Below are positions 1 through 64,000 of a DNA stretch of 64,000 bases, one piece after another. The notes beneath the pieces were generated by a model. It did no database searches. It was given only the letters and a program-made list of their open reading frames with translations, and was not told the DNA's origin. Source of the stretch: Thermofilum uzonense (GTDB taxonomy: Archaea; Thermoproteota; Thermoprotei; Thermofilales; Thermofilaceae); contig NZ_CP009961.1 in assembly GCF_000993805.1 (NCBI RefSeq), positions 552,714 to 616,713 of the forward strand, read 5' to 3'. The position numbers and the translations under genes are program-made. Positions within the stretch are counted from its first letter, which is position 1; each line of letters begins with the position of its first letter.

Positions 1-13
1 GGTAAACCCAAAT

Positions 14-3000
14 CTTTCAATTCATTCCTTTCTGATACACGCATCATCAGTGCAATACGAAAATACGTGAATGCTTTCAATTCATTCCTTTCTGATACAA
101 ACCCCCACTGTCTCTCTCCTGTTGAGCTACAACTATCTTTCAATTCATTCCTTTCTGATACAGCTACGGGTAGGGCTCGCGTGGGCTATTGCTATGCACC
201 TTTCAATTCATTCCTTTCTGATACAACGCTAACGCCTTCAACGTAAACTGTTTGCCTGACCTTTCAATTCATTCCTTTCTGATACCAATCAGGGTATATC
301 AATGTATACTGGTTGGGGTGAAGACTTTCAATTCATTCCTTTCTGATACGGTTCACCTACAAATATATCAGTTAACGTTAACTTTCAATTCATTCCTTTC
401 TGATACATACCCAAACCGCACTGTATATGTAGCTATAGTTGACCCCTTTCAATTCATTCCTTTCTGATACCTGCGACGTCCCAAAGTGGACTGGAGAAGC
501 GTTATCCGCTTTCAATTCATTCCTTTCTGATACGCATACAATAACCTGATAAAAATGCAAGCGATAGCTTTCAATTCATTCCTTTCTGATACCCAGTTAC
601 CCCGGCACTCCTACTCTTCCTCCCCTTCAGCTCTTTCAATTCATTCCTTTCTGATACCTGAGCGGCGAGGCTTCGCTTCAGCCACAGCCGTTCTATGCTT
701 TCAATTCATTCCTTTCTGATACCTCCGACAACGTGTTGTCGGGAACAGTGCCGGGCGGACCTTTCAATTCATTCCTTTCTGATACTATACAAACGGCTCG
801 ACGCTGCAATCTATTTGTTTGATACCTTTCAATTCATTCCTTTCTGATACGAGGTGACGTGGATGACCGAGCCGGGACGGGTTGTCACTTTCAATTCATT
901 CCTTTCTGATACAACCCCCACGCTAACAAAATTGCCAGACCGGAATCCCCCTTTCAATTCATTCCTTTCTGATACGAGCAAGAACGTGCACGTGCTACTC
1001 TGCGTAGGCTAGCTCTTTCAATTCATTCCTTTCTGATACTGGACGGTCTAGGACGCGTGTGGGGATTCAATAGACGTCTTTCAATTCATTCCTTTCTGAT
1101 ACATAAGTGTCCGATTTGCGGAAAGGAATACAAAGAGTACAAGATTCTAGCTTTCAATTCATTCCTTTCTGATACTGGTAGCTTTAGCATTAAGAAACAA
1201 GAACCAATTACAAGAATTAACTTTCAATTCATTCCTTTCTGATACTAATCGATTTGACAGGATGCAAGCCGTTATCGCGTGCTTTCAATTCATTCCTTTC
1301 TGATACAAGGACAAGATTCCATTGGTGAAATGGGAGGAATAACAGCTTTCAATTCATTCCTTTCTGATACCAAGTACGTATCGCAGCACAAGAAGAAGCG
1401 AGACGTCTACTTTCAATTCATTCCTTTCTGATACTCGTAAATACTGCAAGTCAGCTTGCTGGGAAGCTCAGCTTTCAATTCATTCCTTTCTGATACATCC
1501 AGGCAAGCCTTGAGTTTGCGACAGAGCGAGATTTCTTTCAATTCATTCCTTTCTGATACTGGAAGCTCGTGGATTTCGTAAGCCTAGACCACGGACTCTT
1601 TCAATTCATTCCTTTCTGATACACTTCTAGGGGCTTGACTGTCTCGTGTTCCACAGCTGCTTTCAATTCATTCCTTTCTGATACGCAAACGTGGCGGCAG
1701 ATTGTGCCGCCAACACTCTCCTGTTCTTTCAATTCATTCCTTTCTGATACCTTTATTTGTAGCTCTGTTTCTGTCATGTTTGTTCACTTTCAATTCATTC
1801 CTTTCTGATACATTTTCCAAGCTATTTTCTGTATGTTTTTTTGGTTCATCTCTTTCAATTCATTCCTTTCTGATACGAATAGATGTGGCGATGAAGTATT
1901 CAGGAAAACGAGCTTTCAATTCATTCCTTTCTGATACTTAGTAATCATGCCCTGTCCTTCATATTTGATTTTTTTACTTTCAATTCATTCCTTTCTGATA
2001 CTGCGACGTTGCCATACGTGCTTATGTCCAGGTTTTCCGCTTTCAATTCATTCCTTTCTGATACGCGTCGTGATGTCCTTGATTCAAAAGTTCTTCTCTA
2101 ATGCTTTCAATTCATTCCTTTCTGATACTTATTAGTGTACGTATAGCTATGAATGTGCCTCCGTATGACTTTCAATTCATTCCTTTCTGATACAAGGGGT
2201 TTTTCTCTAGCCCGGGTTTTTCCTCTATCTCTTTCAATTCATTCCTTTCTGATACTGAGAGTCGGGCAAGCGGGAAAAACCCTGCAGGTGGATTCTTTCA
2301 ATTCATTCCTTTCTGATACCAGCCGTCGACGCCCAGGCTTCCGTTGCCGGCCGAGCCTACTTTCAATTCATTCCTTTCTGATACCTGTTGCGGGGCTTCA
2401 AGCACCCTGTTGCCTACAACCCTTTCAATTCATTCCTTTCTGATACTTCTTGAAAATGGCGTATCCTCACCGCTTAAATTCCACTTTCAATTCATTCCTT
2501 TCTGATACACAACCGGCACCTGTGAAGGGGTGATACTAGTCATCTTTCAATTCATTCCTTTCTGATACATGTAGATGATGTAGAGTATTAGGCTTAGCGT
2601 GACGGCTTTCAATTCATTCCTTTCTGATACAGCGTAAGCATTTCGTTTGAAAACACCATTGTCATAGACCTTTCAATTCATTCCTTTCTGATACAGGAGG
2701 GAGGGCGACTTCGCGTTTTACAAGTATAACTTTCAATTCATTCCTTTCTGATACTACGTTTGAAGAAACGTCTCGAAAGGCCCGAAGACATCACTTTCAA
2801 TTCATTCCTTTCTGATACAAAAAGGTCCCGCGGGACCTAGCGGGACCTAAAGCCAAGCTTTCAATTCATTCCTTTCTGATACGTACTTACAATGGCTTAG
2901 GAAATTAAAGTATCTCTTTCAATTCATTCCTTTCTGATACCAACGCCTCCTGCTTGCTCTCTGCTGTGAGGGCCGATGCTTTCAATTCATTCCTTTCTGA

Positions 3001-6000
3001 TACCCCACGACCACACTGTTCAACACCTTCTCAACCGCTTTCAATTCATTCCTTTCTGATACTTATTCGGTTTTTTCTCCGGGCTTGACGTCCTGGTGTG
3101 ACCTTTCAATTCATTCCTTTCTGATACTCGGGACTTCAACGAACTCAAAGCACTCCTCTCTCCTCTCTTTCAATTCATTCCTTTCTGATACAGACGTTCT
3201 CCGCATTCCTGGAAAGGCTAAGTGTAATTACTTTCAATTCATTCCTTTCTGATACATGTCAAGTGGTTCAACGAGCCACGAGTCCCCAGCATGCCCTTTC
3301 AATTCATTCCTTTCTGATACCCCACTGGCTAGCTGTGGTGAGGGGTTGCTCGAGTTGCTCTTTCAATTCATTCCTTTCTGATACCCTGGGTAGGGGGTTT
3401 TTATGGCGCGTGTCATAGTTGTACTTTCAATTCATTCCTTTCTGATACACTATAGGCTGTACGTGCACCAGATTACCTGAGCTGTCTTTCAATTCATTCC
3501 TTTCTGATACAGGAGGGTGGGGAGGAGGGGGAGGAATCAAGTGATGAGCGCTTTCAATTCATTCCTTTCTGATACAAGCTTCTTAGTTCTCACATCCACA
3601 ACTTGGCTAGCCACTTTCAATTCATTCCTTTCTGATACCGGAGCTATGGGTGAAGATGGCTAGCAGGGATGACGCCCCCTTTCAATTCATTCCTTTCTGA
3701 TACAGCATTTTTATTGCATTTTTTATTTCTTTTTTCATCTCTTTCAATTCATTCCTTTCTGATACAATAAAAAACGCGGGCTGGCCTTTGGGCATGTACT
3801 TTCAATTCATTCCTTTCTGATACATATATACCAGGTGGCTACGAGTGGGGTGAACGCTTTCAATTCATTCCTTTCTGATACAGAATCTGTTCAAGTTCCT
3901 GTCGTGATTTCACAAATCTCAACTTTCAATTCATTCCTTTCTGATACTGAAGACCGAGAGGTGACCAGGAGTGGACTTCAGCTTTCAATTCATTCCTTTC
4001 TGATACGCATAGAGCGTGTTGCCCGCAGAGTCCAGGAACGTGGCCTTTCAATTCATTCCTTTCTGATACGTACACCACAGCTGTGATTACAACCTCTCTT
4101 TCAACTCGTCTTTCAATTCATTCCTTTCTGATACCTTTTTCAGTCACATACACCATTACAGTAATATTGCAGGCTTTCAATTCATTCCTTTCTGATACCC
4201 CGCGTCATACCCGAGAAGACGGTTATGTTTGCGGATCTTTCAATTCATTCCTTTCTGATACCCATACTCGGCCGGCGGCATCCGTTACCTCGCGCTCCTT
4301 TCAATTCATTCCTTTCTGATACGTCCGTGACCAGGCTCCCAGGAAGCCACTCGTCCCCTTTCAATTCATTCCTTTCTGATACGTAAGAATGGTATGAACA
4401 TTACTATTTCGGCCCAGACATCTTTCAATTCATTCCTTTCTGATACATATAGCTAAGGGAAAAAACTATATAGCTAGCAAAATCTCTTTCAATTCATTCC
4501 TTTCTGATACATAATCGAGGCTTTCGCAAACCAGGGTCTTGACAGACTTTCAATTCATTCCTTTCTGATACACCTACTATACCCTCGTATGACAGTTCTG
4601 TCACACCAGTACTTTCAATTCATTCCTTTCTGATACTAGTATGCTACCTTCTTTTGCGACATCAGTAGGACTTTCAATTCATTCCTTTCTGATACCGGAG
4701 TTTTTCCCGCTTGCCAGACTCCCACTCCCTCATCTTTCAATTCATTCCTTTCTGATACACGGGCATTTAAAATCAGGAGTCGGGGGGTCATCCATCCCTT
4801 TCAATTCATTCCTTTCTGATACAAGCCCTAACCGCCGTAATAGCTTTATAATTGCTAACACCTTTCAATTCATTCCTTTCTGATACGTGGTGGTTGTGGT
4901 TGTGTGGTTGATACTTGTATATCATACTTTCAATTCATTCCTTTCTGATACTATAATCAGATGCTTTACGTATTATTACAACTCTTTCACTTTCAATTCA
5001 TTCCTTTCTGATACCTCTCAATTCATCTGTGCTCTTGAATTCAATACCGCAAAATCTTTCAATTCATTCCTTTCTGATACGCCTTTTGTAGGAGCTTGGA
5101 AAAAAGCAGTGTAATGATCTTTCAATTCATTCCTTTCTGATACTCTCGTGTTTTCGACGCGTGCCGGTGTCGGGTTCGGCTTTCAATTCATTCCTTTCTG
5201 ATACATGTAAACAGGGACATTGATGCGACATGCTCAGAGCTCTTTCAATTCATTCCTTTCTGATACCGCCGAAGAGCCTGACTGGGAGGATGTATTTAAC
5301 CACACGCTTTCAATTCATTCCTTTCTGATACCTGTGTTGTGAAACTCGTAAGGAAACCCGTGTCAGTATTCTTTCAATTCATTCCTTTCTGATACACAGG
5401 TGTGCCCAAGGGGATTAGTACCTGTCTAGGGTGTCACCTTTCAATTCATTCCTTTCTGATACTAGGGCTCCACGGGGCTACGTGTTCAAGAGCGCGACAG
5501 GCTTTCAATTCATTCCTTTCTGATACCGCATACTACTCGCTAGCTTCAACGCCTTCTCGGTTACCTTTCAATTCATTCCTTTCTGATACCCGAGGAAGTT
5601 GTCTTCAAAGTCGTCTTCAAGGTAGACTTCTTTCAATTCATTCCTTTCTGATACGGTCGAGTCGGGCCTGGCAGACCGGACACGGCTGATAATAATCTTT
5701 CAATTCATTCCTTTCTGATACTAATTTTATTTTTTGTTCTTGTAGCGTTTCTCTCCTTTACTTTCAATTCATTCCTTTCTGATACAGGCAATACAGGTCG
5801 CGTCGCAAGTGCTGGGACTTGACCTTTCAATTCATTCCTTTCTGATACAAGGACGCCGTGAACGTCCTCCAGAGCCTTCTATCAGGCTTTCAATTCATTC
5901 CTTTCTGATACAGTGTTGAGCCGGGGGGTGACAGAACTGTCACACTTGACTTTCAATTCATTCCTTTCTGATACAGGGAAGCATTTTCACGGTCATCCCC

Positions 6001-7133
6001 TCCGGGCTCGGTGCTTTCAATTCATTCCTTTCTGATACTTATATTGTTGTTAGGGTCATATATATCAAGGTTATATGCATACTTTCAATTCATTCCTTTC
6101 TGATACACCTTAACCTTGTTACTTGACAACTCAAATCACCTTTTCTTTCAATTCATTCCTTTCTGATACGGAGGGAAGGGCTGTCGAGACAATCTACACT
6201 TATGCTACTAGCTTTCAATTCATTCCTTTCTGATACATACGTATTTCCGCCTCGGCTTGGCGAAGTCTGCTTTCCGCAACTTTCAATTCATTCCTTTCTG
6301 ATACCCTTGTAAAAATTATGATCACAGCTGTGGAACACGCTTTCAATTCATTCCTTTCTGATACGTAATACCTCATAATGAGTTTATAATGAAACTTCAT
6401 TATCTTTCAATTCATTCCTTTCTGATACGTGATGTTTGCAGGAGTCCCTGCACTCGTGGTGGCGGCTTTCAATTCATTCCTTTCTGATACAATAAGAACG
6501 TGCACTTCATAGTGCCGTTCCGACGCGAGGGCTTTCAATTCATTCCTTTCTGATACTAGCTAGATGTCAACATTTGAGTGGGATGCTGTCACATCCTTTC
6601 AATTCATTCCTTTCTGATACCCAAATCGGCTTTCCGAGACCTTTGCCAGTCAGAATAGTCTTTCAATTCATTCCTTTCTGATACAGAGACTAAGTGAAGC
6701 TGTAGGCAAAACATTCCAGTGGACTTTCAATTCATTCCTTTCTGATACCCACACAGTGCTGTGTTTAAGATTCCTAGCGTTACTGTACCTTTCAATTCAT
6801 TCCTTTCTGATACCCAATCCAAAAGCCAATATGTTGAACCCCTAATCTCCTGTCTTTCAATTCATTCCTTTCTGATACCTGGAGGGTGAAACACCGGGAA
6901 TCACGACAGACCCGTCTTTCAATTCATTCCTTTCTGATACACACGTGGTGGAGCACGTGGGGTATCATCCAGTTGATGCCCTTTCAATTCATTCCTTTCT
7001 GATACGTAACCCTCCGTCGTACTCCTGAACATAGTCACGAACTCTTTCAATTCATTCCTTTCTGATACCCGACGTCGACAGGATTTTCGTGATGAACGAT
7101 GCTGAATGCTTTCAATTCATTCCTTTCTGATAC
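14..7133 (-). CRISPR. CRISPR array 1, about 113 repeats, truncated at the window start
   Basis: I counted 113 copies of a 25-nt repeat, separated by 112 spacers mostly 32-42 nt long. In the transcribed (minus) sense the repeat begins GTATCAGAAAGG and ends GAATTGAAAG, so crRNAs would carry the archaeal 5' handle ATTGAAAG. That puts the leader at the right end, next to cas1, and the oldest spacers at the left. The first repeat lies only 14 bases inside the window and is perfect, so the array probably continues upstream. Two spacers are unusually long: 1103-1150 (48 nt) and 1176-1220 (45 nt). Repeats are almost invariant throughout. Apparent reading frames inside the array are periodic artefacts of the repeat. 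Confidence 0.99.
4447..4485 (-). repeat. Spacer 71 of array 1, identical to a spacer in array 2
   Basis: Read on the transcribed minus strand, this 39-nt spacer starts AGATTTTGCTAGC and ends CCTTAGCTATAT. It is identical over its full length, and in the same transcribed orientation, to array 2 spacer 20145-20183. It is the 42nd spacer counted from the leader. Confidence 0.95.
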
Positions 7134-7394
7134 CGCTTCTTGTTTTTTGTATTGTGGGGGTTGTATTTATTATTTGTTTAAATGTATGTGGTATTTTTTC
7201 CAGGTTTTTTCTATGTTTTTTGATAATGATTCTGTTTTATTTGATATAGACTTGTGATTATGTATGGGTAGAAAAGCCCAGGTGGAAAGCCGGGTTTGTG
7301 TTTTTTCCTCCCGGGTTTTGCGATCTATAGGAGAGGAAGTGTCTACGGGCTTGCTTTTTTAGGGATTATTTTCCTCTCACACAGTATCTCAGTG
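7134..7394 (-). promoter_or_regulatory. Leader of CRISPR array 1
   Basis: AT-rich, gene-free segment between the leader-proximal repeat of array 1 and the stop codon of cas1. On the minus strand it holds a TATA-like run (AATAATAAATA, near 7164-7176) about 35 nt before the first repeat, which would start the precursor crRNA. The bases abutting the repeat read GAAGCG. The other leader ends the same way, and both have a C-rich CCCC(A/C)AC stretch roughly 25 nt before the repeat. The position inside the cas block agrees with new spacers being inserted at this end. Confidence 0.8.
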
Positions 7395-8417
7395 TTACCA
7401 TTTAGCCTTGAAGGGCATGTAGGGGGCGTTGTCGCGGAGTGCTCGGGCTAGCTTCCTAGCCTGTATGAGGATGAGGTTTGGAATGGGTGGCTTGGTGGTT
7501 CGCGCGTACTCGGCTATGTGTCTCCAAACTTCGCGGGCTGCCTTGTCCTTGGCCTCGCCAGCCTCGTGAGTTAAAGGCTCAAGCCTGGAGGGGTCTGAGC
7601 GGGCGAGCCTGATTAGGGGCCTGTCGACGGCTATTGGCCTGAATTCTTCCATGAGGTCGAGTACTAGGCTCATTCTACCTGGTCTCCGGGCGTGCAGGAA
7701 GCCGAAGTAGGGGTTGAGGCCTACAGCGAAGACTGCTTTCCAGGTCTCGCGTAGTAGGTAGGTGTAGCCGATGTTTAGAGCTATGTTGAAGGGGTCTAGC
7801 TTTACGCCGGGCTTGATGTCCCAACGTTTGAGTCTTTTCTTAAAGCCGACCTGTTTAGGTAGCAGGTTGGCTATGGCCTCCCAGTAGGCTTGTGCAGCGA
7901 CTGCCTCGACTACGCGTGCTTTTTTCCAGGAGTCGGTTCCGGGTAGTTGGGACTCGGCTTTCTCGATAGTCTTTAGCTTGCGCTGTAGCTCTGTTGTGTC
8001 TCTGCCTGATATTGCCTCGCTTTTCAGGTAGCTCTTTATAACTGTCTTCTGGTTGTGTATTTTAGCACCGACGAAGCTTTTTGCGAGCTCTGTCCTCCTC
8101 TTCTCGCTTCGGGCTTGTTTGACCTGCTTGAGCCAGAGCTCTAATGATCCTCCATAAGTGGCGGGTACTAGGCGTGCCGTGGGCTCCCAGCCTGGCATAA
8201 AGTTTATGTCTATGCCGTGCTCGGCCGCCAGCCTTATGGCTCCCCCGGTTATCGTGACGCCCTCAACGGCAAGGACGATTGCCGTGATGTTTGCTACGGG
8301 GTACCTTGCCATGACTTTCCACTGGTTTTCCTCTCTCACACGGATCTCGAACTCTCCCCCTCTGGCGGCAAGCATGGCGCCGTGCTTGTCCAGTAGTATC
8401 ATCCGCCCAAGGCTCAT
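7395..8417 (-). CDS. cas1: CRISPR integrase Cas1 (type I-A)
   Basis: Cas1 is the metal-dependent integrase that, with Cas2, inserts new spacers at the leader end of arrays. The 340-residue protein has the family layout: an N-terminal beta domain followed by the helical catalytic domain. Candidate catalytic residues are E171 (VEAVAAQAYW), H242 (FGFLHARR) and D254/E257 (LDLMEEFRP). I chose the ATG at 8417 because it overlaps the csa1 stop as ATGA and follows a purine-rich GGGGAGG. An ATG 33 nt upstream is possible but lies deeper in csa1. It is the last gene of the minus-strand csa1-cas1 unit and ends beside the array 1 leader. Confidence 0.96.
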   Translation of the reverse strand: MSLGRMILLDKHGAMLAARGGEFEIRVREENQWKVMARYPVANITAIVLAVEGVTITGGAIRLAAEHGIDINFMPGWEPTARLVPATYGGSLELWLKQVKQARSEKRRTELAKSFVGAKIHNQKTVIKSYLKSEAISGRDTTELQRKLKTIEKAESQLPGTDSWKKARVVEAVAAQAYWEAIANLLPKQVGFKKRLKRWDIKPGVKLDPFNIALNIGYTYLLRETWKAVFAVGLNPYFGFLHARRPGRMSLVLDLMEEFRPIAVDRPLIRLARSDPSRLEPLTHEAGEAKDKAAREVWRHIAEYARTTKPPIPNLILIQARKLARALRDNAPYMPFKAKW

Positions 8418-9349
8418 TCGCCTCCCCTGCAATAATGAATGTAGGGGCACTCTGAGGGACAGTTGGAGGATACGCCGGGGTCTTCATCGTAGAGTATGAG
8501 TTCTAGGAGCTTGTCGCGTCTTTCAACGAACTCAGACCTCAGCGCGTCTCCTAGGGCTATAATCCTGGGTCTCACGTAGAGCCTGCGTTTCGGGGGGTCC
8601 ACCTCGACATACATGAGTAATCCACGGTCGATCGGGATCTCGTACTCGCTTTCAAAAGCTAGGGCGTATCCAACCAGGGCGAGCTCGAATTCCCTCCTCG
8701 GGTGCCTGGTTTTTAACTCTAGGATGAGTCCAGGCGGGATGAGTGCGTCTATGCGGAGTGCCCTGCTAAGACCTATCTTCTCGCCGTTTAAAGGGTATTC
8801 CGTCAGGAGGGGGACCGTGGCTGCGACGAGACCGTCTATCTCGAGGAATCTCGACCTGCTTAGTTGCCTCTCGAGCGAGGAGGCGTACGTGGAGAAGCCC
8901 TCGTTTATTATCCTGTCGACGAGCCATGTCCTCTCTTCTTCGGGGACGAGGCTGTGCTTCGCATTGAACTCTGCCTTTAATTTCTCTTTTAAGGTTGAAG
9001 CGGTATTGGCTAGTTCCTGGATTGAGGCGTCCAGCCCGTGGTTGTAAATGCTTCTCTTCACCTCTACGATCGTCCTGGTCCAGGTTTCATGTATTAGCCT
9101 TCCTCGCTGGAGCAGATAGTTATCTCTCGGCTGAACCCTTTTTACGTAGCGGAGGTAGACGTCTCGGCCACGGTCACAGAATCCACCTGTTATGTCTGAT
9201 ACGCCGAGGAGTGGGCCTCCAGGCGGGGCTACAACTCCTTGACCATAAGACCAGCCTCTCAGTTCCTCGCTTACTTCCACAGGGGGCATTCGCCTGAAAT
9301 CCCTGTATAGTGAGTTGATATCCTCTATGATGGGGAATAGCCCCGGCAC
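8414..9349 (-). CDS. csa1: Csa1, Cas4-like adaptation protein of type I-A
   Basis: Csa1 is a Cas4-related protein specific to archaeal I-A systems, thought to work with Cas1/Cas2/Cas4 in processing and orienting new spacers. The 311-residue product has the diagnostic N-terminal motif around GGFCDRGRDVYLR, a central RecB-like section (ALRIDALIPPGLILELKTRH, with the D and ExK positions), and a C-terminal cysteine group (SNCPSECPYIHYC) that together with the early Cys would bind an Fe-S cluster. Translation starts with GTG. It overlaps cas1 by 4 nt, so the two are co-translated, and it is divergent from cas4 across a short AT-rich promoter. Confidence 0.9.
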   Translation of the reverse strand: MPGLFPIIEDINSLYRDFRRMPPVEVSEELRGWSYGQGVVAPPGGPLLGVSDITGGFCDRGRDVYLRYVKRVQPRDNYLLQRGRLIHETWTRTIVEVKRSIYNHGLDASIQELANTASTLKEKLKAEFNAKHSLVPEEERTWLVDRIINEGFSTYASSLERQLSRSRFLEIDGLVAATVPLLTEYPLNGEKIGLSRALRIDALIPPGLILELKTRHPRREFELALVGYALAFESEYEIPIDRGLLMYVEVDPPKRRLYVRPRIIALGDALRSEFVERRDKLLELILYDEDPGVSSNCPSECPYIHYCRGGE

Positions 9350-9406
9350 ACTATGAAAAGCGATGATTTAATAATTAACTTTTGTCTTATTTTTTTAAAT
9401 ACGTTT
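9350..9406. promoter_or_regulatory. Divergent promoter between csa1 and cas4
   Basis: The 57-nt gap is strongly AT-rich. A near-symmetric GATTTAATAATTAAC element (about 9365-9379) can act as a TATA box in both directions, placing transcription starts close to the csa1 GTG and the cas4 ATG. Both mRNAs would be nearly leaderless. Confidence 0.5.
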
Positions 9407-10018
9407 ATGGAGGAGTGGACTTTAACCGTCAACGATCTGAAACACTTCGCATACTGCGAGGCCATAGTATACATAACCCATGGGATAGGGGTCAGGGAGC
9501 GGGAGACCGAGTATATGGCTTACGGCGGAGAGGTTGAAAAGGAGGAGTTCCTCCAACAATTATTAAAAAAATACAGTGTAGCTAGAATACATAGGGGTGT
9601 CACGCTCTCCTCACGTGAACTGCAGCTAACAGGCACTCCTGACGCAGTCCTAGAGACGAGAATGGGCGAGCTCATACCGGTCGAAGTCAAATGGGCTGAG
9701 CCCCCAAGGGCGTCTCGGGTAAAGAAGGATCACCTTGTCCAGCTTATAGCCTACGCCATTCTTATCGAGAAGTCTTGGCCCTCAAGGAAGAGCTCGGTCA
9801 AAAGGGGTTTGGTGTACTACCTTAGGCCTAAGCCCAGGTTCATTGAGGTCTATATCTCTAGCGAGGACAAGAAAAGCGTAATACAGATGGTTAAACGTGC
9901 AGTGAAGGTGGCTCTCGGCGAGGTGGAACCCCTCACCAGGAGAGACTGTTCAAGCTGTAATTACAGGGCCTACTGTCCCTTCGCTTACACGAGGAACTCT
10001 TCCTCCTCCTCGATATAG
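9407..10018 (+). CDS. cas4: Cas4 Fe-S nuclease
   Basis: Cas4 is a RecB-family exonuclease with an Fe-S cluster that trims prespacers and selects the PAM for integration by Cas1-Cas2. Visible motifs are an early Cys (FAYCEA), the nuclease core TGTPDAVLE followed by LIPVEVKW (D and ExK), the QxxxY-type stretch HLVQLIAYA, and the C-terminal cluster CSSCNYRAYCPF. The start was moved to the ATG at 9407 because the upstream 18 codons are AT-rich promoter sequence and the protein proper begins with EEWTLTVNDL. It is the only adaptation gene here on the plus strand, and its last 34 nt overlap the end of cas2 tail to tail. Confidence 0.93.
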   Translation: MEEWTLTVNDLKHFAYCEAIVYITHGIGVRERETEYMAYGGEVEKEEFLQQLLKKYSVARIHRGVTLSSRELQLTGTPDAVLETRMGELIPVEVKWAEPPRASRVKKDHLVQLIAYAILIEKSWPSRKSSVKRGLVYYLRPKPRFIEVYISSEDKKSVIQMVKRAVKVALGEVEPLTRRDCSSCNYRAYCPFAYTRNSSSSSI

Positions 10019-10275
10019 TATCCCTTTGAGAGGACAATCCTGTTCTCGTACGATGCTTGAGAAAACACGTAGATCTGGATGTCATAGCCTTCATTCTCAC
10101 GTGTTATCCTCCTGAGCCCGGCCTCTGTATCTGAGAGGACGGCCGGGTTGTAAGGCGAGACGAAGACACTCTTCTGTACCCGCACATAGCCAGTCTTCTT
10201 GAGGAAGTTTGAGACCTTGAACCTGAGGCGATTGTCCTTTATGTCGTACACGACAAGTATGACTTGATCCGTCAA
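9985..10275 (-). CDS. cas2: CRISPR adaptation protein Cas2
   Basis: Cas2 is the small ferredoxin-fold partner that bridges two Cas1 dimers in the integration complex. The 96-residue protein shows the typical first strand ILVVYDIKDNRLR, with the conserved Asp, and the FLKKTGYVRVQKSVFV helix-strand pair. The start codon is TTG, preceded by a GTGAG purine element. It follows cas3'' by only a few bases, so it may be co-transcribed with the interference genes rather than with cas1. The last 34 nt are antisense to the end of cas4. Confidence 0.95.
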   Translation of the reverse strand: MTDQVILVVYDIKDNRLRFKVSNFLKKTGYVRVQKSVFVSPYNPAVLSDTEAGLRRITRENEGYDIQIYVFSQASYENRIVLSKGYYIEEEEEFLV

Positions 10276-10281
10276 AACAAC

Positions 10282-11088
10282 TCACGTTGAGGGGGCCTGG
10301 CACTTTCCACCGTATAGCTCGACAAACACTTTCATAGACTCGGAGAAAACAGACAGGGAACCTCCACCCCTTGCCCTGGCGGAGCAATAGTCAGCTGCGA
10401 CAAGTCCCTGAAGTAGCAGGAGGAAGATCTTCCTGTGTATGGGCTTACCCGTTTCCCAGACTGCAACCGTTAGCTGGTCAAAAATCTGGCCTGCCATCTG
10501 GGCTATCTGACCCGCGCTGACCTCGGTGCCGGGCAACACACTGACTAGATGGTTTTGGAATAATTCCTCGTCTATTCCAAGGCGCGTGGACAGGAGCCCC
10601 TTTAACGAGTATGTAAAGGCTTCCACGTCGAGCTTTGAGACGTGGAGTGATGCAAGGTTCCTCTTAAACACCTCTAGCCTTCTCTTGAGATCCATTGGAT
10701 GATGGTGTAGTAGAACAGACAGGGAAATTAGTTCTCCCAACTTGTTCTCGATGAGCTCCTCTCTCGGAATGCCAAAAACGTCAGGGACACGTGGGTTGTA
10801 GAGGAGGGATTTATACGCTATCCATCCTGAGATAAGCTCGTGTCCCGGGAATGATAGCTCTCTTCCAGAATGTAGATCCCCGGCTCTGGCTATGTTAAAA
10901 GGTGTTTTCCCGAAATCATGTAAGACAATTGCTATTTTAAGGGCGTTATGAAAGCTAGGCGTCAGGGAAGACCCGAACACGGCAAGTTTAGATCCTTCGG
11001 GAAAGGTTTCAAGTGCGAGTTCCACGTGTTCACGCATTGTCTGATAATAGGGCGGCTTATAATAGGCGTATATTTCGATAGGTATCAC
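10282..11088 (-). CDS. cas3'': Cas3'' HD nuclease subunit
   Basis: In type I-A the Cas3 nuclease-helicase is split; this is the HD nuclease that cuts the displaced DNA strand. With the GTG at 11088, which overlaps the helicase stop as GTGA, the protein has 268 residues. It has the HD motif LHDFGK (H57-D58), a further His in FPGHEL (H83), and HHH at 128-130, the expected metal ligands. A TTG 9 nt upstream is an alternative start. It lies between cas3' and cas2 in the minus-strand operon. Confidence 0.92.
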   Translation of the reverse strand: MIPIEIYAYYKPPYYQTMREHVELALETFPEGSKLAVFGSSLTPSFHNALKIAIVLHDFGKTPFNIARAGDLHSGRELSFPGHELISGWIAYKSLLYNPRVPDVFGIPREELIENKLGELISLSVLLHHHPMDLKRRLEVFKRNLASLHVSKLDVEAFTYSLKGLLSTRLGIDEELFQNHLVSVLPGTEVSAGQIAQMAGQIFDQLTVAVWETGKPIHRKIFLLLLQGLVAADYCSARARGGGSLSVFSESMKVFVELYGGKCQAPST

Positions 11089-12719
11089 CCGGGACAAACG
11101 AGTCCAATTTCTGGGTCATAGTCACACGAAACCTTGAATACAGCCCCTTCGCCCTCTACACCTCCACTCAGAACCATATCTAATGCGGCTTTGAGACTCT
11201 GAGGGCATTTCTCGCCGACACAGTGTTTTCTTATAATGTTAAAATCTACGGGGACCTTGAAGCCGTTACGAGACTCGGCCATGAAAAGCGAGCCGTCACG
11301 GACAAGACTACCCTCCTTCTTCAAGAGGAGGTCGAGCGCCGTCTTAGAGGCGGTTAACAGGTGTCCGAAAACGTACACAATGTGGTCTATATAGTCTTGG
11401 TCGACCCGTGCATCGCCCCCCCGGTAAACACTTGAGAGCAACCCCCCATAATCGATGTGAAGGTTGATATCCGGATTGTGTTCAAGATAGTCCCTTGTCC
11501 TCCTGACAAGGTCGGCGTCGTAAACCTTGTAATTTCCCCGTTTGTTACCCTCGATTTCCTCCTCCTCATACCAGACATAAGCGCATGTATTGGGATCCAT
11601 GCAAGCCTCATTCTCTCTCCTGAGAAACCTGCCGAACCTCTGTATAAGCGAGCTCGCGGGGGCAAGCTCTGTTATTATAAGGTCACTCGATATATCCACC
11701 CCGGCCTCGATCGCCTGTGTAGCTACAATGATAAATTTACCGTTTGAGACCTGAGCGGCTTTTTTGATCATCTCGAGCTTCTTATTCTTGTCATCATTCG
11801 TAAACCTTGAATGCAGCAATACTTTGTTCGGAGAAGTTAGACTGCTATAAAATGCCACGGCGTCTTCCACCGTGTTAAATACGACAAGCGCCCTAGTAAA
11901 GGGAGCACTTTGAAGAATCCCCTTTATCTCCTCGTTTTTTCTCTGACTAGACAAGGACAATAGATTTATCTTGTATTTTTTGCCTCTTCTCTCCTTGATG
12001 AACCCGGGGTCCAGGTCCCCTCTAAAATCAATAACCTTTACGTTACCGGCGGCTTTGCCTAAATGACTTTTAATCTTACTCAAGTAAACATTGGGAAGGG
12101 TCGCAGACAAGAAGAACATGTTCGACGAGAAAACATTTAGACCTAGCTTTAGCAACGCAATCAACACGCTCAGAGACTTCGTCGTGTCGAATAGGAGGTG
12201 GACTTCGTCGAAGATCTGTGTAGATAGCCATGAGGAGCCCCAGCTGAACAGGAAATGGCCCATGCTAGTCTCACTATAGACTTTCGAAATGTCCTCAGGG
12301 GCCAACCCGAGGCTTACAAGAGTAAAAGTGTCGATTGTCGTCAAAACGACTGGGTGAACCAGGTAGGGTGACTCTCGCAGACCCATCATCCTTGCACCTA
12401 CAATCCCTTCCTTGCCCAGCCATCTATAATAGGCAGCAAACTTAGACCTCTGATCCTCGATCAAACTCCGTAAAGGATAGCTAATAATAGTCTTGTAACC
12501 GCTCGAGAGATACGCATGGGACAACGCCAGTGAGAGAGAGGTTTTGCCGTATCCTGTGGGCGCGGAGACAAAGAAAGCATGGCCTCTGCCCTCTCCTGAG
12601 ACTGGAGTCGTCTCGATTTCCTTAACAACGTATTCGAGGTAAGGCCTGGATGCAACAGCATGTGGAGTTGTCTCGCGTATAAATTGATTAACAATTCCTA
12701 AAGAATTAACAATTGACAT
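11085..12719 (-). CDS. cas3': Cas3' DEAD-like helicase subunit
   Basis: The 544-residue superfamily 2 helicase unwinds target DNA for the separate HD nuclease. Motifs are in order and intact: Walker A APTGYGKT (residues 53-60), motif II DEVH (171-174), motif III SAT (205-207), and motif VI QRFGRFLRR (360-368). There is no fused HD domain, as expected for I-A. It starts with ATG seven bases after the cas8a stop and overlaps cas3'' by 4 nt, so the whole block from csa5 reads as one operon. Confidence 0.95.
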   Translation of the reverse strand: MSIVNSLGIVNQFIRETTPHAVASRPYLEYVVKEIETTPVSGEGRGHAFFVSAPTGYGKTSLSLALSHAYLSSGYKTIISYPLRSLIEDQRSKFAAYYRWLGKEGIVGARMMGLRESPYLVHPVVLTTIDTFTLVSLGLAPEDISKVYSETSMGHFLFSWGSSWLSTQIFDEVHLLFDTTKSLSVLIALLKLGLNVFSSNMFFLSATLPNVYLSKIKSHLGKAAGNVKVIDFRGDLDPGFIKERRGKKYKINLLSLSSQRKNEEIKGILQSAPFTRALVVFNTVEDAVAFYSSLTSPNKVLLHSRFTNDDKNKKLEMIKKAAQVSNGKFIIVATQAIEAGVDISSDLIITELAPASSLIQRFGRFLRRENEACMDPNTCAYVWYEEEEIEGNKRGNYKVYDADLVRRTRDYLEHNPDINLHIDYGGLLSSVYRGGDARVDQDYIDHIVYVFGHLLTASKTALDLLLKKEGSLVRDGSLFMAESRNGFKVPVDFNIIRKHCVGEKCPQSLKAALDMVLSGGVEGEGAVFKVSCDYDPEIGLVCPG

Positions 12720-12725
12720 GCTCGT

Positions 12726-13844
12726 TCACTTTTTTTCTTTTACGACGCGAATCAGCCGTGGAAACTCGTATTTACATGCCCTGAGTATCTTTTCATCCCT
12801 TGAAACAATGTCACGAATCGCTGAAATCTCACGGTTGTACTCCGACCAGAAAACAGGGTTTTGGGTTTCAGCATACATGTAGAGCTTTTTTACAGCATTA
12901 TAGGCATGGTAGCCTTCACCCTTACTATCATTTCGCCTCATAAATCTTGAGAGATAGCAAGACAGTGATCGAAGAGACTCACGAACTTCCTCTACTAATG
13001 TATCGTTCTCGTATAACTTGCTTTGCAGGTTTATCTCGAGGGGGAAATCCATGTAAACTTTGTGAGTCTGCCCCTCTTTTGTAATTCTTAAAATCCTGAA
13101 CCTAACAGAACCTACTTTTAACGACCCACGGCGTTCCTTAGCCAATCTTACAAGCTCACTGTTAAATATGATTCTAAGGTACACATACTCATCCATCCAT
13201 CCTCCAATCTCATCCATAGCTTCTTTCAGCTCCCTTATAACAACGTTCTTAAATCCCATATATTCAGTGGGATTCTGTTCAGCATGACCATATGCGCTGG
13301 GAGTAGATAAGACAAAGTAGTGATCCATGCCCACGCGTGTCGAGAATGAGGAAAGGATTCCTAGGAGGAACAACAGGGCTGCCCTAGTATCCGCATAAGG
13401 CGTGATCTGATCTCCCAGGGTTCCCAGCTCTAATGAGGAGATGTTCTGGTATCTGTCCACCTTCATTATTTGCAAGCTGAGACCCTTCTTCTTGACTTCG
13501 CCAATTGGGGACTCGACAAACCCCTTTTCACCGTAGAGTTGAACGCGCCTTTCTAAGTCGAGCCTAGTATAGATGTCTGCGTCTTGATCCTCTGATGCGT
13601 CTAATAGACACTTGAGAAAACCAGTAAAGCCCTTTTCACTACAAAAGCTCTTAATGCTCTTGAAGTCGTTTCCGGAAAATATAGTGTTCAACAAGCCGGC
13701 CTTTTCCTCCTCCAACATTGCGTCTGGGGATTTCTCGAACAGGGCCAGATATCCCTCCCAAAACCATGAGACAACGATTGAGGGCGTCGGTGGAAAAACA
13801 GGCCTAAGTAGCAAGACCCACCACCTTCTCCTCCTGGCCTTCAT
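12726..13844 (-). CDS. cas8a: Large subunit of the I-A Cascade complex (Cas8a/Csa4 type)
   Basis: By operon position between cas5a and cas3', and by length (372 residues), this is the large subunit that recognises the PAM and recruits Cas3. The sequence itself is weakly conserved, as usual for Cas8, and I see no diagnostic catalytic motif. Recognisable features are an aromatic N-terminal segment (VVSWFWEGYLALF) and a basic C-terminus. The ATG at 13844 overlaps cas5a by 41 nt. A TTG at 13814, closer to the cas5a stop and preceded by GGTGG, is an alternative. The family call rests mainly on context. Confidence 0.75.
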   Translation of the reverse strand: MKARRRRWWVLLLRPVFPPTPSIVVSWFWEGYLALFEKSPDAMLEEEKAGLLNTIFSGNDFKSIKSFCSEKGFTGFLKCLLDASEDQDADIYTRLDLERRVQLYGEKGFVESPIGEVKKKGLSLQIMKVDRYQNISSLELGTLGDQITPYADTRAALLFLLGILSSFSTRVGMDHYFVLSTPSAYGHAEQNPTEYMGFKNVVIRELKEAMDEIGGWMDEYVYLRIIFNSELVRLAKERRGSLKVGSVRFRILRITKEGQTHKVYMDFPLEINLQSKLYENDTLVEEVRESLRSLSCYLSRFMRRNDSKGEGYHAYNAVKKLYMYAETQNPVFWSEYNREISAIRDIVSRDEKILRACKYEFPRLIRVVKEKK

Positions 13845-14613
13845 AAATCACTGTATATATTACATACCTCCCCCCTTCCACGGAAACATAGAGAGGACTC
13901 TGTACACCACTAATCTCCGGAACGGGGACAAGGAAAGGCTTAACCTGGGAGGGGTTCATCAATAGCGTCTTGGCAGGTGAATCGGTTAAGACATACGGGT
14001 CGACATAGTACTCCCTGAAAGAGCCCGACGAACCAGAAAGTATGGTAACTCCTCTATCCTCTGGTACGGCTGTATAGACGAAACCCTCCTTATCAGTCCC
14101 GGCGATTTTCGCCTCCCAAACGTTGACTACAGCTACGGGGCTTTCTCGGCTACCAATCCTCCTTATCGCCCATATGTCGTCCGGGCTAAGCCTTTCACCC
14201 CCTCTAAAGACTATGTAATAACGTATCCTTGGAGGCTGCCCATCTATAGATCCAAGCAATGTGCTACCCTTAGCTGGCGCGTCGAAGCTCTTGTAGACAT
14301 GCACGTCTTGCGAAGTCGGGTAGCTCACGCCTCCTCTCTGCCCGATGGCAATAACCCTTGACAGCGTCATGTACGAGATGGGAAAAGCGTTAATGGGTCT
14401 AAAAGATATAGCTACAAGGTCTCTTGAAAGCTCTATGATAAGCCTTACGCCATCCATCTCGCCGTATCTAAGTTTCCTGGCCAGTCTCTCAGCCAAGGCT
14501 CCTAAGACGCTTGTGGGTGGGGGGAACAGATATGAGGGTGGGGATTTACTCAGACCTGCAACCCTGCTCTGAAAACCCCAGAGGAATTCCACGTCAAAGA
14601 CGTAGGCCTTCAT
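13804..14613 (-). CDS. cas5a: Cas5a, Cascade backbone/handle subunit
   Basis: Cas5 binds the 5' handle of the crRNA at the foot of the Cascade complex. The 269-residue protein begins KAYVFDVEFLWGFQS and contains the Cas5 hallmark FPPPTSVLGALAE near residue 35, with the rest of a RAMP fold following. An upstream extension of 34 codons is open, but it overlaps the cas7 end and has no Cas5 character, so the ATG at 14613 was chosen. It lies 14 nt after cas7, with GACCAGG just upstream. Confidence 0.9.
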   Translation of the reverse strand: MKAYVFDVEFLWGFQSRVAGLSKSPPSYLFPPPTSVLGALAERLARKLRYGEMDGVRLIIELSRDLVAISFRPINAFPISYMTLSRVIAIGQRGGVSYPTSQDVHVYKSFDAPAKGSTLLGSIDGQPPRIRYYIVFRGGERLSPDDIWAIRRIGSRESPVAVVNVWEAKIAGTDKEGFVYTAVPEDRGVTILSGSSGSFREYYVDPYVLTDSPAKTLLMNPSQVKPFLVPVPEISGVQSPLYVSVEGGRYVIYTVIYEGQEEKVVGLAT

Positions 14614-14627
14614 CCTGGTCTCCGCTT

Positions 14628-15719
14628 CTACTTTACTCGGGAGATAGCCTCGTTTATCGCCTTTAGAACAGCCTCCTCCGGGCTGGAGTAGCAGTGGAGG
14701 TCCTTGATGTTGCATCCTCCCTCCACGTAGGCGTGGATTCTCGTCCCCCTGTTCGCCAGTTGGGCCTTAGCGGCAGCCCTAGCCAGGTAGTCCCCCGTGA
14801 AGCTGCTAGGCATGGTGAAAACATCGTCCGAGACGGCGATCCCGATCGACTCCCAGCGTATCTCCGCCGGGTTAAACCTCGTCCTCTTAGCTCCCACGGG
14901 GAAATCGAGCAGGAACCTTGCCAAGGCGCTCAGGGCGGTTTTAGACCTCTTTACTGGATCAACACCATTTACGGGCACTCCATACTTAGAAGTTATAAAC
15001 GTGTGCTTGCCGATGTAAGTCGTATCAATATCGAAGGAGAAAGTGAAGAGCGCTGAAGCGACCTCGACATAGTAGATCATCTGGCCCGCAGCCTTACCTG
15101 CACCCTCTTGGGCAACGGAGACGAACTGAGTCCCTAGAGCGTACCTTGAGTGGAGTTGAGGATCGATTGACGAGAGCTCTAATACCTCGTAGACGGGCAC
15201 CATGTAACCCGTGTAGAAGCTAGACGTCCTCTTTACATTGGGCTCCTCCGCGTAAAGGAAACCCCCGATGTCCTCAACCGCACAGCTCTGAATTATAGTA
15301 CTCTCTATCTCCTCAGCGGCTTTAACCAAATCCTCTCCCGACGCTTTCTGAGACTTACCCCTCCTCCCCTTTGTTTCTTGGCCTTCCTCCTGCTCACCCT
15401 GCTGACTATTAGTCTTCGGGGGCTCCTTATTGGTTGAATACTTGTAGACTTCTTTATTCGTGCTTTTCAGGAAGATCCCCTTGCTGCAGAGAGGACAAAC
15501 CTTTTCTCCAGCTTTAATCAACTCCTGAGCTAAAACCTGCTGGTAACTGTGAGCTATGCTCTCCCCAGATATTGCTGGTACGAAGAACGTGACATAGCGG
15601 TCCTGCTTCTTCACGAGGATCGGAACCTTCCTGTGCTTAACATAGTTCCCGACACTCTCAACCATGTTCATTGCTTCAGCCTGCAGCCACACCCTACCCC
15701 TAACAGACACGTAAACCAT
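14628..15719 (-). CDS. cas7: Cas7 (Csa2), Cascade backbone subunit
   Basis: Csa2/Cas7 polymerises along the crRNA. The N-terminus (VYVSVRGRVWLQAEAMN, then VGNYVKHRKVPI) and the central DIGGFLYAEE and FSFDIDTTYIG segments are typical of the DevR/Csa2 family. The protein is 363 residues, about 40 longer than usual. The excess is a hydrophilic, Gln/Glu/Lys-rich stretch around residues 96-130, just after a CPLC pair (C75, C78). This is probably an exposed thumb-loop extension. It is the second gene of the operon, 16 nt after csa5, and starts with ATG. Confidence 0.93.
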   Translation of the reverse strand: MVYVSVRGRVWLQAEAMNMVESVGNYVKHRKVPILVKKQDRYVTFFVPAISGESIAHSYQQVLAQELIKAGEKVCPLCSKGIFLKSTNKEVYKYSTNKEPPKTNSQQGEQEEGQETKGRRGKSQKASGEDLVKAAEEIESTIIQSCAVEDIGGFLYAEEPNVKRTSSFYTGYMVPVYEVLELSSIDPQLHSRYALGTQFVSVAQEGAGKAAGQMIYYVEVASALFTFSFDIDTTYIGKHTFITSKYGVPVNGVDPVKRSKTALSALARFLLDFPVGAKRTRFNPAEIRWESIGIAVSDDVFTMPSSFTGDYLARAAAKAQLANRGTRIHAYVEGGCNIKDLHCYSSPEEAVLKAINEAISRVK

Positions 15720-15735
15720 TCAAACCACCCCAGGT

Positions 15736-16128
15736 TTAACTTGAGGCCCCAGCACCAGAGCTTTCACCTTGCCTTGCCTCCTCACGGGACTCGAAGTAAG
15801 ATATTAATCCCGCCTCTGCCAGTGCCTGAGCAGTTATAGCTGATAGCTCCTCCCTCAGCTTGGTCACGTCGTCCAGCCTCCTGATTTCCTCTATCTCGGC
15901 CTCTAGCTCAGCGTAATTTACGTACTGAGACGCCTCTTTCGCTTTTTTAGATTCAAAGCCTCTGTTAACAAGGGACTGATAGTCCCGGAGGGCTTCCCTT
16001 ATGTAGTAGAGGGCGAGGTCACGTGAAACGGTCTGAGAGAGCTTATCAATATATGTGAAACTCCCCTGCTCGACGTGCAAGATGGCAAGAACGCGTGAGA
16101 GATTTTTAATTGGGGGCCGTTTGCTCAT
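15736..16128 (-). CDS. csa5: Csa5, small subunit of I-A Cascade
   Basis: Csa5 is the small helical subunit that stabilises the R-loop in I-A effector complexes. The 130-residue protein is almost entirely charged helix (for example LEAEIEEIRRLDDVTKLREE), and its C-terminus is low-complexity Gly/Ser/Ala. It heads the interference operon, directly upstream of cas7, as in Sulfolobus and Thermoproteales. The ATG at 16128 sits about 25 nt downstream of a TATA-like box (TTTATATT near 16153-16160), so the mRNA is probably leaderless. Confidence 0.85.
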   Translation of the reverse strand: MSKRPPIKNLSRVLAILHVEQGSFTYIDKLSQTVSRDLALYYIREALRDYQSLVNRGFESKKAKEASQYVNYAELEAEIEEIRRLDDVTKLREELSAITAQALAEAGLISYFESREEARQGESSGAGASS

Positions 16129-16261
16129 ACGTATTCCATTCCATTATCCAATATAAATGGTTTACCCGTTAACAAAGATATATAGCATGTAAACGCATCC
16201 TTGACGCTCAACATAAGCAAAGAAAGAATTTTAGCTATGTAAGATCAACTAAACGTGGAAG
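16129..16261. promoter_or_regulatory. Divergent csa5/csa3 promoter region
   Basis: The 133-nt gap separates the interference operon (minus) from csa3 (plus). On the minus strand a TATA-like CATTTATATTGG near 16150-16160 sits correctly for a start at csa5. On the plus strand AATTTTAGCT near 16226 is spaced for csa3. Csa3 proteins are known to bind cas promoters, so this is the natural place to look for its operator, but I could not define a palindrome with confidence. Confidence 0.5.
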
Positions 16262-16927
16262 ATGGAAATGAGGAAAACATACATATGCTCACTAGGCTTC
16301 GACGCCACAAGCATCGTCAGGCTAATAGGCGAGAAAGGCCTAACAGCCAACGACACCATAATCCTCGTCACGACCACCCACACGCATCCGAGAGCGGAGA
16401 CAGCCATAAAGAGCCTGAAAGACTTCGCTGAAAAGCTAAACCCGAAGTCCACCATAGACGTAATACGGATACCGGAAACAAGCCTAGAAGAAAGCCTCCC
16501 AGTACTTGTCCAGAGAATAAGACAGGAAAAGTCGAGAGGCTCCAATATAATCGTAGACATATCTGGAGGACCGAAAAACATAGCCGTAGCCCTCTACCTT
16601 GCAGCCGCGCTAGCCCCAGCCGACGAGGTACACCTGACATCGGAGGTCACAGGCGAACGAGTACACCTACCATTAATACCAATACACCTCCTCCTAACAC
16701 CCAGACAGCTGAAAGTCCTAAGCATGCTCCCCGCAACTCTCACAGAGCTCTCCCAGAAACTCCAGGTTTCAAAGCCCGCCGTATCCCGCCTAATGGCAAG
16801 GATGAAGGAGAAAGGACTCGTCACCATGAACAAAAACAGGTACGAGCCCACCCCCTGGGGCAGAATACTCCTATATACACAACACCACCCGGAAGCAGCA
16901 AAGGAGGATAGACCACCTATAAACTGA
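16262..16927 (+). CDS. csa3: Csa3, CARF-HTH regulator of CRISPR genes
   Basis: Csa3 regulators couple a CARF ligand-binding domain, which senses cyclic oligoadenylate, to a winged helix, and in Sulfolobus they control adaptation genes and arrays. Residues 1-135 are Rossmann-like, with the CARF signature DISGGPKNIAVALYL (about 99-113). Residues 143-205 are a MarR/ArsR-like HTH (TLTELSQKLQVSKPAVSRL then RMKEKGLV and a wing). It lies beside the array 2 leader and is divergent from csa5, so it could regulate both. ATG at 16262; the ATG two codons later is also possible. Confidence 0.92.
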   Translation: MEMRKTYICSLGFDATSIVRLIGEKGLTANDTIILVTTTHTHPRAETAIKSLKDFAEKLNPKSTIDVIRIPETSLEESLPVLVQRIRQEKSRGSNIIVDISGGPKNIAVALYLAAALAPADEVHLTSEVTGERVHLPLIPIHLLLTPRQLKVLSMLPATLTELSQKLQVSKPAVSRLMARMKEKGLVTMNKNRYEPTPWGRILLYTQHHPEAAKEDRPPIN

Positions 16928-17148
16928 AATCCCCGGGCCACATTCCTCCTCACAAAACAGACATCCTCGAGAGGAAAAAGGCCAAAAACCATCATTTTCC
17001 CGGGGTTTTCTTCCTATGTAATATCACGATTATTTCATAATTAAAACAGTGTTATTTCCTGTAAATTCCCACCAAAACCGGATAAAATACAACCATTAAA
17101 TAGGAAAAAATTAATATTTATCCCCAACCACAAATAGAACTGGAAGCG
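16928..17148 (+). promoter_or_regulatory. Leader of CRISPR array 2
   Basis: AT-rich, gene-free segment after csa3. A TATA-like TTAATATTTAT (17111-17121) lies about 28-38 nt before the first repeat, and the sequence touching the repeat is GGAAGCG, matching GAAGCG in the other leader. The CCCCAACCACAAATA stretch between them also resembles the corresponding part of leader 1. It drives array 2 rightwards and should be the site of new spacer insertion. Confidence 0.8.
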
Positions 17149-20100
17149 GTATCAGAAAAGAATGAATTGAAAGGAGGAATAACTCATGCAGTGCAACCTG
17201 CACCGGTGAGTATCAGAAAAGAATGAATTGAAAGTCCGCGAGCGTTCCCGTTGAGTCGGGGGGTGACAGAGTATCAGAAAAGAATGAATTGAAAGTTACA
17301 CCGCGATAAGTAAGACAACAGACTTTAGCACGTGTATCAGAAAAGAATGAATTGAAAGTTGACTACGCTCGCTTTATCGTATTCAGTCCACATGGTATCA
17401 GAAAAGAATGAATTGAAAGCATTACCCGCTCTATACGCCTTTGGTGCTAGGTATATGGCTTGTATCAGAAAAGAATGAATTGAAAGAAGCGATGAGAGGT
17501 TGCCCGCGCTACGGTAGCCCGCCTGTATCAGAAAAGAATGAATTGAAAGTCACTCTCGATGAGTTTGCAGAGACGGCAAAGTACCACGTATCAGAAAAGA
17601 ATGAATTGAAAGTTCCGGTCTCCAATGTACTCGGGCCGTATGGTTCTTCACGTATCAGAAAAGAATGAATTGAAAGTCCTATACATCATCTACATGGTAT
17701 CGGGAAGACTAATCAGTATCAGAAAAGAATGAATTGAAAGTCAATGGGAATAGTCTGAGGCTGTGAAGCGGGCTCCTCGGTATCAGAAAAGAATGAATTG
17801 AAAGTCAATTTCGCCTCAACCACCATAAACATGTCGTGTATCAGAAAAGAATGAATTGAAAGACGAGTAACAGTCTTGTACGACAGGACGCCCGGGAGCC
17901 CGGTATCAGAAAAGAATGAATTGAAAGCTTCTTTTCGCCACGGGTACTCCCCCCTTTTAATACGTGTATCAGAAAAGAATGAATTGAAAGCTCCCTGCTT
18001 GAGCCGGAACTGCTCGGGCAAGCCCTCGGGTATCAGAAAAGAATGAATTGAAAGTACTCTCCAAGGAGATACCTGAGGCATTAGAGCTGATACGTATCAG
18101 AAAAGAATGAATTGAAAGCATATCAATTCAAATATCAATGACTGTAGGTCAAGTCTGTATCAGAAAAGAATGAATTGAAAGTCGAGCCTGATTGGTTGTT
18201 TTGGGTGTATATCACAGCTGGTATCAGAAAAGAATGAATTGAAAGTAATCCTCTTTTCTAATTCTCAATCCTTTATACTCGGGTGTATCAGAAAAGAATG
18301 AATTGAAAGTTATTTTTTCCTATTGGAGAACACATATAGCTATAGCATATGTATCAGAAAAGAATGAATTGAAAGTGTATAAGTTGTTCTTGCGTCTCAT
18401 CTGTGGTTCTCAATGTATCAGAAAAGAATGAATTGAAAGCTTTCCTTGAAAAACCTGACGAGTTCAGGAAGCGGGTGTATCAGAAAAGAATGAATTGAAA
18501 GTATCGTGTTGCAAGATGAGTAATATTCCGCTACTCGTGTATCAGAAAAGAATGAATTGAAAGTGGCGAAAAAGCCATGGCAAGAAAAAAGCAAAAGGAA
18601 AAGTATCAGAAAAGAATGAATTGAAAGTTTTCACCAAACCTAAAACCGTCAAAGGGGCTTATAAGTATCAGAAAAGAATGAATTGAAAGAACGATGGTAC
18701 GAACTGGGATTACACTGGTGCTAGTGCTAGTATCAGAAAAGAATGAATTGAAAGCTGCTATTTTCTCATGTTGTTCTTTTTCTAACATCTCTTGTATCAG
18801 AAAAGAATGAATTGAAAGAGAAAGATCACGGGGCGCACCGTTGCGCTCCGCTGCCACGTATCAGAAAAGAATGAATTGAAAGAAAATTTTCCATCCATAG
18901 TATGTTGCGTCCTCGCTTTTTGTATCAGAAAAGAATGAATTGAAAGGGTATTGTAGCTTCGCTGCTATGGATTCAATCGCGACGCGTATCAGAAAAGAAT
19001 GAATTGAAAGTTATTTTATCTAGAGCGGAAAACTATACCTCTATACCCCGTATCAGAAAAGAATGAATTGAAAGACACTGGGAGAACTACCTTGAGCGTG
19101 CCCTGAGTGTATCAGAAAAGAATGAATTGAAAGTAAAGATAATTATGTAATTTTCACCGTCATAATCAAAACTGTATCAGAAAAGAATGAATTGAAAGAG
19201 AGCAATGTGCGCCGCCTCATGAGCGAGAACTCCGAGTATCAGAAAAGAATGAATTGAAAGCGGAATTATAGACTTCAATTGCTACTATTGCAAATTGTAT
19301 CAGAAAAGAATGAATTGAAAGCACTTTGTGACAGTCCTGTAGTCTTTTCACCCGTTATTAAGTATCAGAAAAGAATGAATTGAAAGCGGATATAGCATGG
19401 AGCCCCTACATGACCCGCAGGCCCCTGTATCAGAAAAGAATGAATTGAAAGATAATTTGCCCTTTTTACTAGTTTTATTTCCGTCATGGGTATCAGAAAA
19501 GAATGAATTGAAAGACGGGAACGCTTGACAGGTCCTCCTCCCTGGTCCTCCAGTATCAGAAAAGAATGAATTGAAAGTTTGTTGTCATGCTTGTTCATGA
19601 TATTGTATGCAAAATGGGTATCAGAAAAGAATGAATTGAAAGAGGTCTCCGGCAAGTGCGACTGGGAGGAAGGCCTTCACGGTATCAGAAAAGAATGAAT
19701 TGAAAGTGATCCACGTGAGAGTATCGCACCCGACGCCGTAGTTGTATCAGAAAAGAATGAATTGAAAGCAGCGTGAGAGGTAAACGTCATTGTACTCGTC
19801 GAGTATCAGAAAAGAATGAATTGAAAGTTAATGCCATGCACTTTAGCCAAATGCCTTGTTAGGACTGTATCAGAAAAGAATGAATTGAAAGAGGGGTCGC
19901 AGATACATTTTAAGTTACGGAGTTTTTTACGTATCAGAAAAGAATGAATTGAAAGTCGTACTTCGGCGTATACATGGCCCTGTTCGCGGGTATGTATCAG
20001 AAAAGAATGAATTGAAAGACGCCCTTAAAAACCCGTTAAAAAATCTTCAACCCCCTATGTATCAGAAAAGAATGAATTGAAAGAGAGCGACGGCACGGTA

Positions 20101-21798
20101 CAACCCCTGGAGTCAATACGTATCAGAAAAGAATGAATTGAAAGAGATTTTGCTAGCTATATAGTTTTTTCCCTTAGCTATATGTATCAGAAAAGAATGA
20201 ATTGAAAGCGAACAAGCCGGCCACGAGCAGGAAGACGTCTATGGGTATCAGAAAAGAATGAATTGAAAGCGTTGACGTGGATATTGACGCTGACTTGATT
20301 AAGTCACGTATCAGAAAAGAATGAATTGAAAGTTCATCCGTTGTGTACGCTGTATATCTCCAGTATCCAAGTATCAGAAAAGAATGAATTGAAAGAGAAA
20401 TCCCTTGGAGAGGCCTACCCGCACGTCAAAATCGTATCAGAAAAGAATGAATTGAAAGACATTCGCAATAACGTATTCATAGTCGAGGCTGGGACGGGTA
20501 TCAGAAAAGAATGAATTGAAAGAATAGCCACCGAGTGCTGGGCTAGGCGTGGCAGGTTCAAGTATCAGAAAAGAATGAATTGAAAGCACAGAGGAGGCTT
20601 TGATAATACAAAACCGTAATACTTTGTATCAGAAAAGAATGAATTGAAAGCTAATGAGAAACATATGTTATTAGCTATAGCATATTAGGTATCAGAAAAG
20701 AATGAATTGAAAGATAGTAATCTCTCATTCACTTCATGACAAACACGTTTTTGGTATCAGAAAAGAATGAATTGAAAGGCACCTTCTCGTTTAACAGTTC
20801 GACGATTGTCTTACGCGCGTATCAGAAAAGAATGAATTGAAAGTTCCTCCCAGTGGTGATGCCCACTGGCTAGCCGTCGTGAAGTATCAGAAAAGAATGA
20901 ATTGAAAGTCCGGCTCCGGTTCCGCCTCCGGAGCCAGGGAAAGGAGCTGTATCAGAAAAGAATGAATTGAAAGCGATAACGTATTCATATACTGCTTCTT
21001 CTACACTATCAGGTATCAGAAAAGAATGAATTGAAAGCGTTCTTCCCAGCTGTAGGGTGGTTCCGGCTCCCATAATTGTATCAGAAAAGAATGAATTGAA
21101 AGCGAATAACTCGAAGGCATCCTTGTACTCGTACTTCTTGTGTATCAGAAAAGAATGAATTGAAAGATGGTCCGAATTCTAGCTGTGGTATTCCATTTTC
21201 GTTTTGTATCAGAAAAGAATGAATTGAAAGACGTGCGAGCACGCGTGCCACGTAGTCGGTTGACGGCGGTATCAGAAAAGAATGAATTGAAAGCAGTTCC
21301 TCCTCTTCTTCTCCCTCAATTTTGTTACGAATGTATCAGAAAAGAATGAATTGAAAGAGGTAAAAATCGAGAAGAGGGAGGTGAAGAAGTGTATCAGAAA
21401 AGAATGAATTGAAAGTTCACTATGAACTGGTGGGGCGGCCTCGGACGTTGTAGGGTATCAGAAAAGAATGAATTGAAAGGTAGCTCTCAGAAATTAAAAC
21501 AAAGATATCGCGTGGCAGGAATGTATCAGAAAAGAATGAATTGAAAGAGGACTATGTGTTCTTGTTCAGACGTTTTTGCTTGCATGTATCAGAAAAGAAT
21601 GAATTGAAAGGCTCGAGCTGTCTTCTAGCCCATAGGAGGAAGTAGGTATCAGAGAAGAATGAATTGAAAGTTAGCTAGATCAGCTTTGATGTATACTCCT
21701 TTATGCTTTGTATTAGAAAAAATGGCTTGAAAGCGATGTCTACGTGGTGAAGGGGCGGGGGGTACGTCTTTCTGTATTGGAAGTGTATGTGTTGAAAG
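17149..21798 (+). CRISPR. CRISPR array 2, 74 repeats with a degenerate distal end
   Basis: I counted 74 copies of a 25-nt repeat starting GTATCAGAAAAG and ending GAATTGAAAG, with 73 spacers of about 33-42 nt. It differs from array 1's repeat by one base (A instead of G at position 11 in the transcribed sense) and carries the same ATTGAAAG handle. The leader is on the left. The last three repeats decay: 21646-21670 has one change, 21710-21733 is 24 nt with several changes, and 21774-21798 keeps only GTATtgGAA and the GTTGAAAG end. That is the classic trailer-end pattern and confirms the orientation. The array ends 20 nt before the stop of cmr3, so its transcript runs antisense into the cmr operon unless terminated. 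Confidence 0.99.
20145..20183 (+). repeat. Spacer 48 of array 2, identical to a spacer in array 1
   Basis: This 39-nt spacer matches the reverse complement of 4447-4485 at every base, giving the same crRNA from both arrays. It is the 48th spacer from the array 2 leader, close to the depth (42nd) of its twin in array 1. Confidence 0.95.
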
Positions 21799-21818
21799 GA
21801 GTTTTTGCTGTTTCTCTG

Positions 21819-22853
21819 CTAGGTCGGGTTTAGGGTTATTTTTAGTATTGAGGCGTATCCTGCCCTTAGTAGGGTGAGGTAGGGGTGTGGGAGGTTTTTT
21901 GCATCCTTGGTTGTCTTCTTTAAGTGTATTATTGTTCCTGGTGGTAGTGCGGGTATTATGGGTCTTCTGGTTTTTAGTACTTCGCTGTAGCCTAGGCCTA
22001 GCCTGACTACTCGTAGCTTTGCTGGCTGGCTGGGGTTGAAGCTGGGTAGGCCGGCTATGTCTTTGGATGGATTGTCGAAGTATTCGAGGCCTACCAGGTC
22101 TTTGCTGGGGAGGTAGACTGGTGTGTTTTTCGTGGGTATTAGGGGCCAGAAGCTGGTGATTATGTAGGGGCCTGGTTCGGCTGTTAAGGGGCTTTCCAGG
22201 TGGACTTGCTGGTGGTCGCCGGTGACGCGGATTGTGGCTAGTCTTCCCTCTCCCCCGAGCCTCACGGCTGTTTCGAGTGGTGGTATGTCTGGGGTGAGCT
22301 TGAAGATGAAGTCGACGCTCAGTGTCTCGCCCTTTTCGTCCGTGTAGTAGACGAGTCCCCGGCGGAAGGTGTAGCCGGGCTCCACGACCCTGTTTGGGGT
22401 GTTTGAGACGGTGTCCTTGAGGGCTATGCCGGGCTGGATGATGGTCTTGGAGTAGCCGACTATGTATTTTGGGCCGATATAAAGTGTACGTCCATCGAAG
22501 GTGGCTTTCTGCAGGGCTTCCAGGGCTACGAGTATTGTCTGCTCCCCGGCGTGGACTGGGAGGGCGAGGACTTGTTTTTGCCCCTTCCTTATCCTTATTA
22601 CGGGGCCTAGGAGTACGGGCTGGTTGTGGTTTGTGGACAGCGCGTCTACGAGGGGGGTGATTCCCATTAGGGGGTCTCTTGTCGCCGCCTCCTTGTCTAT
22701 GTGGATGGAGAGAGCTGCTCCAAGCATGCCCAGCACTGTGGAGGGCTGGGGTATTCCTATGACGGTCTGCCTGCCCATGTAGAGTGCTCCATGGTAGATC
22801 GGGGTTGAGGCGGTCCTAAATGGGCCTAAGGGTGTTATTATGAGGGTCTTCAT
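21819..22853 (-). CDS. cmr3: Cmr3, type III-B Cas5-group subunit
   Basis: Cmr3 caps the crRNA 5' end in the Cmr complex and contacts Cas10. The 344-residue protein has the family N-terminus (TLIITPLGPFRTAS), the conserved IPQPSTVLGMLGAAL helix that anchors Cmr3/Cas5 proteins, and a basic C-terminal RAMP domain. It starts with ATG overlapping the cas10 stop by 4 nt and is the last gene of the six-gene cmr operon. Its end is only 20 nt from the decayed tail of CRISPR array 2, which is transcribed towards it. Confidence 0.9.
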   Translation of the reverse strand: MKTLIITPLGPFRTASTPIYHGALYMGRQTVIGIPQPSTVLGMLGAALSIHIDKEAATRDPLMGITPLVDALSTNHNQPVLLGPVIRIRKGQKQVLALPVHAGEQTILVALEALQKATFDGRTLYIGPKYIVGYSKTIIQPGIALKDTVSNTPNRVVEPGYTFRRGLVYYTDEKGETLSVDFIFKLTPDIPPLETAVRLGGEGRLATIRVTGDHQQVHLESPLTAEPGPYIITSFWPLIPTKNTPVYLPSKDLVGLEYFDNPSKDIAGLPSFNPSQPAKLRVVRLGLGYSEVLKTRRPIIPALPPGTIIHLKKTTKDAKNLPHPYLTLLRAGYASILKITLNPT

Positions 22854-25800
22854 GGTATCACCCTTAACAGCTTGACGAGTTTCAAGTATTCTAGTAGGAG
22901 GGGTTGTAAACTGTCATGGGTTTGACTGAATATAGAGTATAATTGCGTGTACCAGCGCCCCCCTCCGTACAACTCTTGGATTAAATCGGCGACTTTAAGA
23001 GCGGTTTTCTCCTCGTCTTGCTTGATTTGAATGTTCCTGGCGGCGATGTACGAGGCTAAGCGTCTCATGCTTGTCCCATTTAACGGTAAGAGGGCGAGGA
23101 CTTCACCATAGGATCGCGCGAAGTCGTCTGGCAGGCTACTCGATACGACGTGGAGCGTGAGGGCGGCGTAAAGGCGTGCAAGGCTTTCCATGACTTCCAC
23201 ATCCACAGGTATTCTTCTACCGTCATCCAGTACGCTCATAGGGAAGACTGCTCTAACAGCTGACCTTGAGGACGTGAAGACGACTGTGTCCTTGTACCAC
23301 TCACTGCCGTCTTTTTTCCAGTGCGCCTTCTTCGCGTCCTCCTCCAAAGCTAGCTGTGTCTGAGAGATCTCATCGCTCATGAGGTCGAAGAGGCTTGCTA
23401 CCCGGACGGAAAGGCTCCTGCCTGTAGGGATCGCAGATACTAGGGGTAGCCCGTTTACACGGTGGAAGAAGTTCTCGCCACGGTAGTTCCGCCTCAGGAT
23501 CAGGGTGGCGGGTAGTACGTCTACGGGTGCTAGAGCTACTACGTCGTCGCCTCCGGCGAATATCAGTGCTCCGTGCAGGTCTTTCTTGACCGTGACCACG
23601 TCCTTTAGAGAGGTTATGACTAGGGCTAGGGTTATGGCCGCCTTCAATGTTGGGGAGTTAACAATCGCGTTCGCGTCAGCCAGGATCTTGTCGAGTAGCA
23701 TGTACATCTTTCGATAGCTCTCCTTCACGTCTGCAAGTGCCTTGGACGTTAAGGGTTGTCCCTTCTTCTCGATGAGGTCTACGATGCCGGTGTAGTACTC
23801 GGTGCGTTTTAGTGGTAGGCGTCCGCTGTGAAGCATGCCTATGCCGTCTGCGTCCCCGTAAATTATGAGGTACCTCGTCCTGACCTCGAGTATTTTGCGT
23901 ACTACGTCTTCTCTCGCCTCGGAGACCCCCATCAAGTTAGACAGGAAGGACATGTATGCTTTTGAACGCCCTAAATCCTTGAGGAAAACTCTCGCAACGT
24001 GATCGTACCGGTTTTGATGCTGGTCCCGGACGGCGAGCCAGACGCTCTCTGAGAGCCTGGCGAGGAATTCCTCGAAGCTTAATTGAAGCTTTGTCCGTTG
24101 TACAAGGATGGAGTGGGCCATGTCGAGGTTTCGGGTCATTCCGCCGTTGGGGCCAAAGGCCAACAGCACTGCGAGTTCAGAGGAATCGTTCACCCGGGGG
24201 GCCTCGATCCTTAGAAGCCCAGCAAGTTTCATAGCTACCTTGTCGAAATCGACAAGACTCTTAAGCCTCGAGACGTAGAATTCCAGGGCTACGTCGTCGG
24301 TAGACTGGAAGCTTTTCTCTCGTTTAGCGATGTAGACGGCTCGCTTGAGAATACAGTATGGGCCGAGTGCCTCGCCTGGCTTAAAGTAATAGTACAGCTT
24401 TTCGGCGAGTGTTTGCAATAATTGATTGGGTTCTCCCTTGAGGGTCTTGCAGAAATCCTCTAGGATTTGGCTTAGATCTTCGGGGTGGAAAGTTAACTCG
24501 AAGCCTTTGAAACTCTTCCTGAGCCTTAGAACAGCGGGTTCAACGCCACATTGAGTGCAGGGAATCCAGTCCTCATAGCTCTGAGAGTAGATGGGCCTAA
24601 ACGCGGCGTCCTCGAGGATCCAGAAAGTCCTAGGGACAGGGGTTGACGTGAGGGTCGGCCTGCGGGAAAGCCCTTCAAGCGAGGCGTGGAATACAAGAGT
24701 CCTTGCAAGTTCTTCTACTCCATCCAGGCCGAGTTTTGAGGCCTGGGGGTTTAGCCCTAGATTGGTGCAGGCTTCGGCACTGCCCTTTAGGCAGTCGATT
24801 ATCTCGCCATATATTTCCTCGACGTCAACTATGGAAACGCGTACACCTGTCGGAGGCTGTGATATTATGTCATAGTAACGCTTTAGAAGTCTGAGTGGTA
24901 ATAGCTTGGCGCAGCCTTCGACGCTCGTATCAGCTGCTTGGGTTTGGGCGTCAGCCTGGGCTACACGTTTCGAAGGCTCCGTCGTTATCTCAGCTAATAT
25001 CTCGTCTACTATCTCCTTCCAGGACTCCTGGAAGAGTTCTGTGATCCTGCTAGCAACGCTTTCAGGCGTGTCTGTCCAGTGAATGCCCTTGGGAAGAACC
25101 AGGAGGAGTGTTGCCGGGATGATGGGTTGTTGAATCCATTCCTCTAACTCTAGGCTAGCGCCTGTAAGCCTCTCGATTAGCTGACCCGTAATCCGTTCAA
25201 CCTGCTTTATCACGTCATCGGCTTTCTCACCGAGGTTTTCTCTTAAGATTCTCGGCAGGTACTTTAAGAGGAAGTATGGATTCATCCTTGGGGTGGGACT
25301 TATGAGCACGTCGGGGCCGAACTCGCTGATGAGTTTTTCAGCGAGCCTCCACATGACGTTTGACAAGAGCCAGCTACCAGCCCAGTAATCACCTGTCTTC
25401 CTCGCTGGGTCTATGAAGGAGTGGACTCCGGGGAAGTCCACTAGAACAAGAAAGCCCCTTATGGGCTTGTCTGGTGTTGGGTTGGCTACGAGGTTGACCA
25501 TGGAGGCTGTAGCGTACAGGTGGTCGAATATTGTGTGGGTGGGGACCCTTGTATCGGCTAGGGTGGGCGGGAGCTCCTTAAGATAGTATAAGGGCTCGTA
25601 GAGGGCGTAGAGGAGCGTATAGGCCAGCCTAAGCCTGATATCGTCTTTGTCTTGGTTCACGGAGTCTAACGTCTGCTTTATGATTTTCTTTAGTTCTTCT
25701 ATTACCTCTAGGGTTTTCTTCTTTGCATCTTGAAGAGGGATTGAAGGTATGTCCTCGCTGATCCTGGTGTCAAAAATGTTGGCGATTGAGTCCAGAGCAA

Positions 25801-26056
25801 TGGCTCCTGTCTCGTAGTAGGGGCCTAGTACCCAACGATCGAAGCCCGCAGCTATAACGTCGGCGTTGTTGGCTATATTCTCGAACTTGTCCAGGTCGCT
25901 CCCCTCTAGCGGAATCTGCGCGAGCAGAGCTTGCCTGAGCAGCCTAGCTTCCTCCTTGTGGTTGACGCGTTCTCGAATGCAGAGGGACTTGTACGGTGGG
26001 TCGTGGAGTAATGCTTTGAGCTTTATAATGAAGAGCTGGCTAGGAGACGTGCTCAT
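22850..26056 (-). CDS. cas10: Cas10/Cmr2 with an intact GGDD palm
   Basis: Cas10 is the large subunit of the Cmr complex. On target-RNA binding its palm domain can make cyclic oligoadenylate. The 1068-residue protein opens with KALLHDPPYKS (residues 14-24), the reduced HD-like motif typical of Cmr2, then a zinc-ribbon CTQCG near residue 500. The first palm follows (YGDADGIG near 733) and the second palm has AGGDDVVAL, with GGDD at about 835-838. Both palm motifs look complete, so signalling activity is likely, whereas DNase activity from the N-terminal domain is doubtful. Overlaps of 4 nt on both sides show tight coupling with cmr6 and cmr3. Confidence 0.95.
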   Translation of the reverse strand: MSTSPSQLFIIKLKALLHDPPYKSLCIRERVNHKEEARLLRQALLAQIPLEGSDLDKFENIANNADVIAAGFDRWVLGPYYETGAIALDSIANIFDTRISEDIPSIPLQDAKKKTLEVIEELKKIIKQTLDSVNQDKDDIRLRLAYTLLYALYEPLYYLKELPPTLADTRVPTHTIFDHLYATASMVNLVANPTPDKPIRGFLVLVDFPGVHSFIDPARKTGDYWAGSWLLSNVMWRLAEKLISEFGPDVLISPTPRMNPYFLLKYLPRILRENLGEKADDVIKQVERITGQLIERLTGASLELEEWIQQPIIPATLLLVLPKGIHWTDTPESVASRITELFQESWKEIVDEILAEITTEPSKRVAQADAQTQAADTSVEGCAKLLPLRLLKRYYDIISQPPTGVRVSIVDVEEIYGEIIDCLKGSAEACTNLGLNPQASKLGLDGVEELARTLVFHASLEGLSRRPTLTSTPVPRTFWILEDAAFRPIYSQSYEDWIPCTQCGVEPAVLRLRKSFKGFELTFHPEDLSQILEDFCKTLKGEPNQLLQTLAEKLYYYFKPGEALGPYCILKRAVYIAKREKSFQSTDDVALEFYVSRLKSLVDFDKVAMKLAGLLRIEAPRVNDSSELAVLLAFGPNGGMTRNLDMAHSILVQRTKLQLSFEEFLARLSESVWLAVRDQHQNRYDHVARVFLKDLGRSKAYMSFLSNLMGVSEAREDVVRKILEVRTRYLIIYGDADGIGMLHSGRLPLKRTEYYTGIVDLIEKKGQPLTSKALADVKESYRKMYMLLDKILADANAIVNSPTLKAAITLALVITSLKDVVTVKKDLHGALIFAGGDDVVALAPVDVLPATLILRRNYRGENFFHRVNGLPLVSAIPTGRSLSVRVASLFDLMSDEISQTQLALEEDAKKAHWKKDGSEWYKDTVVFTSSRSAVRAVFPMSVLDDGRRIPVDVEVMESLARLYAALTLHVVSSSLPDDFARSYGEVLALLPLNGTSMRRLASYIAARNIQIKQDEEKTALKVADLIQELYGGGRWYTQLYSIFSQTHDSLQPLLLEYLKLVKLLRVIP

Positions 26057-26943
26057 GCTTTCGTCACCTTTTTCTCAATCAGGCTGACCTTTACGTAACC
26101 ATAGCCTAGGCTCGTCTTCGCTCCCAGTCCTTGGCTGAGAGCCATGCTAATCGTGTTTGGTAAATCCGTGAGTATACACTCCGGGTTTTTGCTGGGTTTG
26201 GAATCCATGGCCATGACCATTGCGAAAGTCACGCCTTTAGCAACCGTGGGGTATACTATGGGTCTGGGCTTCACGCTGGTTTCGTCGATCCTCCCTTCTA
26301 GCTCTACATAATGTGGGGTTATAACGTCTGGCTCCAGCAGTGCTTTATCAACCTTCACTGGCACCGCGTCGAAGAAGATAAGCAAGCCCTTGTAGTCCTG
26401 GTTCCCGAGAAGTTGCTCAGTGTCGATCCCGCAGAGCTCCTTCCTGTCATGGGATCTAATGAATGCTCTAACGACGCCCTTTAAAGTAGAAGAGGGTATG
26501 TAGGGGAGGTTCAGCAAGGGATGCCATGCAAGCCCAATCTCCAACGGCATATAGGGGTTCTTCGTGTGGACGATGAGCCTGGAGTCCGTTTTCACGTCGA
26601 AACGGAAAACAAAGTCGAAGAGCTCGCTCGCGAGCTTGTAGACCTCCTGAACCCATTGGGAAGCCTCACCGAGTAACGGCGCGATTTTATCTGGGCTGAA
26701 CTCCTGGTAGAGGCTCTTGGAAAGGCTCTTCGAGAAGCTCGTAGTCAGCATTTCCAGCGGTTGTCGTTTAGACGCTTCGTCCCTTCCCGGAGTAAGGGAA
26801 ATCTTTCCTTCGAGGTCAAGTATTGCGGTCTCGGTTAACTTTCTTGTTATGAAGGAGTAGATGTTCGAGTTGACCCCGTACTTCTTTAACTCCTGTTTGA
26901 TGAACTCTTCCAGAGGAATATGCTTCTGATGCCTACTACTCAT
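26053..26943 (-). CDS. cmr6: Cmr6, type III-B backbone subunit
   Basis: Cmr6 is a Cas7-group RAMP subunit near the 3' end of the crRNA. The N-terminus is a helical extension; the core has GLAWHPLLNLPYIPSSTLKG followed by VVRAFIRS, the Cmr6 hallmark, then GLLIFFDAVPV and the C-terminal glycine-rich GLGAKTSLGYGYVKV. The open frame extends another 41 codons upstream, but that part is a shadow of GC-rich cmr1. The ATG at 26943 overlaps the cmr1 stop as TAATG and is chosen. Length is then 296 residues. Confidence 0.92.
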   Translation of the reverse strand: MSSRHQKHIPLEEFIKQELKKYGVNSNIYSFITRKLTETAILDLEGKISLTPGRDEASKRQPLEMLTTSFSKSLSKSLYQEFSPDKIAPLLGEASQWVQEVYKLASELFDFVFRFDVKTDSRLIVHTKNPYMPLEIGLAWHPLLNLPYIPSSTLKGVVRAFIRSHDRKELCGIDTEQLLGNQDYKGLLIFFDAVPVKVDKALLEPDVITPHYVELEGRIDETSVKPRPIVYPTVAKGVTFAMVMAMDSKPSKNPECILTDLPNTISMALSQGLGAKTSLGYGYVKVSLIEKKVTKA

Positions 26944-28130
26944 TAAGGCCACACCCCGCTGGGGCTCGCACCTAGGTACTTCCACAGCTCGCCGAGCGCG
27001 TCCCCTAGGGCCTTTGCGATGAGTTTCTCGTCCACCGTCAGCTGCTGACTCCCGGCCCCGACCCACTTGAGCTTCGCCGGCCAGTCCGCCGAGGCGAACA
27101 CTGAGATGTAGGCTCCCCCGCCGAAGATGTGTCGAGCTCCATGGTAAGCCACGAAGATGGGGGAGGCCCTCCGCTCCGCACGCCCCCCTATGAAGTACCC
27201 GGTTCCCTTCTGGCTCCTCGGGAGGCCCAGGATCCAGGCCTCTAGGGCGGCCCTCAGCGGGTCCTGGGACCTGGAGCTGCCGGTCAGTTTTCTGCTTCTC
27301 TCGCTCCTCACGAAAAAGTTGTGGAGGTCGACCCAGTTGACCCCCTCGACTCTGTACAGCGAGAAGGGCTGCACGCCTGCGACTTGGTTTTTGGCTACGG
27401 AGGGCACCGGCGGCAGGCCTCGCCCCTCGCGGGGCTTGAGTTCCGCGTGCCGCCCAACGACCTCCTGGGCGAGCTCGTAAGCCTCGTCCAAGAGGGATCT
27501 TAGGTTCTTCCCGACGGTGAGGCCCTCGACCCTGACTACGTCCAGCGAGCCCAGTCCCTTCCTCGACGCCTTGCCGACCCCTGAGATGCTGAGCGCCAGG
27601 AGAAGCGCCCTGAGTGCCAGCTCCTCACCCTTCCTGTCCTCTTTCGACGCGCCTGGGACTCGCTCAACCACGAGCCTAAAGGTTCCTCCCTCGAAGTACC
27701 GGACGGACTTCCTGCCGAGGGTCAGCAAGGCCAGCCTCTGCAGCCTAACCTGCCTCCCTCTCACGGTGATGGAAGGGCCATCCGTGCTCTCCACGCGGGG
27801 CCTGCGCACGACCTCCACCCTTAACCTGAACCTTGAGACCGCACCCTCGCCGCTCCCCCCGGCGTAGCCCAGGCCCATATCCCTGCCGACTATCTGCGAG
27901 ACGACGCCTACCTCCTGCTTGGTGGGCCTCCTCACGACGTCGCCGCCCGGCTCGCCGCAGAGGAGGCCGAGGTCGTACAGCGCGCCCGCCACGAGCGCCC
28001 TCGCGAACCATCTCCACACGCCCTTGATGCTCGTGGGCCTGAGGAAGTTCAGCTCGTCGACAAGCCCCGGCTCGTAGTGCCCCACGAGGGCGGGCGTGCT
28101 CTGCTCGAGCTCTATTACGAGGCTACTCAT
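26943..28130 (-). CDS. cmr1: Cmr1, type III-B crRNA 3'-end subunit
   Basis: Cmr1 binds the 3' end of the crRNA. The 395-residue protein begins SLVIELEQSTPALVGHYEPG and has the conserved LRPTSIKGVWRWFARAL block (about residues 31-47), which defines Cmr1, followed by a double RAMP fold. The gene is much richer in G and C than cmr4, cmr5 and cas10 around it, particularly at third positions, and also gives long spurious frames on other strands for that reason. It overlaps cmr5 by 8 nt and cmr6 by 1 nt, so it is still translationally coupled despite its foreign look. Confidence 0.92.
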   Translation of the reverse strand: MSSLVIELEQSTPALVGHYEPGLVDELNFLRPTSIKGVWRWFARALVAGALYDLGLLCGEPGGDVVRRPTKQEVGVVSQIVGRDMGLGYAGGSGEGAVSRFRLRVEVVRRPRVESTDGPSITVRGRQVRLQRLALLTLGRKSVRYFEGGTFRLVVERVPGASKEDRKGEELALRALLLALSISGVGKASRKGLGSLDVVRVEGLTVGKNLRSLLDEAYELAQEVVGRHAELKPREGRGLPPVPSVAKNQVAGVQPFSLYRVEGVNWVDLHNFFVRSERSRKLTGSSRSQDPLRAALEAWILGLPRSQKGTGYFIGGRAERRASPIFVAYHGARHIFGGGAYISVFASADWPAKLKWVGAGSQQLTVDEKLIAKALGDALGELWKYLGASPSGVWP

Positions 28131-28587
28131 GGATGTACGCCTCTGCGAATCTTTTCAGCCATATTGCCATTCTAGCAAGGATTTTCTCGGCGTATGTGTT
28201 CCCTTGTAGTTCCCTGATGGCTTCACTCAACTTGTTTGAACTGAGGATCCCTGTCTTCTTTAAAACGTATAGGAGGAGTGAGCCGTAAATTGCGTATCCC
28301 TTATCATCACTCTTTTCAACGCCGAGCTTTTTAGAATAGTCATGGTCCTCGCATATTCTCGTTATTTCCCCGACGTCCTTCACGGACAACGCTGTCTCTA
28401 AAGCGTAGGCGCTGCTACGGGCGGCTGCCACGCTGATAACATAGCTCGCCCCGCTCGTAAACAGGTCAGATATCATGTTCCTTGCTCTCGCCCTGAAGCT
28501 GCTTTTCACATCTTCACTGCATTTGGTGGTGACTGCCTCGACAGCGTTAAGGGCGAGCTCCATAATATCCTTCTCGCTTATGCTCAA
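28123..28587 (-). CDS. cmr5: Cmr5, type III-B small subunit
   Basis: Cmr5 is the helical small subunit that lines the target-RNA channel. The 154-residue product is nearly all alpha-helical, with the Cmr5-like central block FRARARNMISDLFTSG and a C-terminal helix ILARMAIWLKRFAEAY. It sits between cmr4 and cmr1, 10 nt after the former, and starts with ATG. The assignment rests on size, helical character and operon position. Confidence 0.85.
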   Translation of the reverse strand: MSISEKDIMELALNAVEAVTTKCSEDVKSSFRARARNMISDLFTSGASYVISVAAARSSAYALETALSVKDVGEITRICEDHDYSKKLGVEKSDDKGYAIYGSLLLYVLKKTGILSSNKLSEAIRELQGNTYAEKILARMAIWLKRFAEAYIHE

Positions 28588-28597
28588 GGCGACTCAC

Positions 28598-29476
28598 CTA
28601 GGCGTCTACGAGGTAAAGCTTTAAGAGACCCTTGCCTAGCGTTTCGTTGCCTCCAAGCCACAGAACTTTATTTTTCAAGTTGTTGTAGAGCCAGTCGCAG
28701 GGTTCGCTGCATGCTTCGTTTTTAAGGAGTGGTCGACAGATCAAAGCTGTGAAAAGTATGGTCTCCTGGGGGATGTATTCCTCTAGCCATGGTCCTTGAT
28801 CAACGGTTTTATCGTTTTCGTTTAGCCTTACCCTATACTGTATGAACATTCCTCTTCGCACGAGGTCAACTATTAAATCATCCTCAACTAAAACTACACC
28901 TCTACTCTTCACGTGAGCTAGTAGCTCCTCTGGCAGGATTTTCTCGAACAAAGATTTAGGGAGGTTTTCGTCGATTTTTATATCTTTTACGTCTAGTTCG
29001 TTTAATATGGCTAGCTGACCGTCAAGAAGTATATCCTTCCGAGAAGTAGCCGGGGTGCTTATATTCCTCAAATTTTGAAGTAGTTGGGTAGCTTTATCAT
29101 TTTTCCCCAAGGCTTCAAGGTAAGTTGCCAGGTAGCCGATGAGGTGGGAGCTCGTCGCATATGTCCAGATACCCTTGAGACTTCTTGTTGGAAACAGGAG
29201 TAGCCTCACATCTAGGAAACTGGTTAGAGAGGAGTGCTCGTGTGCCTCTGTGGGGGGTGGTCCCAGCGCGAGCTTGAGGCATGCATTTGATTCTTGAGTC
29301 CTCGAAAGCATTGAGCGGACCGCCCCTTTTAAGCTACTGGCCCATATGCAGGGAAAACCAAACTCGTCTCGTTGTACGGGTTGATCGACGAAGTCTAGGG
29401 CTCCTTTTGCATAGCCTGGGTGGGTGGGTGTTACGGCTTTAAAAAAGATGAGGCTCTGTTTAAAAGTGGCCGCCAT
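28598..29476 (-). CDS. cmr4: Cmr4, backbone subunit and target-RNA nuclease
   Basis: Cmr4 forms the helical backbone of the complex, and each copy cuts target RNA at 6-nt intervals. The 292-residue protein has the family N-terminal region with ALDFVDQPVQRDEFGFP. D31 aligns with the catalytic Asp known from Pyrococcus Cmr4. It then has IWASSLKGAVRS and a C-terminal glycine loop LGGNETLGKGL. It is the first gene of the cmr operon; the ATG at 29476 lies about 25-30 nt after a TATA-like box, so translation is probably leaderless. Confidence 0.93.
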   Translation of the reverse strand: MAATFKQSLIFFKAVTPTHPGYAKGALDFVDQPVQRDEFGFPCIWASSLKGAVRSMLSRTQESNACLKLALGPPPTEAHEHSSLTSFLDVRLLLFPTRSLKGIWTYATSSHLIGYLATYLEALGKNDKATQLLQNLRNISTPATSRKDILLDGQLAILNELDVKDIKIDENLPKSLFEKILPEELLAHVKSRGVVLVEDDLIVDLVRRGMFIQYRVRLNENDKTVDQGPWLEEYIPQETILFTALICRPLLKNEACSEPCDWLYNNLKNKVLWLGGNETLGKGLLKLYLVDA

Positions 29477-29515
29477 ACAATTTATTTTTGAGAGCCTGAT
29501 TTATTTAAAAATTTC
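29477..29515 (-). promoter_or_regulatory. Promoter of the cmr operon
   Basis: On the minus strand the sequence TTTTTAAATAAATC (about 29500-29513) is a good archaeal TATA box, about 26 nt before a start close to the cmr4 ATG. No other promoter-like gap exists within the six-gene operon. Confidence 0.6.
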
Positions 29516-30164
29516 TACCAAAAAAGTTTATAGTGTACATTTTCTATTTAATTTGTAATAATTCTAGAGCTAGATTCATGAGATCTGCTCAACATCATGG
29601 TCTTCTCGTATGTCGCGGCTTCGAATCAAGGGTTTCGCCCTACATGGCATTGTCCTGTCCTTGTCGACGGGCATCAAGCGTTCAACTTTCCTAAGGCTTC
29701 CCGTGAATGGTTTCCTGGGTTTTCCCGGTTCGGTCACTTGGAGCTAAGGGTAAAACTTACACCGTTATATATCTGTGTTAAGTTGTGGTAAGCGCGATGA
29801 CTATCAACGATTGACGAACGTGTGTTTCTGGAGTGGGTTGGGCTCGTTGGGGGATTATCGGGGGATTATCGAGTGTACACGGCTCAAAAACCAATCAAGA
29901 CAAGGATACTGTTCTTAGAATATATGCCACCAAGTAATTACATTATTAATGTAGTTATATCAGGTAATTATTGCATTAGTGGGGAGAGAGCTCTCAAAGG
30001 ATGCTTATTGTAAAGAACTTGTTTTTAATCCTCTTACAGTCTGGAGGTAGGAGCAAAGACGAGTGAGTTGCCTCAAATGGATCCTCTCTTCTATGCAATG
30101 CAACCTTTGTGAACATTAGGCTGGCGTGGGGACATTTATGTCGTAAATCTTGTCGTTAATTACT
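29516..30164. other. Gap without a convincing gene
   Basis: About 650 nt separate the cmr promoter from the decayed cas genes. Two short frames overlap on opposite strands: 29597-29791 (plus, 64 codons) and 29576-29737 (minus, GTG start, 53 codons, Lys/Arg-rich, ending DVEQIS). I recognise neither. The part from 29800 to 30110 is AT-rich and contains a small direct repeat (GGGGGATTATC twice near 29848-29870). Confidence 0.4.
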
Positions 30165-30467
30165 CTACCGATCGAGGCCTTTACTACTAGTCTTCCTGTG
30201 CGGTCTGGCAGGCTCAAGGCTTACGTGGCCGAAGCCTATGCTCCTGGACTTTCCTATCCCGAAGCGTAGCGCGAACGCGAGCAGCTTCTTGAACTCCTGT
30301 GCGAGCGGGGAATCAGTGTCAAGAAGCTCGTACATCACGTAGCCCGTGAAGCCCCGCTCCGTCACGCTCCTCCCCTCGTTGACCGTGTACAGAATGGTCT
30401 CAGGCCTTACCCTGTAGTCGAGCTCCGCCAGAGCCCTGTACGCCCACTTGAAACCTGAGGTGGAATA
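30165..30467 (-). pseudogene. C-terminal fragment of Cas6
   Basis: The open stretch encodes about 100 residues with the features of a Cas6 C-terminus: NEGRSVTERGFTGYVMYEL, then LLAFALRFGIGKSRSIGFG followed by HV, which is the glycine-rich loop of the repeat endonuclease. No start is available: the frame is closed by TAA immediately upstream, where the sequence turns into a cas1 remnant on the other strand. About 60% of a normal Cas6, including the N-terminal half, is missing. Cas6 would process repeats for both the I-A and III-B systems here, but this copy cannot. Confidence 0.8.
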
Positions 30468-31138
30468 TTATTCACGCGATAATAGAGTCCAAGATCCGCA
30501 ACCAGGCCGGGCTGCTGAGATACTATTCTAAGTCCCTCGAGCGCATCGATTTAAAGAACCTGGCAAACGAGATACTCTCGACGCTAGAGGAGCTCCCGGA
30601 GGTCCTGGGAAACCCGCAAGCTGTGCTGAATCTCGAGGCAAGGGTGGCACAGATCTACTGGGGCGGTGTTGCAGAGCTCCTGCCACGGGAAATCGTTTTC
30701 GACGGGCGTGACCATGAGTCATTGGATCCCTTTAACATCTCCTTGAACTATAGCTACGCGCTTCTATATTCGAGGTGTTGGCGTGTCCTCGTGTTGGCAG
30801 GCCTGGATCCCTACGCCGGCTTTCTTCACACCGACAGGAGTGGTAAGGAGAGCCTTGTATATGACTTTAGCGAGATGTTCAAGCCACTTGCTGTCGACAA
30901 GCTGCTTATCTCGATGTTCAGGGAGGGTTGGAGGCCTAGAATCGAAAACGGGCTGATCTCTCGGGACTCGAGAGCCGACCTTATAGCACGCTTTTCTGAG
31001 TGGATGGGGAAGAACGCGAGGCCGACAACGGGCGAGGCTTGCACTCTTGAACAGGCAATGAAGAGGTGGGCTTTCAGGCTTGCAGGCTATCTCAGAGGGG
31101 AGTCCAAATCCTTCACGGGGTTCGTAGAGACATGGTGA
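30452..31138 (+). pseudogene. 5'-truncated second cas1
   Basis: The frame encodes 228 residues of the Cas1 catalytic domain: KIRNQAGLLRYY, then LEARVAQIYWGGVAELLP (with the catalytic Glu), DPFNISLNYSYALLYSR, and GFLHTDRSGKESLVYDFSEM (with His and Asp). It matches the second half of the intact cas1 in the window but is clearly a different paralogue. The N-terminal beta domain is absent; the frame opens at the junction with the cas6 fragment. The first usable start (GTG 30623) would leave only 171 residues. The catalytic residues survive, so the truncation looks recent. Confidence 0.85.
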
Positions 31139-31293
31139 GAGTAGTAGTGGTCTATGATATAAGCGAGGACGCGAAGCGCCTCAGGCTGGCAGACAAGCTG
31201 AAGGGCCTGGGGCTCTCCTCACTCCCGCGCGCAGCGCCACGGCCTGGCCGAGCGCCGGCAAGCCGCTTTAGCTGCGCACCAAGTACTACGTAA
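31132..31293 (+). pseudogene. Frameshifted cas2 remnant
   Basis: Starting at the ATG overlapping the cas1 remnant's stop, the frame gives MVRVVVVYDISEDAKRLRL and then ADKLKGLGLS, a typical Cas2 N-terminus with the conserved Asp. It then loses Cas2 character after about residue 33. In a neighbouring frame the next bases read RAQRHGLAERRQAAL, resembling the missing Cas2 QRS region, so at least one frameshift has occurred in GC-rich sequence. With the cas6 and cas1 fragments it makes a dead second adaptation module. Confidence 0.75.
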
Positions 31294-31414
31294 GTGGCCT
31301 CAGCTCCGGCCGGGAGCCCCAGCTAGCGTGGGTGGCGCTAGCTGACGGGGTTCTCGAGGGGGCTTGGTGGAGCCCGCGGAGTCGCACGCTCGCCAGAAGG
31401 GCCCCCTTCATCCG

Positions 31415-31454
31415 ACAAACTTAAATATTCTGATAGAAATGCTTGTCTGAGAGT
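31415..31454 (+). promoter_or_regulatory. Promoter of vapBC copy 1
   Basis: The TATA-like TTAAATAT (31419-31426) lies about 30 nt before the ATG at 31455, fitting a leaderless transcript. The same promoter sequence, slightly diverged, precedes the second vapB copy at 42595. Confidence 0.55.
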
Positions 31455-31703
31455 ATGGGCGAGGCGGAGGTTGTCAGGGTGGGGAGGAGGTACACGGTGG
31501 TGGTGCCGAAGCGGTTGAGGGAGAAGCTGGGGCTGAGGGAGGGGGACCTGCTCAGAATCCGTATAGAGAATGGAAAGCTTATACTCGAGCGCGTCGCCGA
31601 CCCCTTCAGGGTTCTGGAGGGAGTCATCGGCGAGCCGTACAGCGAGGAGAGGGAGGAGGGGGAGGCTGAGAGGTGGCTGCTCAGTGCCCATCGCCGACAC
31701 TGA
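31455..31703 (+). CDS. AbrB-type antitoxin VapB (copy 1)
   Basis: Small swapped-hairpin (AbrB/MazE-like) DNA-binding antitoxin that should neutralise the adjacent PIN toxin and repress its own promoter. The 82-residue product has the typical core EVVRVGRRYTVVVPKRLRE then KLGLREGDLLRIRIENG, followed by an acidic C-terminal tail that would wrap the toxin. ATG 31455 is preferred over the upstream in-frame TTG because of promoter spacing. Its last 20 nt overlap vapC. A second copy, more than 80% identical at the protein level by eye, lies at 42595-42843. Confidence 0.85.
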   Translation: MGEAEVVRVGRRYTVVVPKRLREKLGLREGDLLRIRIENGKLILERVADPFRVLEGVIGEPYSEEREEGEAERWLLSAHRRH

Positions 31704-32085
31704 GGTCCTCTTCGCGATGAACCCGAGGGACGACAGGCACGCTAAGGCGCTGAGAGCCCTCAGGGTCAAGGGGCTCAGGGTGCCTGACACCGCCCTCCTG
31801 GAGTTCCAGGTGGTGCTGAGGGCCCGCGGCAGGAGGCCGGAGGAGGTCGCCGCTGCGCTTGAAGCGCTCGGGAGCATCCTGGCGGCGCACCGCGTCCCGG
31901 AGCTGCGCACCCTCGGCCTAGGGTTGCTCGTGAGGCAGGCAGAGATCGAGAGGTCGTACGGCCTGAGCTACTTCGACAGCCTAATAGCGGCGTCGGCTCT
32001 AGCTTACGACGGGGTCGTGATCTCCGACGACGCAGCGTTCGACAAAGTGCCAGGCTTGAGGAGGATCCCGCTTCGCGACCTGTAG
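31684..32085 (+). CDS. PIN-domain toxin VapC
   Basis: PIN-domain ribonuclease of a VapBC toxin-antitoxin pair, 133 residues from the GTG that overlaps the antitoxin gene. Acidic active-site positions are visible in order: IADTEVLF (Asp), LLEFQVV (Glu), YFDSLIAAS (Asp) and ISDDAAF (Asp). The pair is very rich in G and C compared with the flanks and lies between broken cas genes and a broken ATPase, as expected for a mobile addiction module. Confidence 0.85.
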   Translation: MPIADTEVLFAMNPRDDRHAKALRALRVKGLRVPDTALLEFQVVLRARGRRPEEVAAALEALGSILAAHRVPELRTLGLGLLVRQAEIERSYGLSYFDSLIAASALAYDGVVISDDAAFDKVPGLRRIPLRDL

Positions 32086-32176
32086 CGGGCCAGGGGCACT
32101 CCGCAAGAGCCTCCTGCCTCGGCTAGTCGAGGAAGCTGCCTCCGGCCAGGCGCCGGTGTTTAAGGTACTTATTTTT

Positions 32177-32263
32177 ATGATGGAAACGGTCTCAGTCCTG
32201 TTGGGGCCCGGTGCTGTCTGCAAGACGACTGTCGCGACCCTGCTCGCGTACTCGCTGACTTGA
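32177..32263 (+). pseudogene. N-terminal remnant of a P-loop ATPase
   Basis: A 28-codon frame preceded by an AT-rich stretch reads METVSVLLGPGAVCKTT then VATLLAYSLT and stops. This is the beginning of a ParA/ArsA-like P-loop ATPase: strand, Walker A and first helix. The Walker A has Cys where the invariant Gly of GKT(T/S) should be (AVCKTT). Nothing homologous follows the stop, so only the 5' end remains. Confidence 0.55.
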
Positions 32264-32486
32264 ATAATACTCTTCTTAGAGTCAGGCTGAGGATTAGACT
32301 AAGTCATTTTCAGCCCCCATCACATGGAGACTTAGTCTTGAGAAATATTTATTAATATTGTAAGTGAGGCGATGAAATTTTCAAAAAAATTTTAAGGAAT
32401 CTTATTGATTTTGCATGGGGGTTTGCCTTCGTCATTGTTTCGAAAAATTGAAATTTATTCCGTGTTGGTATAATTAATTTAGTAGG

Positions 32487-33377
32487 GTGAGCTGGCTGGC
32501 GATGGGCCAGACCAGTTCGCGGTGGAGGAACTGGCTTCCTAGTTCTATGGCCGCGAAGGAGTATGGGTTGACTTTTGACCAGATCGAGTACGGCATTTTT
32601 CTGGGGCTTATTGAATTTAGAAATATGGGTAATATGGGGAAGCTTTTGAACAGGGAGGATGTTGAGAAGAATCTGGGTTTCCTCAAGAGTTTACCGGGGA
32701 GGATATGGTTTTACAAGACGGAGGTTATGAGGAAGTACCGGTTAACCAGGAATCAAATCGATATGGCTTTAGAGGCTGGTTTGGTGAGGTACAAAGTCGT
32801 TAAGAATCCCCATTATAAGAGGCTGCCTGCGGTGAGGCTCGTTATTATGGATGTAGAGGAGAACCTGGAGAGGATAAGGGCTTTTCCTAAGTATACTGAG
32901 AGAGAGGTTGAGAGGAGGAAGGTTTATGCTGAGCGTTCTAGGCTGAGGGATGAGTTGGAGTTTTACTGTCCTAGGTGTAAGAGGTCGATAAGGCCTCCAA
33001 GGGGCTCGAGGAGCTTCGAGGATGCATGGAGTGGTTCATTGACGCGTGAGGAAGCTCTTGAAAAACTCATCATAGCACACTATAGGCATTTGCATACGGA
33101 TTATGACTCTGCCAGGAACGACGTGGATCGGTGGGTTAAGCCTGAGGAGGTTAAGAGGCTTACAGGTGTTTACAAGAGTTTTAAGGAGTTCCTGGCCTTT
33201 TATATCGGTTGGAAGGAGGAGATGGATCGGGAAGAGAGGGAGTATTATATCGCGATTATAAGACAATTGAGGGGAATCGCTACGGAGCGTGCTAAAAGGC
33301 ATTTTAGCTATGTTGCTAGAAAACTGGCAGAGGAGGATGGGCTCCTAAAGCCGAGAGAAGAGAATAAATCTGCCTAG
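32487..33377 (+). CDS. Conserved archaeal protein, DUF2293-like C-terminus
   Basis: The 296-residue protein is basic and helical. Two zones stand out: a Cys pair YCPRCKRSIRPPRGS (about 162-176) that could bind metal, and LIIAHYRHLHTDYDSARND (about 193-211), which resembles the His-rich TDYD motif of DUF2293 proteins. No catalytic role is known to me. It is a single gene between AT-rich gaps. The GTG at 32487 follows GTAGG; the ATG at 32502 is equally well spaced from the TATA-like TATAATTAATTT at 32470. Confidence 0.65.
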   Translation: MSWLAMGQTSSRWRNWLPSSMAAKEYGLTFDQIEYGIFLGLIEFRNMGNMGKLLNREDVEKNLGFLKSLPGRIWFYKTEVMRKYRLTRNQIDMALEAGLVRYKVVKNPHYKRLPAVRLVIMDVEENLERIRAFPKYTEREVERRKVYAERSRLRDELEFYCPRCKRSIRPPRGSRSFEDAWSGSLTREEALEKLIIAHYRHLHTDYDSARNDVDRWVKPEEVKRLTGVYKSFKEFLAFYIGWKEEMDREEREYYIAIIRQLRGIATERAKRHFSYVARKLAEEDGLLKPREENKSA

Positions 33378-33878
33378 GTGGCTTGTCTTCCCGAATCTCT
33401 CAGATATACTCGAGGTTCGATATAATGTCTACGAATCATAAATGTTACCAGCCTGATTCACTGCGAGGAATAGTCTTTGCATAGAGACATCAGGATATTG
33501 GTAATGTTGCTGGCTAGAGGAGGCTCAGGCAGTCATCGAGTTAGGGGGCTTGGAGATGAGTCGCTGGGGAAATGAAATGGAATATAATGTATATTTTATG
33601 TTAAAATTTTTCTTTAAAACGCCGAGAACGGGAAAAGAGGTCCATGTTATAACGTGTGGAATCTCTTTGCCCTGTAATTTTTTCGATGCTGCAGCTACTC
33701 TGCAAATTATAGAGTAAGACTTGCATGTTCCGTGCTTTTACGGGCGCGGATTTGGGGCTTAATAGTTTTTCCTGTTTCGAGCATTCTGGCTAGAAGGTCT
33801 AGAGTGATGAGTAGTTTTTGGGTTTAAGATTAATTTGATAGATGTGGGGGAAGGCTTGGAAGGATCAAAGGGTTGGAG
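33378..33878. other. Gap of 500 nt without a gene
   Basis: I see no coding frame, tRNA or array. The sequence is AT-rich and contains a polypyrimidine-poor run near 33590-33620, but no clear terminator hairpin. It separates the convergently arranged DUF2293-like gene and the large secreted protein. Confidence 0.4.
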
Positions 33879-36800
33879 TTAATTTTTTCTTGAGGAATAG
33901 CGGAAGGCTATGATAGTAGCAATCGTAATTAAGATCGTAATTAAAGTGATTAAGGATATAAGTGAAAATAATCCTGTATAGTCGATTTTCCAGAATACTC
34001 TCAGGTTCCTAGGTCTATCTACTTTGAGTAGGATTAGACTCATATTGAGAAATTCATCTTCTTTGGTAATTCCCTCTACTCTATCAATTACATATCGTAC
34101 GAGGGGATCTCCCTGTATTTTTGGTGCAATTAATCTAATGGCAGCTACGCTTCCATAGTCATACCAACCTGCTCCCGATATTTGTCCAATATTGGTTTCC
34201 ACGCTAATGTAGTATTGTTTTTTCCAACGGGCTTCCACGTTCTTTGGACTATCGACCTTTAATTCGAGGCGTGTCTCATTCGAGAGTAAATTACCGTCCT
34301 CGTACCATCCTTCGAAAACAACGCGTGTTCCATTCCCTACAAGGAATTCAGGAACGGGGATAGTTAGGGAGGCAAGACTACCGGCTTTATACCATCCTGT
34401 TCCGTTTATTGATCCATATGGCGTCGATACGTTGACGTGGAATTCTTTTGAGTAGAGCGCTGTCAAATTTATGGGTGAATCTAGTTTTAAGCTTAGATTC
34501 GCCGCGATATGCTCCCAGCCGTGCCTTTCACCCTCTATTATCCATCTCTCAAACTTATACCGTGTGCTCTCATCAACGTTATGAATCATTTGGGCTTGGA
34601 ATTCATAAAATTTATTCCTTTCTAGAATTAATAAGGTTGGGTTTAGAGGACTTATAGAAGATTTATTTACAACTAAAACCATCCCGCCGGGCTGGGTTGA
34701 TAAATACACGGGCACTCTCTTCTCTGTGAGACGCAGCAATATGATATCGTTAGGATTTAGAGTAATATTTGTCATAAAATCGTTTGACGCTTTTCCAACG
34801 AATCTGGCACCTCCTAGCCGTTCTTCTATTACAAATGCTTGTGTTAGATTGTATTTGGATAGATCTATTCGTAACTTTATTTCCACGCTTTCATCTCCGA
34901 TGTTCACAAAGACGAAGCCTATTTCACCCATAGAATTCTTCCACGCTGAATGTAGTATGGCTGGTGTTACGGTTTCCTTTAGCTCAGTGGGGGAGAGATG
35001 CCATGAAGGGTTCTTGATTCTGATAACGGGTGTTGTAAAATTAAGAGGGGTTATCATCTCGCCATAAACCAAGAAGTCTTTTGCTATCTTATATCTAAAA
35101 GTAGTTGCCCTTTTAAAGAAAAGGACGATCGGATTTATTTTTATTAACTTTGACATTCGCTCATTAAGTGACGGTAGCCTTATTTCTAATGGTTCTCCCC
35201 ACACGAGGGAAGTCGCGAGTGCCTTGATAGAATATGATATCTCGCTTGAGCTCATGCTCCATCCGTGGACATAATGTCCCCATGAAGAGATGTACTTATG
35301 ATAGACGTATTGGAAAAGTGGGATTGCTTCACTACCAGTAATTTGCCAGAACCAGTGTGTTGCGTAAAGTTCAGCAACGTTGCCTCGGGAGTAAAACCTA
35401 TCAAGGAATGGTATGTATAATTCACAGATCTCCTCCGATGAGAAGACAACTTCAGGGTTTATCTTTTTGGCTTCCTCTCGAATCTCTTTAAAGAGTTCTT
35501 TAAAAGCTTCGAACCACCACTTACCGTAGCCTTTAGGGTGGTCATGATTTTCGTGGACGCAAGGATAGGGTGGGTCTATAAGACTTCCATCAAGATGCAC
35601 GTGATCGACTCCATGCCTGACTAGTGTGAGAGCGATTTCCTTAACGTAGCTCCGCCATTCCGTAGAAGCTGGACACATTAATCCCTCCAGTGTTCTATCC
35701 TTTAGCTTTATCGCGTACTTTCTCATTTCCTTATAGGCTTCCAGCTCGGGTGAAAAGTAGTTTGTAGAGATGAACACTGATACTTTACCTCCGGCTCTGT
35801 GAACACCATAAATCATACTATCGAATGCATCCCAGCCCTCAATTGGTGGGAAGTAGTCGGGTATTAGGGTAAATGTCCCATGTTTTTCCCAACCCCACAC
35901 TTGCATTATTACTGGCATTCCAAGAGTTTTGATTGAGTCTTCAGCTAACAAAGGAACTGTATAGAAAGGAATTTGACTAGCCCATCCTTCAGAACCAGGT
36001 GTATATAAGGATGTTGAATGTATCGCCGATGTCTCAAGGAACCATGAAGGAGTCGAGCGTTTTAAGGCCTCGACACACCACCATTGATTCTCGGCCCAGC
36101 TCTTGTAGATTTCGGCAGCGACATGCCAGTCCCCGAGAAATACGCCGACGATAACGCTGTAAGTCAGGTTAAGCGATTTTTCGCCGTAAGGCTGGTAGTG
36201 TGTCACAGCCATATTCCAGTCATTCATGCTGAATCTATACACCGAGAAACCCTTGACATTGCCCTCTGTGTCATTTGTAGCCAGGTACAGGCCTCCGAGG
36301 TGTATGTTGTAAAATGCCATGAATTGCATTGAGACCCAACCGCTAGGATATAATTGCCAGGGTATCCCAGGTTGAACTGGCAAATTCTTCCATGGATTAC
36401 GCATGAGAAGTCCGGTTAGTGAAGGATATACCAGGAAATCATCTTCTCCGTTATCTCCTATATATGTTAGTCCAGAAATTATAGGAAAGGTGATGGAGTT
36501 TATGTCGATATCGTACTCACTGCTTGTGGCCTCGATTCTCCAGTAAGTCAATGGCGAATTATCTAGGATCGTTATGGAGGCCTTCACGTGTATATCGAGA
36601 AGTCTCTCTTTTGGAACATTGTCGCCACCTCGAAATCCATTCCATGTCATTATTAGGATTTTACCCCCCGGAGTAGACATGATTTTATAGGAGAAATCTA
36701 TCGCCATGAATGTGTGTGTTCCGCTGGGACTTATATAGAAAAGAACATGAGGACCTTTTTTAAATTCAGGAAGAAACGACACGTCACTCAATTTATTTTT

Positions 36801-37164
36801 AATTTGAGCTATTCCTCCTTTATCTTTCTTATCAAATTTTATCTCGATAAAATTGTTTCCTATTAAGATCCAATCCCCATAGTCATATGCGTAAGAACCA
36901 CCTTGACTCTTTTCAAACTGTGCAGAGGTAAGTGTGACATTAATTAGAAGAACAAGGATCAGATACCATATACAAATTTTTTTTATAAGAAATTCTAATT
37001 CTTTTACTAGGATGCGGTCTTTTCACTCTAGGAGCCCCGACTATCCTACTTTCGTCATTCATCTTGGCGCCCCCGCCCAAATGATCATTACTTAACTTAT
37101 CGAAAACACACCTATGACCTACAATATCTAAATGAACTTTATCAGTGGAAGAAACTTTTGCCAT
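33879..37164 (-). CDS. Large secreted glycosidase-like protein, interrupted by an A8 frameshift
   Basis: The main frame encodes a cell-surface protein of about 1030 residues. It has a TIM-barrel-like glycosidase region (similar in style to DUF6259 proteins, with HVHLDGSLIDPP and FSSEEICELYIP), two beta repeats of the archaeal thermopsin type (YGSINGTGWYKAGSLASL and IGQISGAGWYDYGSVAAIRL), and a C-terminal membrane anchor followed by RYSSRKN. The frame has no good start: upstream of the TTG at 36791 it stays open and encodes a hydrophobic segment IWYLILVLLINVTLTSAQ, a signal peptide lacking its Met. The missing basic N-terminus (ATG 37164 or 37062, ending RIRISYKK) lies in the other frame. The two join if the A8 run at 36977-36984 is read as A7. 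This may be slippage, a mutation or a sequencing error. Confidence 0.6.
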
Positions 37165-37432
37165 ACATTTTTTTATTTTTCAAAATCAGTTTATTTAATA
37201 TTTTTCTAAAATATCTAGAGAGTTAATCTTCCTATAATTCGCAGTCATTTCAGAGTAGCATTAGTCACAAATCTCTCAACATGCATGTTTTCAGCATGTT
37301 TGAGCCTGGGTCAGAATACGTCGAGTGGGTGAGACGGGATGGATCATTACGGTTTAGTGTGTGAGGCATAGCTTACAGGTGCTTTTTCTCATGCTTAAAT
37401 GAACCTAACCGGGTCGAGTTGTAGCCCCGGGC

Positions 37433-38059
37433 TTAGTAGGGGGCTATGATGGGGAAGATGAATATGCATGCTATGGCTAGGTATGTTACGAAGGGGTACG
37501 GGTATGAGGTGAGAATTCCTTTGCCGATGCGGTATGCTGGGTCTCCGAGGTTGTAGAATTTGCGGAACTCTTCTTCGGTGACATAGACGGCGAATATGGC
37601 TAGGTTTGCCTTGGAGAGTGGTGTCCTGTATGGGAATAGCTTTGACATTATGGGATAGTTTCCTATTAGTCTGGCCAGGATGTGAAATGTGAGAATTGTA
37701 AGGGCTGCTAATATCTCCATGTATAGCCAGGGTGTGGTGGAGATGGGGAAATAGCCAGTGAAGAGTAGGAGGAGAATTAGGACGTCGCCGGGCCCCATGG
37801 TAATACGGGCTACGAGTATCACTGGAACCGCGACGGCTAGCTGGAGCGCGTATAGTGGTATGAGTGGTGTGTAGCGGGGGTCTGTGAGGGTGAGGATTGC
37901 GAATAGTATGTTGAGAAGGAGGCCTGTTATTACGGGTAGCCCATTTATCTTCCTAGCCTTGTAGTCCTGTATCCCCGCGATCAACAGGATGAACATTAAG
38001 ACGAGCCTGGCTAGGGCTATGCTGGGTATTTGGAGGGCTGGTGGGTACGCGTCCCACAC
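37433..38059 (-). CDS. Prepilin peptidase (A24 family, PibD/FlaK-like)
   Basis: Membrane aspartic peptidase that cleaves class III signal peptides of archaeal pilins or archaellins. The 208-residue protein has about six hydrophobic segments and both catalytic motifs: D32 in AGIQDYKARKI and D92 in MGPGDVLIL (the GxGD motif). It appears monocistronic, starts with ATG, and no pilin gene is adjacent, so its substrates must be encoded elsewhere. Confidence 0.88.
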   Translation of the reverse strand: MWDAYPPALQIPSIALARLVLMFILLIAGIQDYKARKINGLPVITGLLLNILFAILTLTDPRYTPLIPLYALQLAVAVPVILVARITMGPGDVLILLLLFTGYFPISTTPWLYMEILAALTILTFHILARLIGNYPIMSKLFPYRTPLSKANLAIFAVYVTEEEFRKFYNLGDPAYRIGKGILTSYPYPFVTYLAIACIFIFPIIAPY

Positions 38060-38360
38060 GTGTACCGCCCTAGCCTTACGGTTTTACTGCTGCATGGCTT
38101 GAATATGAATTATTCGTTGTTGGAGAGGGTCTCGGATTTATAACGGGTGGGAGCGGAGAGCCTTCCTGGGATTAATAGTCAGGGCGTGGGGAGTTTGGGA
38201 ATTGCTGTGCTTTAAAGCGTTTCCTAGTGCTTTGCCCCTCTAGTCGTGCCTGGGGGGCGTGGTGTGTGGAGGTGCTCCCTAATCCTCGTCGAGGGCTTTC
38301 AAATGTATTTTTGTTTGATTGGGAAAGGAGGGCTAGTCTGAGACAGATAGGCTTATGCTT
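38060..38360. other. Gap of 300 nt without a gene
   Basis: A mixed-composition spacer between the prepilin peptidase start and the end of the nuclease gene. A plus-strand frame at 38227-38442 is antisense to the nuclease and has no protein-like features. I see no RNA gene here. Confidence 0.4.
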
Positions 38361-38777
38361 TCACGGGTCTACTTTTTTGAGGGGGTTAGGCTTCGCTTCT
38401 ACCCGGATGGTGGGCTCGCTGCGGCCCATCATTACCATGTAGCCGAGTGGTGTGAGTCTGACTAGGCGTGCGGCTGTCTCGGCTACTCTCTCGGCGTCCC
38501 GGATGGAGGAGTCGAAGACGTGGAGCAGGTAGGCTTTGTCGAGGGATTGGAGGAGCAGCGCTAGTGCCTCGCCTATGCCTTCATAGGGGCGGAGGGGCTT
38601 GCTGGAGAGGTACTTGACCTCGATGCCTACTTTCTCATCGCCTGTCTCGAGTAGTAGGTCGATGTCCGGTGAGAGCCTCCCGAGCCCGACTTTCACCCCT
38701 GCGACTCGGATGCCCTTCTCGGCCAGCTTGAACTTTAGGTAGGTGTAGACCTCCTCCTCGCTGCTGAAGTCAGGCAC
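38361..38777 (-). CDS. PD-(D/E)XK nuclease-like protein paired with ParA
   Basis: The 138-residue protein has the core of a restriction-endonuclease-like fold: helix, then LSPDIDLLLETGDEKVGIEV followed by KYL. This gives D40 and the E53-x-K55 pair expected for metal-dependent DNA cleavage. There is no DNA-binding extension. It overlaps the preceding ParA-like gene by 8 nt, so the two are made together. Function unknown: possible roles are a defence pair or a partition accessory. Confidence 0.7.
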   Translation of the reverse strand: MPDFSSEEEVYTYLKFKLAEKGIRVAGVKVGLGRLSPDIDLLLETGDEKVGIEVKYLSSKPLRPYEGIGEALALLLQSLDKAYLLHVFDSSIRDAERVAETAARLVRLTPLGYMVMMGRSEPTIRVEAKPNPLKKVDP

Positions 38778-39687
38778 TCTCGCGTCCCGCTCTGCCCTTT
38801 ATCACGTAGTCGTAGAACTCGTTGAAGAACTGCTCAAACTGCTCTCTGGCTTTCTTGTCGGGCATGGCTATGATGGGCTTATGCTCGTCTACGGCCTTCG
38901 CGTATGCTATGTACTCGTTCAGCCTTGTCTTGTAGACGGGGATGGGATACTTCCCGTAGAGCTTCACGGACAAGACCTCTTTCTCTATCTCGTCGGCGAT
39001 CCGCCTGTGCACGGCTGAAGACTGGGATACAAGCTTGTTAAAGACGACTCCGCCGCAAAGGGGGCGCTCCGGCCGCAGGTCCTGGCTTACAATGTCATAG
39101 GATGCTTTACTGAAGTAGTCTGTCATGAAGAACTTGAAGGATGCGCGGCCGAAGTCGTCTGGGACGATGGGTATAATGAAGTAGTCGCAGGCTGCCAGGG
39201 CCATCGTGGACAGCACGCCCAGGGTTGCGGGAGGGTCTATGAAAACGTACTCGAACCCTTTTTCCCTGAACTTCTCAACGGCTTTCATCAGCAACTTGAG
39301 CCAAGCTACACCCTTTGCTCCTCCTTCAGCCACGAACCTTCTCTCGAGCTCCATTATCCTCGAATCGCCCGGCACTATGAACAGTCTATCGCTCCACGCA
39401 CTGCTCGTAGAGGAGGCTTTAACGATATACCGTTCGGGCTCCAAGCTCTCAGCTGATTCCCAGAGCTTCAACAGGAAGCTGTGGACTGTGCGTCCCTCGC
39501 TCTCGTACCTTCGCTGAGAGTCGTAGCCGAGCACGTATATGGTGGCGCTTGCCTGGGCGTCGAGGTCGATCAGCAGGACCTTGTCGGAGCCGCTGACCCT
39601 CCTCGCAAGCATGTCGGCGGTGTTTACGCCGAGAGTGGTCTTCCCTACTCCGCCCTTGACGCTTAGGAAGATTACTACCCTGCCCAT
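38770..39687 (-). CDS. ParA/Soj-family ATPase
   Basis: P-loop ATPase of the ParA family (305 residues). It starts MGRVVIFLSVKGGVGKTT with the deviant Walker A KGGVGKTT at 11-18, followed by LIDLDAQASATIYVLG (Walker A') and FIDPPATLGVLS (Walker B). ParA proteins form ATP-dependent dimers on DNA and move cargo. No ParB or parS-like repeats are visible; instead the gene overlaps a small nuclease-like gene. A TATA-like TTTATAA about 45 nt upstream supports this as the first gene. Confidence 0.88.
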   Translation of the reverse strand: MGRVVIFLSVKGGVGKTTLGVNTADMLARRVSGSDKVLLIDLDAQASATIYVLGYDSQRRYESEGRTVHSFLLKLWESAESLEPERYIVKASSTSSAWSDRLFIVPGDSRIMELERRFVAEGGAKGVAWLKLLMKAVEKFREKGFEYVFIDPPATLGVLSTMALAACDYFIIPIVPDDFGRASFKFFMTDYFSKASYDIVSQDLRPERPLCGGVVFNKLVSQSSAVHRRIADEIEKEVLSVKLYGKYPIPVYKTRLNEYIAYAKAVDEHKPIIAMPDKKAREQFEQFFNEFYDYVIKGRAGRESA

Positions 39688-40034
39688 TTACCTAGACCTC
39701 TCTCGTTGAAAACTTCGTTGTTCAAAGTTATAAACATTTTAACGGTAGGCTAGGGAGGCTGGGCGTGATCGTTAATGGCTATGCACAGCTGTGGGTAGGC
39801 GCTAGTGGAGAGATGATTGATATGGATCCCTCGACTAACCCCCCGGGGGACACTCGGGCTCCCTGGTGACGTGTAGGAGCCTGGCTCTTACATGGCGTGG
39901 CTAAAAATTCTCTCGTGTCTGGACTGCGGGTAGAGTTCAAGGTGGCTGGTGTTTTGTTATCCGTGTCGCTTGGCTGATGGTTTCGCGTGCGTTCTCGGGG
40001 GAATGGATAAATCCCGGGTTGTGGTTGTTTTGAT
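39688..40034. other. Divergent gap between parA and the CARF-PIN gene
   Basis: About 350 nt holding the parA promoter (TATA-like on the minus strand near 39727-39740) and the upstream region of the CARF-PIN gene. I see no coding frame or stable RNA. Confidence 0.4.
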
Positions 40035-41396
40035 GTGTATGACCGGGCTTTGATTGTACTGGGTTCTGCCGCGTACGTGTTCGAGGCTGGGGTTTCGTCT
40101 GTCTTGAGGGTTTTGGAGAGTTTTAGTGTTGAGGGTGTCGACCTGTATGCGAGTGGCTTCGCGGTGAAGGAGGCTGAGAGGGTTCGAGATGTTGTTGCTA
40201 GGTTGACGGGCGTGGAGGTGAGGGTTTCTGAGGCGCCTCAGGACTACCGTAAGGCTTACCAGCTTTTCAGGGATGGGCTGAGTGGCTCATCGATCGCTGT
40301 TCCTACTGCTGGCTCTGCGGCGAGTATTATCGGGTTGACTATGGCTGCGGCTGAGAAGGGCGCGCTTGTGGCTCACGTGTATTTTCCGTTTGGGCCGTGG
40401 ACTGGGATGTTCTACCCGTTTGTCCCGAGGTATATTCAGCCGGTGCAGGTGTCTAAGCCTCCTGGGAGTCTGGGAGGAGTTAAGGTTGACTGGGAGAAGG
40501 CTAGGGCCTTGATGGGGGAGCTGGGGTGGCCTAGGCTATGGGAGATTCTCGGTGGCTTGGCGCTGGGGCTTAACGAGCTGGATGCCGAGCTCTACGTGTC
40601 CTCGGACCTCCCGGATTACCCCATGCTTACACTGAGGGTTAGGAGCGGGGTCTTCGGGGGTAGGGCTTCGACTCAGCTTTCCCTTATTCTCGGCGTAAAG
40701 GAGTTGATGAAGACGGAGCTTTGGGGGAAGGATGCAGATCAACATTCTCCAAAGCCTGATGAGGAGAAAAGCAGCTCGATAGCTACCCCCCAAGTGACTC
40801 ACGAGTCGCTGGAAAAGTTTCTTGAGATAGCATTGTCTCATCTTGCAAGGGCCCAGAAATTTAAGAAGGACATATCTCGCGTAGAGGACTGTTTCTGGAG
40901 GCTGCTAGGGTTTAGGGTTTTGAAGCTCGAGGGGATGGAGGACGTCATAATAGACACGAACCTCGTGTATAACGGTATACATCTCACGGCTCAGGGGTAT
41001 AAGGGGAGAATAATGATCCCGTACTGTGTTATGGTGGAGCTCCTCAATAAGAGGTCTCAGGCTAAGACGCCCCTGTCGAAGCTATGCGAGCACACGGTCT
41101 TCCTCGCGTTCGAGGCGCTGTTGAGGAGTGCATACCTTATACCCTCGGACACCTGGTTTTGCGACGCCGTGCTGCCCAGGCTTGACCCGTTGACGCTCGA
41201 GAAGGCCACCCTTGTGACCGCTGATAAGGCATCCTACGAGCTCTGGAACAACATGTACAGGAACCTCAAGGTGAAGGCGATGCTCATCGATGAGAACAGT
41301 TACTCTAGGCCTGACACGGCTACGCTGCACCACGCCATGCTCACGCTGTACGCGGTTTTAACGGGTTATACAGGGGACCTGTCTAAGCAGGTTTAA
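40035..41396 (+). CDS. Predicted CARF-PIN fusion, candidate cyclic-oligoadenylate-activated RNase
   Basis: A 453-residue protein with two recognisable parts. Residues 1-140 look like a CARF Rossmann domain: strand ALIVLGSAAY, and the diagnostic SSIAVPTAGSAASIIGLTMA (about 85-104), which lines up with the SGGPKN region of Csa3 in this same window, followed by GALVAHVYF. Residues 300-425 look like a PIN nuclease: VIIDTNLVY (D307), MVELLNK (E335), FCDAVLP (D377) and VTADKASY (D397). The middle (145-300) is helical with a charged linker. CARF domains bind cyclic oligoadenylate made by Cas10, so the natural reading is an ancillary type III effector. It lies 14 kb from cas10. GTG start. A stand-alone PIN toxin with an unrelated sensor domain is the alternative. 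Confidence 0.65.
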   Translation: MYDRALIVLGSAAYVFEAGVSSVLRVLESFSVEGVDLYASGFAVKEAERVRDVVARLTGVEVRVSEAPQDYRKAYQLFRDGLSGSSIAVPTAGSAASIIGLTMAAAEKGALVAHVYFPFGPWTGMFYPFVPRYIQPVQVSKPPGSLGGVKVDWEKARALMGELGWPRLWEILGGLALGLNELDAELYVSSDLPDYPMLTLRVRSGVFGGRASTQLSLILGVKELMKTELWGKDADQHSPKPDEEKSSSIATPQVTHESLEKFLEIALSHLARAQKFKKDISRVEDCFWRLLGFRVLKLEGMEDVIIDTNLVYNGIHLTAQGYKGRIMIPYCVMVELLNKRSQAKTPLSKLCEHTVFLAFEALLRSAYLIPSDTWFCDAVLPRLDPLTLEKATLVTADKASYELWNNMYRNLKVKAMLIDENSYSRPDTATLHHAMLTLYAVLTGYTGDLSKQV

Positions 41397-41405
41397 AAGG
41401 GCTTT

Positions 41406-41433
41406 GCGATAGAACCCCGTGTAGGGTTTTCGC
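41406..41433 (+). terminator. Hairpin after the CARF-PIN gene
   Basis: Ten bases after the stop codon the sequence can fold as GCG-(A,T)-AGAACCC / loop CGTGTA / GGGTTTT-CGC, giving a stem of about ten pairs. It may end or stabilise the transcript. No long T-run follows, so the terminator role is uncertain. Confidence 0.3.
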
Positions 41434-41690
41434 TGGGCTTTAGACGTCAAGCTCTTAGAATCCTCGGTCTCTATGGCTCCAACCGGTCTGAGGATGGGTA
41501 TTACTTTGATCCACTTGAAGTTGCTGTTTATCTCTGCCCTCAAGCCGCTGAATGGTTAACTGTTTGACAGCTCTTCAAGGTCTCTTTTTTCCCCGGGTGG
41601 CAAGCAAGAGTGCTTCTCTACTGAAGCCTGGGAAAGCCTGGGGAAGCGGTCTTTGTCTTCGGGATGATCCGGTCAGCTATTCCATAAAGG

Positions 41691-42092
41691 CTATAAACTG
41701 GAATCCCCGTGGTATGGTATCACTCTTAATCCGCGTATCTTGCTTAGATGTCTTGTATTGCCTGTGAGGATCGAGTATCCGTTCTCGCGTGCTATGATGC
41801 CGATCAATAAATCTCTAATATCTAGGGGCTGACCTATTGAATATAGGTACGCGGCCTCCTCACCGGCTTTTAAGGCTTCTTTTGACGTGAGGTTAAGTGT
41901 CTCCAGGATCTCGGATAGCTCCTCAACGTCTCTCAGTCTACCAACTCTATAGGCCCCCCAAGCCAGCTCGAAAACGTTTATAACCGTAGTCGCCAAGCGG
42001 GCTTTAGACTCTATTAAATCTCTTATTGTATTCACTGCTACCCTTCTACCTTTTAGGAAGTCGATGAGAAGGTCGGTATCTAAAACAATCAT
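41691..42092 (-). CDS. PIN-domain toxin VapC (second system)
   Basis: PIN ribonuclease toxin of 133 residues. The acidic active-site positions are present: IVLDTDLLIDFLKG (first Asp), TTVINVFELAWG (Glu), and IRDLLIGIIAREN followed by ILTGNTRH. The ATG at 42092 overlaps the antitoxin stop as ATGA and gives the standard VapC N-terminus; an ATG 18 nt upstream is less likely. Unrelated in sequence to the VapC at 31684. Confidence 0.87.
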   Translation of the reverse strand: MIVLDTDLLIDFLKGRRVAVNTIRDLIESKARLATTVINVFELAWGAYRVGRLRDVEELSEILETLNLTSKEALKAGEEAAYLYSIGQPLDIRDLLIGIIARENGYSILTGNTRHLSKIRGLRVIPYHGDSSL

Positions 42093-42310
42093 TCTGTCTT
42101 GATGCTCCATTCTGACCAGGCTTCTCTTATCTCCATCACTACCTTACCCAACTCTTCATCATCGACATCTCTCCACGCACCAGCAAGTTCCAGCAGACTC
42201 CTCTTCTTCGCAAGCCTCAAAATCACGTCTGAGAAACTCTCGCCAGGCCTCTTAAGCTTCAACAGGGCTTCATAGGCATCAATCGATATAGTGATTGTTT
42301 TCACGCCCAT
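42089..42310 (-). CDS. VapB-type antitoxin (second system)
   Basis: A 73-residue protein beginning MGVKTITISIDAYEALLKLK, with a short DNA-binding N-terminus (UPF0330/VapB-like) and an acidic C-terminal toxin-binding part. The ATG at 42310 sits 26 nt after a TATA-like TTTATAAAC on the minus strand, so the upstream TTG start is unlikely. It is translationally coupled to vapC. Confidence 0.82.
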   Translation of the reverse strand: MGVKTITISIDAYEALLKLKRPGESFSDVILRLAKKRSLLELAGAWRDVDDEELGKVVMEIREAWSEWSIKTE

Positions 42311-42594
42311 CCCAAATGCCACCAACTCTTATGTTTATAAATACACATACACACTTATAAGTTTAGTCATGGCCCCTACAGAAAACAACAGGTAATTAAA
42401 GTGTTTTAGGGCTTTGCAAGGGAAAGCCTCTCTGCGCGATTTCCTATTAAATTTTTAGGATATAATTTCGTGTACCCCGAGAGGATAATTGACTCTGTCG
42501 TATTAGCGAGGGTACGCATTAATGTTTTCCTTAACGATTCGCTCGGTTTTCAGACGTATTTTAAATATCTGAGTGGAAATATTTGTCTGATGGT

Positions 42595-42843
42595 ATGAGA
42601 GGGGCAGAGGTTGTACGGGTAGGGAGAAGATACACGGTGGTGGTGCCGAAGAGGTTGAGGGAGAAGTTGGGGTTGAAGGAGGGGGACCTGCTCAGAATCC
42701 GTATAGAGAATGGAAAGCTTATACTCGAGCGCGTAGCTGATCCCTTCAGAGTTCTAGAGGCTGTGATAGGCGAGCCCTACAGCGAGGAAAAGGAGGAAAA
42801 GAAGGCTGAGAGGTGGCTGCTGGATGCCACTTCTGGACACTGA
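42595..42843 (+). CDS. AbrB-type antitoxin VapB (copy 2, orphaned)
   Basis: A near-copy of the antitoxin at 31455: VVRVGRRYTVVVPKRLREKL is identical, and long nucleotide blocks are identical too (for example around 42685-42740). Differences concentrate in the acidic tail. The TATA-like TTTAAATATCT upstream corresponds to that of copy 1. Its toxin partner is truncated, so this copy may be an orphan that could still neutralise or regulate the intact pair 11 kb away. Confidence 0.82.
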   Translation: MRGAEVVRVGRRYTVVVPKRLREKLGLKEGDLLRIRIENGKLILERVADPFRVLEAVIGEPYSEEKEEKKAERWLLDATSGH

Positions 42844-42928
42844 GGTCCCATTTGCGATGAACCCGAGGGACGGCAGACAAGCTAAGGCGTTAAAAGTTGA
42901 ATATAGTTATAAACTTATTATGCCATGA
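42824..42928 (+). pseudogene. Truncated vapC after antitoxin copy 2
   Basis: The frame reads MPLLDTEVPFAMNPRDGRQ then AKAL, matching the first 20-odd residues of VapC at 31684. It then diverges into an AT-rich stretch (KVEYSYKLIMP) and stops after 34 residues. The first catalytic Asp remains but the other three acidic positions are lost, so the toxin is dead. The break point, near 42890, is also a sharp drop in GC. Confidence 0.75.
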
Positions 42929-42978
42929 AGATTAATGAATTATGATCCCCGGTAAAGAATACCTTCCTTATTACAATC

Positions 42979-44232
42979 TTAGACCTTTTCCAGTGCCTTG
43001 TCTATCCTTATAACTCCCCAGCCGTAGAGACTGTCATAGCCGGCTTCTCCTAAATCCTCGGCCGTTACGTGGAGGAGTCCCCTTACCGTGTTGGTCGAGG
43101 TATCGGTTGCTGTCCCTGGGGGTAGTGGTGGGAGTCCCTTGGCGAGCCTGGCGGCCTGGATAAGGGCTACAGCTGCACTAACGTGAGGAGTGGCCATCGA
43201 GGTTCCGCTCAGAGTAGCGTAGGTGTTGTCGGGATAGGTGCTGAGGATGTCTACGCCTGGAGCGGCTACCTCTGGGTTCCTGTTGCTCCAGCTGGGCACG
43301 GCGTTGGTAGAGTCTACTGCTCCCACGGCTATGACCTCCGGGTAGGCTGCAGGGTAGGAGGGGCTTGAAGCACCTTCGTTTCCAGCGGCTGCCACGATGA
43401 CTATTCCCCAGTTGTACGCGGCCTGTATGGCTGTGTGGAGCTCGGCGGGAGCGCTTGATCCTCCAAGGCTCATCGAGAAGACTTCAGGCGCATCGTCGTC
43501 GGGGTCTCCGACTATTACTCCGTCCCCGTCCTTGTCTATAATACCGTCTGGGCCCTTGATGGCTAAGTCTATTGCGATGATCAGGTCGCTCCAGCTGCCT
43601 GAGCCTGAGGCGCCGAGGACTCGCAGCATGTATATCTCGACCTTGGGTGCTACGCCGACGACGCCGATGTTGTTGTTGAGGGCTGCTATTGTGCCGGCTA
43701 CGTGGGTTCCGTGGCCGTTCAGGTCGTTGTATTTAGAGGATATCCTGCCGTTTAACACGGAGACACCCCACTTAATGTTCGCGGCGAGATCGGGGTGGTC
43801 AACATCTATTCCTGTGTCGAAGATCGCGACCTCTATCTCGGAATTGCCGTCACCGTTGAGGTCGACCCAGCCCATGGTTGTAGACCAGGCTGTAGGCGCG
43901 CCTATACGCTGCACGCCCCATGGGATCGTCTGTGGGGGCTGTGATACGGGCTTGCCCGCTGAATGGAATACTCCGTCGGCGCTTACGTGCTGTACGCCTT
44001 TAAGGCCATGTACATGCATTGCCGCGCCGTGAGGCACCCTTATCACGGCTACGGGGAAAGCGTCGGCGACGTAGACAACTTGTCCCCACAGCTTTCCTAG
44101 CTCTGATGCGTCGAATGAAGACTTGTCGATGGTTATTATGAGTGTCTCGAACTGTGCTGCTGCGTTGGCCTCTATGAGAAGGGGTAACTGTAGGGCTAGT
44201 AGAGCCAGGATTACTAGTCCTAGTTTCTTCAT
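42979..44232 (-). CDS. Secreted subtilisin-like serine protease
   Basis: A 417-residue pre-pro-protease for extracellular protein breakdown. The signal peptide is residues 1-25 (hydrophobic core then ANAAAQ), followed by a propeptide of about 75 residues with the I9-like inhibitor look (VVYVADAFPVAVIRVP). The catalytic triad is intact: D139 in IFDTGID, H174 in NGHGTHVAG, S345 in SGTSMATPH, with oxyanion N285 (AAAGNEG). Calcium-binding Asp-rich loops DLNGDGNSE and DKDGDGVIVGDPDDD are inserted, as in thermostable subtilases. Monocistronic. Confidence 0.95.
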   Translation of the reverse strand: MKKLGLVILALLALQLPLLIEANAAAQFETLIITIDKSSFDASELGKLWGQVVYVADAFPVAVIRVPHGAAMHVHGLKGVQHVSADGVFHSAGKPVSQPPQTIPWGVQRIGAPTAWSTTMGWVDLNGDGNSEIEVAIFDTGIDVDHPDLAANIKWGVSVLNGRISSKYNDLNGHGTHVAGTIAALNNNIGVVGVAPKVEIYMLRVLGASGSGSWSDLIIAIDLAIKGPDGIIDKDGDGVIVGDPDDDAPEVFSMSLGGSSAPAELHTAIQAAYNWGIVIVAAAGNEGASSPSYPAAYPEVIAVGAVDSTNAVPSWSNRNPEVAAPGVDILSTYPDNTYATLSGTSMATPHVSAAVALIQAARLAKGLPPLPPGTATDTSTNTVRGLLHVTAEDLGEAGYDSLYGWGVIRIDKALEKV

Positions 44233-44624
44233 AGCGGGGTCGCGACGTCAGAGGGGTTAATATTTCTTATGCTTTTCCTTGTGTAAATTATCTAAAACTT
44301 TAGCCTGCCTCCGAAACTAGCTAGCTAACTTATCGATCTGCTCGCGGAAAATAAAAGGTAAATTATACGGGTCAACGTAGGCATCTTCTCCGCAAGGCTC
44401 TCCGCTTTCAAAGACCGCTGTATGATGATTGCACGAGGTCTATCTCCTCATCCGCCCCCTTCTCTAGGATATCGTATCTAAATTTACGGGTTACCACTTT
44501 TCCAGGATAGTGGAAGTTATATTCGAGGTTTCTCGTGGGGCTCTGACCTCTTCCCGCGTCCTGATGAGGCGTGGCCTGTGGTTGTTTTGATCAGAGCATT
44601 TTTAATATAATAATAGGATATATT
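44233..44624. other. Divergent gap with promoters of the protease and fdhD-like genes
   Basis: About 390 nt without a protein-like frame. On the plus strand the TATA-like TTTAATATAATAATAGG (44601-44617) serves the FdhD-like gene. I see no RNA gene or repeat. Confidence 0.45.
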
Positions 44625-45329
44625 GTGGTGCTTCGAGTGAAGCCCTTTCTAGGGGAGATAGAGGCGTTTTGTTTTAGAGCCGGGGTTCTAGAGAAGTGTA
44701 AGGAGAGGGTGGCGACTGAGTACGAGTTCGAGCTGATAGTAAACGGCATACGTATAGGCTTTTTCTCATGCTCTCCTACTCTTCTAGAAGAGTTCGCTGT
44801 CGGCCACCTCCTCTCCACTGGTCACCGTGTCAGGGATGGATACGAATTCAGGGCTTCGGATGGGAGAGTGGAGATACATGGAGAATTAGTGAAGCTTGAT
44901 TACGCTGGTAGAAACGGTAGCCAAGCTTTCAGAGCAAAGGACATTCTACGGGCCGTACAGGCGCTAGGCGACCTAGGTCTGGGTTTTAGGGAGACTGGGG
45001 CTCTTCACGGGGCCTTGTGTTTTGACCCTGAGGGGAGGATCCTTGGACATGTGGAGGACGTTAGCAGGCATTGTGCTGTTGACAAGTGTCTCGGTTTGCT
45101 CGCCAGGAATGGAGTGGATCTACGCCGTGTAGGGCTCGCGGTGACGTGTAGGCTGACGAAGAGCATTGTCGAAAAGGCCGTACGCGTGGGTGTGCCTTTA
45201 TTGGCTTCAAGGGCTGCCCCTACTCTTGAAGGTATTAAAGCTGCTGTGGACGCGGGATTGACGGTAGTGGGTTTCGTGAGAAAGGATAGGTTTAACGTTT
45301 ATGCGCATCCAGAGAGACTCGTATGGTAA
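44625..45329 (+). CDS. FdhD-like protein lacking the usual cysteine pair
   Basis: FdhD proteins transfer sulfur to the molybdenum/tungsten cofactor of formate dehydrogenases. Family blocks are clear: EYEFELIVNG, LLEEFAVGHLLSTGH, TGALHGALCFDPEG, EDVSRHCAVDKCLG, LLASRAAPTLEGIKAAVDAG and the C-terminal VGFVRKDRFNVYAHPERLVW. The CGxCG loop, whose cysteines are essential in E. coli FdhD, is absent where it should occur (DYAGRNGSQAFRAKD). The protein may therefore bind a cofactor without acting as a persulfide carrier. Starts at 44625, 44628 or 44637 (all GTG) fit the promoter; no formate dehydrogenase is adjacent. Confidence 0.8.
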   Translation: MVLRVKPFLGEIEAFCFRAGVLEKCKERVATEYEFELIVNGIRIGFFSCSPTLLEEFAVGHLLSTGHRVRDGYEFRASDGRVEIHGELVKLDYAGRNGSQAFRAKDILRAVQALGDLGLGFRETGALHGALCFDPEGRILGHVEDVSRHCAVDKCLGLLARNGVDLRRVGLAVTCRLTKSIVEKAVRVGVPLLASRAAPTLEGIKAAVDAGLTVVGFVRKDRFNVYAHPERLVW

Positions 45330-45404
45330 AGTGTTGACGCCGGATATTTGAGTGTAAGTTTAAATAAAGAAAAAATTATATATAAGAATAAGATTACATA
45401 TTGG

Positions 45405-46292
45405 ATGGCTAGTAACGTTGTTTTAGTGGAGGGGCTAGTGAAGAAGTATGGAACATATGAGGCGCTGAAGGGCTTAAGCTTCACAAGTAACACTGAACTT
45501 GTGATTCTCGCTGGGCCGAACGGGGCCGGGAAGACCACGACCGTCGAGATACTCACAACTAACCTCAGGCCAGATTCGGGGAGAGCAGAGGTTATGGGCT
45601 ATGACGTCGTCAACGAGTATAAAGCCGTGAGAAGGGTTATTGCATATCTGCCCCAAGACTATTTCGTCTTTGGCGACCTTACGCCTAAGGAGTATGTTGC
45701 CTCATACCTTATGGCCCGAGGCTCCTCGTTCTGGGAGGCTTGGAGGCTTGCTGGGGAGTGGCTAGAAGCCGTGGGCCTTTCAGGGGTTAATAGGCCTATG
45801 CGACAGCTTAGCGGTGGCCAGATGCGCAGGACATACCTTGCCGCGATGCTTGCAACCGACGCCGAGGTGCTTTTCCTAGATGAGCCGACAGCAGGGATTG
45901 ACGTCGAGGCCAGACGAGACATTTGGAGGCTTCTCAGGGAGAAGGTGAGGAGCGGTACTTGCATCCTCATGACCACACACGACATGTCTGAAGCTGAGAC
46001 TATTGCCGATAAGGTTGTAATCCTAAATGAAGGACGCATGCTATACGAGGGCCCTCCTAAGGCCCTTGTCGAGAAGGTTGGCTTCTCACATAAGGCTGTG
46101 CTGAGCAAGGAGGCCAGGGTCGAATTGAAAAGGTATGTTGATCTGGGCGACAGGGTTCTTGCATATTTCAGCGGGAAGGGAGAATTTGAAGGGCTAGTCT
46201 CCTTGCTTGACGATCCTAGGCATCTCATCTCAGTGGGAACCGTCGATCTAGAAGACGCCTACCTGCTACTCGTGAGAGGTGAGCTTAGGTGA
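45405..46292 (+). CDS. ABC transporter ATP-binding protein (ABC-2 type export)
   Basis: ATPase of an exporter formed with the next gene. Walker A GPNGAGKTT is near residues 36-44, the signature is LSGGQMRR, Walker B is VLFLDEPTAGID, followed by a switch His (TTHDMSEAE). I chose the ATG at 45405, where the conserved start VVLVEGLVKKYG follows directly. The 19 codons upstream are Lys/Ile-rich promoter-like sequence. It overlaps the permease gene as GTGA. Substrate unknown. Confidence 0.9.
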   Translation: MASNVVLVEGLVKKYGTYEALKGLSFTSNTELVILAGPNGAGKTTTVEILTTNLRPDSGRAEVMGYDVVNEYKAVRRVIAYLPQDYFVFGDLTPKEYVASYLMARGSSFWEAWRLAGEWLEAVGLSGVNRPMRQLSGGQMRRTYLAAMLATDAEVLFLDEPTAGIDVEARRDIWRLLREKVRSGTCILMTTHDMSEAETIADKVVILNEGRMLYEGPPKALVEKVGFSHKAVLSKEARVELKRYVDLGDRVLAYFSGKGEFEGLVSLLDDPRHLISVGTVDLEDAYLLLVRGELR

Positions 46293-47017
46293 GGAGTGTC
46301 TGGAGGATACTAGGCGTTAGCTATAGTGAGGCACTTTTCTGGATAAGAGAGTGGACATGGATTGCACAATCCATATCCTATATTGCAGGTTTCTTCCTGC
46401 TCTTCTACATCTGGGGTGGCCTGGAAGCATTAAAGGGTGTCATGGTGGCGTCCATAATAGTTGGAGGCTGGAGTATAGGCGCCAATGCGGTTGCACAGGT
46501 TGTCGGCTGGCATAAGATGTCGAAGAGGATTAACGTATACGTTGCCTCACCACTCACCCTTGCAGAGTACTACGCAGGGATGGTGCTCGCACAGCTGCCT
46601 ATTCTCGTTATAGAACTCTCGATGCCCCTTATCGTGGCTAGCCTTATGAGGCTCGACCCTGTATCCCTACTACTCCTGTTTGTGCTTTCTATAATTGCCC
46701 TCCTTCTAGGGAGCTTCCTCGTACTATCAGTAGTGCTCAGAATTAAGAACCCTGCCAACATCTCAGCTATCACGAACCCAATAGTTACCCTGACTGTTAT
46801 GCTTCCACCCGTTTACTACCCGGCTAAAGCTCTACCTGAGCCTTACAGGTATTTCATGCTTATAGTTCCAACTACGCCCTTGGCGGAGGCTGCGAGGCTT
46901 ATTGCAGGAATGGGTACACCAGTGGTTGATGCTTGGGTGTTGATTCTCATGATCGCCGCCTGGCTGACTGCATCTATCGTGCTCCTGCTTAGGACTTTCA
47001 GGTGGGGGCTAGGCTAG
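46289..47017 (+). CDS. ABC-2 type permease
   Basis: A 242-residue membrane protein with six predicted hydrophobic segments, matching ABC-2 export permeases (including the central MVLAQLPILVIELSMPL segment and the late LPPVYYPAKALPEPYR loop). GTG start overlapping the ATPase stop by 4 nt. It should form the channel of the transporter powered by the upstream ATPase; nothing shows what is exported. Confidence 0.82.
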   Translation: MRSVWRILGVSYSEALFWIREWTWIAQSISYIAGFFLLFYIWGGLEALKGVMVASIIVGGWSIGANAVAQVVGWHKMSKRINVYVASPLTLAEYYAGMVLAQLPILVIELSMPLIVASLMRLDPVSLLLLFVLSIIALLLGSFLVLSVVLRIKNPANISAITNPIVTLTVMLPPVYYPAKALPEPYRYFMLIVPTTPLAEAARLIAGMGTPVVDAWVLILMIAAWLTASIVLLLRTFRWGLG

Positions 47018-47062
47018 ACAGAACGGCATAGACTTATATCTCTGCGGGTACTCGGATAGCTG

Positions 47063-47890
47063 ATGACTAAGCAGAAGATACTAGTTGTGGGCTTGGGCGA
47101 GGTGGGGGGAGCCGTGTATAGCGTAGCGCGCGACTCGGGTGCTTTCGAGGTTTACGGGTACGACATAAACCCCTCTCTGACCGTGAATAAGCTCGAGGAG
47201 GTCCCCGAGAATCTTGACTACCTGCACGTCGCCATACCCTTCAACGAGAAATTCCTCCAAAATGTGAAGAGTTACGTTGAAGCCCTTAAACCAAAAGCTC
47301 TCATAGTGCACTCCACCGTGGCTCCCGGAACCACTAGGAGGCTGCACGGCGAGACAGGGCTACCAGTAGCGTTCTCGCCTGTGAGGGGGAAGCACCCCAA
47401 GATAAAGGAGCACCTCTACTTCTGGCCGAAGTGGGTTTCAGCCCTCCCGAAGGGGTTCGCGGACGTGGCTCGCTCCCACCTCGAGGCGATGGGGCTCAAG
47501 GTCAGAGTCTCCGAGGAGGAGCCTGAGGCACTGGAGCTGGCCAAGATATGGGAGACCGTGTACAGGGCTGTGATGATAGCCGCTTGGCAGGAGATAGACC
47601 GTATCGCTAGAAGGTATGGGGTTGGTCTAAAGACGATAGCGGAGTTTACCGCTGAGGTCCACAGTGTCCTCCACGATAGGCCTGTGTACTACCCCGACTT
47701 TATAGGGGGGCACTGCCTAATACCTAACACCAAGATAATATACAAGGAGGTCCCCTCGAAGCTTTTCGAATTCGTCCTGGAGTCCAACGAGAAGAGGAGG
47801 ATAGAGCTACAGGATCCCCGCGTGAAGAAGGAGGTCGAGCAGCTCCGCGAGCTCTTCCTACAGCTCACGAAGAGAGACTACTACGCGTAG
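47063..47890 (+). CDS. Nucleotide-sugar dehydrogenase-like NAD-binding protein
   Basis: The 275-residue protein begins with a Rossmann motif ILVVGLGEVGGAVY and contains STVAPGTTRRL and PDFIGGHCLIPNTKII, matching UDP-glucose/UDP-mannosamine dehydrogenases, where the Cys (C218 here) is the catalytic thiol. It is shorter than the usual 400-odd residues and ends soon after this motif, so the C-terminal substrate-binding domain is missing. It may be a minimal dehydrogenase or may act on a different substrate. ATG start, 45 nt after the ABC permease. Confidence 0.7.
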   Translation: MTKQKILVVGLGEVGGAVYSVARDSGAFEVYGYDINPSLTVNKLEEVPENLDYLHVAIPFNEKFLQNVKSYVEALKPKALIVHSTVAPGTTRRLHGETGLPVAFSPVRGKHPKIKEHLYFWPKWVSALPKGFADVARSHLEAMGLKVRVSEEEPEALELAKIWETVYRAVMIAAWQEIDRIARRYGVGLKTIAEFTAEVHSVLHDRPVYYPDFIGGHCLIPNTKIIYKEVPSKLFEFVLESNEKRRIELQDPRVKKEVEQLRELFLQLTKRDYYA

Positions 47891-47935
47891 ACAACCCCAG
47901 ATATCTTTAAATTTCTTTCACGGTTTTCTTCTCAC

Positions 47936-48247
47936 ATGAATCTCCTGGAGGCGGTAACGGCGGCTATTGAAGAGTTTAACAAGCTTCACGGCTCTGAGGC
48001 GACGGCAAGACTAGTTAGAATAGAGGGCGAGAGGTTCACGGTGGAGTTCAGGGGGAGCTTCTGCGTCACTTGCGGCTTCTACGACTATTTCGAGGACCTG
48101 GTATATATCTTGGCGGAGAAGGGGTTCAGGGCAGGCATTGTGAGCGTCGAGGAGGTCGAGGACGGAGGCATAGTAGAGTATAGGCTATTGAAGCCAGGCG
48201 AGTCGTGGAGATTCGTGCCCGAGAAGCAGATTCTAATCCTCGAGTAA
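47936..48247 (+). CDS. Small archaeal protein with a CxxC motif
   Basis: A 103-residue acidic protein that I do not recognise. It has an alpha-beta pattern and a CVTCGF motif near residues 42-47 that could bind metal or be redox-active. ATG start after a short AT-rich TTTAAATTTC box, so it probably has its own promoter. Its neighbours do not suggest a specific role. Confidence 0.6.
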   Translation: MNLLEAVTAAIEEFNKLHGSEATARLVRIEGERFTVEFRGSFCVTCGFYDYFEDLVYILAEKGFRAGIVSVEEVEDGGIVEYRLLKPGESWRFVPEKQILILE

Positions 48248-48297
48248 TGCATAAGCGGATAACCAAGTTTTTATTTATCCTCCATTAACACTGTAGC

Positions 48298-48960
48298 GTG
48301 AGCTGCGATGAGCTCCTAGAATCTTTGAAGGGGGCTCTTGCAGAGCTAGACGAGTCGAGAGTGGACTCCCTCACCACAAAAGCTCTCGAGCAAGGCTGCA
48401 GTCCACACGAGGTCGTAGAGAGGGGGTTGAGGCCGGGGATGCAGGAGGTAGGGTTCAGGTTCGAGAGGGGCGAGTACTTCTTGCCCGAGCTGATGATATC
48501 AGCCGAGATATTCAACGCCGTCATGCAGCGGTATATTCTCCCTGTTCTAACGAAGGAGCAGAGTGGCGAGTACAAGGGGCGGGTCGTGATTGGGACGGTG
48601 AGGGGCGATATACATGACATCGGAAAGAACCTTGTAGCCGTGATGCTCCGTATAGACGGCTTCGAGGTTATAGACCTTGGAGTGGACGTGTCTCCGGAGC
48701 GTTTCGTCGAGGCTGTGAGAGAGTACAGGCCGGATATAGTCGGCATGAGCGCTCTCCTGACCACAACCATGCTTGAGATGAGGAACGTGATTGAGGCCCT
48801 GCGCGCGGCCGGGCTTCGGGACTCAGTGAAGGTTATCGTTGGGGGAGCACCTGTAACCCTAGAGTTCGCACGTGAGATCGGGGCGGACGCTTACGCTAGG
48901 GATGCCGTGGAAGCCGTCACCGTGTGTAGGGAGCTCGTGAAGGGTAAAAGGAAAGTGTAG
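48298..48960 (+). CDS. Corrinoid protein (MtbC/MttC/MtaC family)
   Basis: Methyl-carrying cobalamin protein of a methyltransferase system. The N-terminal helical cap domain (1-88) is followed by the B12-binding Rossmann domain with GDIHDIGKN (D104-x-H106-x-x-G109, the lower-ligand His motif), GMSALLTTTM and VIVGGAPV. The GTG at 48298 lies about 28 nt after a TATA-like TTTTTATTTATCC, so it is leaderless. The MtmB-like gene follows after 21 nt, making a matched pair. The methyl acceptor and reactivase are not in the window. Confidence 0.9.
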   Translation: MSCDELLESLKGALAELDESRVDSLTTKALEQGCSPHEVVERGLRPGMQEVGFRFERGEYFLPELMISAEIFNAVMQRYILPVLTKEQSGEYKGRVVIGTVRGDIHDIGKNLVAVMLRIDGFEVIDLGVDVSPERFVEAVREYRPDIVGMSALLTTTMLEMRNVIEALRAAGLRDSVKVIVGGAPVTLEFAREIGADAYARDAVEAVTVCRELVKGKRKV

Positions 48961-48981
48961 ATCAAATATATTTTACCACGC

Positions 48982-50373
48982 ATGGTAATCTTGGATTCTA
49001 TGTTGACGCCCCTTGAGGTGGAGGCTAGAGCCAAGCAGGGCGAGTATGTTGAGCAGAAGAAGTTCGACCTGGAACGCGTGTCTCGAAGAGTGGCCGAGCT
49101 CGAGAAAGAGTACAGCATAACCTATGACCCTGCCTGCCCTGTGGCTACGGATCCAGGTTTAGGCAAGGCGGTATTCGAGGCAGGCTTCACGCTTGCCGCG
49201 GACACAGGCCTCTACATCGTTGAGGAGAGCAGGGTTGCCAAGTTCACTGTCGAGGAGCTTCGAGAGGCGTTGACGAGCGCGCCGTGCGAACTCTTGTTGG
49301 GGAGGGGCTTGGACACTAGGGTTTTAAAGTCTAGGCTGCCGGGCGACACTCTTAGGCCATTCGTCTTCGGGGGACTTGCCGGCACACCGGTGCCAGAGGA
49401 GTACTTTTATCCCTCGGCACTCTCGTATGCTGTCGAGCCCCTCGTCGACGCTTTAGATCATGGGAGCATACAGGAGGTCTCAGGGGTACGTGTGAGGGCG
49501 GGTGCGCCTAGCGAGGCTGTCGCGGGTGTTAGGGAGCTTTTGTCTCTCAGGAGGGCTTTAAGGGATGCGGGAAGACCTGGGATGCATCTCCTGGCGGCTG
49601 AGAGCAGTGTTTCAAGCACTGCGAGCCTCGCCGCGATAGCATCGGGTCTACTAGTTACGGGTGATGCTCACCTGTTGCCCGTGCTCAACGAGCTGAAGGC
49701 CGATTACGCCCAGCTCACTAAGGCCGAGGTTGGACTGGAGAACGGGATCATAGGAGCCGCGCTAGTGGATCCTATAGTCGGTGGATTCGCGAGGGGGCCT
49801 GCTGGCTCAGCTATTGTAGCCGTGGCGGAGACCCTTCTCGCCCTGGCCGCTTACAGGGCTGGGTATGTTCTGATACACCCTACGCATATAGTTAAGAAGG
49901 CGACGTCTGCCCCTGAGTGTATGTGGGTTCAAAGCGCCGTAGGGCTGGCTAACGAGCACCTCAGGCTGCCCCTGGTAGGCGACATATGGCCTGCCTTCGG
50001 CCTGGGAACACATGAATACTTATACGAGATAGCCGCTAACACAATAGTCGCCTCTGCGTATGGGCTTCACCTGCTAGGCCCAGTACCCGCTAACGGCACG
50101 GCTCCTAACGGCGGCGGACTTGAGGCAAGGTTTATGGCTGAGGTTGGCCATGCTATTGCTGAGCAGGGGGTTAAGCCCGCGTCCGTGTGCGATCTTGTAA
50201 AGGAACTCCTTAAGAGGTACGAGGAGAGGCTTAAAAGCCCCGATCCAGGAAAACCGTTCTGGGAAGCCTATAACGTGAAAACTGGTAGGCCTGGACGAGA
50301 ATGGCTTGAGATGGTCTACTCGGTCTCGCGTGAGCTCCGCGAGTACGGGGTCTCGCTACCAAGCCTGGGTTGA
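48982..50373 (+). CDS. MtmB-like methyltransferase without pyrrolysine
   Basis: The 463-residue protein is the size of monomethylamine methyltransferase MtmB and resembles it through its length: FEAGFTLAADTGLYI, FGGLAGTPVPEEYF, SYAVEPLVDALDHGS, GRPGMHLLAAESSVSS and LNELKADYAQLTKAE. True MtmB has an in-frame amber codon read as pyrrolysine; here the frame is open throughout with no TAG. The protein would then be the non-Pyl branch, substrate unknown (a methylated amine is only one possibility). It is paired with the corrinoid protein just upstream, to which it should pass the methyl group. Confidence 0.85.
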   Translation: MVILDSMLTPLEVEARAKQGEYVEQKKFDLERVSRRVAELEKEYSITYDPACPVATDPGLGKAVFEAGFTLAADTGLYIVEESRVAKFTVEELREALTSAPCELLLGRGLDTRVLKSRLPGDTLRPFVFGGLAGTPVPEEYFYPSALSYAVEPLVDALDHGSIQEVSGVRVRAGAPSEAVAGVRELLSLRRALRDAGRPGMHLLAAESSVSSTASLAAIASGLLVTGDAHLLPVLNELKADYAQLTKAEVGLENGIIGAALVDPIVGGFARGPAGSAIVAVAETLLALAAYRAGYVLIHPTHIVKKATSAPECMWVQSAVGLANEHLRLPLVGDIWPAFGLGTHEYLYEIAANTIVASAYGLHLLGPVPANGTAPNGGGLEARFMAEVGHAIAEQGVKPASVCDLVKELLKRYEERLKSPDPGKPFWEAYNVKTGRPGREWLEMVYSVSRELREYGVSLPSLG

Positions 50374-50537
50374 TCGTAGGGCATCCTCGACGTTATAACT
50401 CAAAGACATAGACTAGACTTCTTTCCCTGTCCTAGGCCCAATGATGATTATGGAGGTTGGATTAGCATAAATCCCCCTAGGATTATATAGATATGCATTA
50501 TTACCAGAATGTCTAATTATTTTTTAGATGAGTTGAA

Positions 50538-51050
50538 TTGACTCCCCCTACGCTGACCAAGCCCGCGCTTATAAACCACCTCGCTATGTGTGGTTTCAAA
50601 GCATTCGGGAATAGGTACCTCACTGTTCAGGGGGCCACGACGCCAGGCGGAGTCACTGTAGACCTTGTAGCAATATCCGTAACCCAGCCTCCAGCCGTAC
50701 ACGCCACTATCGCGGCTACGACTTACAGCGAGGCCTTGGCCTCCATGGACAAGCTTGTAAAGATAATAAATGAGAAGGTAGCCAACGCTGTTTGGCTGGC
50801 GATCCCCTTCGAAGTCTCAGAGGCTCTGGGAGGGTTCAAGAGGATCGAGAAGGCCGGGATAGGCTTGATTGTTGTCAAGGCTCAGTCATCATTTGGGCTT
50901 GGAAGCGCTGAGGTACTGGTCGAGGTACTCCCCAAGGTCGAGGCCAGGAAGCAGCCCTGGCCGGATCTCCAGTCTAAGCTTAAAGAGAAGGGCAAGCCCG
51001 AGCTAGCCCTCGAGCTCGAGAAGACTCTCGGCAAAAAGCCCAGTTTTTAA
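50538..51050 (+). CDS. Conserved archaeal hypothetical protein
   Basis: A 170-residue alpha-beta protein that I do not recognise. It contains a central VTVDLVAISVTQPP strand and an ALGGFKRIEKAGIGLIVV segment, the general look of a restriction-endonuclease-like or nucleotide-binding core, but without clear catalytic residues. The TTG start is the only one that covers the whole conserved-looking frame. It ends 4 nt inside the convergent CPBP protease gene. Confidence 0.55.
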   Translation: MTPPTLTKPALINHLAMCGFKAFGNRYLTVQGATTPGGVTVDLVAISVTQPPAVHATIAATTYSEALASMDKLVKIINEKVANAVWLAIPFEVSEALGGFKRIEKAGIGLIVVKAQSSFGLGSAEVLVEVLPKVEARKQPWPDLQSKLKEKGKPELALELEKTLGKKPSF

Positions 51051-51658
51051 GGACTTAGGATAGAGCTGACGGGGAAGACGTACAGGACGAGATAGAGCCA
51101 GACCGCGTGGCTTATTCCTGAGGCTAGGACCCCGTTCCTCTCACAGATAAGACCCATTACGAGTCCCACTGGAATCGCTGCTAGAACGAGTAAGGGCATT
51201 CCCGAGACTACATGGACTAGAGAATACGGGGCAACGGAAACCCACCATGGAAGACCTAGGAGCCCCTCCGTAAAGTAGCGTTGAACGAAGCCCCTCCAGT
51301 ACGCCTCCTCCGCTAAGCCTATGACGGGGACGCCTATCAGCTGGACCACGCTGGGACCAGCTACGGAGTACACCGCCATAACCTGATCCCACATACCCGT
51401 AGCCTTGGCGAAGACTCCCCCCGCAAGGAATATAGCATAGAGTACCAGGGCTCCGAGAGCCGAGCTTAAAGGCCAAAGCTTACCCTTCAAGTGCAGGCTA
51501 GCCCTCCCGGTCAGGGTTACCAGGACTGCTAGAGATAGTGATACAAAGACCATCGCCTCGATGAGGCGTGCTCGTAGAAGTTGGAAGGGTAGGAGAAAGA
51601 GTAGCCAGGGGGGCACAAGCAGCACAAAGTCTATGAGTTTTTCTCTTCTAGCGTCCAT
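51047..51658 (-). CDS. CPBP/CAAX-type intramembrane protease
   Basis: A 203-residue membrane protein with about six hydrophobic segments and the CPBP (Abi) motifs: EEAYWRGFVQRYF (glutamates plus Arg), SLVHVVSGMP (His) and GISHAVWLY (His). Such proteases process prenylated or membrane proteins and in bacteria protect from bacteriocins; the archaeal role is unknown. It starts with ATG and is the promoter-distal partner of nothing obvious, since the next minus-strand gene lies 26 nt upstream. Confidence 0.83.
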   Translation of the reverse strand: MDARREKLIDFVLLVPPWLLFLLPFQLLRARLIEAMVFVSLSLAVLVTLTGRASLHLKGKLWPLSSALGALVLYAIFLAGGVFAKATGMWDQVMAVYSVAGPSVVQLIGVPVIGLAEEAYWRGFVQRYFTEGLLGLPWWVSVAPYSLVHVVSGMPLLVLAAIPVGLVMGLICERNGVLASGISHAVWLYLVLYVFPVSSILSP

Positions 51659-51684
51659 ACACGATGAATAGTTGAAGGGGTGAA

Positions 51685-51960
51685 TTATTCTTTGCCATGC
51701 GTGCCGGACTCGAGGCGTGCAAGCTCGGCCTCAACTCTCTCTAGCCTAGCCTCTATGTCGAGCAACGCTACGAGAAGCATGGCGCCGAGAAGGTATGGCG
51801 TGGAGAGAGACTCTATCAGGTGGGATCTACCTATCCACCTGGATTCAAGCCTCTCGAGGGCCAGCCTCTCCTCCGCGCTCAGCAGCTGCCACAGGTCGCG
51901 TCTTATCCTGTGAACCTCCTCCCTGAGCCTAGGAGTAAAGCTGTAGTTTACACGACCCAT
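51685..51960 (-). CDS. Small coiled-coil protein
   Basis: A 91-residue protein with a hydrophobic central segment (STPYLLGAMLLVALLDIE) flanked by charged helices, including RLERVEAELARLESG, which would form a coiled coil. I do not recognise the family. The ATG at 51960 overlaps the stop of the RecA-like gene as TAATG, so the two are translationally linked and probably act together. Confidence 0.6.
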   Translation of the reverse strand: MGRVNYSFTPRLREEVHRIRRDLWQLLSAEERLALERLESRWIGRSHLIESLSTPYLLGAMLLVALLDIEARLERVEAELARLESGTHGKE

Positions 51961-52622
51961 TAGAACCACCCCTCCACCGCGCGGATATTGCTTTCGAAGA
52001 ACTCCGAGCGCTCCCGCCTCCAGGGGCTCTTTACCAGGCTTGCCTCGATATAGCCTCCCCTAAGCCCCTTAAGCCTGATCACAGTAGAAGAGAAGTGGAG
52101 AAGGTAAGCGGGCCCTTCCGGCAAGCCTCTCCTCGACTGTGACTCGTCAACAAAGACCACGAGTGGTAGACCCCTCATCATGACCTCCCGGGCCCTCGAG
52201 AGGGCGGATAGAAGCAGGGGGTACTCGGCATGCTTGAAGAGACGGGACACCCTGTAGAGGGCTACGACGCCGGGCCTCACGTGGTCCAGTACCCTCTTAT
52301 AGTCTAGGCTGACAGCCTGCCTCTTATTGTAGAGTGTCGCCAGGTAGACGAGCTTGAGCCCCGCCTCGGGATCCATATTCTCGGAGAGCATATACTCGGC
52401 GAGCGTATACGTGTCTATTACCTGTGACTCATGGTAGTCTACAAAGGAGACTATCAGCGAGCGCTCCCCGCTAGAGGCCCATGCAGACACGAGCCTGTAG
52501 AGGGCCTTCTCGAGAAGCTCTACTTGCCCGTAGACTAGGGTGGCTGTCCCGGGCCTGATCTCCTCTATGAGGTACTCTCTGCCCTTTCGCGGGAGCTCGG
52601 ATGCCCTGATGAATGTGTCCAC
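51960..52622 (-). CDS. Degenerate RecA/KaiC-fold protein
   Basis: A 220-residue protein whose pattern follows archaeal RadA/KaiC paralogues: EEIRPGTATLVYGQVELLEK in place of a Walker A, SLIVSFVDYHES, and PLVVFVDESQSRR in place of Walker B. The P-loop GxxxxGK(T/S) is destroyed (VYGQVELLEKA), so ATP hydrolysis is unlikely. It may be a regulatory paralogue, or may bind DNA or a partner. It forms a two-gene unit with the small coiled-coil protein downstream. Confidence 0.6.
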   Translation of the reverse strand: MDTFIRASELPRKGREYLIEEIRPGTATLVYGQVELLEKALYRLVSAWASSGERSLIVSFVDYHESQVIDTYTLAEYMLSENMDPEAGLKLVYLATLYNKRQAVSLDYKRVLDHVRPGVVALYRVSRLFKHAEYPLLLSALSRAREVMMRGLPLVVFVDESQSRRGLPEGPAYLLHFSSTVIRLKGLRGGYIEASLVKSPWRRERSEFFESNIRAVEGWF

Positions 52623-52721
52623 ATAGGGGGAATTGTCAGGTGAGTTGATAAAGAGTAGTGTCTGTGTGTCGGAGGGGGTGTTTTAGAAAAATATATGTTT
52701 TTCGTACAGAGTATGGTTGCC

Positions 52722-52931
52722 TTATTCGCCGTAATCGGAGTAGGCGTATCCGGGGGGATGCGTGGGGGGTGTTCTCGTCTTTATATAATACCCGACTAGT
52801 TCTGTGACAATCTCTTCGGGGGTTTTTCCTAGGGATTTGGCAATGCTGGAAAGTTCCAAGTACTGTTCTTCCGGTATACTTACAATATATTGTCTTTTGC
52901 CCATCATTGACTTGACTTTGTATAAATGCAT
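52722..52931 (-). CDS. Small RHH-like DNA-binding protein
   Basis: About 69 residues from the ATG at 52931. KRQYIVSIPEEQYLELSSIA then KSLGKTPEEIVTELVGYYI is the strand-helix-helix pattern of ribbon-helix-helix regulators; a Pro-rich tail follows. The start choice follows a TATA-like AAATATTTATC about 26-37 nt upstream; ATGs at 52907 and 52904 are alternatives. It stands alone, upstream of the RecA-like gene, and might regulate it. Confidence 0.6.
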   Translation of the reverse strand: MHLYKVKSMMGKRQYIVSIPEEQYLELSSIAKSLGKTPEEIVTELVGYYIKTRTPPTHPPGYAYSDYGE

Positions 52932-53093
52932 TATTTGAATCTTTCTATTTCTGTGATAAATATTTTTCAAGTAAAGTAGGGTTCTAGCATTGAAATAGCG
53001 ACTCGCGGGGGGCTATCCATAAGTCATTGTTAGAGCAGTGGCGGCTTTGCAAAAAATATAACAAGTTTTCGTGTAATTTCAGAGAGACGTTTT

Positions 53094-53837
53094 ATGAGTA
53101 CCGCTATACTAGTCGAGGGGCTTGTCAAGAGCTACAACAGGGTACCTGTACTTAGGGGGGTGAGCTTCTCGGTTAGGCCCGGCGAGGTCTACGGTCTTCT
53201 AGGTCCAAACGGCGCTGGAAAGACTACAACCCTAAAGTCTCTAGTGGGGCTGGTTAGGCCTGATGATGGTAGGATAGAGCTATGCGGATATAACGTCGCT
53301 ACGCATAGGCTACAGGCGTTGTCTTGTACAGGCTATGTCCCAGAGCTAACCGTGGGGTTCGACTACCTCAGTGTGAGGGAGTTTTTGGAGTTCGTCTCCT
53401 CTCTCAGAGGGCTCAGGTGGGCTGAGATCGAGGACTATGTTGAGAGACTCGTAAACCTCTTCGAACTTGAGAGATACATGGACGAGTTTATGGGGAAGCT
53501 TTCCCGCGGGACGGTACAGAAGGCGTTAGTCATTAGCGCTTTGATGAGTAGGCCCAAAGTCCTCGTGATGGACGAGCCGACGTCAGGGATGGATCCCGAG
53601 AGTCAGAGGGTATTCCGAGAGGAGGTTTCCAGGCTTGCGCGTGAGGGTGCAGCGGTTGTACTTTCAAGCCACCTGCTCTACAACGTAGAGAGGCTATGTA
53701 CACGCGTGGGAATACTTCACAAGGGCGTTATAATAACAGAGGGGAGCATTGACGAGATACGAAGAAAAGCAGCCACGGGCGAGAACTCGACACTCGAGGA
53801 CGTCTTCCTCTTACTCACAAGGGGTGAGGGGTACTGA
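53094..53837 (+). CDS. ABC transporter ATP-binding protein
   Basis: A 247-residue ATPase of an ABC-2 type exporter: Walker A GPNGAGKTTT near residues 38-47, Walker B VLVMDEPTSGMDPES, switch His (LSSHLLYN). The signature motif is altered to KLSRGTVQKA, with Arg instead of the first Gly of LSGGQ, a variant found in some exporters of this group. It starts with ATG and is followed after 32 nt by a large membrane protein, its probable partner. Confidence 0.9.
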   Translation: MSTAILVEGLVKSYNRVPVLRGVSFSVRPGEVYGLLGPNGAGKTTTLKSLVGLVRPDDGRIELCGYNVATHRLQALSCTGYVPELTVGFDYLSVREFLEFVSSLRGLRWAEIEDYVERLVNLFELERYMDEFMGKLSRGTVQKALVISALMSRPKVLVMDEPTSGMDPESQRVFREEVSRLAREGAAVVLSSHLLYNVERLCTRVGILHKGVIITEGSIDEIRRKAATGENSTLEDVFLLLTRGEGY

Positions 53838-53869
53838 GGCTAGGAGTATCACTGCAAATAGCCTTTTAC

Positions 53870-55393
53870 ATGGCCAAGAACGGTTTGAACCCTCTCTTGA
53901 AGAGAAGCGCCGGGCGGGCTGTCCTGGCATTACTGTTCGCTCTCTTCGTCTTTCTCATAGCGGTTCCCCCATTCATTATTCGCGGAGTGGCACCCTACCC
54001 TAGCTTGTTAACAAACGCTGGGCTCACCCGTAACTCTATAAAGGACGCCACTGGTGCCACTTTGACAGTCACTATCATTCTGACACTTATACGGGGGAGG
54101 AGGGAAATAGCCGCCTCCGAGGAGGCTGAACACGAGCTGCTTCTGGCTTTACCGGTTACCATGGCTGAATATCTTGTAGGTAAGACTCTCTACTTCTCTT
54201 TTCAGACCCTCTTCTATACGATTCCACTGGTTTTCTTTGCCACCCCGCTGCTATACACTTACGTGGAGCCCAGCCCAACCCGTCCCCTTATTTTCATGCT
54301 CTCGCTTCCCTTGATAGCTCTTTACTCGGAGACGCTTGTAATGCTGGCTACGCTTGCCCGGATCGCCTTGTCGAGGACGAGGCTTCCCGAAGTTACGGGA
54401 TACGCGTATCTCGCCTTATCCGGGATACACTCTCTGATGCTGTCAAGGCTCTCTCCATTGCTAACATTGCCTGGGGCACCTATCGCGGGACCTATGATAG
54501 ACGTTTTCTCTAGGCGTGTGGACACGTATACTTTAGTGGTTGAGTTCCTCCTCCTTTTGGCGTCATCTATCGCTATGGTCGCTTTGCTCGCAGTGCTTTC
54601 GAGGGTGACGCACCCCGAGAACATCAGGCCTCTCTACGAGATGCTCAGAGAAATGGGTTTATGGAAGAGAAAAACAGTTAGGCTAAGCGATGCAAGTATT
54701 GATGGAGCTGTAAGGAAGGTTATCCTGGGTCTAAGCATTACAAGCAGCAGACATCTTTTCCTTGTGGGAACTGGACTCGCTTTTTCTTCTCTTCTAGCCG
54801 TAGTGCTCCGGGAGTTGAACATAAGTGTGGATGCGCTTACGTTGTCTTCGTTTGGTGCAGTGTTCCTGGCAAGCGAGGCGACAATTTCGACTGCTTTCAC
54901 CGTGCAACGGGACCTGTCGAACCTTTGGCTATACAGGCTCTATCCGGCTAGCCTAAAGCCTCTTACCCGCTCGCTCATGACGAAGACAGCGGTGTATTAT
55001 GTGGAGGGCCTTCTGTTCCTGGCGTTATTTCGAGCCGTTTATGACTCAAGGCCTGCCTGGCTACTCCTGCCAATCACAGCCTTGCCTCTTATGATTCTCG
55101 CAACACTTCTCATTCTCTCAACGCTGGTGAGAATAGCCTCTCGTAGAAGGCTTGTACGCTACTCTTCACGCGGCTTCTACATGGTTGAGGACCTCACGGC
55201 TACAGCTATAATGGGCCTCTCGGGCTTAACCGCTATTATCGTGCTCGCCCTGCACGAACTATTCGTCGAATACTCGACCGGTTTTCTCAACGCATTCATG
55301 CTAGCCACTGGGTCTGCCTTGATCTCTGTCTTACTATGGAAGATATCGGAGGACATTTTATATGAGCAGATATGGTATAGCGACGTCCAGTAG
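53870..55393 (+). CDS. Large ABC-transporter membrane protein
   Basis: A 507-residue protein with about twelve hydrophobic segments in two halves (roughly 10-260 and 290-500), which suggests a fused or tandem ABC-2 type permease. It has few conserved charged motifs, and the family cannot be named. It follows the ATPase gene on the same strand. The frame stays open for several codons upstream of the ATG (VSLQIAFY precedes it), so the true start could be slightly earlier at a non-standard codon. Confidence 0.75.
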   Translation: MAKNGLNPLLKRSAGRAVLALLFALFVFLIAVPPFIIRGVAPYPSLLTNAGLTRNSIKDATGATLTVTIILTLIRGRREIAASEEAEHELLLALPVTMAEYLVGKTLYFSFQTLFYTIPLVFFATPLLYTYVEPSPTRPLIFMLSLPLIALYSETLVMLATLARIALSRTRLPEVTGYAYLALSGIHSLMLSRLSPLLTLPGAPIAGPMIDVFSRRVDTYTLVVEFLLLLASSIAMVALLAVLSRVTHPENIRPLYEMLREMGLWKRKTVRLSDASIDGAVRKVILGLSITSSRHLFLVGTGLAFSSLLAVVLRELNISVDALTLSSFGAVFLASEATISTAFTVQRDLSNLWLYRLYPASLKPLTRSLMTKTAVYYVEGLLFLALFRAVYDSRPAWLLLPITALPLMILATLLILSTLVRIASRRRLVRYSSRGFYMVEDLTATAIMGLSGLTAIIVLALHELFVEYSTGFLNAFMLATGSALISVLLWKISEDILYEQIWYSDVQ

Positions 55394-55434
55394 ACAGAGC
55401 TAGATTTAAATTTCTAAACCATATAAAGATGTAG

Positions 55435-55508
55435 AGCCCGGTGGTGTAGCGGTCAAGCATGGCGGGCTTTGGACCCGCAGATCCCGGGTTCGAATCCCGG
55501 CCGGGCTA
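55435..55508 (+). tRNA. tRNA-Gln (anticodon TTG)
   Basis: A complete cloverleaf: acceptor AGCCCGG paired with CCGGGCT plus discriminator A, anticodon stem GCGGG/CCCGC around the loop CTTTGGA (anticodon TTG at 55469-55471), and T stem CCGGG/CCCGG with loop TTCGAAT. No CCA is encoded and there is no intron. An AT-rich TTTAAATTT lies about 20 nt upstream. Confidence 0.95.
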
Positions 55509-55571
55509 CTATTGCTTCTCCCCACGGATAATTAATAAATACTGCATAAAGCACAGTATACCTGAGTTTTG

Positions 55572-55976
55572 ATGAATGTAAAATCGCTCACATCTAGGGA
55601 GCCTATAGTGGTTGAGATCGGGACACCTCTACGCGTAGCTGCTCAGATAATGGTTAAGGAGAAGATCGGCTTTCTACCGATAGTTTCACCCAGCGACCAC
55701 CGTAGGGTTTTGGGCGTAATCTCCGAGAGAGACTTCGTAAGGGCGTTTGCCCAACACAGGGGTCTGGACGACTTAAACGTAGAGGATGTGGGAACAATGG
55801 AGGGACTAGTGAAGATTAGGGAAGACGAGGAAGTCTCTAAGGCGGCGCAGCTCATGCTTGAACATAACGTGCGCCACCTAATCGTCGTAGACAAAAATGA
55901 CAAGCTGGTTGGCGTAGTGTCGCTTAGAGACATAGTCAAAATAGAGGAGATCCTAGAACACAGGTCGAAATCCTAG
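55572..55976 (+). CDS. CBS-domain protein
   Basis: A 134-residue protein consisting of two CBS motifs that form one Bateman module, a sensor of adenine nucleotides or related ligands. The repeats are visible as VEIGTPLRVAAQIMVKEKIG then FLPIVSP (first) and KIREDEEVSKAAQLMLEHNV then RHLIVVD (second), each followed by a VLGVISERD/LVGVVSLRD turn. No effector domain is attached. The ATG at 55572 is preferred to the TTG just before it. Confidence 0.9.
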   Translation: MNVKSLTSREPIVVEIGTPLRVAAQIMVKEKIGFLPIVSPSDHRRVLGVISERDFVRAFAQHRGLDDLNVEDVGTMEGLVKIREDEEVSKAAQLMLEHNVRHLIVVDKNDKLVGVVSLRDIVKIEEILEHRSKS

Positions 55977-56116
55977 CTTTCTAAATTCCCGTGCACAGGC
56001 TAACACGTGTGATGGTCTAGAATCCTCCGTCCTGGAAACCCTTTCGGAAAAAAAGAGAACGCAACTGGCTAGACAGCTAGGGTCAAGAATTTAAACCCGC
56101 TTAGAGCGATATCCTT

Positions 56117-56686
56117 ATGAAAAGGATCTTCCTAGTACTGACTACTCTAGTGTTCACGGCAGGCTTTATAGGTGGGTGTTTACTGCCGTTCTATTCCCAT
56201 GATACGGCCGAACACCTTGTTAACCTGATCGGAGGAGCTATCAGGGAGCGTCTTGGAGTCGTGTTGAGGCCAAGCATTCAACTAAGCCTCGCTATCTTCC
56301 TTAATAATCTGAAGGTAGTCTTGCTGACATTGGCGTTCGGGTTCACCATAATAGGTCCCCTCCTCGTGGCCGCGGGTAATGGAGCTATACTTGGACTTGT
56401 GGCCTCGTATTCTGTACTCAAGGGCTACTCGCCACTCGTCGTTGCCGCATCTATACTGCCCCACGGAGTGCTGGAGCTTGGAGCTGTTTTATACGTTATA
56501 GGGTTCTCCATCGAGCTAGGCTGGAATTTCTGGCGCTCGGCCTTGAAGGGGTCACTTGGAGAATATAAGGGGCTTCTGCGTGCCGCGCCGAGGAGGCTTG
56601 CTCTCGCAGTTCTCGCAATCTTCGTGGCAGCCCTGATTGAGGGCCTTGTAACTCCCGTGGTAGTAGCATGGGTTCGAGGCTTTTAG
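56117..56686 (+). CDS. SpoIIM-like membrane protein
   Basis: A 189-residue integral membrane protein of the stage II sporulation M / DUF95 family, common in archaea, where its role is unknown. The family motif is FLNNLKVVLL near residues 61-70 and LPHGVLELGAVL near 113-124, between about five hydrophobic segments. ATG start; monocistronic. Confidence 0.83.
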   Translation: MKRIFLVLTTLVFTAGFIGGCLLPFYSHDTAEHLVNLIGGAIRERLGVVLRPSIQLSLAIFLNNLKVVLLTLAFGFTIIGPLLVAAGNGAILGLVASYSVLKGYSPLVVAASILPHGVLELGAVLYVIGFSIELGWNFWRSALKGSLGEYKGLLRAAPRRLALAVLAIFVAALIEGLVTPVVVAWVRGF

Positions 56687-56830
56687 ATACTAATACTTCA
56701 GCAGGCTCTTAGCCCGCGAGGACTTGTGGCTATTCTAGAGAGAGTTGTCAGGGATTACCGTGTAGGTGTTAATGTAAAGCTTAATTACAGCTATCACTTC
56801 ATTCTTTTCGTATTGGAAAAGTGATCCTGG

Positions 56831-58570
56831 GTGGGCTACGATAAGGTTCATGAGCGCGTACTCCTCCTAAGGAGGTTCCTGCCGCAGCTTGAACAGCCTA
56901 CAGGCTGGGAGATGCGGGCAAAAGTGTATAAGGGAGTTCTCGGCATGGACTATGACTGGCCGAAGAGCCTTGAAGAGCTTGCCTCACGCCTGACGGATGA
57001 ACAGCTTACACAGGTGTTGTCTCTCTCCCCTTACCTTGCTTATTACACTTTTAGGGGAAGATTCTATACGGTGAAGGGTGGGGTTCTCAGCCTTCAAGGC
57101 TCATGGGAAGAGGTTAAGTCGTCCATATGGGAGGCCTTCAGGCTCAACGGTCTAAGGGTCTATGCGTTGCTAAAAGCCCTGCTAGAGCTGGGCGAGGCCC
57201 CGTATGCAGCCGTGGCTGCCCGTGCAAGCGAGCTGTATGGATCCAGGTTTAACGCTGCACAGGTGCTTGCAGAGCTGAGGGATCGCTGGGAGCTGGTTTG
57301 GGAGTCCGGCGGACCACGTGAGAAAGCGTGGGTTATACCGGAGGAGATTAGGCCCGTAGTCGAGGAGTTTGTAAGGTCCGTTGAGTACAAGCCTGTCCCC
57401 AGGCTAAGCACGAGACAGGCAGAGGACGAGTTTGTCAGGGTTCTAGAGATGGAGGAGGAGTACAACTCTCACGTTAAGAAACTATTGGATCAAAGGCTGG
57501 ATGATGTACTGGAATTCGGGGAGAGATTCGGGGTCTCAGAGCTCAAAGATTATCTCGTCGACCTTTTCGGGAAGGAGATCTTCTTCGATGAGCTCCTCAC
57601 CCTCACCCAACAATACGCCCTGACGGACACGCCGGTCGTTACAGGGGACGGGCACAGGTCCATGGCTACGGGGTTTAACCTGGCTCTTTTCGGCGAGCCG
57701 GGTACCGGCAAGACATTCGCTACGAAAGACTTCATTCTCGGGAATGAGTCCCTCGGCGTCCCAGCCCACGGGCTCCCCGGGCTCAACAGGTATTGTGGCG
57801 GGATGACTCCCGCAATGTTCATAGCTATAGGTGAGGCCTACTCGGGTCGGAGGTTCAACTTCATCGTGACGGAGTTCAACGACTGGTTCAGGTATAAGGG
57901 CATGGTTGAGCCCTTGAAGCTAGCCATGGAGGGCGGCGTGATAGCCTACGAGACAAAGGCTTACAGGGTCGGGCCCTACAGGTTCACGTCATACTTCAGT
58001 GTGAACTACAATACGAGGGTATTCGAAAAGGGCTATGAGGTGACGGTCAGCGACCCGAACTTCAACGCGATCGAGGATCGCATGCTCTGCAGGCTCCACC
58101 GCTTAACAAAGGAGAAGTACCGGGAGCTAGCAGAGAGCCAGAAGAGGCTTATGCTCGGGATCACCACGAGAAAGATGGCCTCGAAGGCTCCGCTTATAAG
58201 GGATCATCTAACTCTTGTTCACGCCATACAGACACGACATCCTTTACTAAACGACTTCAAGCCGAAGCCTGTCTTACTGACAGAGGCTGAACTGAGCATA
58301 ATCGAGAAGGCAAGGGACCTGATATTTGAGCATATAAAGGCTTCAGGAGCGCTACCCTTTTCAATGCGGCTCGAGCGCAGAGCTGTACAGCTAGCCTCGG
58401 CCCTAAGTCTGGCATCGTTTTTCCGCAGCGGGGACGAGGTGTTGCGTATAGACGGAGAGGCTATGAGGCTTGCCGTAAGGTTCTACGTCGAGGAGGCCTG
58501 GATTAGGATGCGGGAAAGCTTCCCGTTAAAAGAGGTTCTACAGAAGTTAGGGATTGATCAAAAGGAATAA
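56831..58570 (+). CDS. AAA ATPase of unknown function
   Basis: A 579-residue protein with a helical N-terminal half that I do not recognise (including winged-helix-like AAVAARASELYGSRFNAAQV) and a C-terminal AAA module. This has Walker A FGEPGTGKT near residues 283-291, a Walker-B-like region FIVTEFNDWFR, sensor-like YFSVNYNT and an Arg finger in IEDRMLCRLHRL. It resembles MoxR-type ATPases most. GTG start. It probably remodels a complex, but no partner is evident. Confidence 0.72.
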   Translation: MGYDKVHERVLLLRRFLPQLEQPTGWEMRAKVYKGVLGMDYDWPKSLEELASRLTDEQLTQVLSLSPYLAYYTFRGRFYTVKGGVLSLQGSWEEVKSSIWEAFRLNGLRVYALLKALLELGEAPYAAVAARASELYGSRFNAAQVLAELRDRWELVWESGGPREKAWVIPEEIRPVVEEFVRSVEYKPVPRLSTRQAEDEFVRVLEMEEEYNSHVKKLLDQRLDDVLEFGERFGVSELKDYLVDLFGKEIFFDELLTLTQQYALTDTPVVTGDGHRSMATGFNLALFGEPGTGKTFATKDFILGNESLGVPAHGLPGLNRYCGGMTPAMFIAIGEAYSGRRFNFIVTEFNDWFRYKGMVEPLKLAMEGGVIAYETKAYRVGPYRFTSYFSVNYNTRVFEKGYEVTVSDPNFNAIEDRMLCRLHRLTKEKYRELAESQKRLMLGITTRKMASKAPLIRDHLTLVHAIQTRHPLLNDFKPKPVLLTEAELSIIEKARDLIFEHIKASGALPFSMRLERRAVQLASALSLASFFRSGDEVLRIDGEAMRLAVRFYVEEAWIRMRESFPLKEVLQKLGIDQKE

Positions 58571-58604
58571 GATCAAATAACACGTTCATAGTAACGGTGA
58601 CGCT

Positions 58605-59117
58605 ATGCCATTCACGCCTTATCATCTAGGCCCCGGCCTCGCTCTAGGACTGCCTCTGAGGAGGTGGCTGCACCTCCCCACATTTCTACTGGCAAGCATA
58701 GCTGTAGATATTGAGCCCCTCCTCGTATTTATCTTTGGGCTGGATTATCCTCTCCACGGCTACCTTCACACCTTCCTGGCTGCCTTCCTTTACGGCCTTC
58801 TCCTGGGTCATATCATGCTTTTACTCGAGAAAAGCTTCGCACCACTCTACAAGCTGCTGCTCCTGGAGGCTGGTGAACAGACTAGTGCGCGTGCGTTTTA
58901 CGCGGCTGGCGTTATCGGAACGGAGCTCCACGTACTGCTTGATGCACCGCTATACTCCGATATAAAACCCTTCTTTCCGCTGACTATTAATCCTCTCTAT
59001 AATCCCACGCTAACCCCACTAATCTATGAGTTGTGTGTAGCTGCTTGGCTGCTTGGAATACTATTCTACGGCATAATTGTCGTAGCGACTATTCTCAGAA
59101 AGCTTAGAAAAGATTAA
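58605..59117 (+). CDS. Membrane-bound metal-dependent hydrolase-like protein (YdjM type)
   Basis: A 170-residue membrane protein starting MPFTPYHLGPGLALGLPLR, a start typical of YdjM-like membrane proteins, with conserved polar positions in the membrane: SIAVDIEPL, LHGYLHTFLA and TELHVLLDAPLY. These His and Asp residues could hold a metal. Function unproven. It ends by overlapping the convergent flavoprotein gene by 4 nt. Confidence 0.7.
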   Translation: MPFTPYHLGPGLALGLPLRRWLHLPTFLLASIAVDIEPLLVFIFGLDYPLHGYLHTFLAAFLYGLLLGHIMLLLEKSFAPLYKLLLLEAGEQTSARAFYAAGVIGTELHVLLDAPLYSDIKPFFPLTINPLYNPTLTPLIYELCVAAWLLGILFYGIIVVATILRKLRKD

Positions 59118-60445
59118 GGAGAACTTGGAAGAGAAGAGACGAGCCTGTTAACCTCGATTAGAACCTTGTCCATGTTCCAGTAGTGCCAGGACCCCCATCT
59201 TCCCACCGTCTTGACACCAACACCCTCCAAATACTCTAGCACCGTTCTACGGGCCTCGGCGTGGCCAAGCGTATACACTGGGTAGCCGTATTCGTGGAGC
59301 CAGCTCTTGGCAAAGACCAGCTCGGCTCCAGACTCGCTGAGCACCCCTATCTCTTTTAGTCCGTCCACGACAGCCTCCTCGACGGCTTCAGGGTTTACGC
59401 TGGCCCTGGGCTCGAGGGTTACCTCGGCGATCAACGCGGAAGCCCCTTTAGGGGCGTTTTTCGGGCTGTAGTTGGATATCCAAGCATACCTGTGGAAGAC
59501 CAGGTCCCTGGACGGTACATACACCCAGTGCTCGTTCGGGGCGGGTTTCTTCATTGCAACCCCCACGACAAGTACCTTGTTGTAATCTAGCCTGTTGCAA
59601 GCGCGCCTTACGTCGCTGGGCGCGTTCAGTGCCAGGACAAGCTCCCTCAAGGGGATGGTTGAGAAGACGTGCCCAGCCTCTACGGTTCCGTTAATCCTCC
59701 AGTGCTCCCTCCTCTCAAGGGACTCTACTTTTACTCCCTTTAACACCTGAACCCCCAGCCTGGAGGCGCGTTGATAAACAGCCTCGTAGAGGCTCTGTAT
59801 CCCGCCCTCTCGGGGGTAGTAGAAGGTGGCTTGCTCCCTGTAGCCTGTTGTCGGCACGCCTGCGCCGCTGCGTACGACGTCCCTCCAGTCGGGCCATGGT
59901 AGCCTGCCGGGGGTGTAGAGCCAGTCTGAGTCTATCTCTTCTGCCCTCCTCTTCCATATCTTCTCGTTGTAGGGTATAAGATATTCCTCGGCTATTGGTT
60001 CCCCGAAGAACCCGTAGGCCCATTCTCGCAGGTTTTTAGGCTTTGGAGGCGAGCTATTATTCTTTAGGAGCTTCTCCACGAAGCCTACGAGTAGCTCTGC
60101 CCTGATGTCAGGCGGCAGAGCAAAGAGCCCGTTCTCGAAGGGATAGGGTACCTTGACGCCACGGTAGAGTATGAAGCTCTTCCTCTCGTGGCTCACAGTG
60201 TTCCCATCGAGAAACCCTAGGAGCTGGTTTAGTGCATCACTGTCCCGGGAGAATATAATGTGGCTGCCACCAATGTCGAACGTGTAGCCGTCAATCGTCT
60301 CGGTGCGCAGCAGACCGCCGGGATGCCTTGAGGCGTCGAGGCATACGACGCTGGCTTTCGGGTAGCGCTCTTTAAGCATCAGGGATAGGAGTATCCCTGT
60401 CCAACCGCAGCCTAGGACCGCTATGTCCGACTTCAGGATTGTCAT
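59114..60445 (-). CDS. FAD-dependent UDP-galactopyranose-mutase-like protein
   Basis: A 443-residue flavoprotein. The N-terminus is a Rossmann fold IAVLGCGWTGILLS followed by DASRHPGGLLRTE and YTFDIGGSHIIFSRD, the pattern of UDP-galactopyranose mutases and related amine-oxidase-like enzymes of glycan synthesis. The segment WKRRAEEIDSDWLYTPGRLP also fits. It could modify a sugar used in surface glycans. It follows an ABC exporter on the same strand after 1 nt, so the two may be one unit that makes and exports a glycoconjugate. Confidence 0.8.
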   Translation of the reverse strand: MTILKSDIAVLGCGWTGILLSLMLKERYPKASVVCLDASRHPGGLLRTETIDGYTFDIGGSHIIFSRDSDALNQLLGFLDGNTVSHERKSFILYRGVKVPYPFENGLFALPPDIRAELLVGFVEKLLKNNSSPPKPKNLREWAYGFFGEPIAEEYLIPYNEKIWKRRAEEIDSDWLYTPGRLPWPDWRDVVRSGAGVPTTGYREQATFYYPREGGIQSLYEAVYQRASRLGVQVLKGVKVESLERREHWRINGTVEAGHVFSTIPLRELVLALNAPSDVRRACNRLDYNKVLVVGVAMKKPAPNEHWVYVPSRDLVFHRYAWISNYSPKNAPKGASALIAEVTLEPRASVNPEAVEEAVVDGLKEIGVLSESGAELVFAKSWLHEYGYPVYTLGHAEARRTVLEYLEGVGVKTVGRWGSWHYWNMDKVLIEVNRLVSSLPSSP

Positions 60446-60446
60446 G

Positions 60447-61226
60447 CTATCCTCTCGTAAGGTTCCAGAGGTATATTAAGGATGCTATAATCAGCATTCC
60501 CGTCGTCCAAACCATTAATAGGAGGAACCTCTGGCCGATATCTATCTCCAGGTTGTAGCGGAAAGCCCACCTGTAGATGTCCGCGGCGATTGAGACGGGC
60601 ATGTACCCGATGGCCTCGGCTAACGGCTTTGGGAAGCGCATAGCCAGGACTTGCCTGGGGTAGAAAACGTTAGAGAAAAAGAAGAAGATGTAATAGGTGA
60701 GCGCCCTGAAGGTAGCCTGGAGGTTGAAGTCCTTTGTTGAGGATGATATTGCTATGGCGAGTCCGGACATCGACGCGGAGAGAGCTGTTGATGTTACGGC
60801 AATTAAAAGCCATCCATAGAGGTCTGGGACTCCTACCAGCAAGGCGGCCAGGAGGATGAAGCTTGACTGGTAGATTAGACCTCTAAGGGTTCCTCCAAGT
60901 ATTCTCCCCGTTATGAGGACCCAACGCGTGAATGGGAGGCCTAAAAGGTAATGGGTGTACTCGCGCCTTATCTCTATTCCCACCTCACGCCCAATTGAGA
61001 AAGCGGATGCAAATGCCGCTATGGCTATGACTCCAGTCGTGAAGAACTTGAAGTAGTCTGGGATCAGCTGGGTGTTGACCATGTTGGTGAAGACGAGCGC
61101 ATAGATTAGTATGTCTGCGAGGTTCATGCCGATCTGCCCTGCAAGCCAGAACTTGTACTTCCAGAACCTTGTGAGATCCCTGTAGACTATCAGGGCTATG
61201 CTCCTAAACTCTCCCGATTTGCTCAC
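60447..61226 (-). CDS. ABC-2 type permease, second subunit
   Basis: A 259-residue membrane protein with six hydrophobic segments and the ABC-2 amphipathic motif (REYTHYLLGLPFTRWVLITG). It overlaps the preceding permease by 4 nt and lies 1 nt before the flavoprotein gene. With its paralogue upstream it should form the heterodimeric channel of the exporter. Confidence 0.85.
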   Translation of the reverse strand: MSKSGEFRSIALIVYRDLTRFWKYKFWLAGQIGMNLADILIYALVFTNMVNTQLIPDYFKFFTTGVIAIAAFASAFSIGREVGIEIRREYTHYLLGLPFTRWVLITGRILGGTLRGLIYQSSFILLAALLVGVPDLYGWLLIAVTSTALSASMSGLAIAISSSTKDFNLQATFRALTYYIFFFFSNVFYPRQVLAMRFPKPLAEAIGYMPVSIAADIYRWAFRYNLEIDIGQRFLLLMVWTTGMLIIASLIYLWNLTRG

Positions 61227-62041
61227 TTCCAGCCACCCCCCTCCACAGCCTTCTCTACTACGAGGACAGCGAGTGTGGAAAGCCCGACAGCCAGGCCGAA
61301 CACATAGGCTGCCATCAGGTCTGGGTTTGCTACGGCTATTGCCTTGAACTCCTCAAAGAAGAATATTGTCCTCAGAAGATCCGACATATGCGACAAGGGG
61401 TTTACCAGTGCCGCATAATAGTATGGTGCTATCTTTGAAAGCACAAGAGCCGGGTAGAAGACCGTGCTCAGACGTACGAGGATTGCGTCGAGGAGGCCGA
61501 AAGCTATGTCTGTAGAATCACTGGACTTCAAGCTTAAGACTACCGTCAGGACAAACCCGACCACTCCTATCGAGAAGGCTAGTGCGCTGATCATAGAGAC
61601 TGTTAGGGCTACGGGATCATAGGAGCCTAGCAGGTAGACTATGAAGGCAAACATGGGCAGGGTGAACAGAAAGGAGGCTACCCCTCCGCCAATAGACCTG
61701 CCGAGGGCTAGCACCCTTCTCGGGAAGGGCAGTGAGAGAAGATACTCTATAGTACCCTCCTCGAACTCCTCTGCTATGTCGTATGCCTTAGACACGCTGA
61801 TCGAGAAGAGCATGGAGGTGTATATGCCGAAGAGGTAGAAGTGGTAGTAGTCAAGGTTCGTGCCCGCTATCGCTCTAAACCTCACCATCGCTGACAGGGC
61901 TAGCCCGAATAGGGAGACCTGTAGGGCAAACCATGATACACGCATGACGACGAAAAGAGTTCTACTTTTCATCCTGTTGAGATCCCAGATGACTAGAAGC
62001 CATAACCCTCTCAGGTCTTCTCGTAGGGCGGGCATGTGCAT
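61223..62041 (-). CDS. ABC-2 type permease, first subunit
   Basis: A 272-residue paralogue of the next permease, with six hydrophobic segments and the same motif type (EEGTIEYLLSLPFPRRVLAL). It starts 2 nt after the ATPase stop. The ATG at 62041 and another two codons later are both possible. Confidence 0.85.
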   Translation of the reverse strand: MHMPALREDLRGLWLLVIWDLNRMKSRTLFVVMRVSWFALQVSLFGLALSAMVRFRAIAGTNLDYYHFYLFGIYTSMLFSISVSKAYDIAEEFEEGTIEYLLSLPFPRRVLALGRSIGGGVASFLFTLPMFAFIVYLLGSYDPVALTVSMISALAFSIGVVGFVLTVVLSLKSSDSTDIAFGLLDAILVRLSTVFYPALVLSKIAPYYYAALVNPLSHMSDLLRTIFFFEEFKAIAVANPDLMAAYVFGLAVGLSTLAVLVVEKAVEGGGWK

Positions 62042-62043
62042 GT

Positions 62044-62988
62044 TTATCCCTCCTTGAGCATGGATCCTGTAAAGTAGAAGAACACGTCGTCCAGGGTTGG
62101 CTCCTGAATCATCACCTTCTTTACCTTGATATTTAGGCTCGTAAAGTTGTTGATTATCTCGACAGCCTTCTCCTCTCCCTTGTTGAGGTATATTCGAACC
62201 CTGTGGTCGCTGAACTGGTACTTACCTATCTCTGAGAGTGAGTCTAGCAGTCTCTTTACCTTTTCCTCGTCGCCCTCAAACTGGATCTCAACTATATCTC
62301 CCCCGGGTATCTGATCCTTTAACTCTTCTACTCTTCCAAGGGCCCTGAGCCTGCCCTTGAAGATGATCCCTATTCTCTCACATATCCTTTCCGCCTCGAA
62401 CATGTCGTTCGTGGCTACTATTACGGTCGTGCCTTCCTCCCTTAAGCCGCGTATTATATCCCAGAGCGCGTGCTTCGTGATAACGTCTACCTGGGCCGTG
62501 GGCTCGTCAAATATGGCTACCTTCGGCCTCTGTATAAGCACCTTTGCTATCTCGATCTTCTTCCTAGTGCCCCCACTCAACTGGTAGAACATCTTCTTCC
62601 TGTGTTCCCAAAGGTTCAGTTGTTCCATCACCTCCTTTACAACCTGCTTTGCCTCGCTCCTAGAGTAGCCCACCACCCTCGCGTGCCACTCCAAGAGCTC
62701 GTAAGGGGTGTCTATCCACAGTGCCTTCGGCTCCTGGAAAGCTATACCCACGTAGCGCCTGACGATGTCTCCTTCTCGGGAGACGGAGTGCCCGTAAACG
62801 TAGATGTCTCCGCGGGTAGGCTTATAGACCGTGGAGAGAGTCAGCAAAGTGGTGGATTTTCCCGAGCCATTAGGGCCGAGAAGGCCAAAGATCTCGCCCT
62901 CGTAAATGTCCAGGTTTAAACTGTCTACGGCTATGGTCGAACCAAAAACCTTGGTAAAGTTTTTGAATTCTATAGCTTTCGTCACCAT
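62044..62988 (-). CDS. ABC-2 exporter ATPase
   Basis: A 314-residue ATPase with Walker A GPNGSGKSTT near residues 37-46, signature LSGGTRKK, Walker B VAIFDEPTAQVD and a switch region with Asn instead of His (VATNDMFEAE). The C-terminal extension has the IQFEGDEEKVKRLLD fold seen in drug- or polysaccharide-exporting ATPases. First gene of the four-gene unit ATPase-permease-permease-flavoprotein. Confidence 0.92.
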   Translation of the reverse strand: MVTKAIEFKNFTKVFGSTIAVDSLNLDIYEGEIFGLLGPNGSGKSTTLLTLSTVYKPTRGDIYVYGHSVSREGDIVRRYVGIAFQEPKALWIDTPYELLEWHARVVGYSRSEAKQVVKEVMEQLNLWEHRKKMFYQLSGGTRKKIEIAKVLIQRPKVAIFDEPTAQVDVITKHALWDIIRGLREEGTTVIVATNDMFEAERICERIGIIFKGRLRALGRVEELKDQIPGGDIVEIQFEGDEEKVKRLLDSLSEIGKYQFSDHRVRIYLNKGEEKAVEIINNFTSLNIKVKKVMIQEPTLDDVFFYFTGSMLKEG

Positions 62989-63104
62989 ACGGGAGACCTG
63001 TCTGTAGACAATATTCCGATCAAATATATTTGTTTTTAAATAAGCGACGCGATGAACGGGAAAAGGTTAATACAGTCCAAAGATTTCAAGTACTGTGGTT
63101 TCAA

Positions 63105-63608
63105 ATGGCTGATGCCAGATCCCCTGTATACGAGGAAGCACTACTGCAAGAGCTGGCATACGCTATAGCCCACATTGCACACGCAGAACAGCACCTACTC
63201 GAGATAGATTCTCAGATAGCGGAGCCCAGCCTTTCAACCTACATAGACAGGCTTAGGATGGGGCGTAAAACGCTAGGAGAGGTGCTCTTCGGGCTCGTAG
63301 GCGTGATGAAGGGCGGAGAAGGGGCTGAGTCGAGAACAGCGGCAGAGAGCTTCTGGTGCACGGTCAAGCATCTCTCCATGGCCGTGGTACACTGCGATGA
63401 GTGCGCAGAGAAAGTCATACGCAGGCTCTCTGAGAAGCTGAGCACGGGAGACGCGGTTTCGGCTAAAAGCCTACTCGAAGACCTGTCCAAGATTTACAGC
63501 GTTAGACGCGACGCGTTTAAAATGCTCATAGATATCCTTAAGGGAGGAGACCTTAAAGACTTACAAGTAGAGTCTGCTAGGTGCCGAGAAGATCTCTGTG
63601 TTGAGTGA
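63105..63608 (+). CDS. Helical protein preceding tatC
   Basis: About 167 residues from the ATG at 63105; earlier in-frame codons are promoter-like. It is an acidic helical protein with His-rich AIAHIAHAEQHLLEID and cysteine-containing VVHCDECAEKVIR and ARCREDLCVE, so metal binding is possible. I do not recognise a family. It overlaps tatC by 4 nt (GTGA), which ties it to twin-arginine export or to co-regulation with it. Confidence 0.6.
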   Translation: MADARSPVYEEALLQELAYAIAHIAHAEQHLLEIDSQIAEPSLSTYIDRLRMGRKTLGEVLFGLVGVMKGGEGAESRTAAESFWCTVKHLSMAVVHCDECAEKVIRRLSEKLSTGDAVSAKSLLEDLSKIYSVRRDAFKMLIDILKGGDLKDLQVESARCREDLCVE

Positions 63609-64000
63609 GGGTGGTTCACACGGGCCAGGAAGAAGAGTTACCTGAGAAGCCATTGTTGGAGCATGTCTACGACCTGTTAGAGACCATAAGGAGAATACTC
63701 ATACTTCACGTGGCTTTTATCCTGCTGCTACTTTTAGCGCCAGCGCCGAATGAGCTTCCAAGGTCATACTATCCCATATTGTTTTACGCGATGAACATAA
63801 CGAAGACTTATATGCTCGACTTCCAGAACAACTTGTTCGCATACCCCTTCGCCAAGCTTTTCGGCGTCACAGGCTCCAGCGTTGTTCTCATAGCACACGG
63901 TTGGTTTGACAGCCTCACAGCATCCCTTTACCTTGCAGCGCTAATAACTATAGCTTTCCTAGCACCCGTGACGGTCTACTATCTTTACAAGTTCATCGAG
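63605..64000 (+). CDS. tatC: TatC, twin-arginine translocase subunit (partial)
   Basis: The window ends inside this gene, after 132 codons. It begins with a GTG and reads EEELPEKPLLEHVYDLLETI then a first membrane helix, a short external loop, and VVLIAHGWFDSLTASLYLAA followed by the second hydrophobic segment, which agrees with the TatC N-terminal half. TatC recognises the twin-arginine signal and exports folded proteins. No tatA is visible in the window. Confidence 0.8.
   Translation, partial: MRVVHTGQEEELPEKPLLEHVYDLLETIRRILILHVAFILLLLLAPAPNELPRSYYPILFYAMNITKTYMLDFQNNLFAYPFAKLFGVTGSSVVLIAHGWFDSLTASLYLAALITIAFLAPVTVYYLYKFIE

Follow-up and report, generated by a model that had tools for sequence, protein, structure and literature searches.

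A hot-spring archaeon, Thermofilum uzonense, carries in its chromosome a relic, very probably that of a once complete second CRISPR-Cas locus of type I-A, gutted by at least two internal deletions. The relic lies in the window (the whole stretch of 64,000 nucleotides that was analysed) and is reduced to scraps of cas6, cas1, cas2 and cas3'', every one of which matches the crenarchaeal type I-A loci made up of csa1-cas1-cas2-cas4, csa5-cas7-cas5-cas8a-cas3'-cas3'' and Cas6. A first-pass annotation, made from the sequence alone, had recognised a decayed second CRISPR module in the cas6, cas1 and cas2 pieces, and the cas3'' tail described here extends that reading to a whole I-A locus. The event is an ordinary, known kind of gene loss and not a new system.

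Genomic setting and resident CRISPR-Cas systems

The chromosome of T. uzonense 1807-2 is complete, with 1,611,988 bp (CP009961; PMC4673724), and 192 pseudogenes were counted in the published genome (PMC4673724). On one side of the relic stands Cmr4, encoded in an intact III-B operon, and on the other a VapBC pair (Table 1). The same window holds, about 20 kb away, a resident type I-A and III-B (Cmr) island of the same subtype as the relic, whose cas1 and cas2 are intact, as the first-pass annotation had stated, together with csa1 and cas4.

Two large arrays lie around the resident I-A genes (1-7133 and 17149-21670, with 113 and 72 repeats), and their repeats are one base apart and in opposite orientation. 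The only intact Cas6 that PF10040 finds in the genome belongs to another subfamily (L073:9342-10202, which is 417341-418201 of the genome) and is encoded about 165 kb from the relic (417,389 against 582,881 in genome coordinates), with no array or other cas gene nearby; this lone protein may supply both arrays.

Table 1. Features of the relic and its surroundings (positions in the window)
Feature	Position	Strand	Evidence or remark
Resident cas1, intact	7395-8450		
Resident cas2, intact	9985-10275		
Cmr4 gene of the intact III-B operon	28598-29476		
cas6 3' end, C-terminal ~96 codons (C-terminal third)	30165-30452	minus	Pfam PF10040
Junction 1, cas6 interior to cas1 interior	30453-30454		0-2 bp between homologies; aligned on either side at protein and DNA level
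cas1 3' part, 227 codons from L-R-W (C-terminal two-thirds)	30455-31138	plus	Pfam PF01867
cas2 5' end, ~28 codons, overlapping the cas1 stop	31132-31218	plus	69% over 35 aa to G014 Cas2; TIGR01573 weak
Junction 2, cas2 to cas3''	31215-31218		CTCC occurs both in G014 cas2 and in G015 cas3''
Type I-A cas3'' tail, last 18 codons and stop	31215-31271	plus	LLTPARSATAWPSAGKPL and stop; aligns in frame with the 3' end of cas3'' (intact) on G015:C64
Stretch shared with G015	31215-32970	plus	98% identical over 1757 bp to G015:C64:3457-5213, reaching that contig's end
vapB-like antitoxin (AbrB/MazE fold), intact	31443-31703	plus	PF04014; identical protein on G015:C64
vapC toxin, PIN domain, intact	31684-32085	plus	PF01850; 98% to G015:C64; starts at a GTG within the ORF listed at 31570
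ORF296, 296 aa	32487-33377	plus	Same neighbour on G015:C64

The cas6 and cas1 pieces and the first junction

On the left of the relic, the last ~96 residues of Cas6 match the CRISPR_Cas6 family (PF10040; 30165-30455, minus strand, E 7e-9, profile positions 47-89 of 89) and are 57-69% identical to the Cas6 proteins of six Thermofilaceae genomes. This piece retains the glycine-rich loop GIGKSRSIGFGH and 31 of 34 invariant residues, near the range of intact Cas6, and it lacks about 190 N-terminal residues, and with them the N-terminal half of a full-length RAMP protein. Known Cas6 enzymes carry catalytic residues in that half. The Cas1 piece that faces it matches Cas_Cas1 (PF01867; 30455-31138, plus strand, E 6.5e-44, profile positions 97-254 of 283), is 60% identical to Cas1 of contig C96 of genome G014, and retains all of the catalytic residues E61, H125, D137 and E140 (fragment numbering); its N-terminal ~100 residues are gone, and there is no start codon before 30623.

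Alignments with Cas6 relatives extend as far as the Phe codon at 30450-30452, and those with Cas1 relatives begin at the Leu codon at 30455-30457, homology being lost cleanly in both frames at 30452/30455. The abutting of two cut genes, a Cas6 C-terminus on one strand and a Cas1 piece with Cas2 on the other, is thus borne out by the Pfam matches and by the points where homology ends. The missing halves were found nowhere else: the full Cas6 of G004 used as a query against the complete genome returned only the fragment, the N-terminal part of G014 Cas1 returned only the resident Cas1, and the flanking stretch holds no trace of either. Because a balanced inversion would have kept these halves, their absence from the genome, at the sensitivity used, leaves that candidate without support.

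The earlier proposal had been a deletion, or an inversion plus a deletion, and a deletion is the best reading of this junction. An inversion with breakpoints inside both genes would also join their interiors head-to-head, and cas6 and cas1 are indeed co-directional in the relatives G003, L063 and L064; however, the other halves would have to have been lost later, which takes more steps than a single deletion, and these reciprocal halves turned up neither in the genome nor in the flanking stretch, so that we consider this course unlikely. The comparison with relatives that the first-pass annotation had suggested did not yield the expected arrangement: in none of the 81 genomes of the class were cas6 and cas1 found adjoining each other and oriented as they would have to be. 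A Cas6-Cas1 fusion, at which a 566-codon open frame around the G014 cas1 had hinted, was dropped: that frame is a mere upstream open extension, with the cas1 start inside it and csa1 as the gene upstream.

The cas2 stub, the cas3'' tail and the second junction

The cas2 gene had been described as truncated, and it is indeed cut after about 28 codons, Cas2 being recognisable for its first ~28-34 residues only; what had been missed is the second junction, through which cas2 passes into cas3''. The tail of cas3'' reads in a different frame from cas2 and ends in LLTPARSATAWPSAGKPL and a stop in the window, compared with LLTAARSGTAWLSAGKPL and a stop in G015, a genome from another genus of the same family (Thermofilaceae). 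A frameshift in cas2 was rejected, as the bases past codon 28 belong to cas3'' and not to a shifted cas2. Identity to G015 starts exactly at this junction, inside the intact cas3'' of contig C64, and a deletion is here nearly demonstrated. The CTCC found at the joint is possibly a 4-bp microhomology, read on the cas2 side from a distant relative, since the cas1-cas2 sister (G014) is just 60-69% identical.

As Cas6 is left without its N-terminal half, Cas1 without its N-terminal domain and start, and Cas2 and Cas3'' as stubs, the relic is expected to encode no working CRISPR protein. The first ~28 codons of cas2 and a Cas1 lacking both its N-terminal ~100 residues and a start codon do not make up a functional adaptation module.

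The stretch shared with another genus

On G015:C64 the order is cas8a-cas3'-cas3''-vapBC-ORF296, with an intact cas3'' and with cas8a2/csa4 as the effector gene upstream, so that a cas3'' end followed by vapBC is seen independently in both genomes. The contig begins inside cas8a, and any link to cas1-cas2 would lie beyond the contig edge. The toxin-antitoxin pair that had been noticed behind the relic, a MazE/AbrB-type antitoxin and a PIN toxin, corresponds to a predicted VapBC pair, the antitoxin gene standing directly before the PIN-domain gene and overlapping it (PF04014, PF01850). ORF296 has no Pfam or NCBIfam match. A broken duplicate of VapBC, with a vapB copy 85% identical and only the start of vapC, is found 11 kb from the intact pair, at 42561-42889.

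The DNA of the shared stretch differs from G015 by 2% overall and by 5% in the first 200 bp, whereas the other matches to G015 between 26 and 44 kb of the window reach only 65-71% identity. The G+C content is 56% in the shared part against 67% in the cas part of C64 and 67-73% in the two further G015 contigs examined. From these two contrasts, the stretch (cas3'' tail, vapBC and ORF296) is most plausibly explained by recent exchange between the genera, in either direction, even though C64 could possibly be a mis-binned or chimeric contig.

Such recent exchange, which the 98% match to G015 implies, also lends something to the idea that the pieces arrived already broken, as passenger DNA together with the vapBC-ORF296 stretch, and the GC3 of the cas6 and cas1 pieces (0.77 and 0.67) is above that of the resident cas3' (0.54). 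Nevertheless, the only other copy found of the stretch, that of G015, has an intact cas3'', so that at least the second deletion is younger than the split between the two copies; we regard an import in pieces as rather improbable, if the least improbable of the alternatives. The same G015 contig bears on the quality of the assembly. Being a hybrid short-read assembly that needed Sanger correction in three regions (PMC4673724), the published genome could in principle have unrelated reads joined at this place. It was, however, closed to one gapless circle with read mapping as a check (PMC4673724), the right-hand pieces are contiguous in the independent G015, and all the pieces are of the sort expected in a single type of locus, unlike random joins, which makes an artefact extremely unlikely.

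Lineage and age of the loss

The Cas1 piece had been assigned to a different lineage from the resident cas1, and a phylogeny agrees: the piece groups with G014 (support 99/93), whereas the resident Cas1 falls in a separate group (100/99). Likewise, identity between the resident cas3' and the cas3' of G015:C64, the contig that holds the relative of the relic's cas3'', is only ~29%. The survival of the Cas1 motifs had been taken as a sign of a recent event, and the counts point the same way. The piece retains all 36 residues that do not vary among 13 intact Cas1 proteins, and a relative-rate count gives it 21 unique changes against 19 in its intact sister; because it has lost no invariant residue and evolved no faster than that sister, the loss of the second locus is recent. 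The second deletion, for its part, is younger than the split from the G015 copy, since cas3'' is intact there.

The preservation of the Cas1 piece could instead mean that it is a retained and expressed mini-protein with a new role, starting at the GTG at 30623 (171 aa) or at a non-standard start upstream. Its 228-codon open frame, with the catalytic and the 36 invariant residues all in place, would suit such a protein. Yet the N-terminal domain is gone and the frame begins at the gene-gene junction, the truncated form occurs in no second genome among the 81 of the class, and divergence since the G015 split is a few per cent. With so little time elapsed, chance would leave the frame open fairly often, and the state of the piece need not imply selection; we give the mini-protein hardly any credence.

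The ancestral locus and the course of its loss

The decay of a once complete locus is best seen against its relatives. The relic's cas1 and cas2 pieces are closest to csa1-cas1-cas2-cas4 modules, whose csa1 and cas4 are absent here, and the same-clade Cas1 proteins of G014, Desulfurococcaceae AG1 and Metallosphaera yellowstonensis sit in such modules. In M. yellowstonensis (L060) the module is followed by cas7-cas5-cas3' on one strand, and in G055 and G059 csa1-cas1-cas2 precedes an array and cas7-cas5/cas3, with the I-A effector genes on the same strand. G014 and G004 have a related cas6 with an array on its 5' side (directly so in G014), and in G014 csa3-csa1-cas1-cas2-cas4 stands on a contig separate from that of cas6 and the array. 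Intact effector genes are found in G015:C64 and G016, and an intact adaptation module in G014:C96; all that the relic keeps of the effector genes is the final 18 codons of cas3'', whose intact G015 copy adjoins cas8a2/csa4 and cas3'. These adaptation modules, the effector order and the cas6-array order make a complete I-A locus the simplest ancestor, and because the second junction joins cas2 to cas3'', the lost unit most likely was the whole locus, including its effector operon. The left-hand order is pieced together from several genomes, as no single one of the 81 shows it.

The original order would have been cas6 on the minus strand, probably an array and csa3, and then, on the plus strand, csa1-cas1-cas2-cas4 followed by csa5-cas7-cas5-cas8a-cas3'-cas3''-vapBC-ORF296. 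One deletion would have run from the interior of cas6 to that of cas1, and another from about codon 28 of cas2 to about codon 298 of cas3'', removing roughly 6-7 kb as judged from gene sizes in relatives; the latter was probably sealed by end-joining at the CTCC microhomology. The vapBC pair behind cas3'' would have outlasted both.

What cut the locus could conceivably have been the resident I-A/Cmr systems or the relic's own Cas3, through self-targeting or because two I-A systems competed, a proposal we hold to be very unlikely, as we do its extension that vapBC was spared because losing it harms the cell. If true, the relic would document, in nature, how one CRISPR system eliminated another as far as its addiction module. 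None of the present spacers backs this, though spacers since lost might have done so: the 183 spacers of the two arrays match 29477-33400 over 15 nt at best, and the other loci examined over 23 nt at best (91%), that is, not at all. An origin in a mobile element was also rejected, as no relatives turned up in viral contigs and identity to the best-ranked plasmid Cas1 reaches only 37%.

Comparison with known systems

The relic offers a readable and recent example of the death of an archaeal CRISPR locus, at a joint of 0-2 bp and a probable 4-bp microhomology; this death seems to have come after two genera had acquired a common stretch, 98% identical between them. A review on Sulfolobales describes how the CRISPR loci of archaea undergo large deletions and exchange modules, and vapBC pairs among cas genes were proposed there to help maintain the loci in the population (PMC4390879). 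The present case bears on that proposal, as here the vapBC pair survived and its locus did not. Both the relic and the Sulfolobales loci show loss or exchange of segments or adaptation modules, with vapBC interspersed with cas genes; unlike the Sulfolobales cases (PMC4390879), the relic displays two readable gene-to-gene junctions of a whole locus, of which only vapBC is intact.
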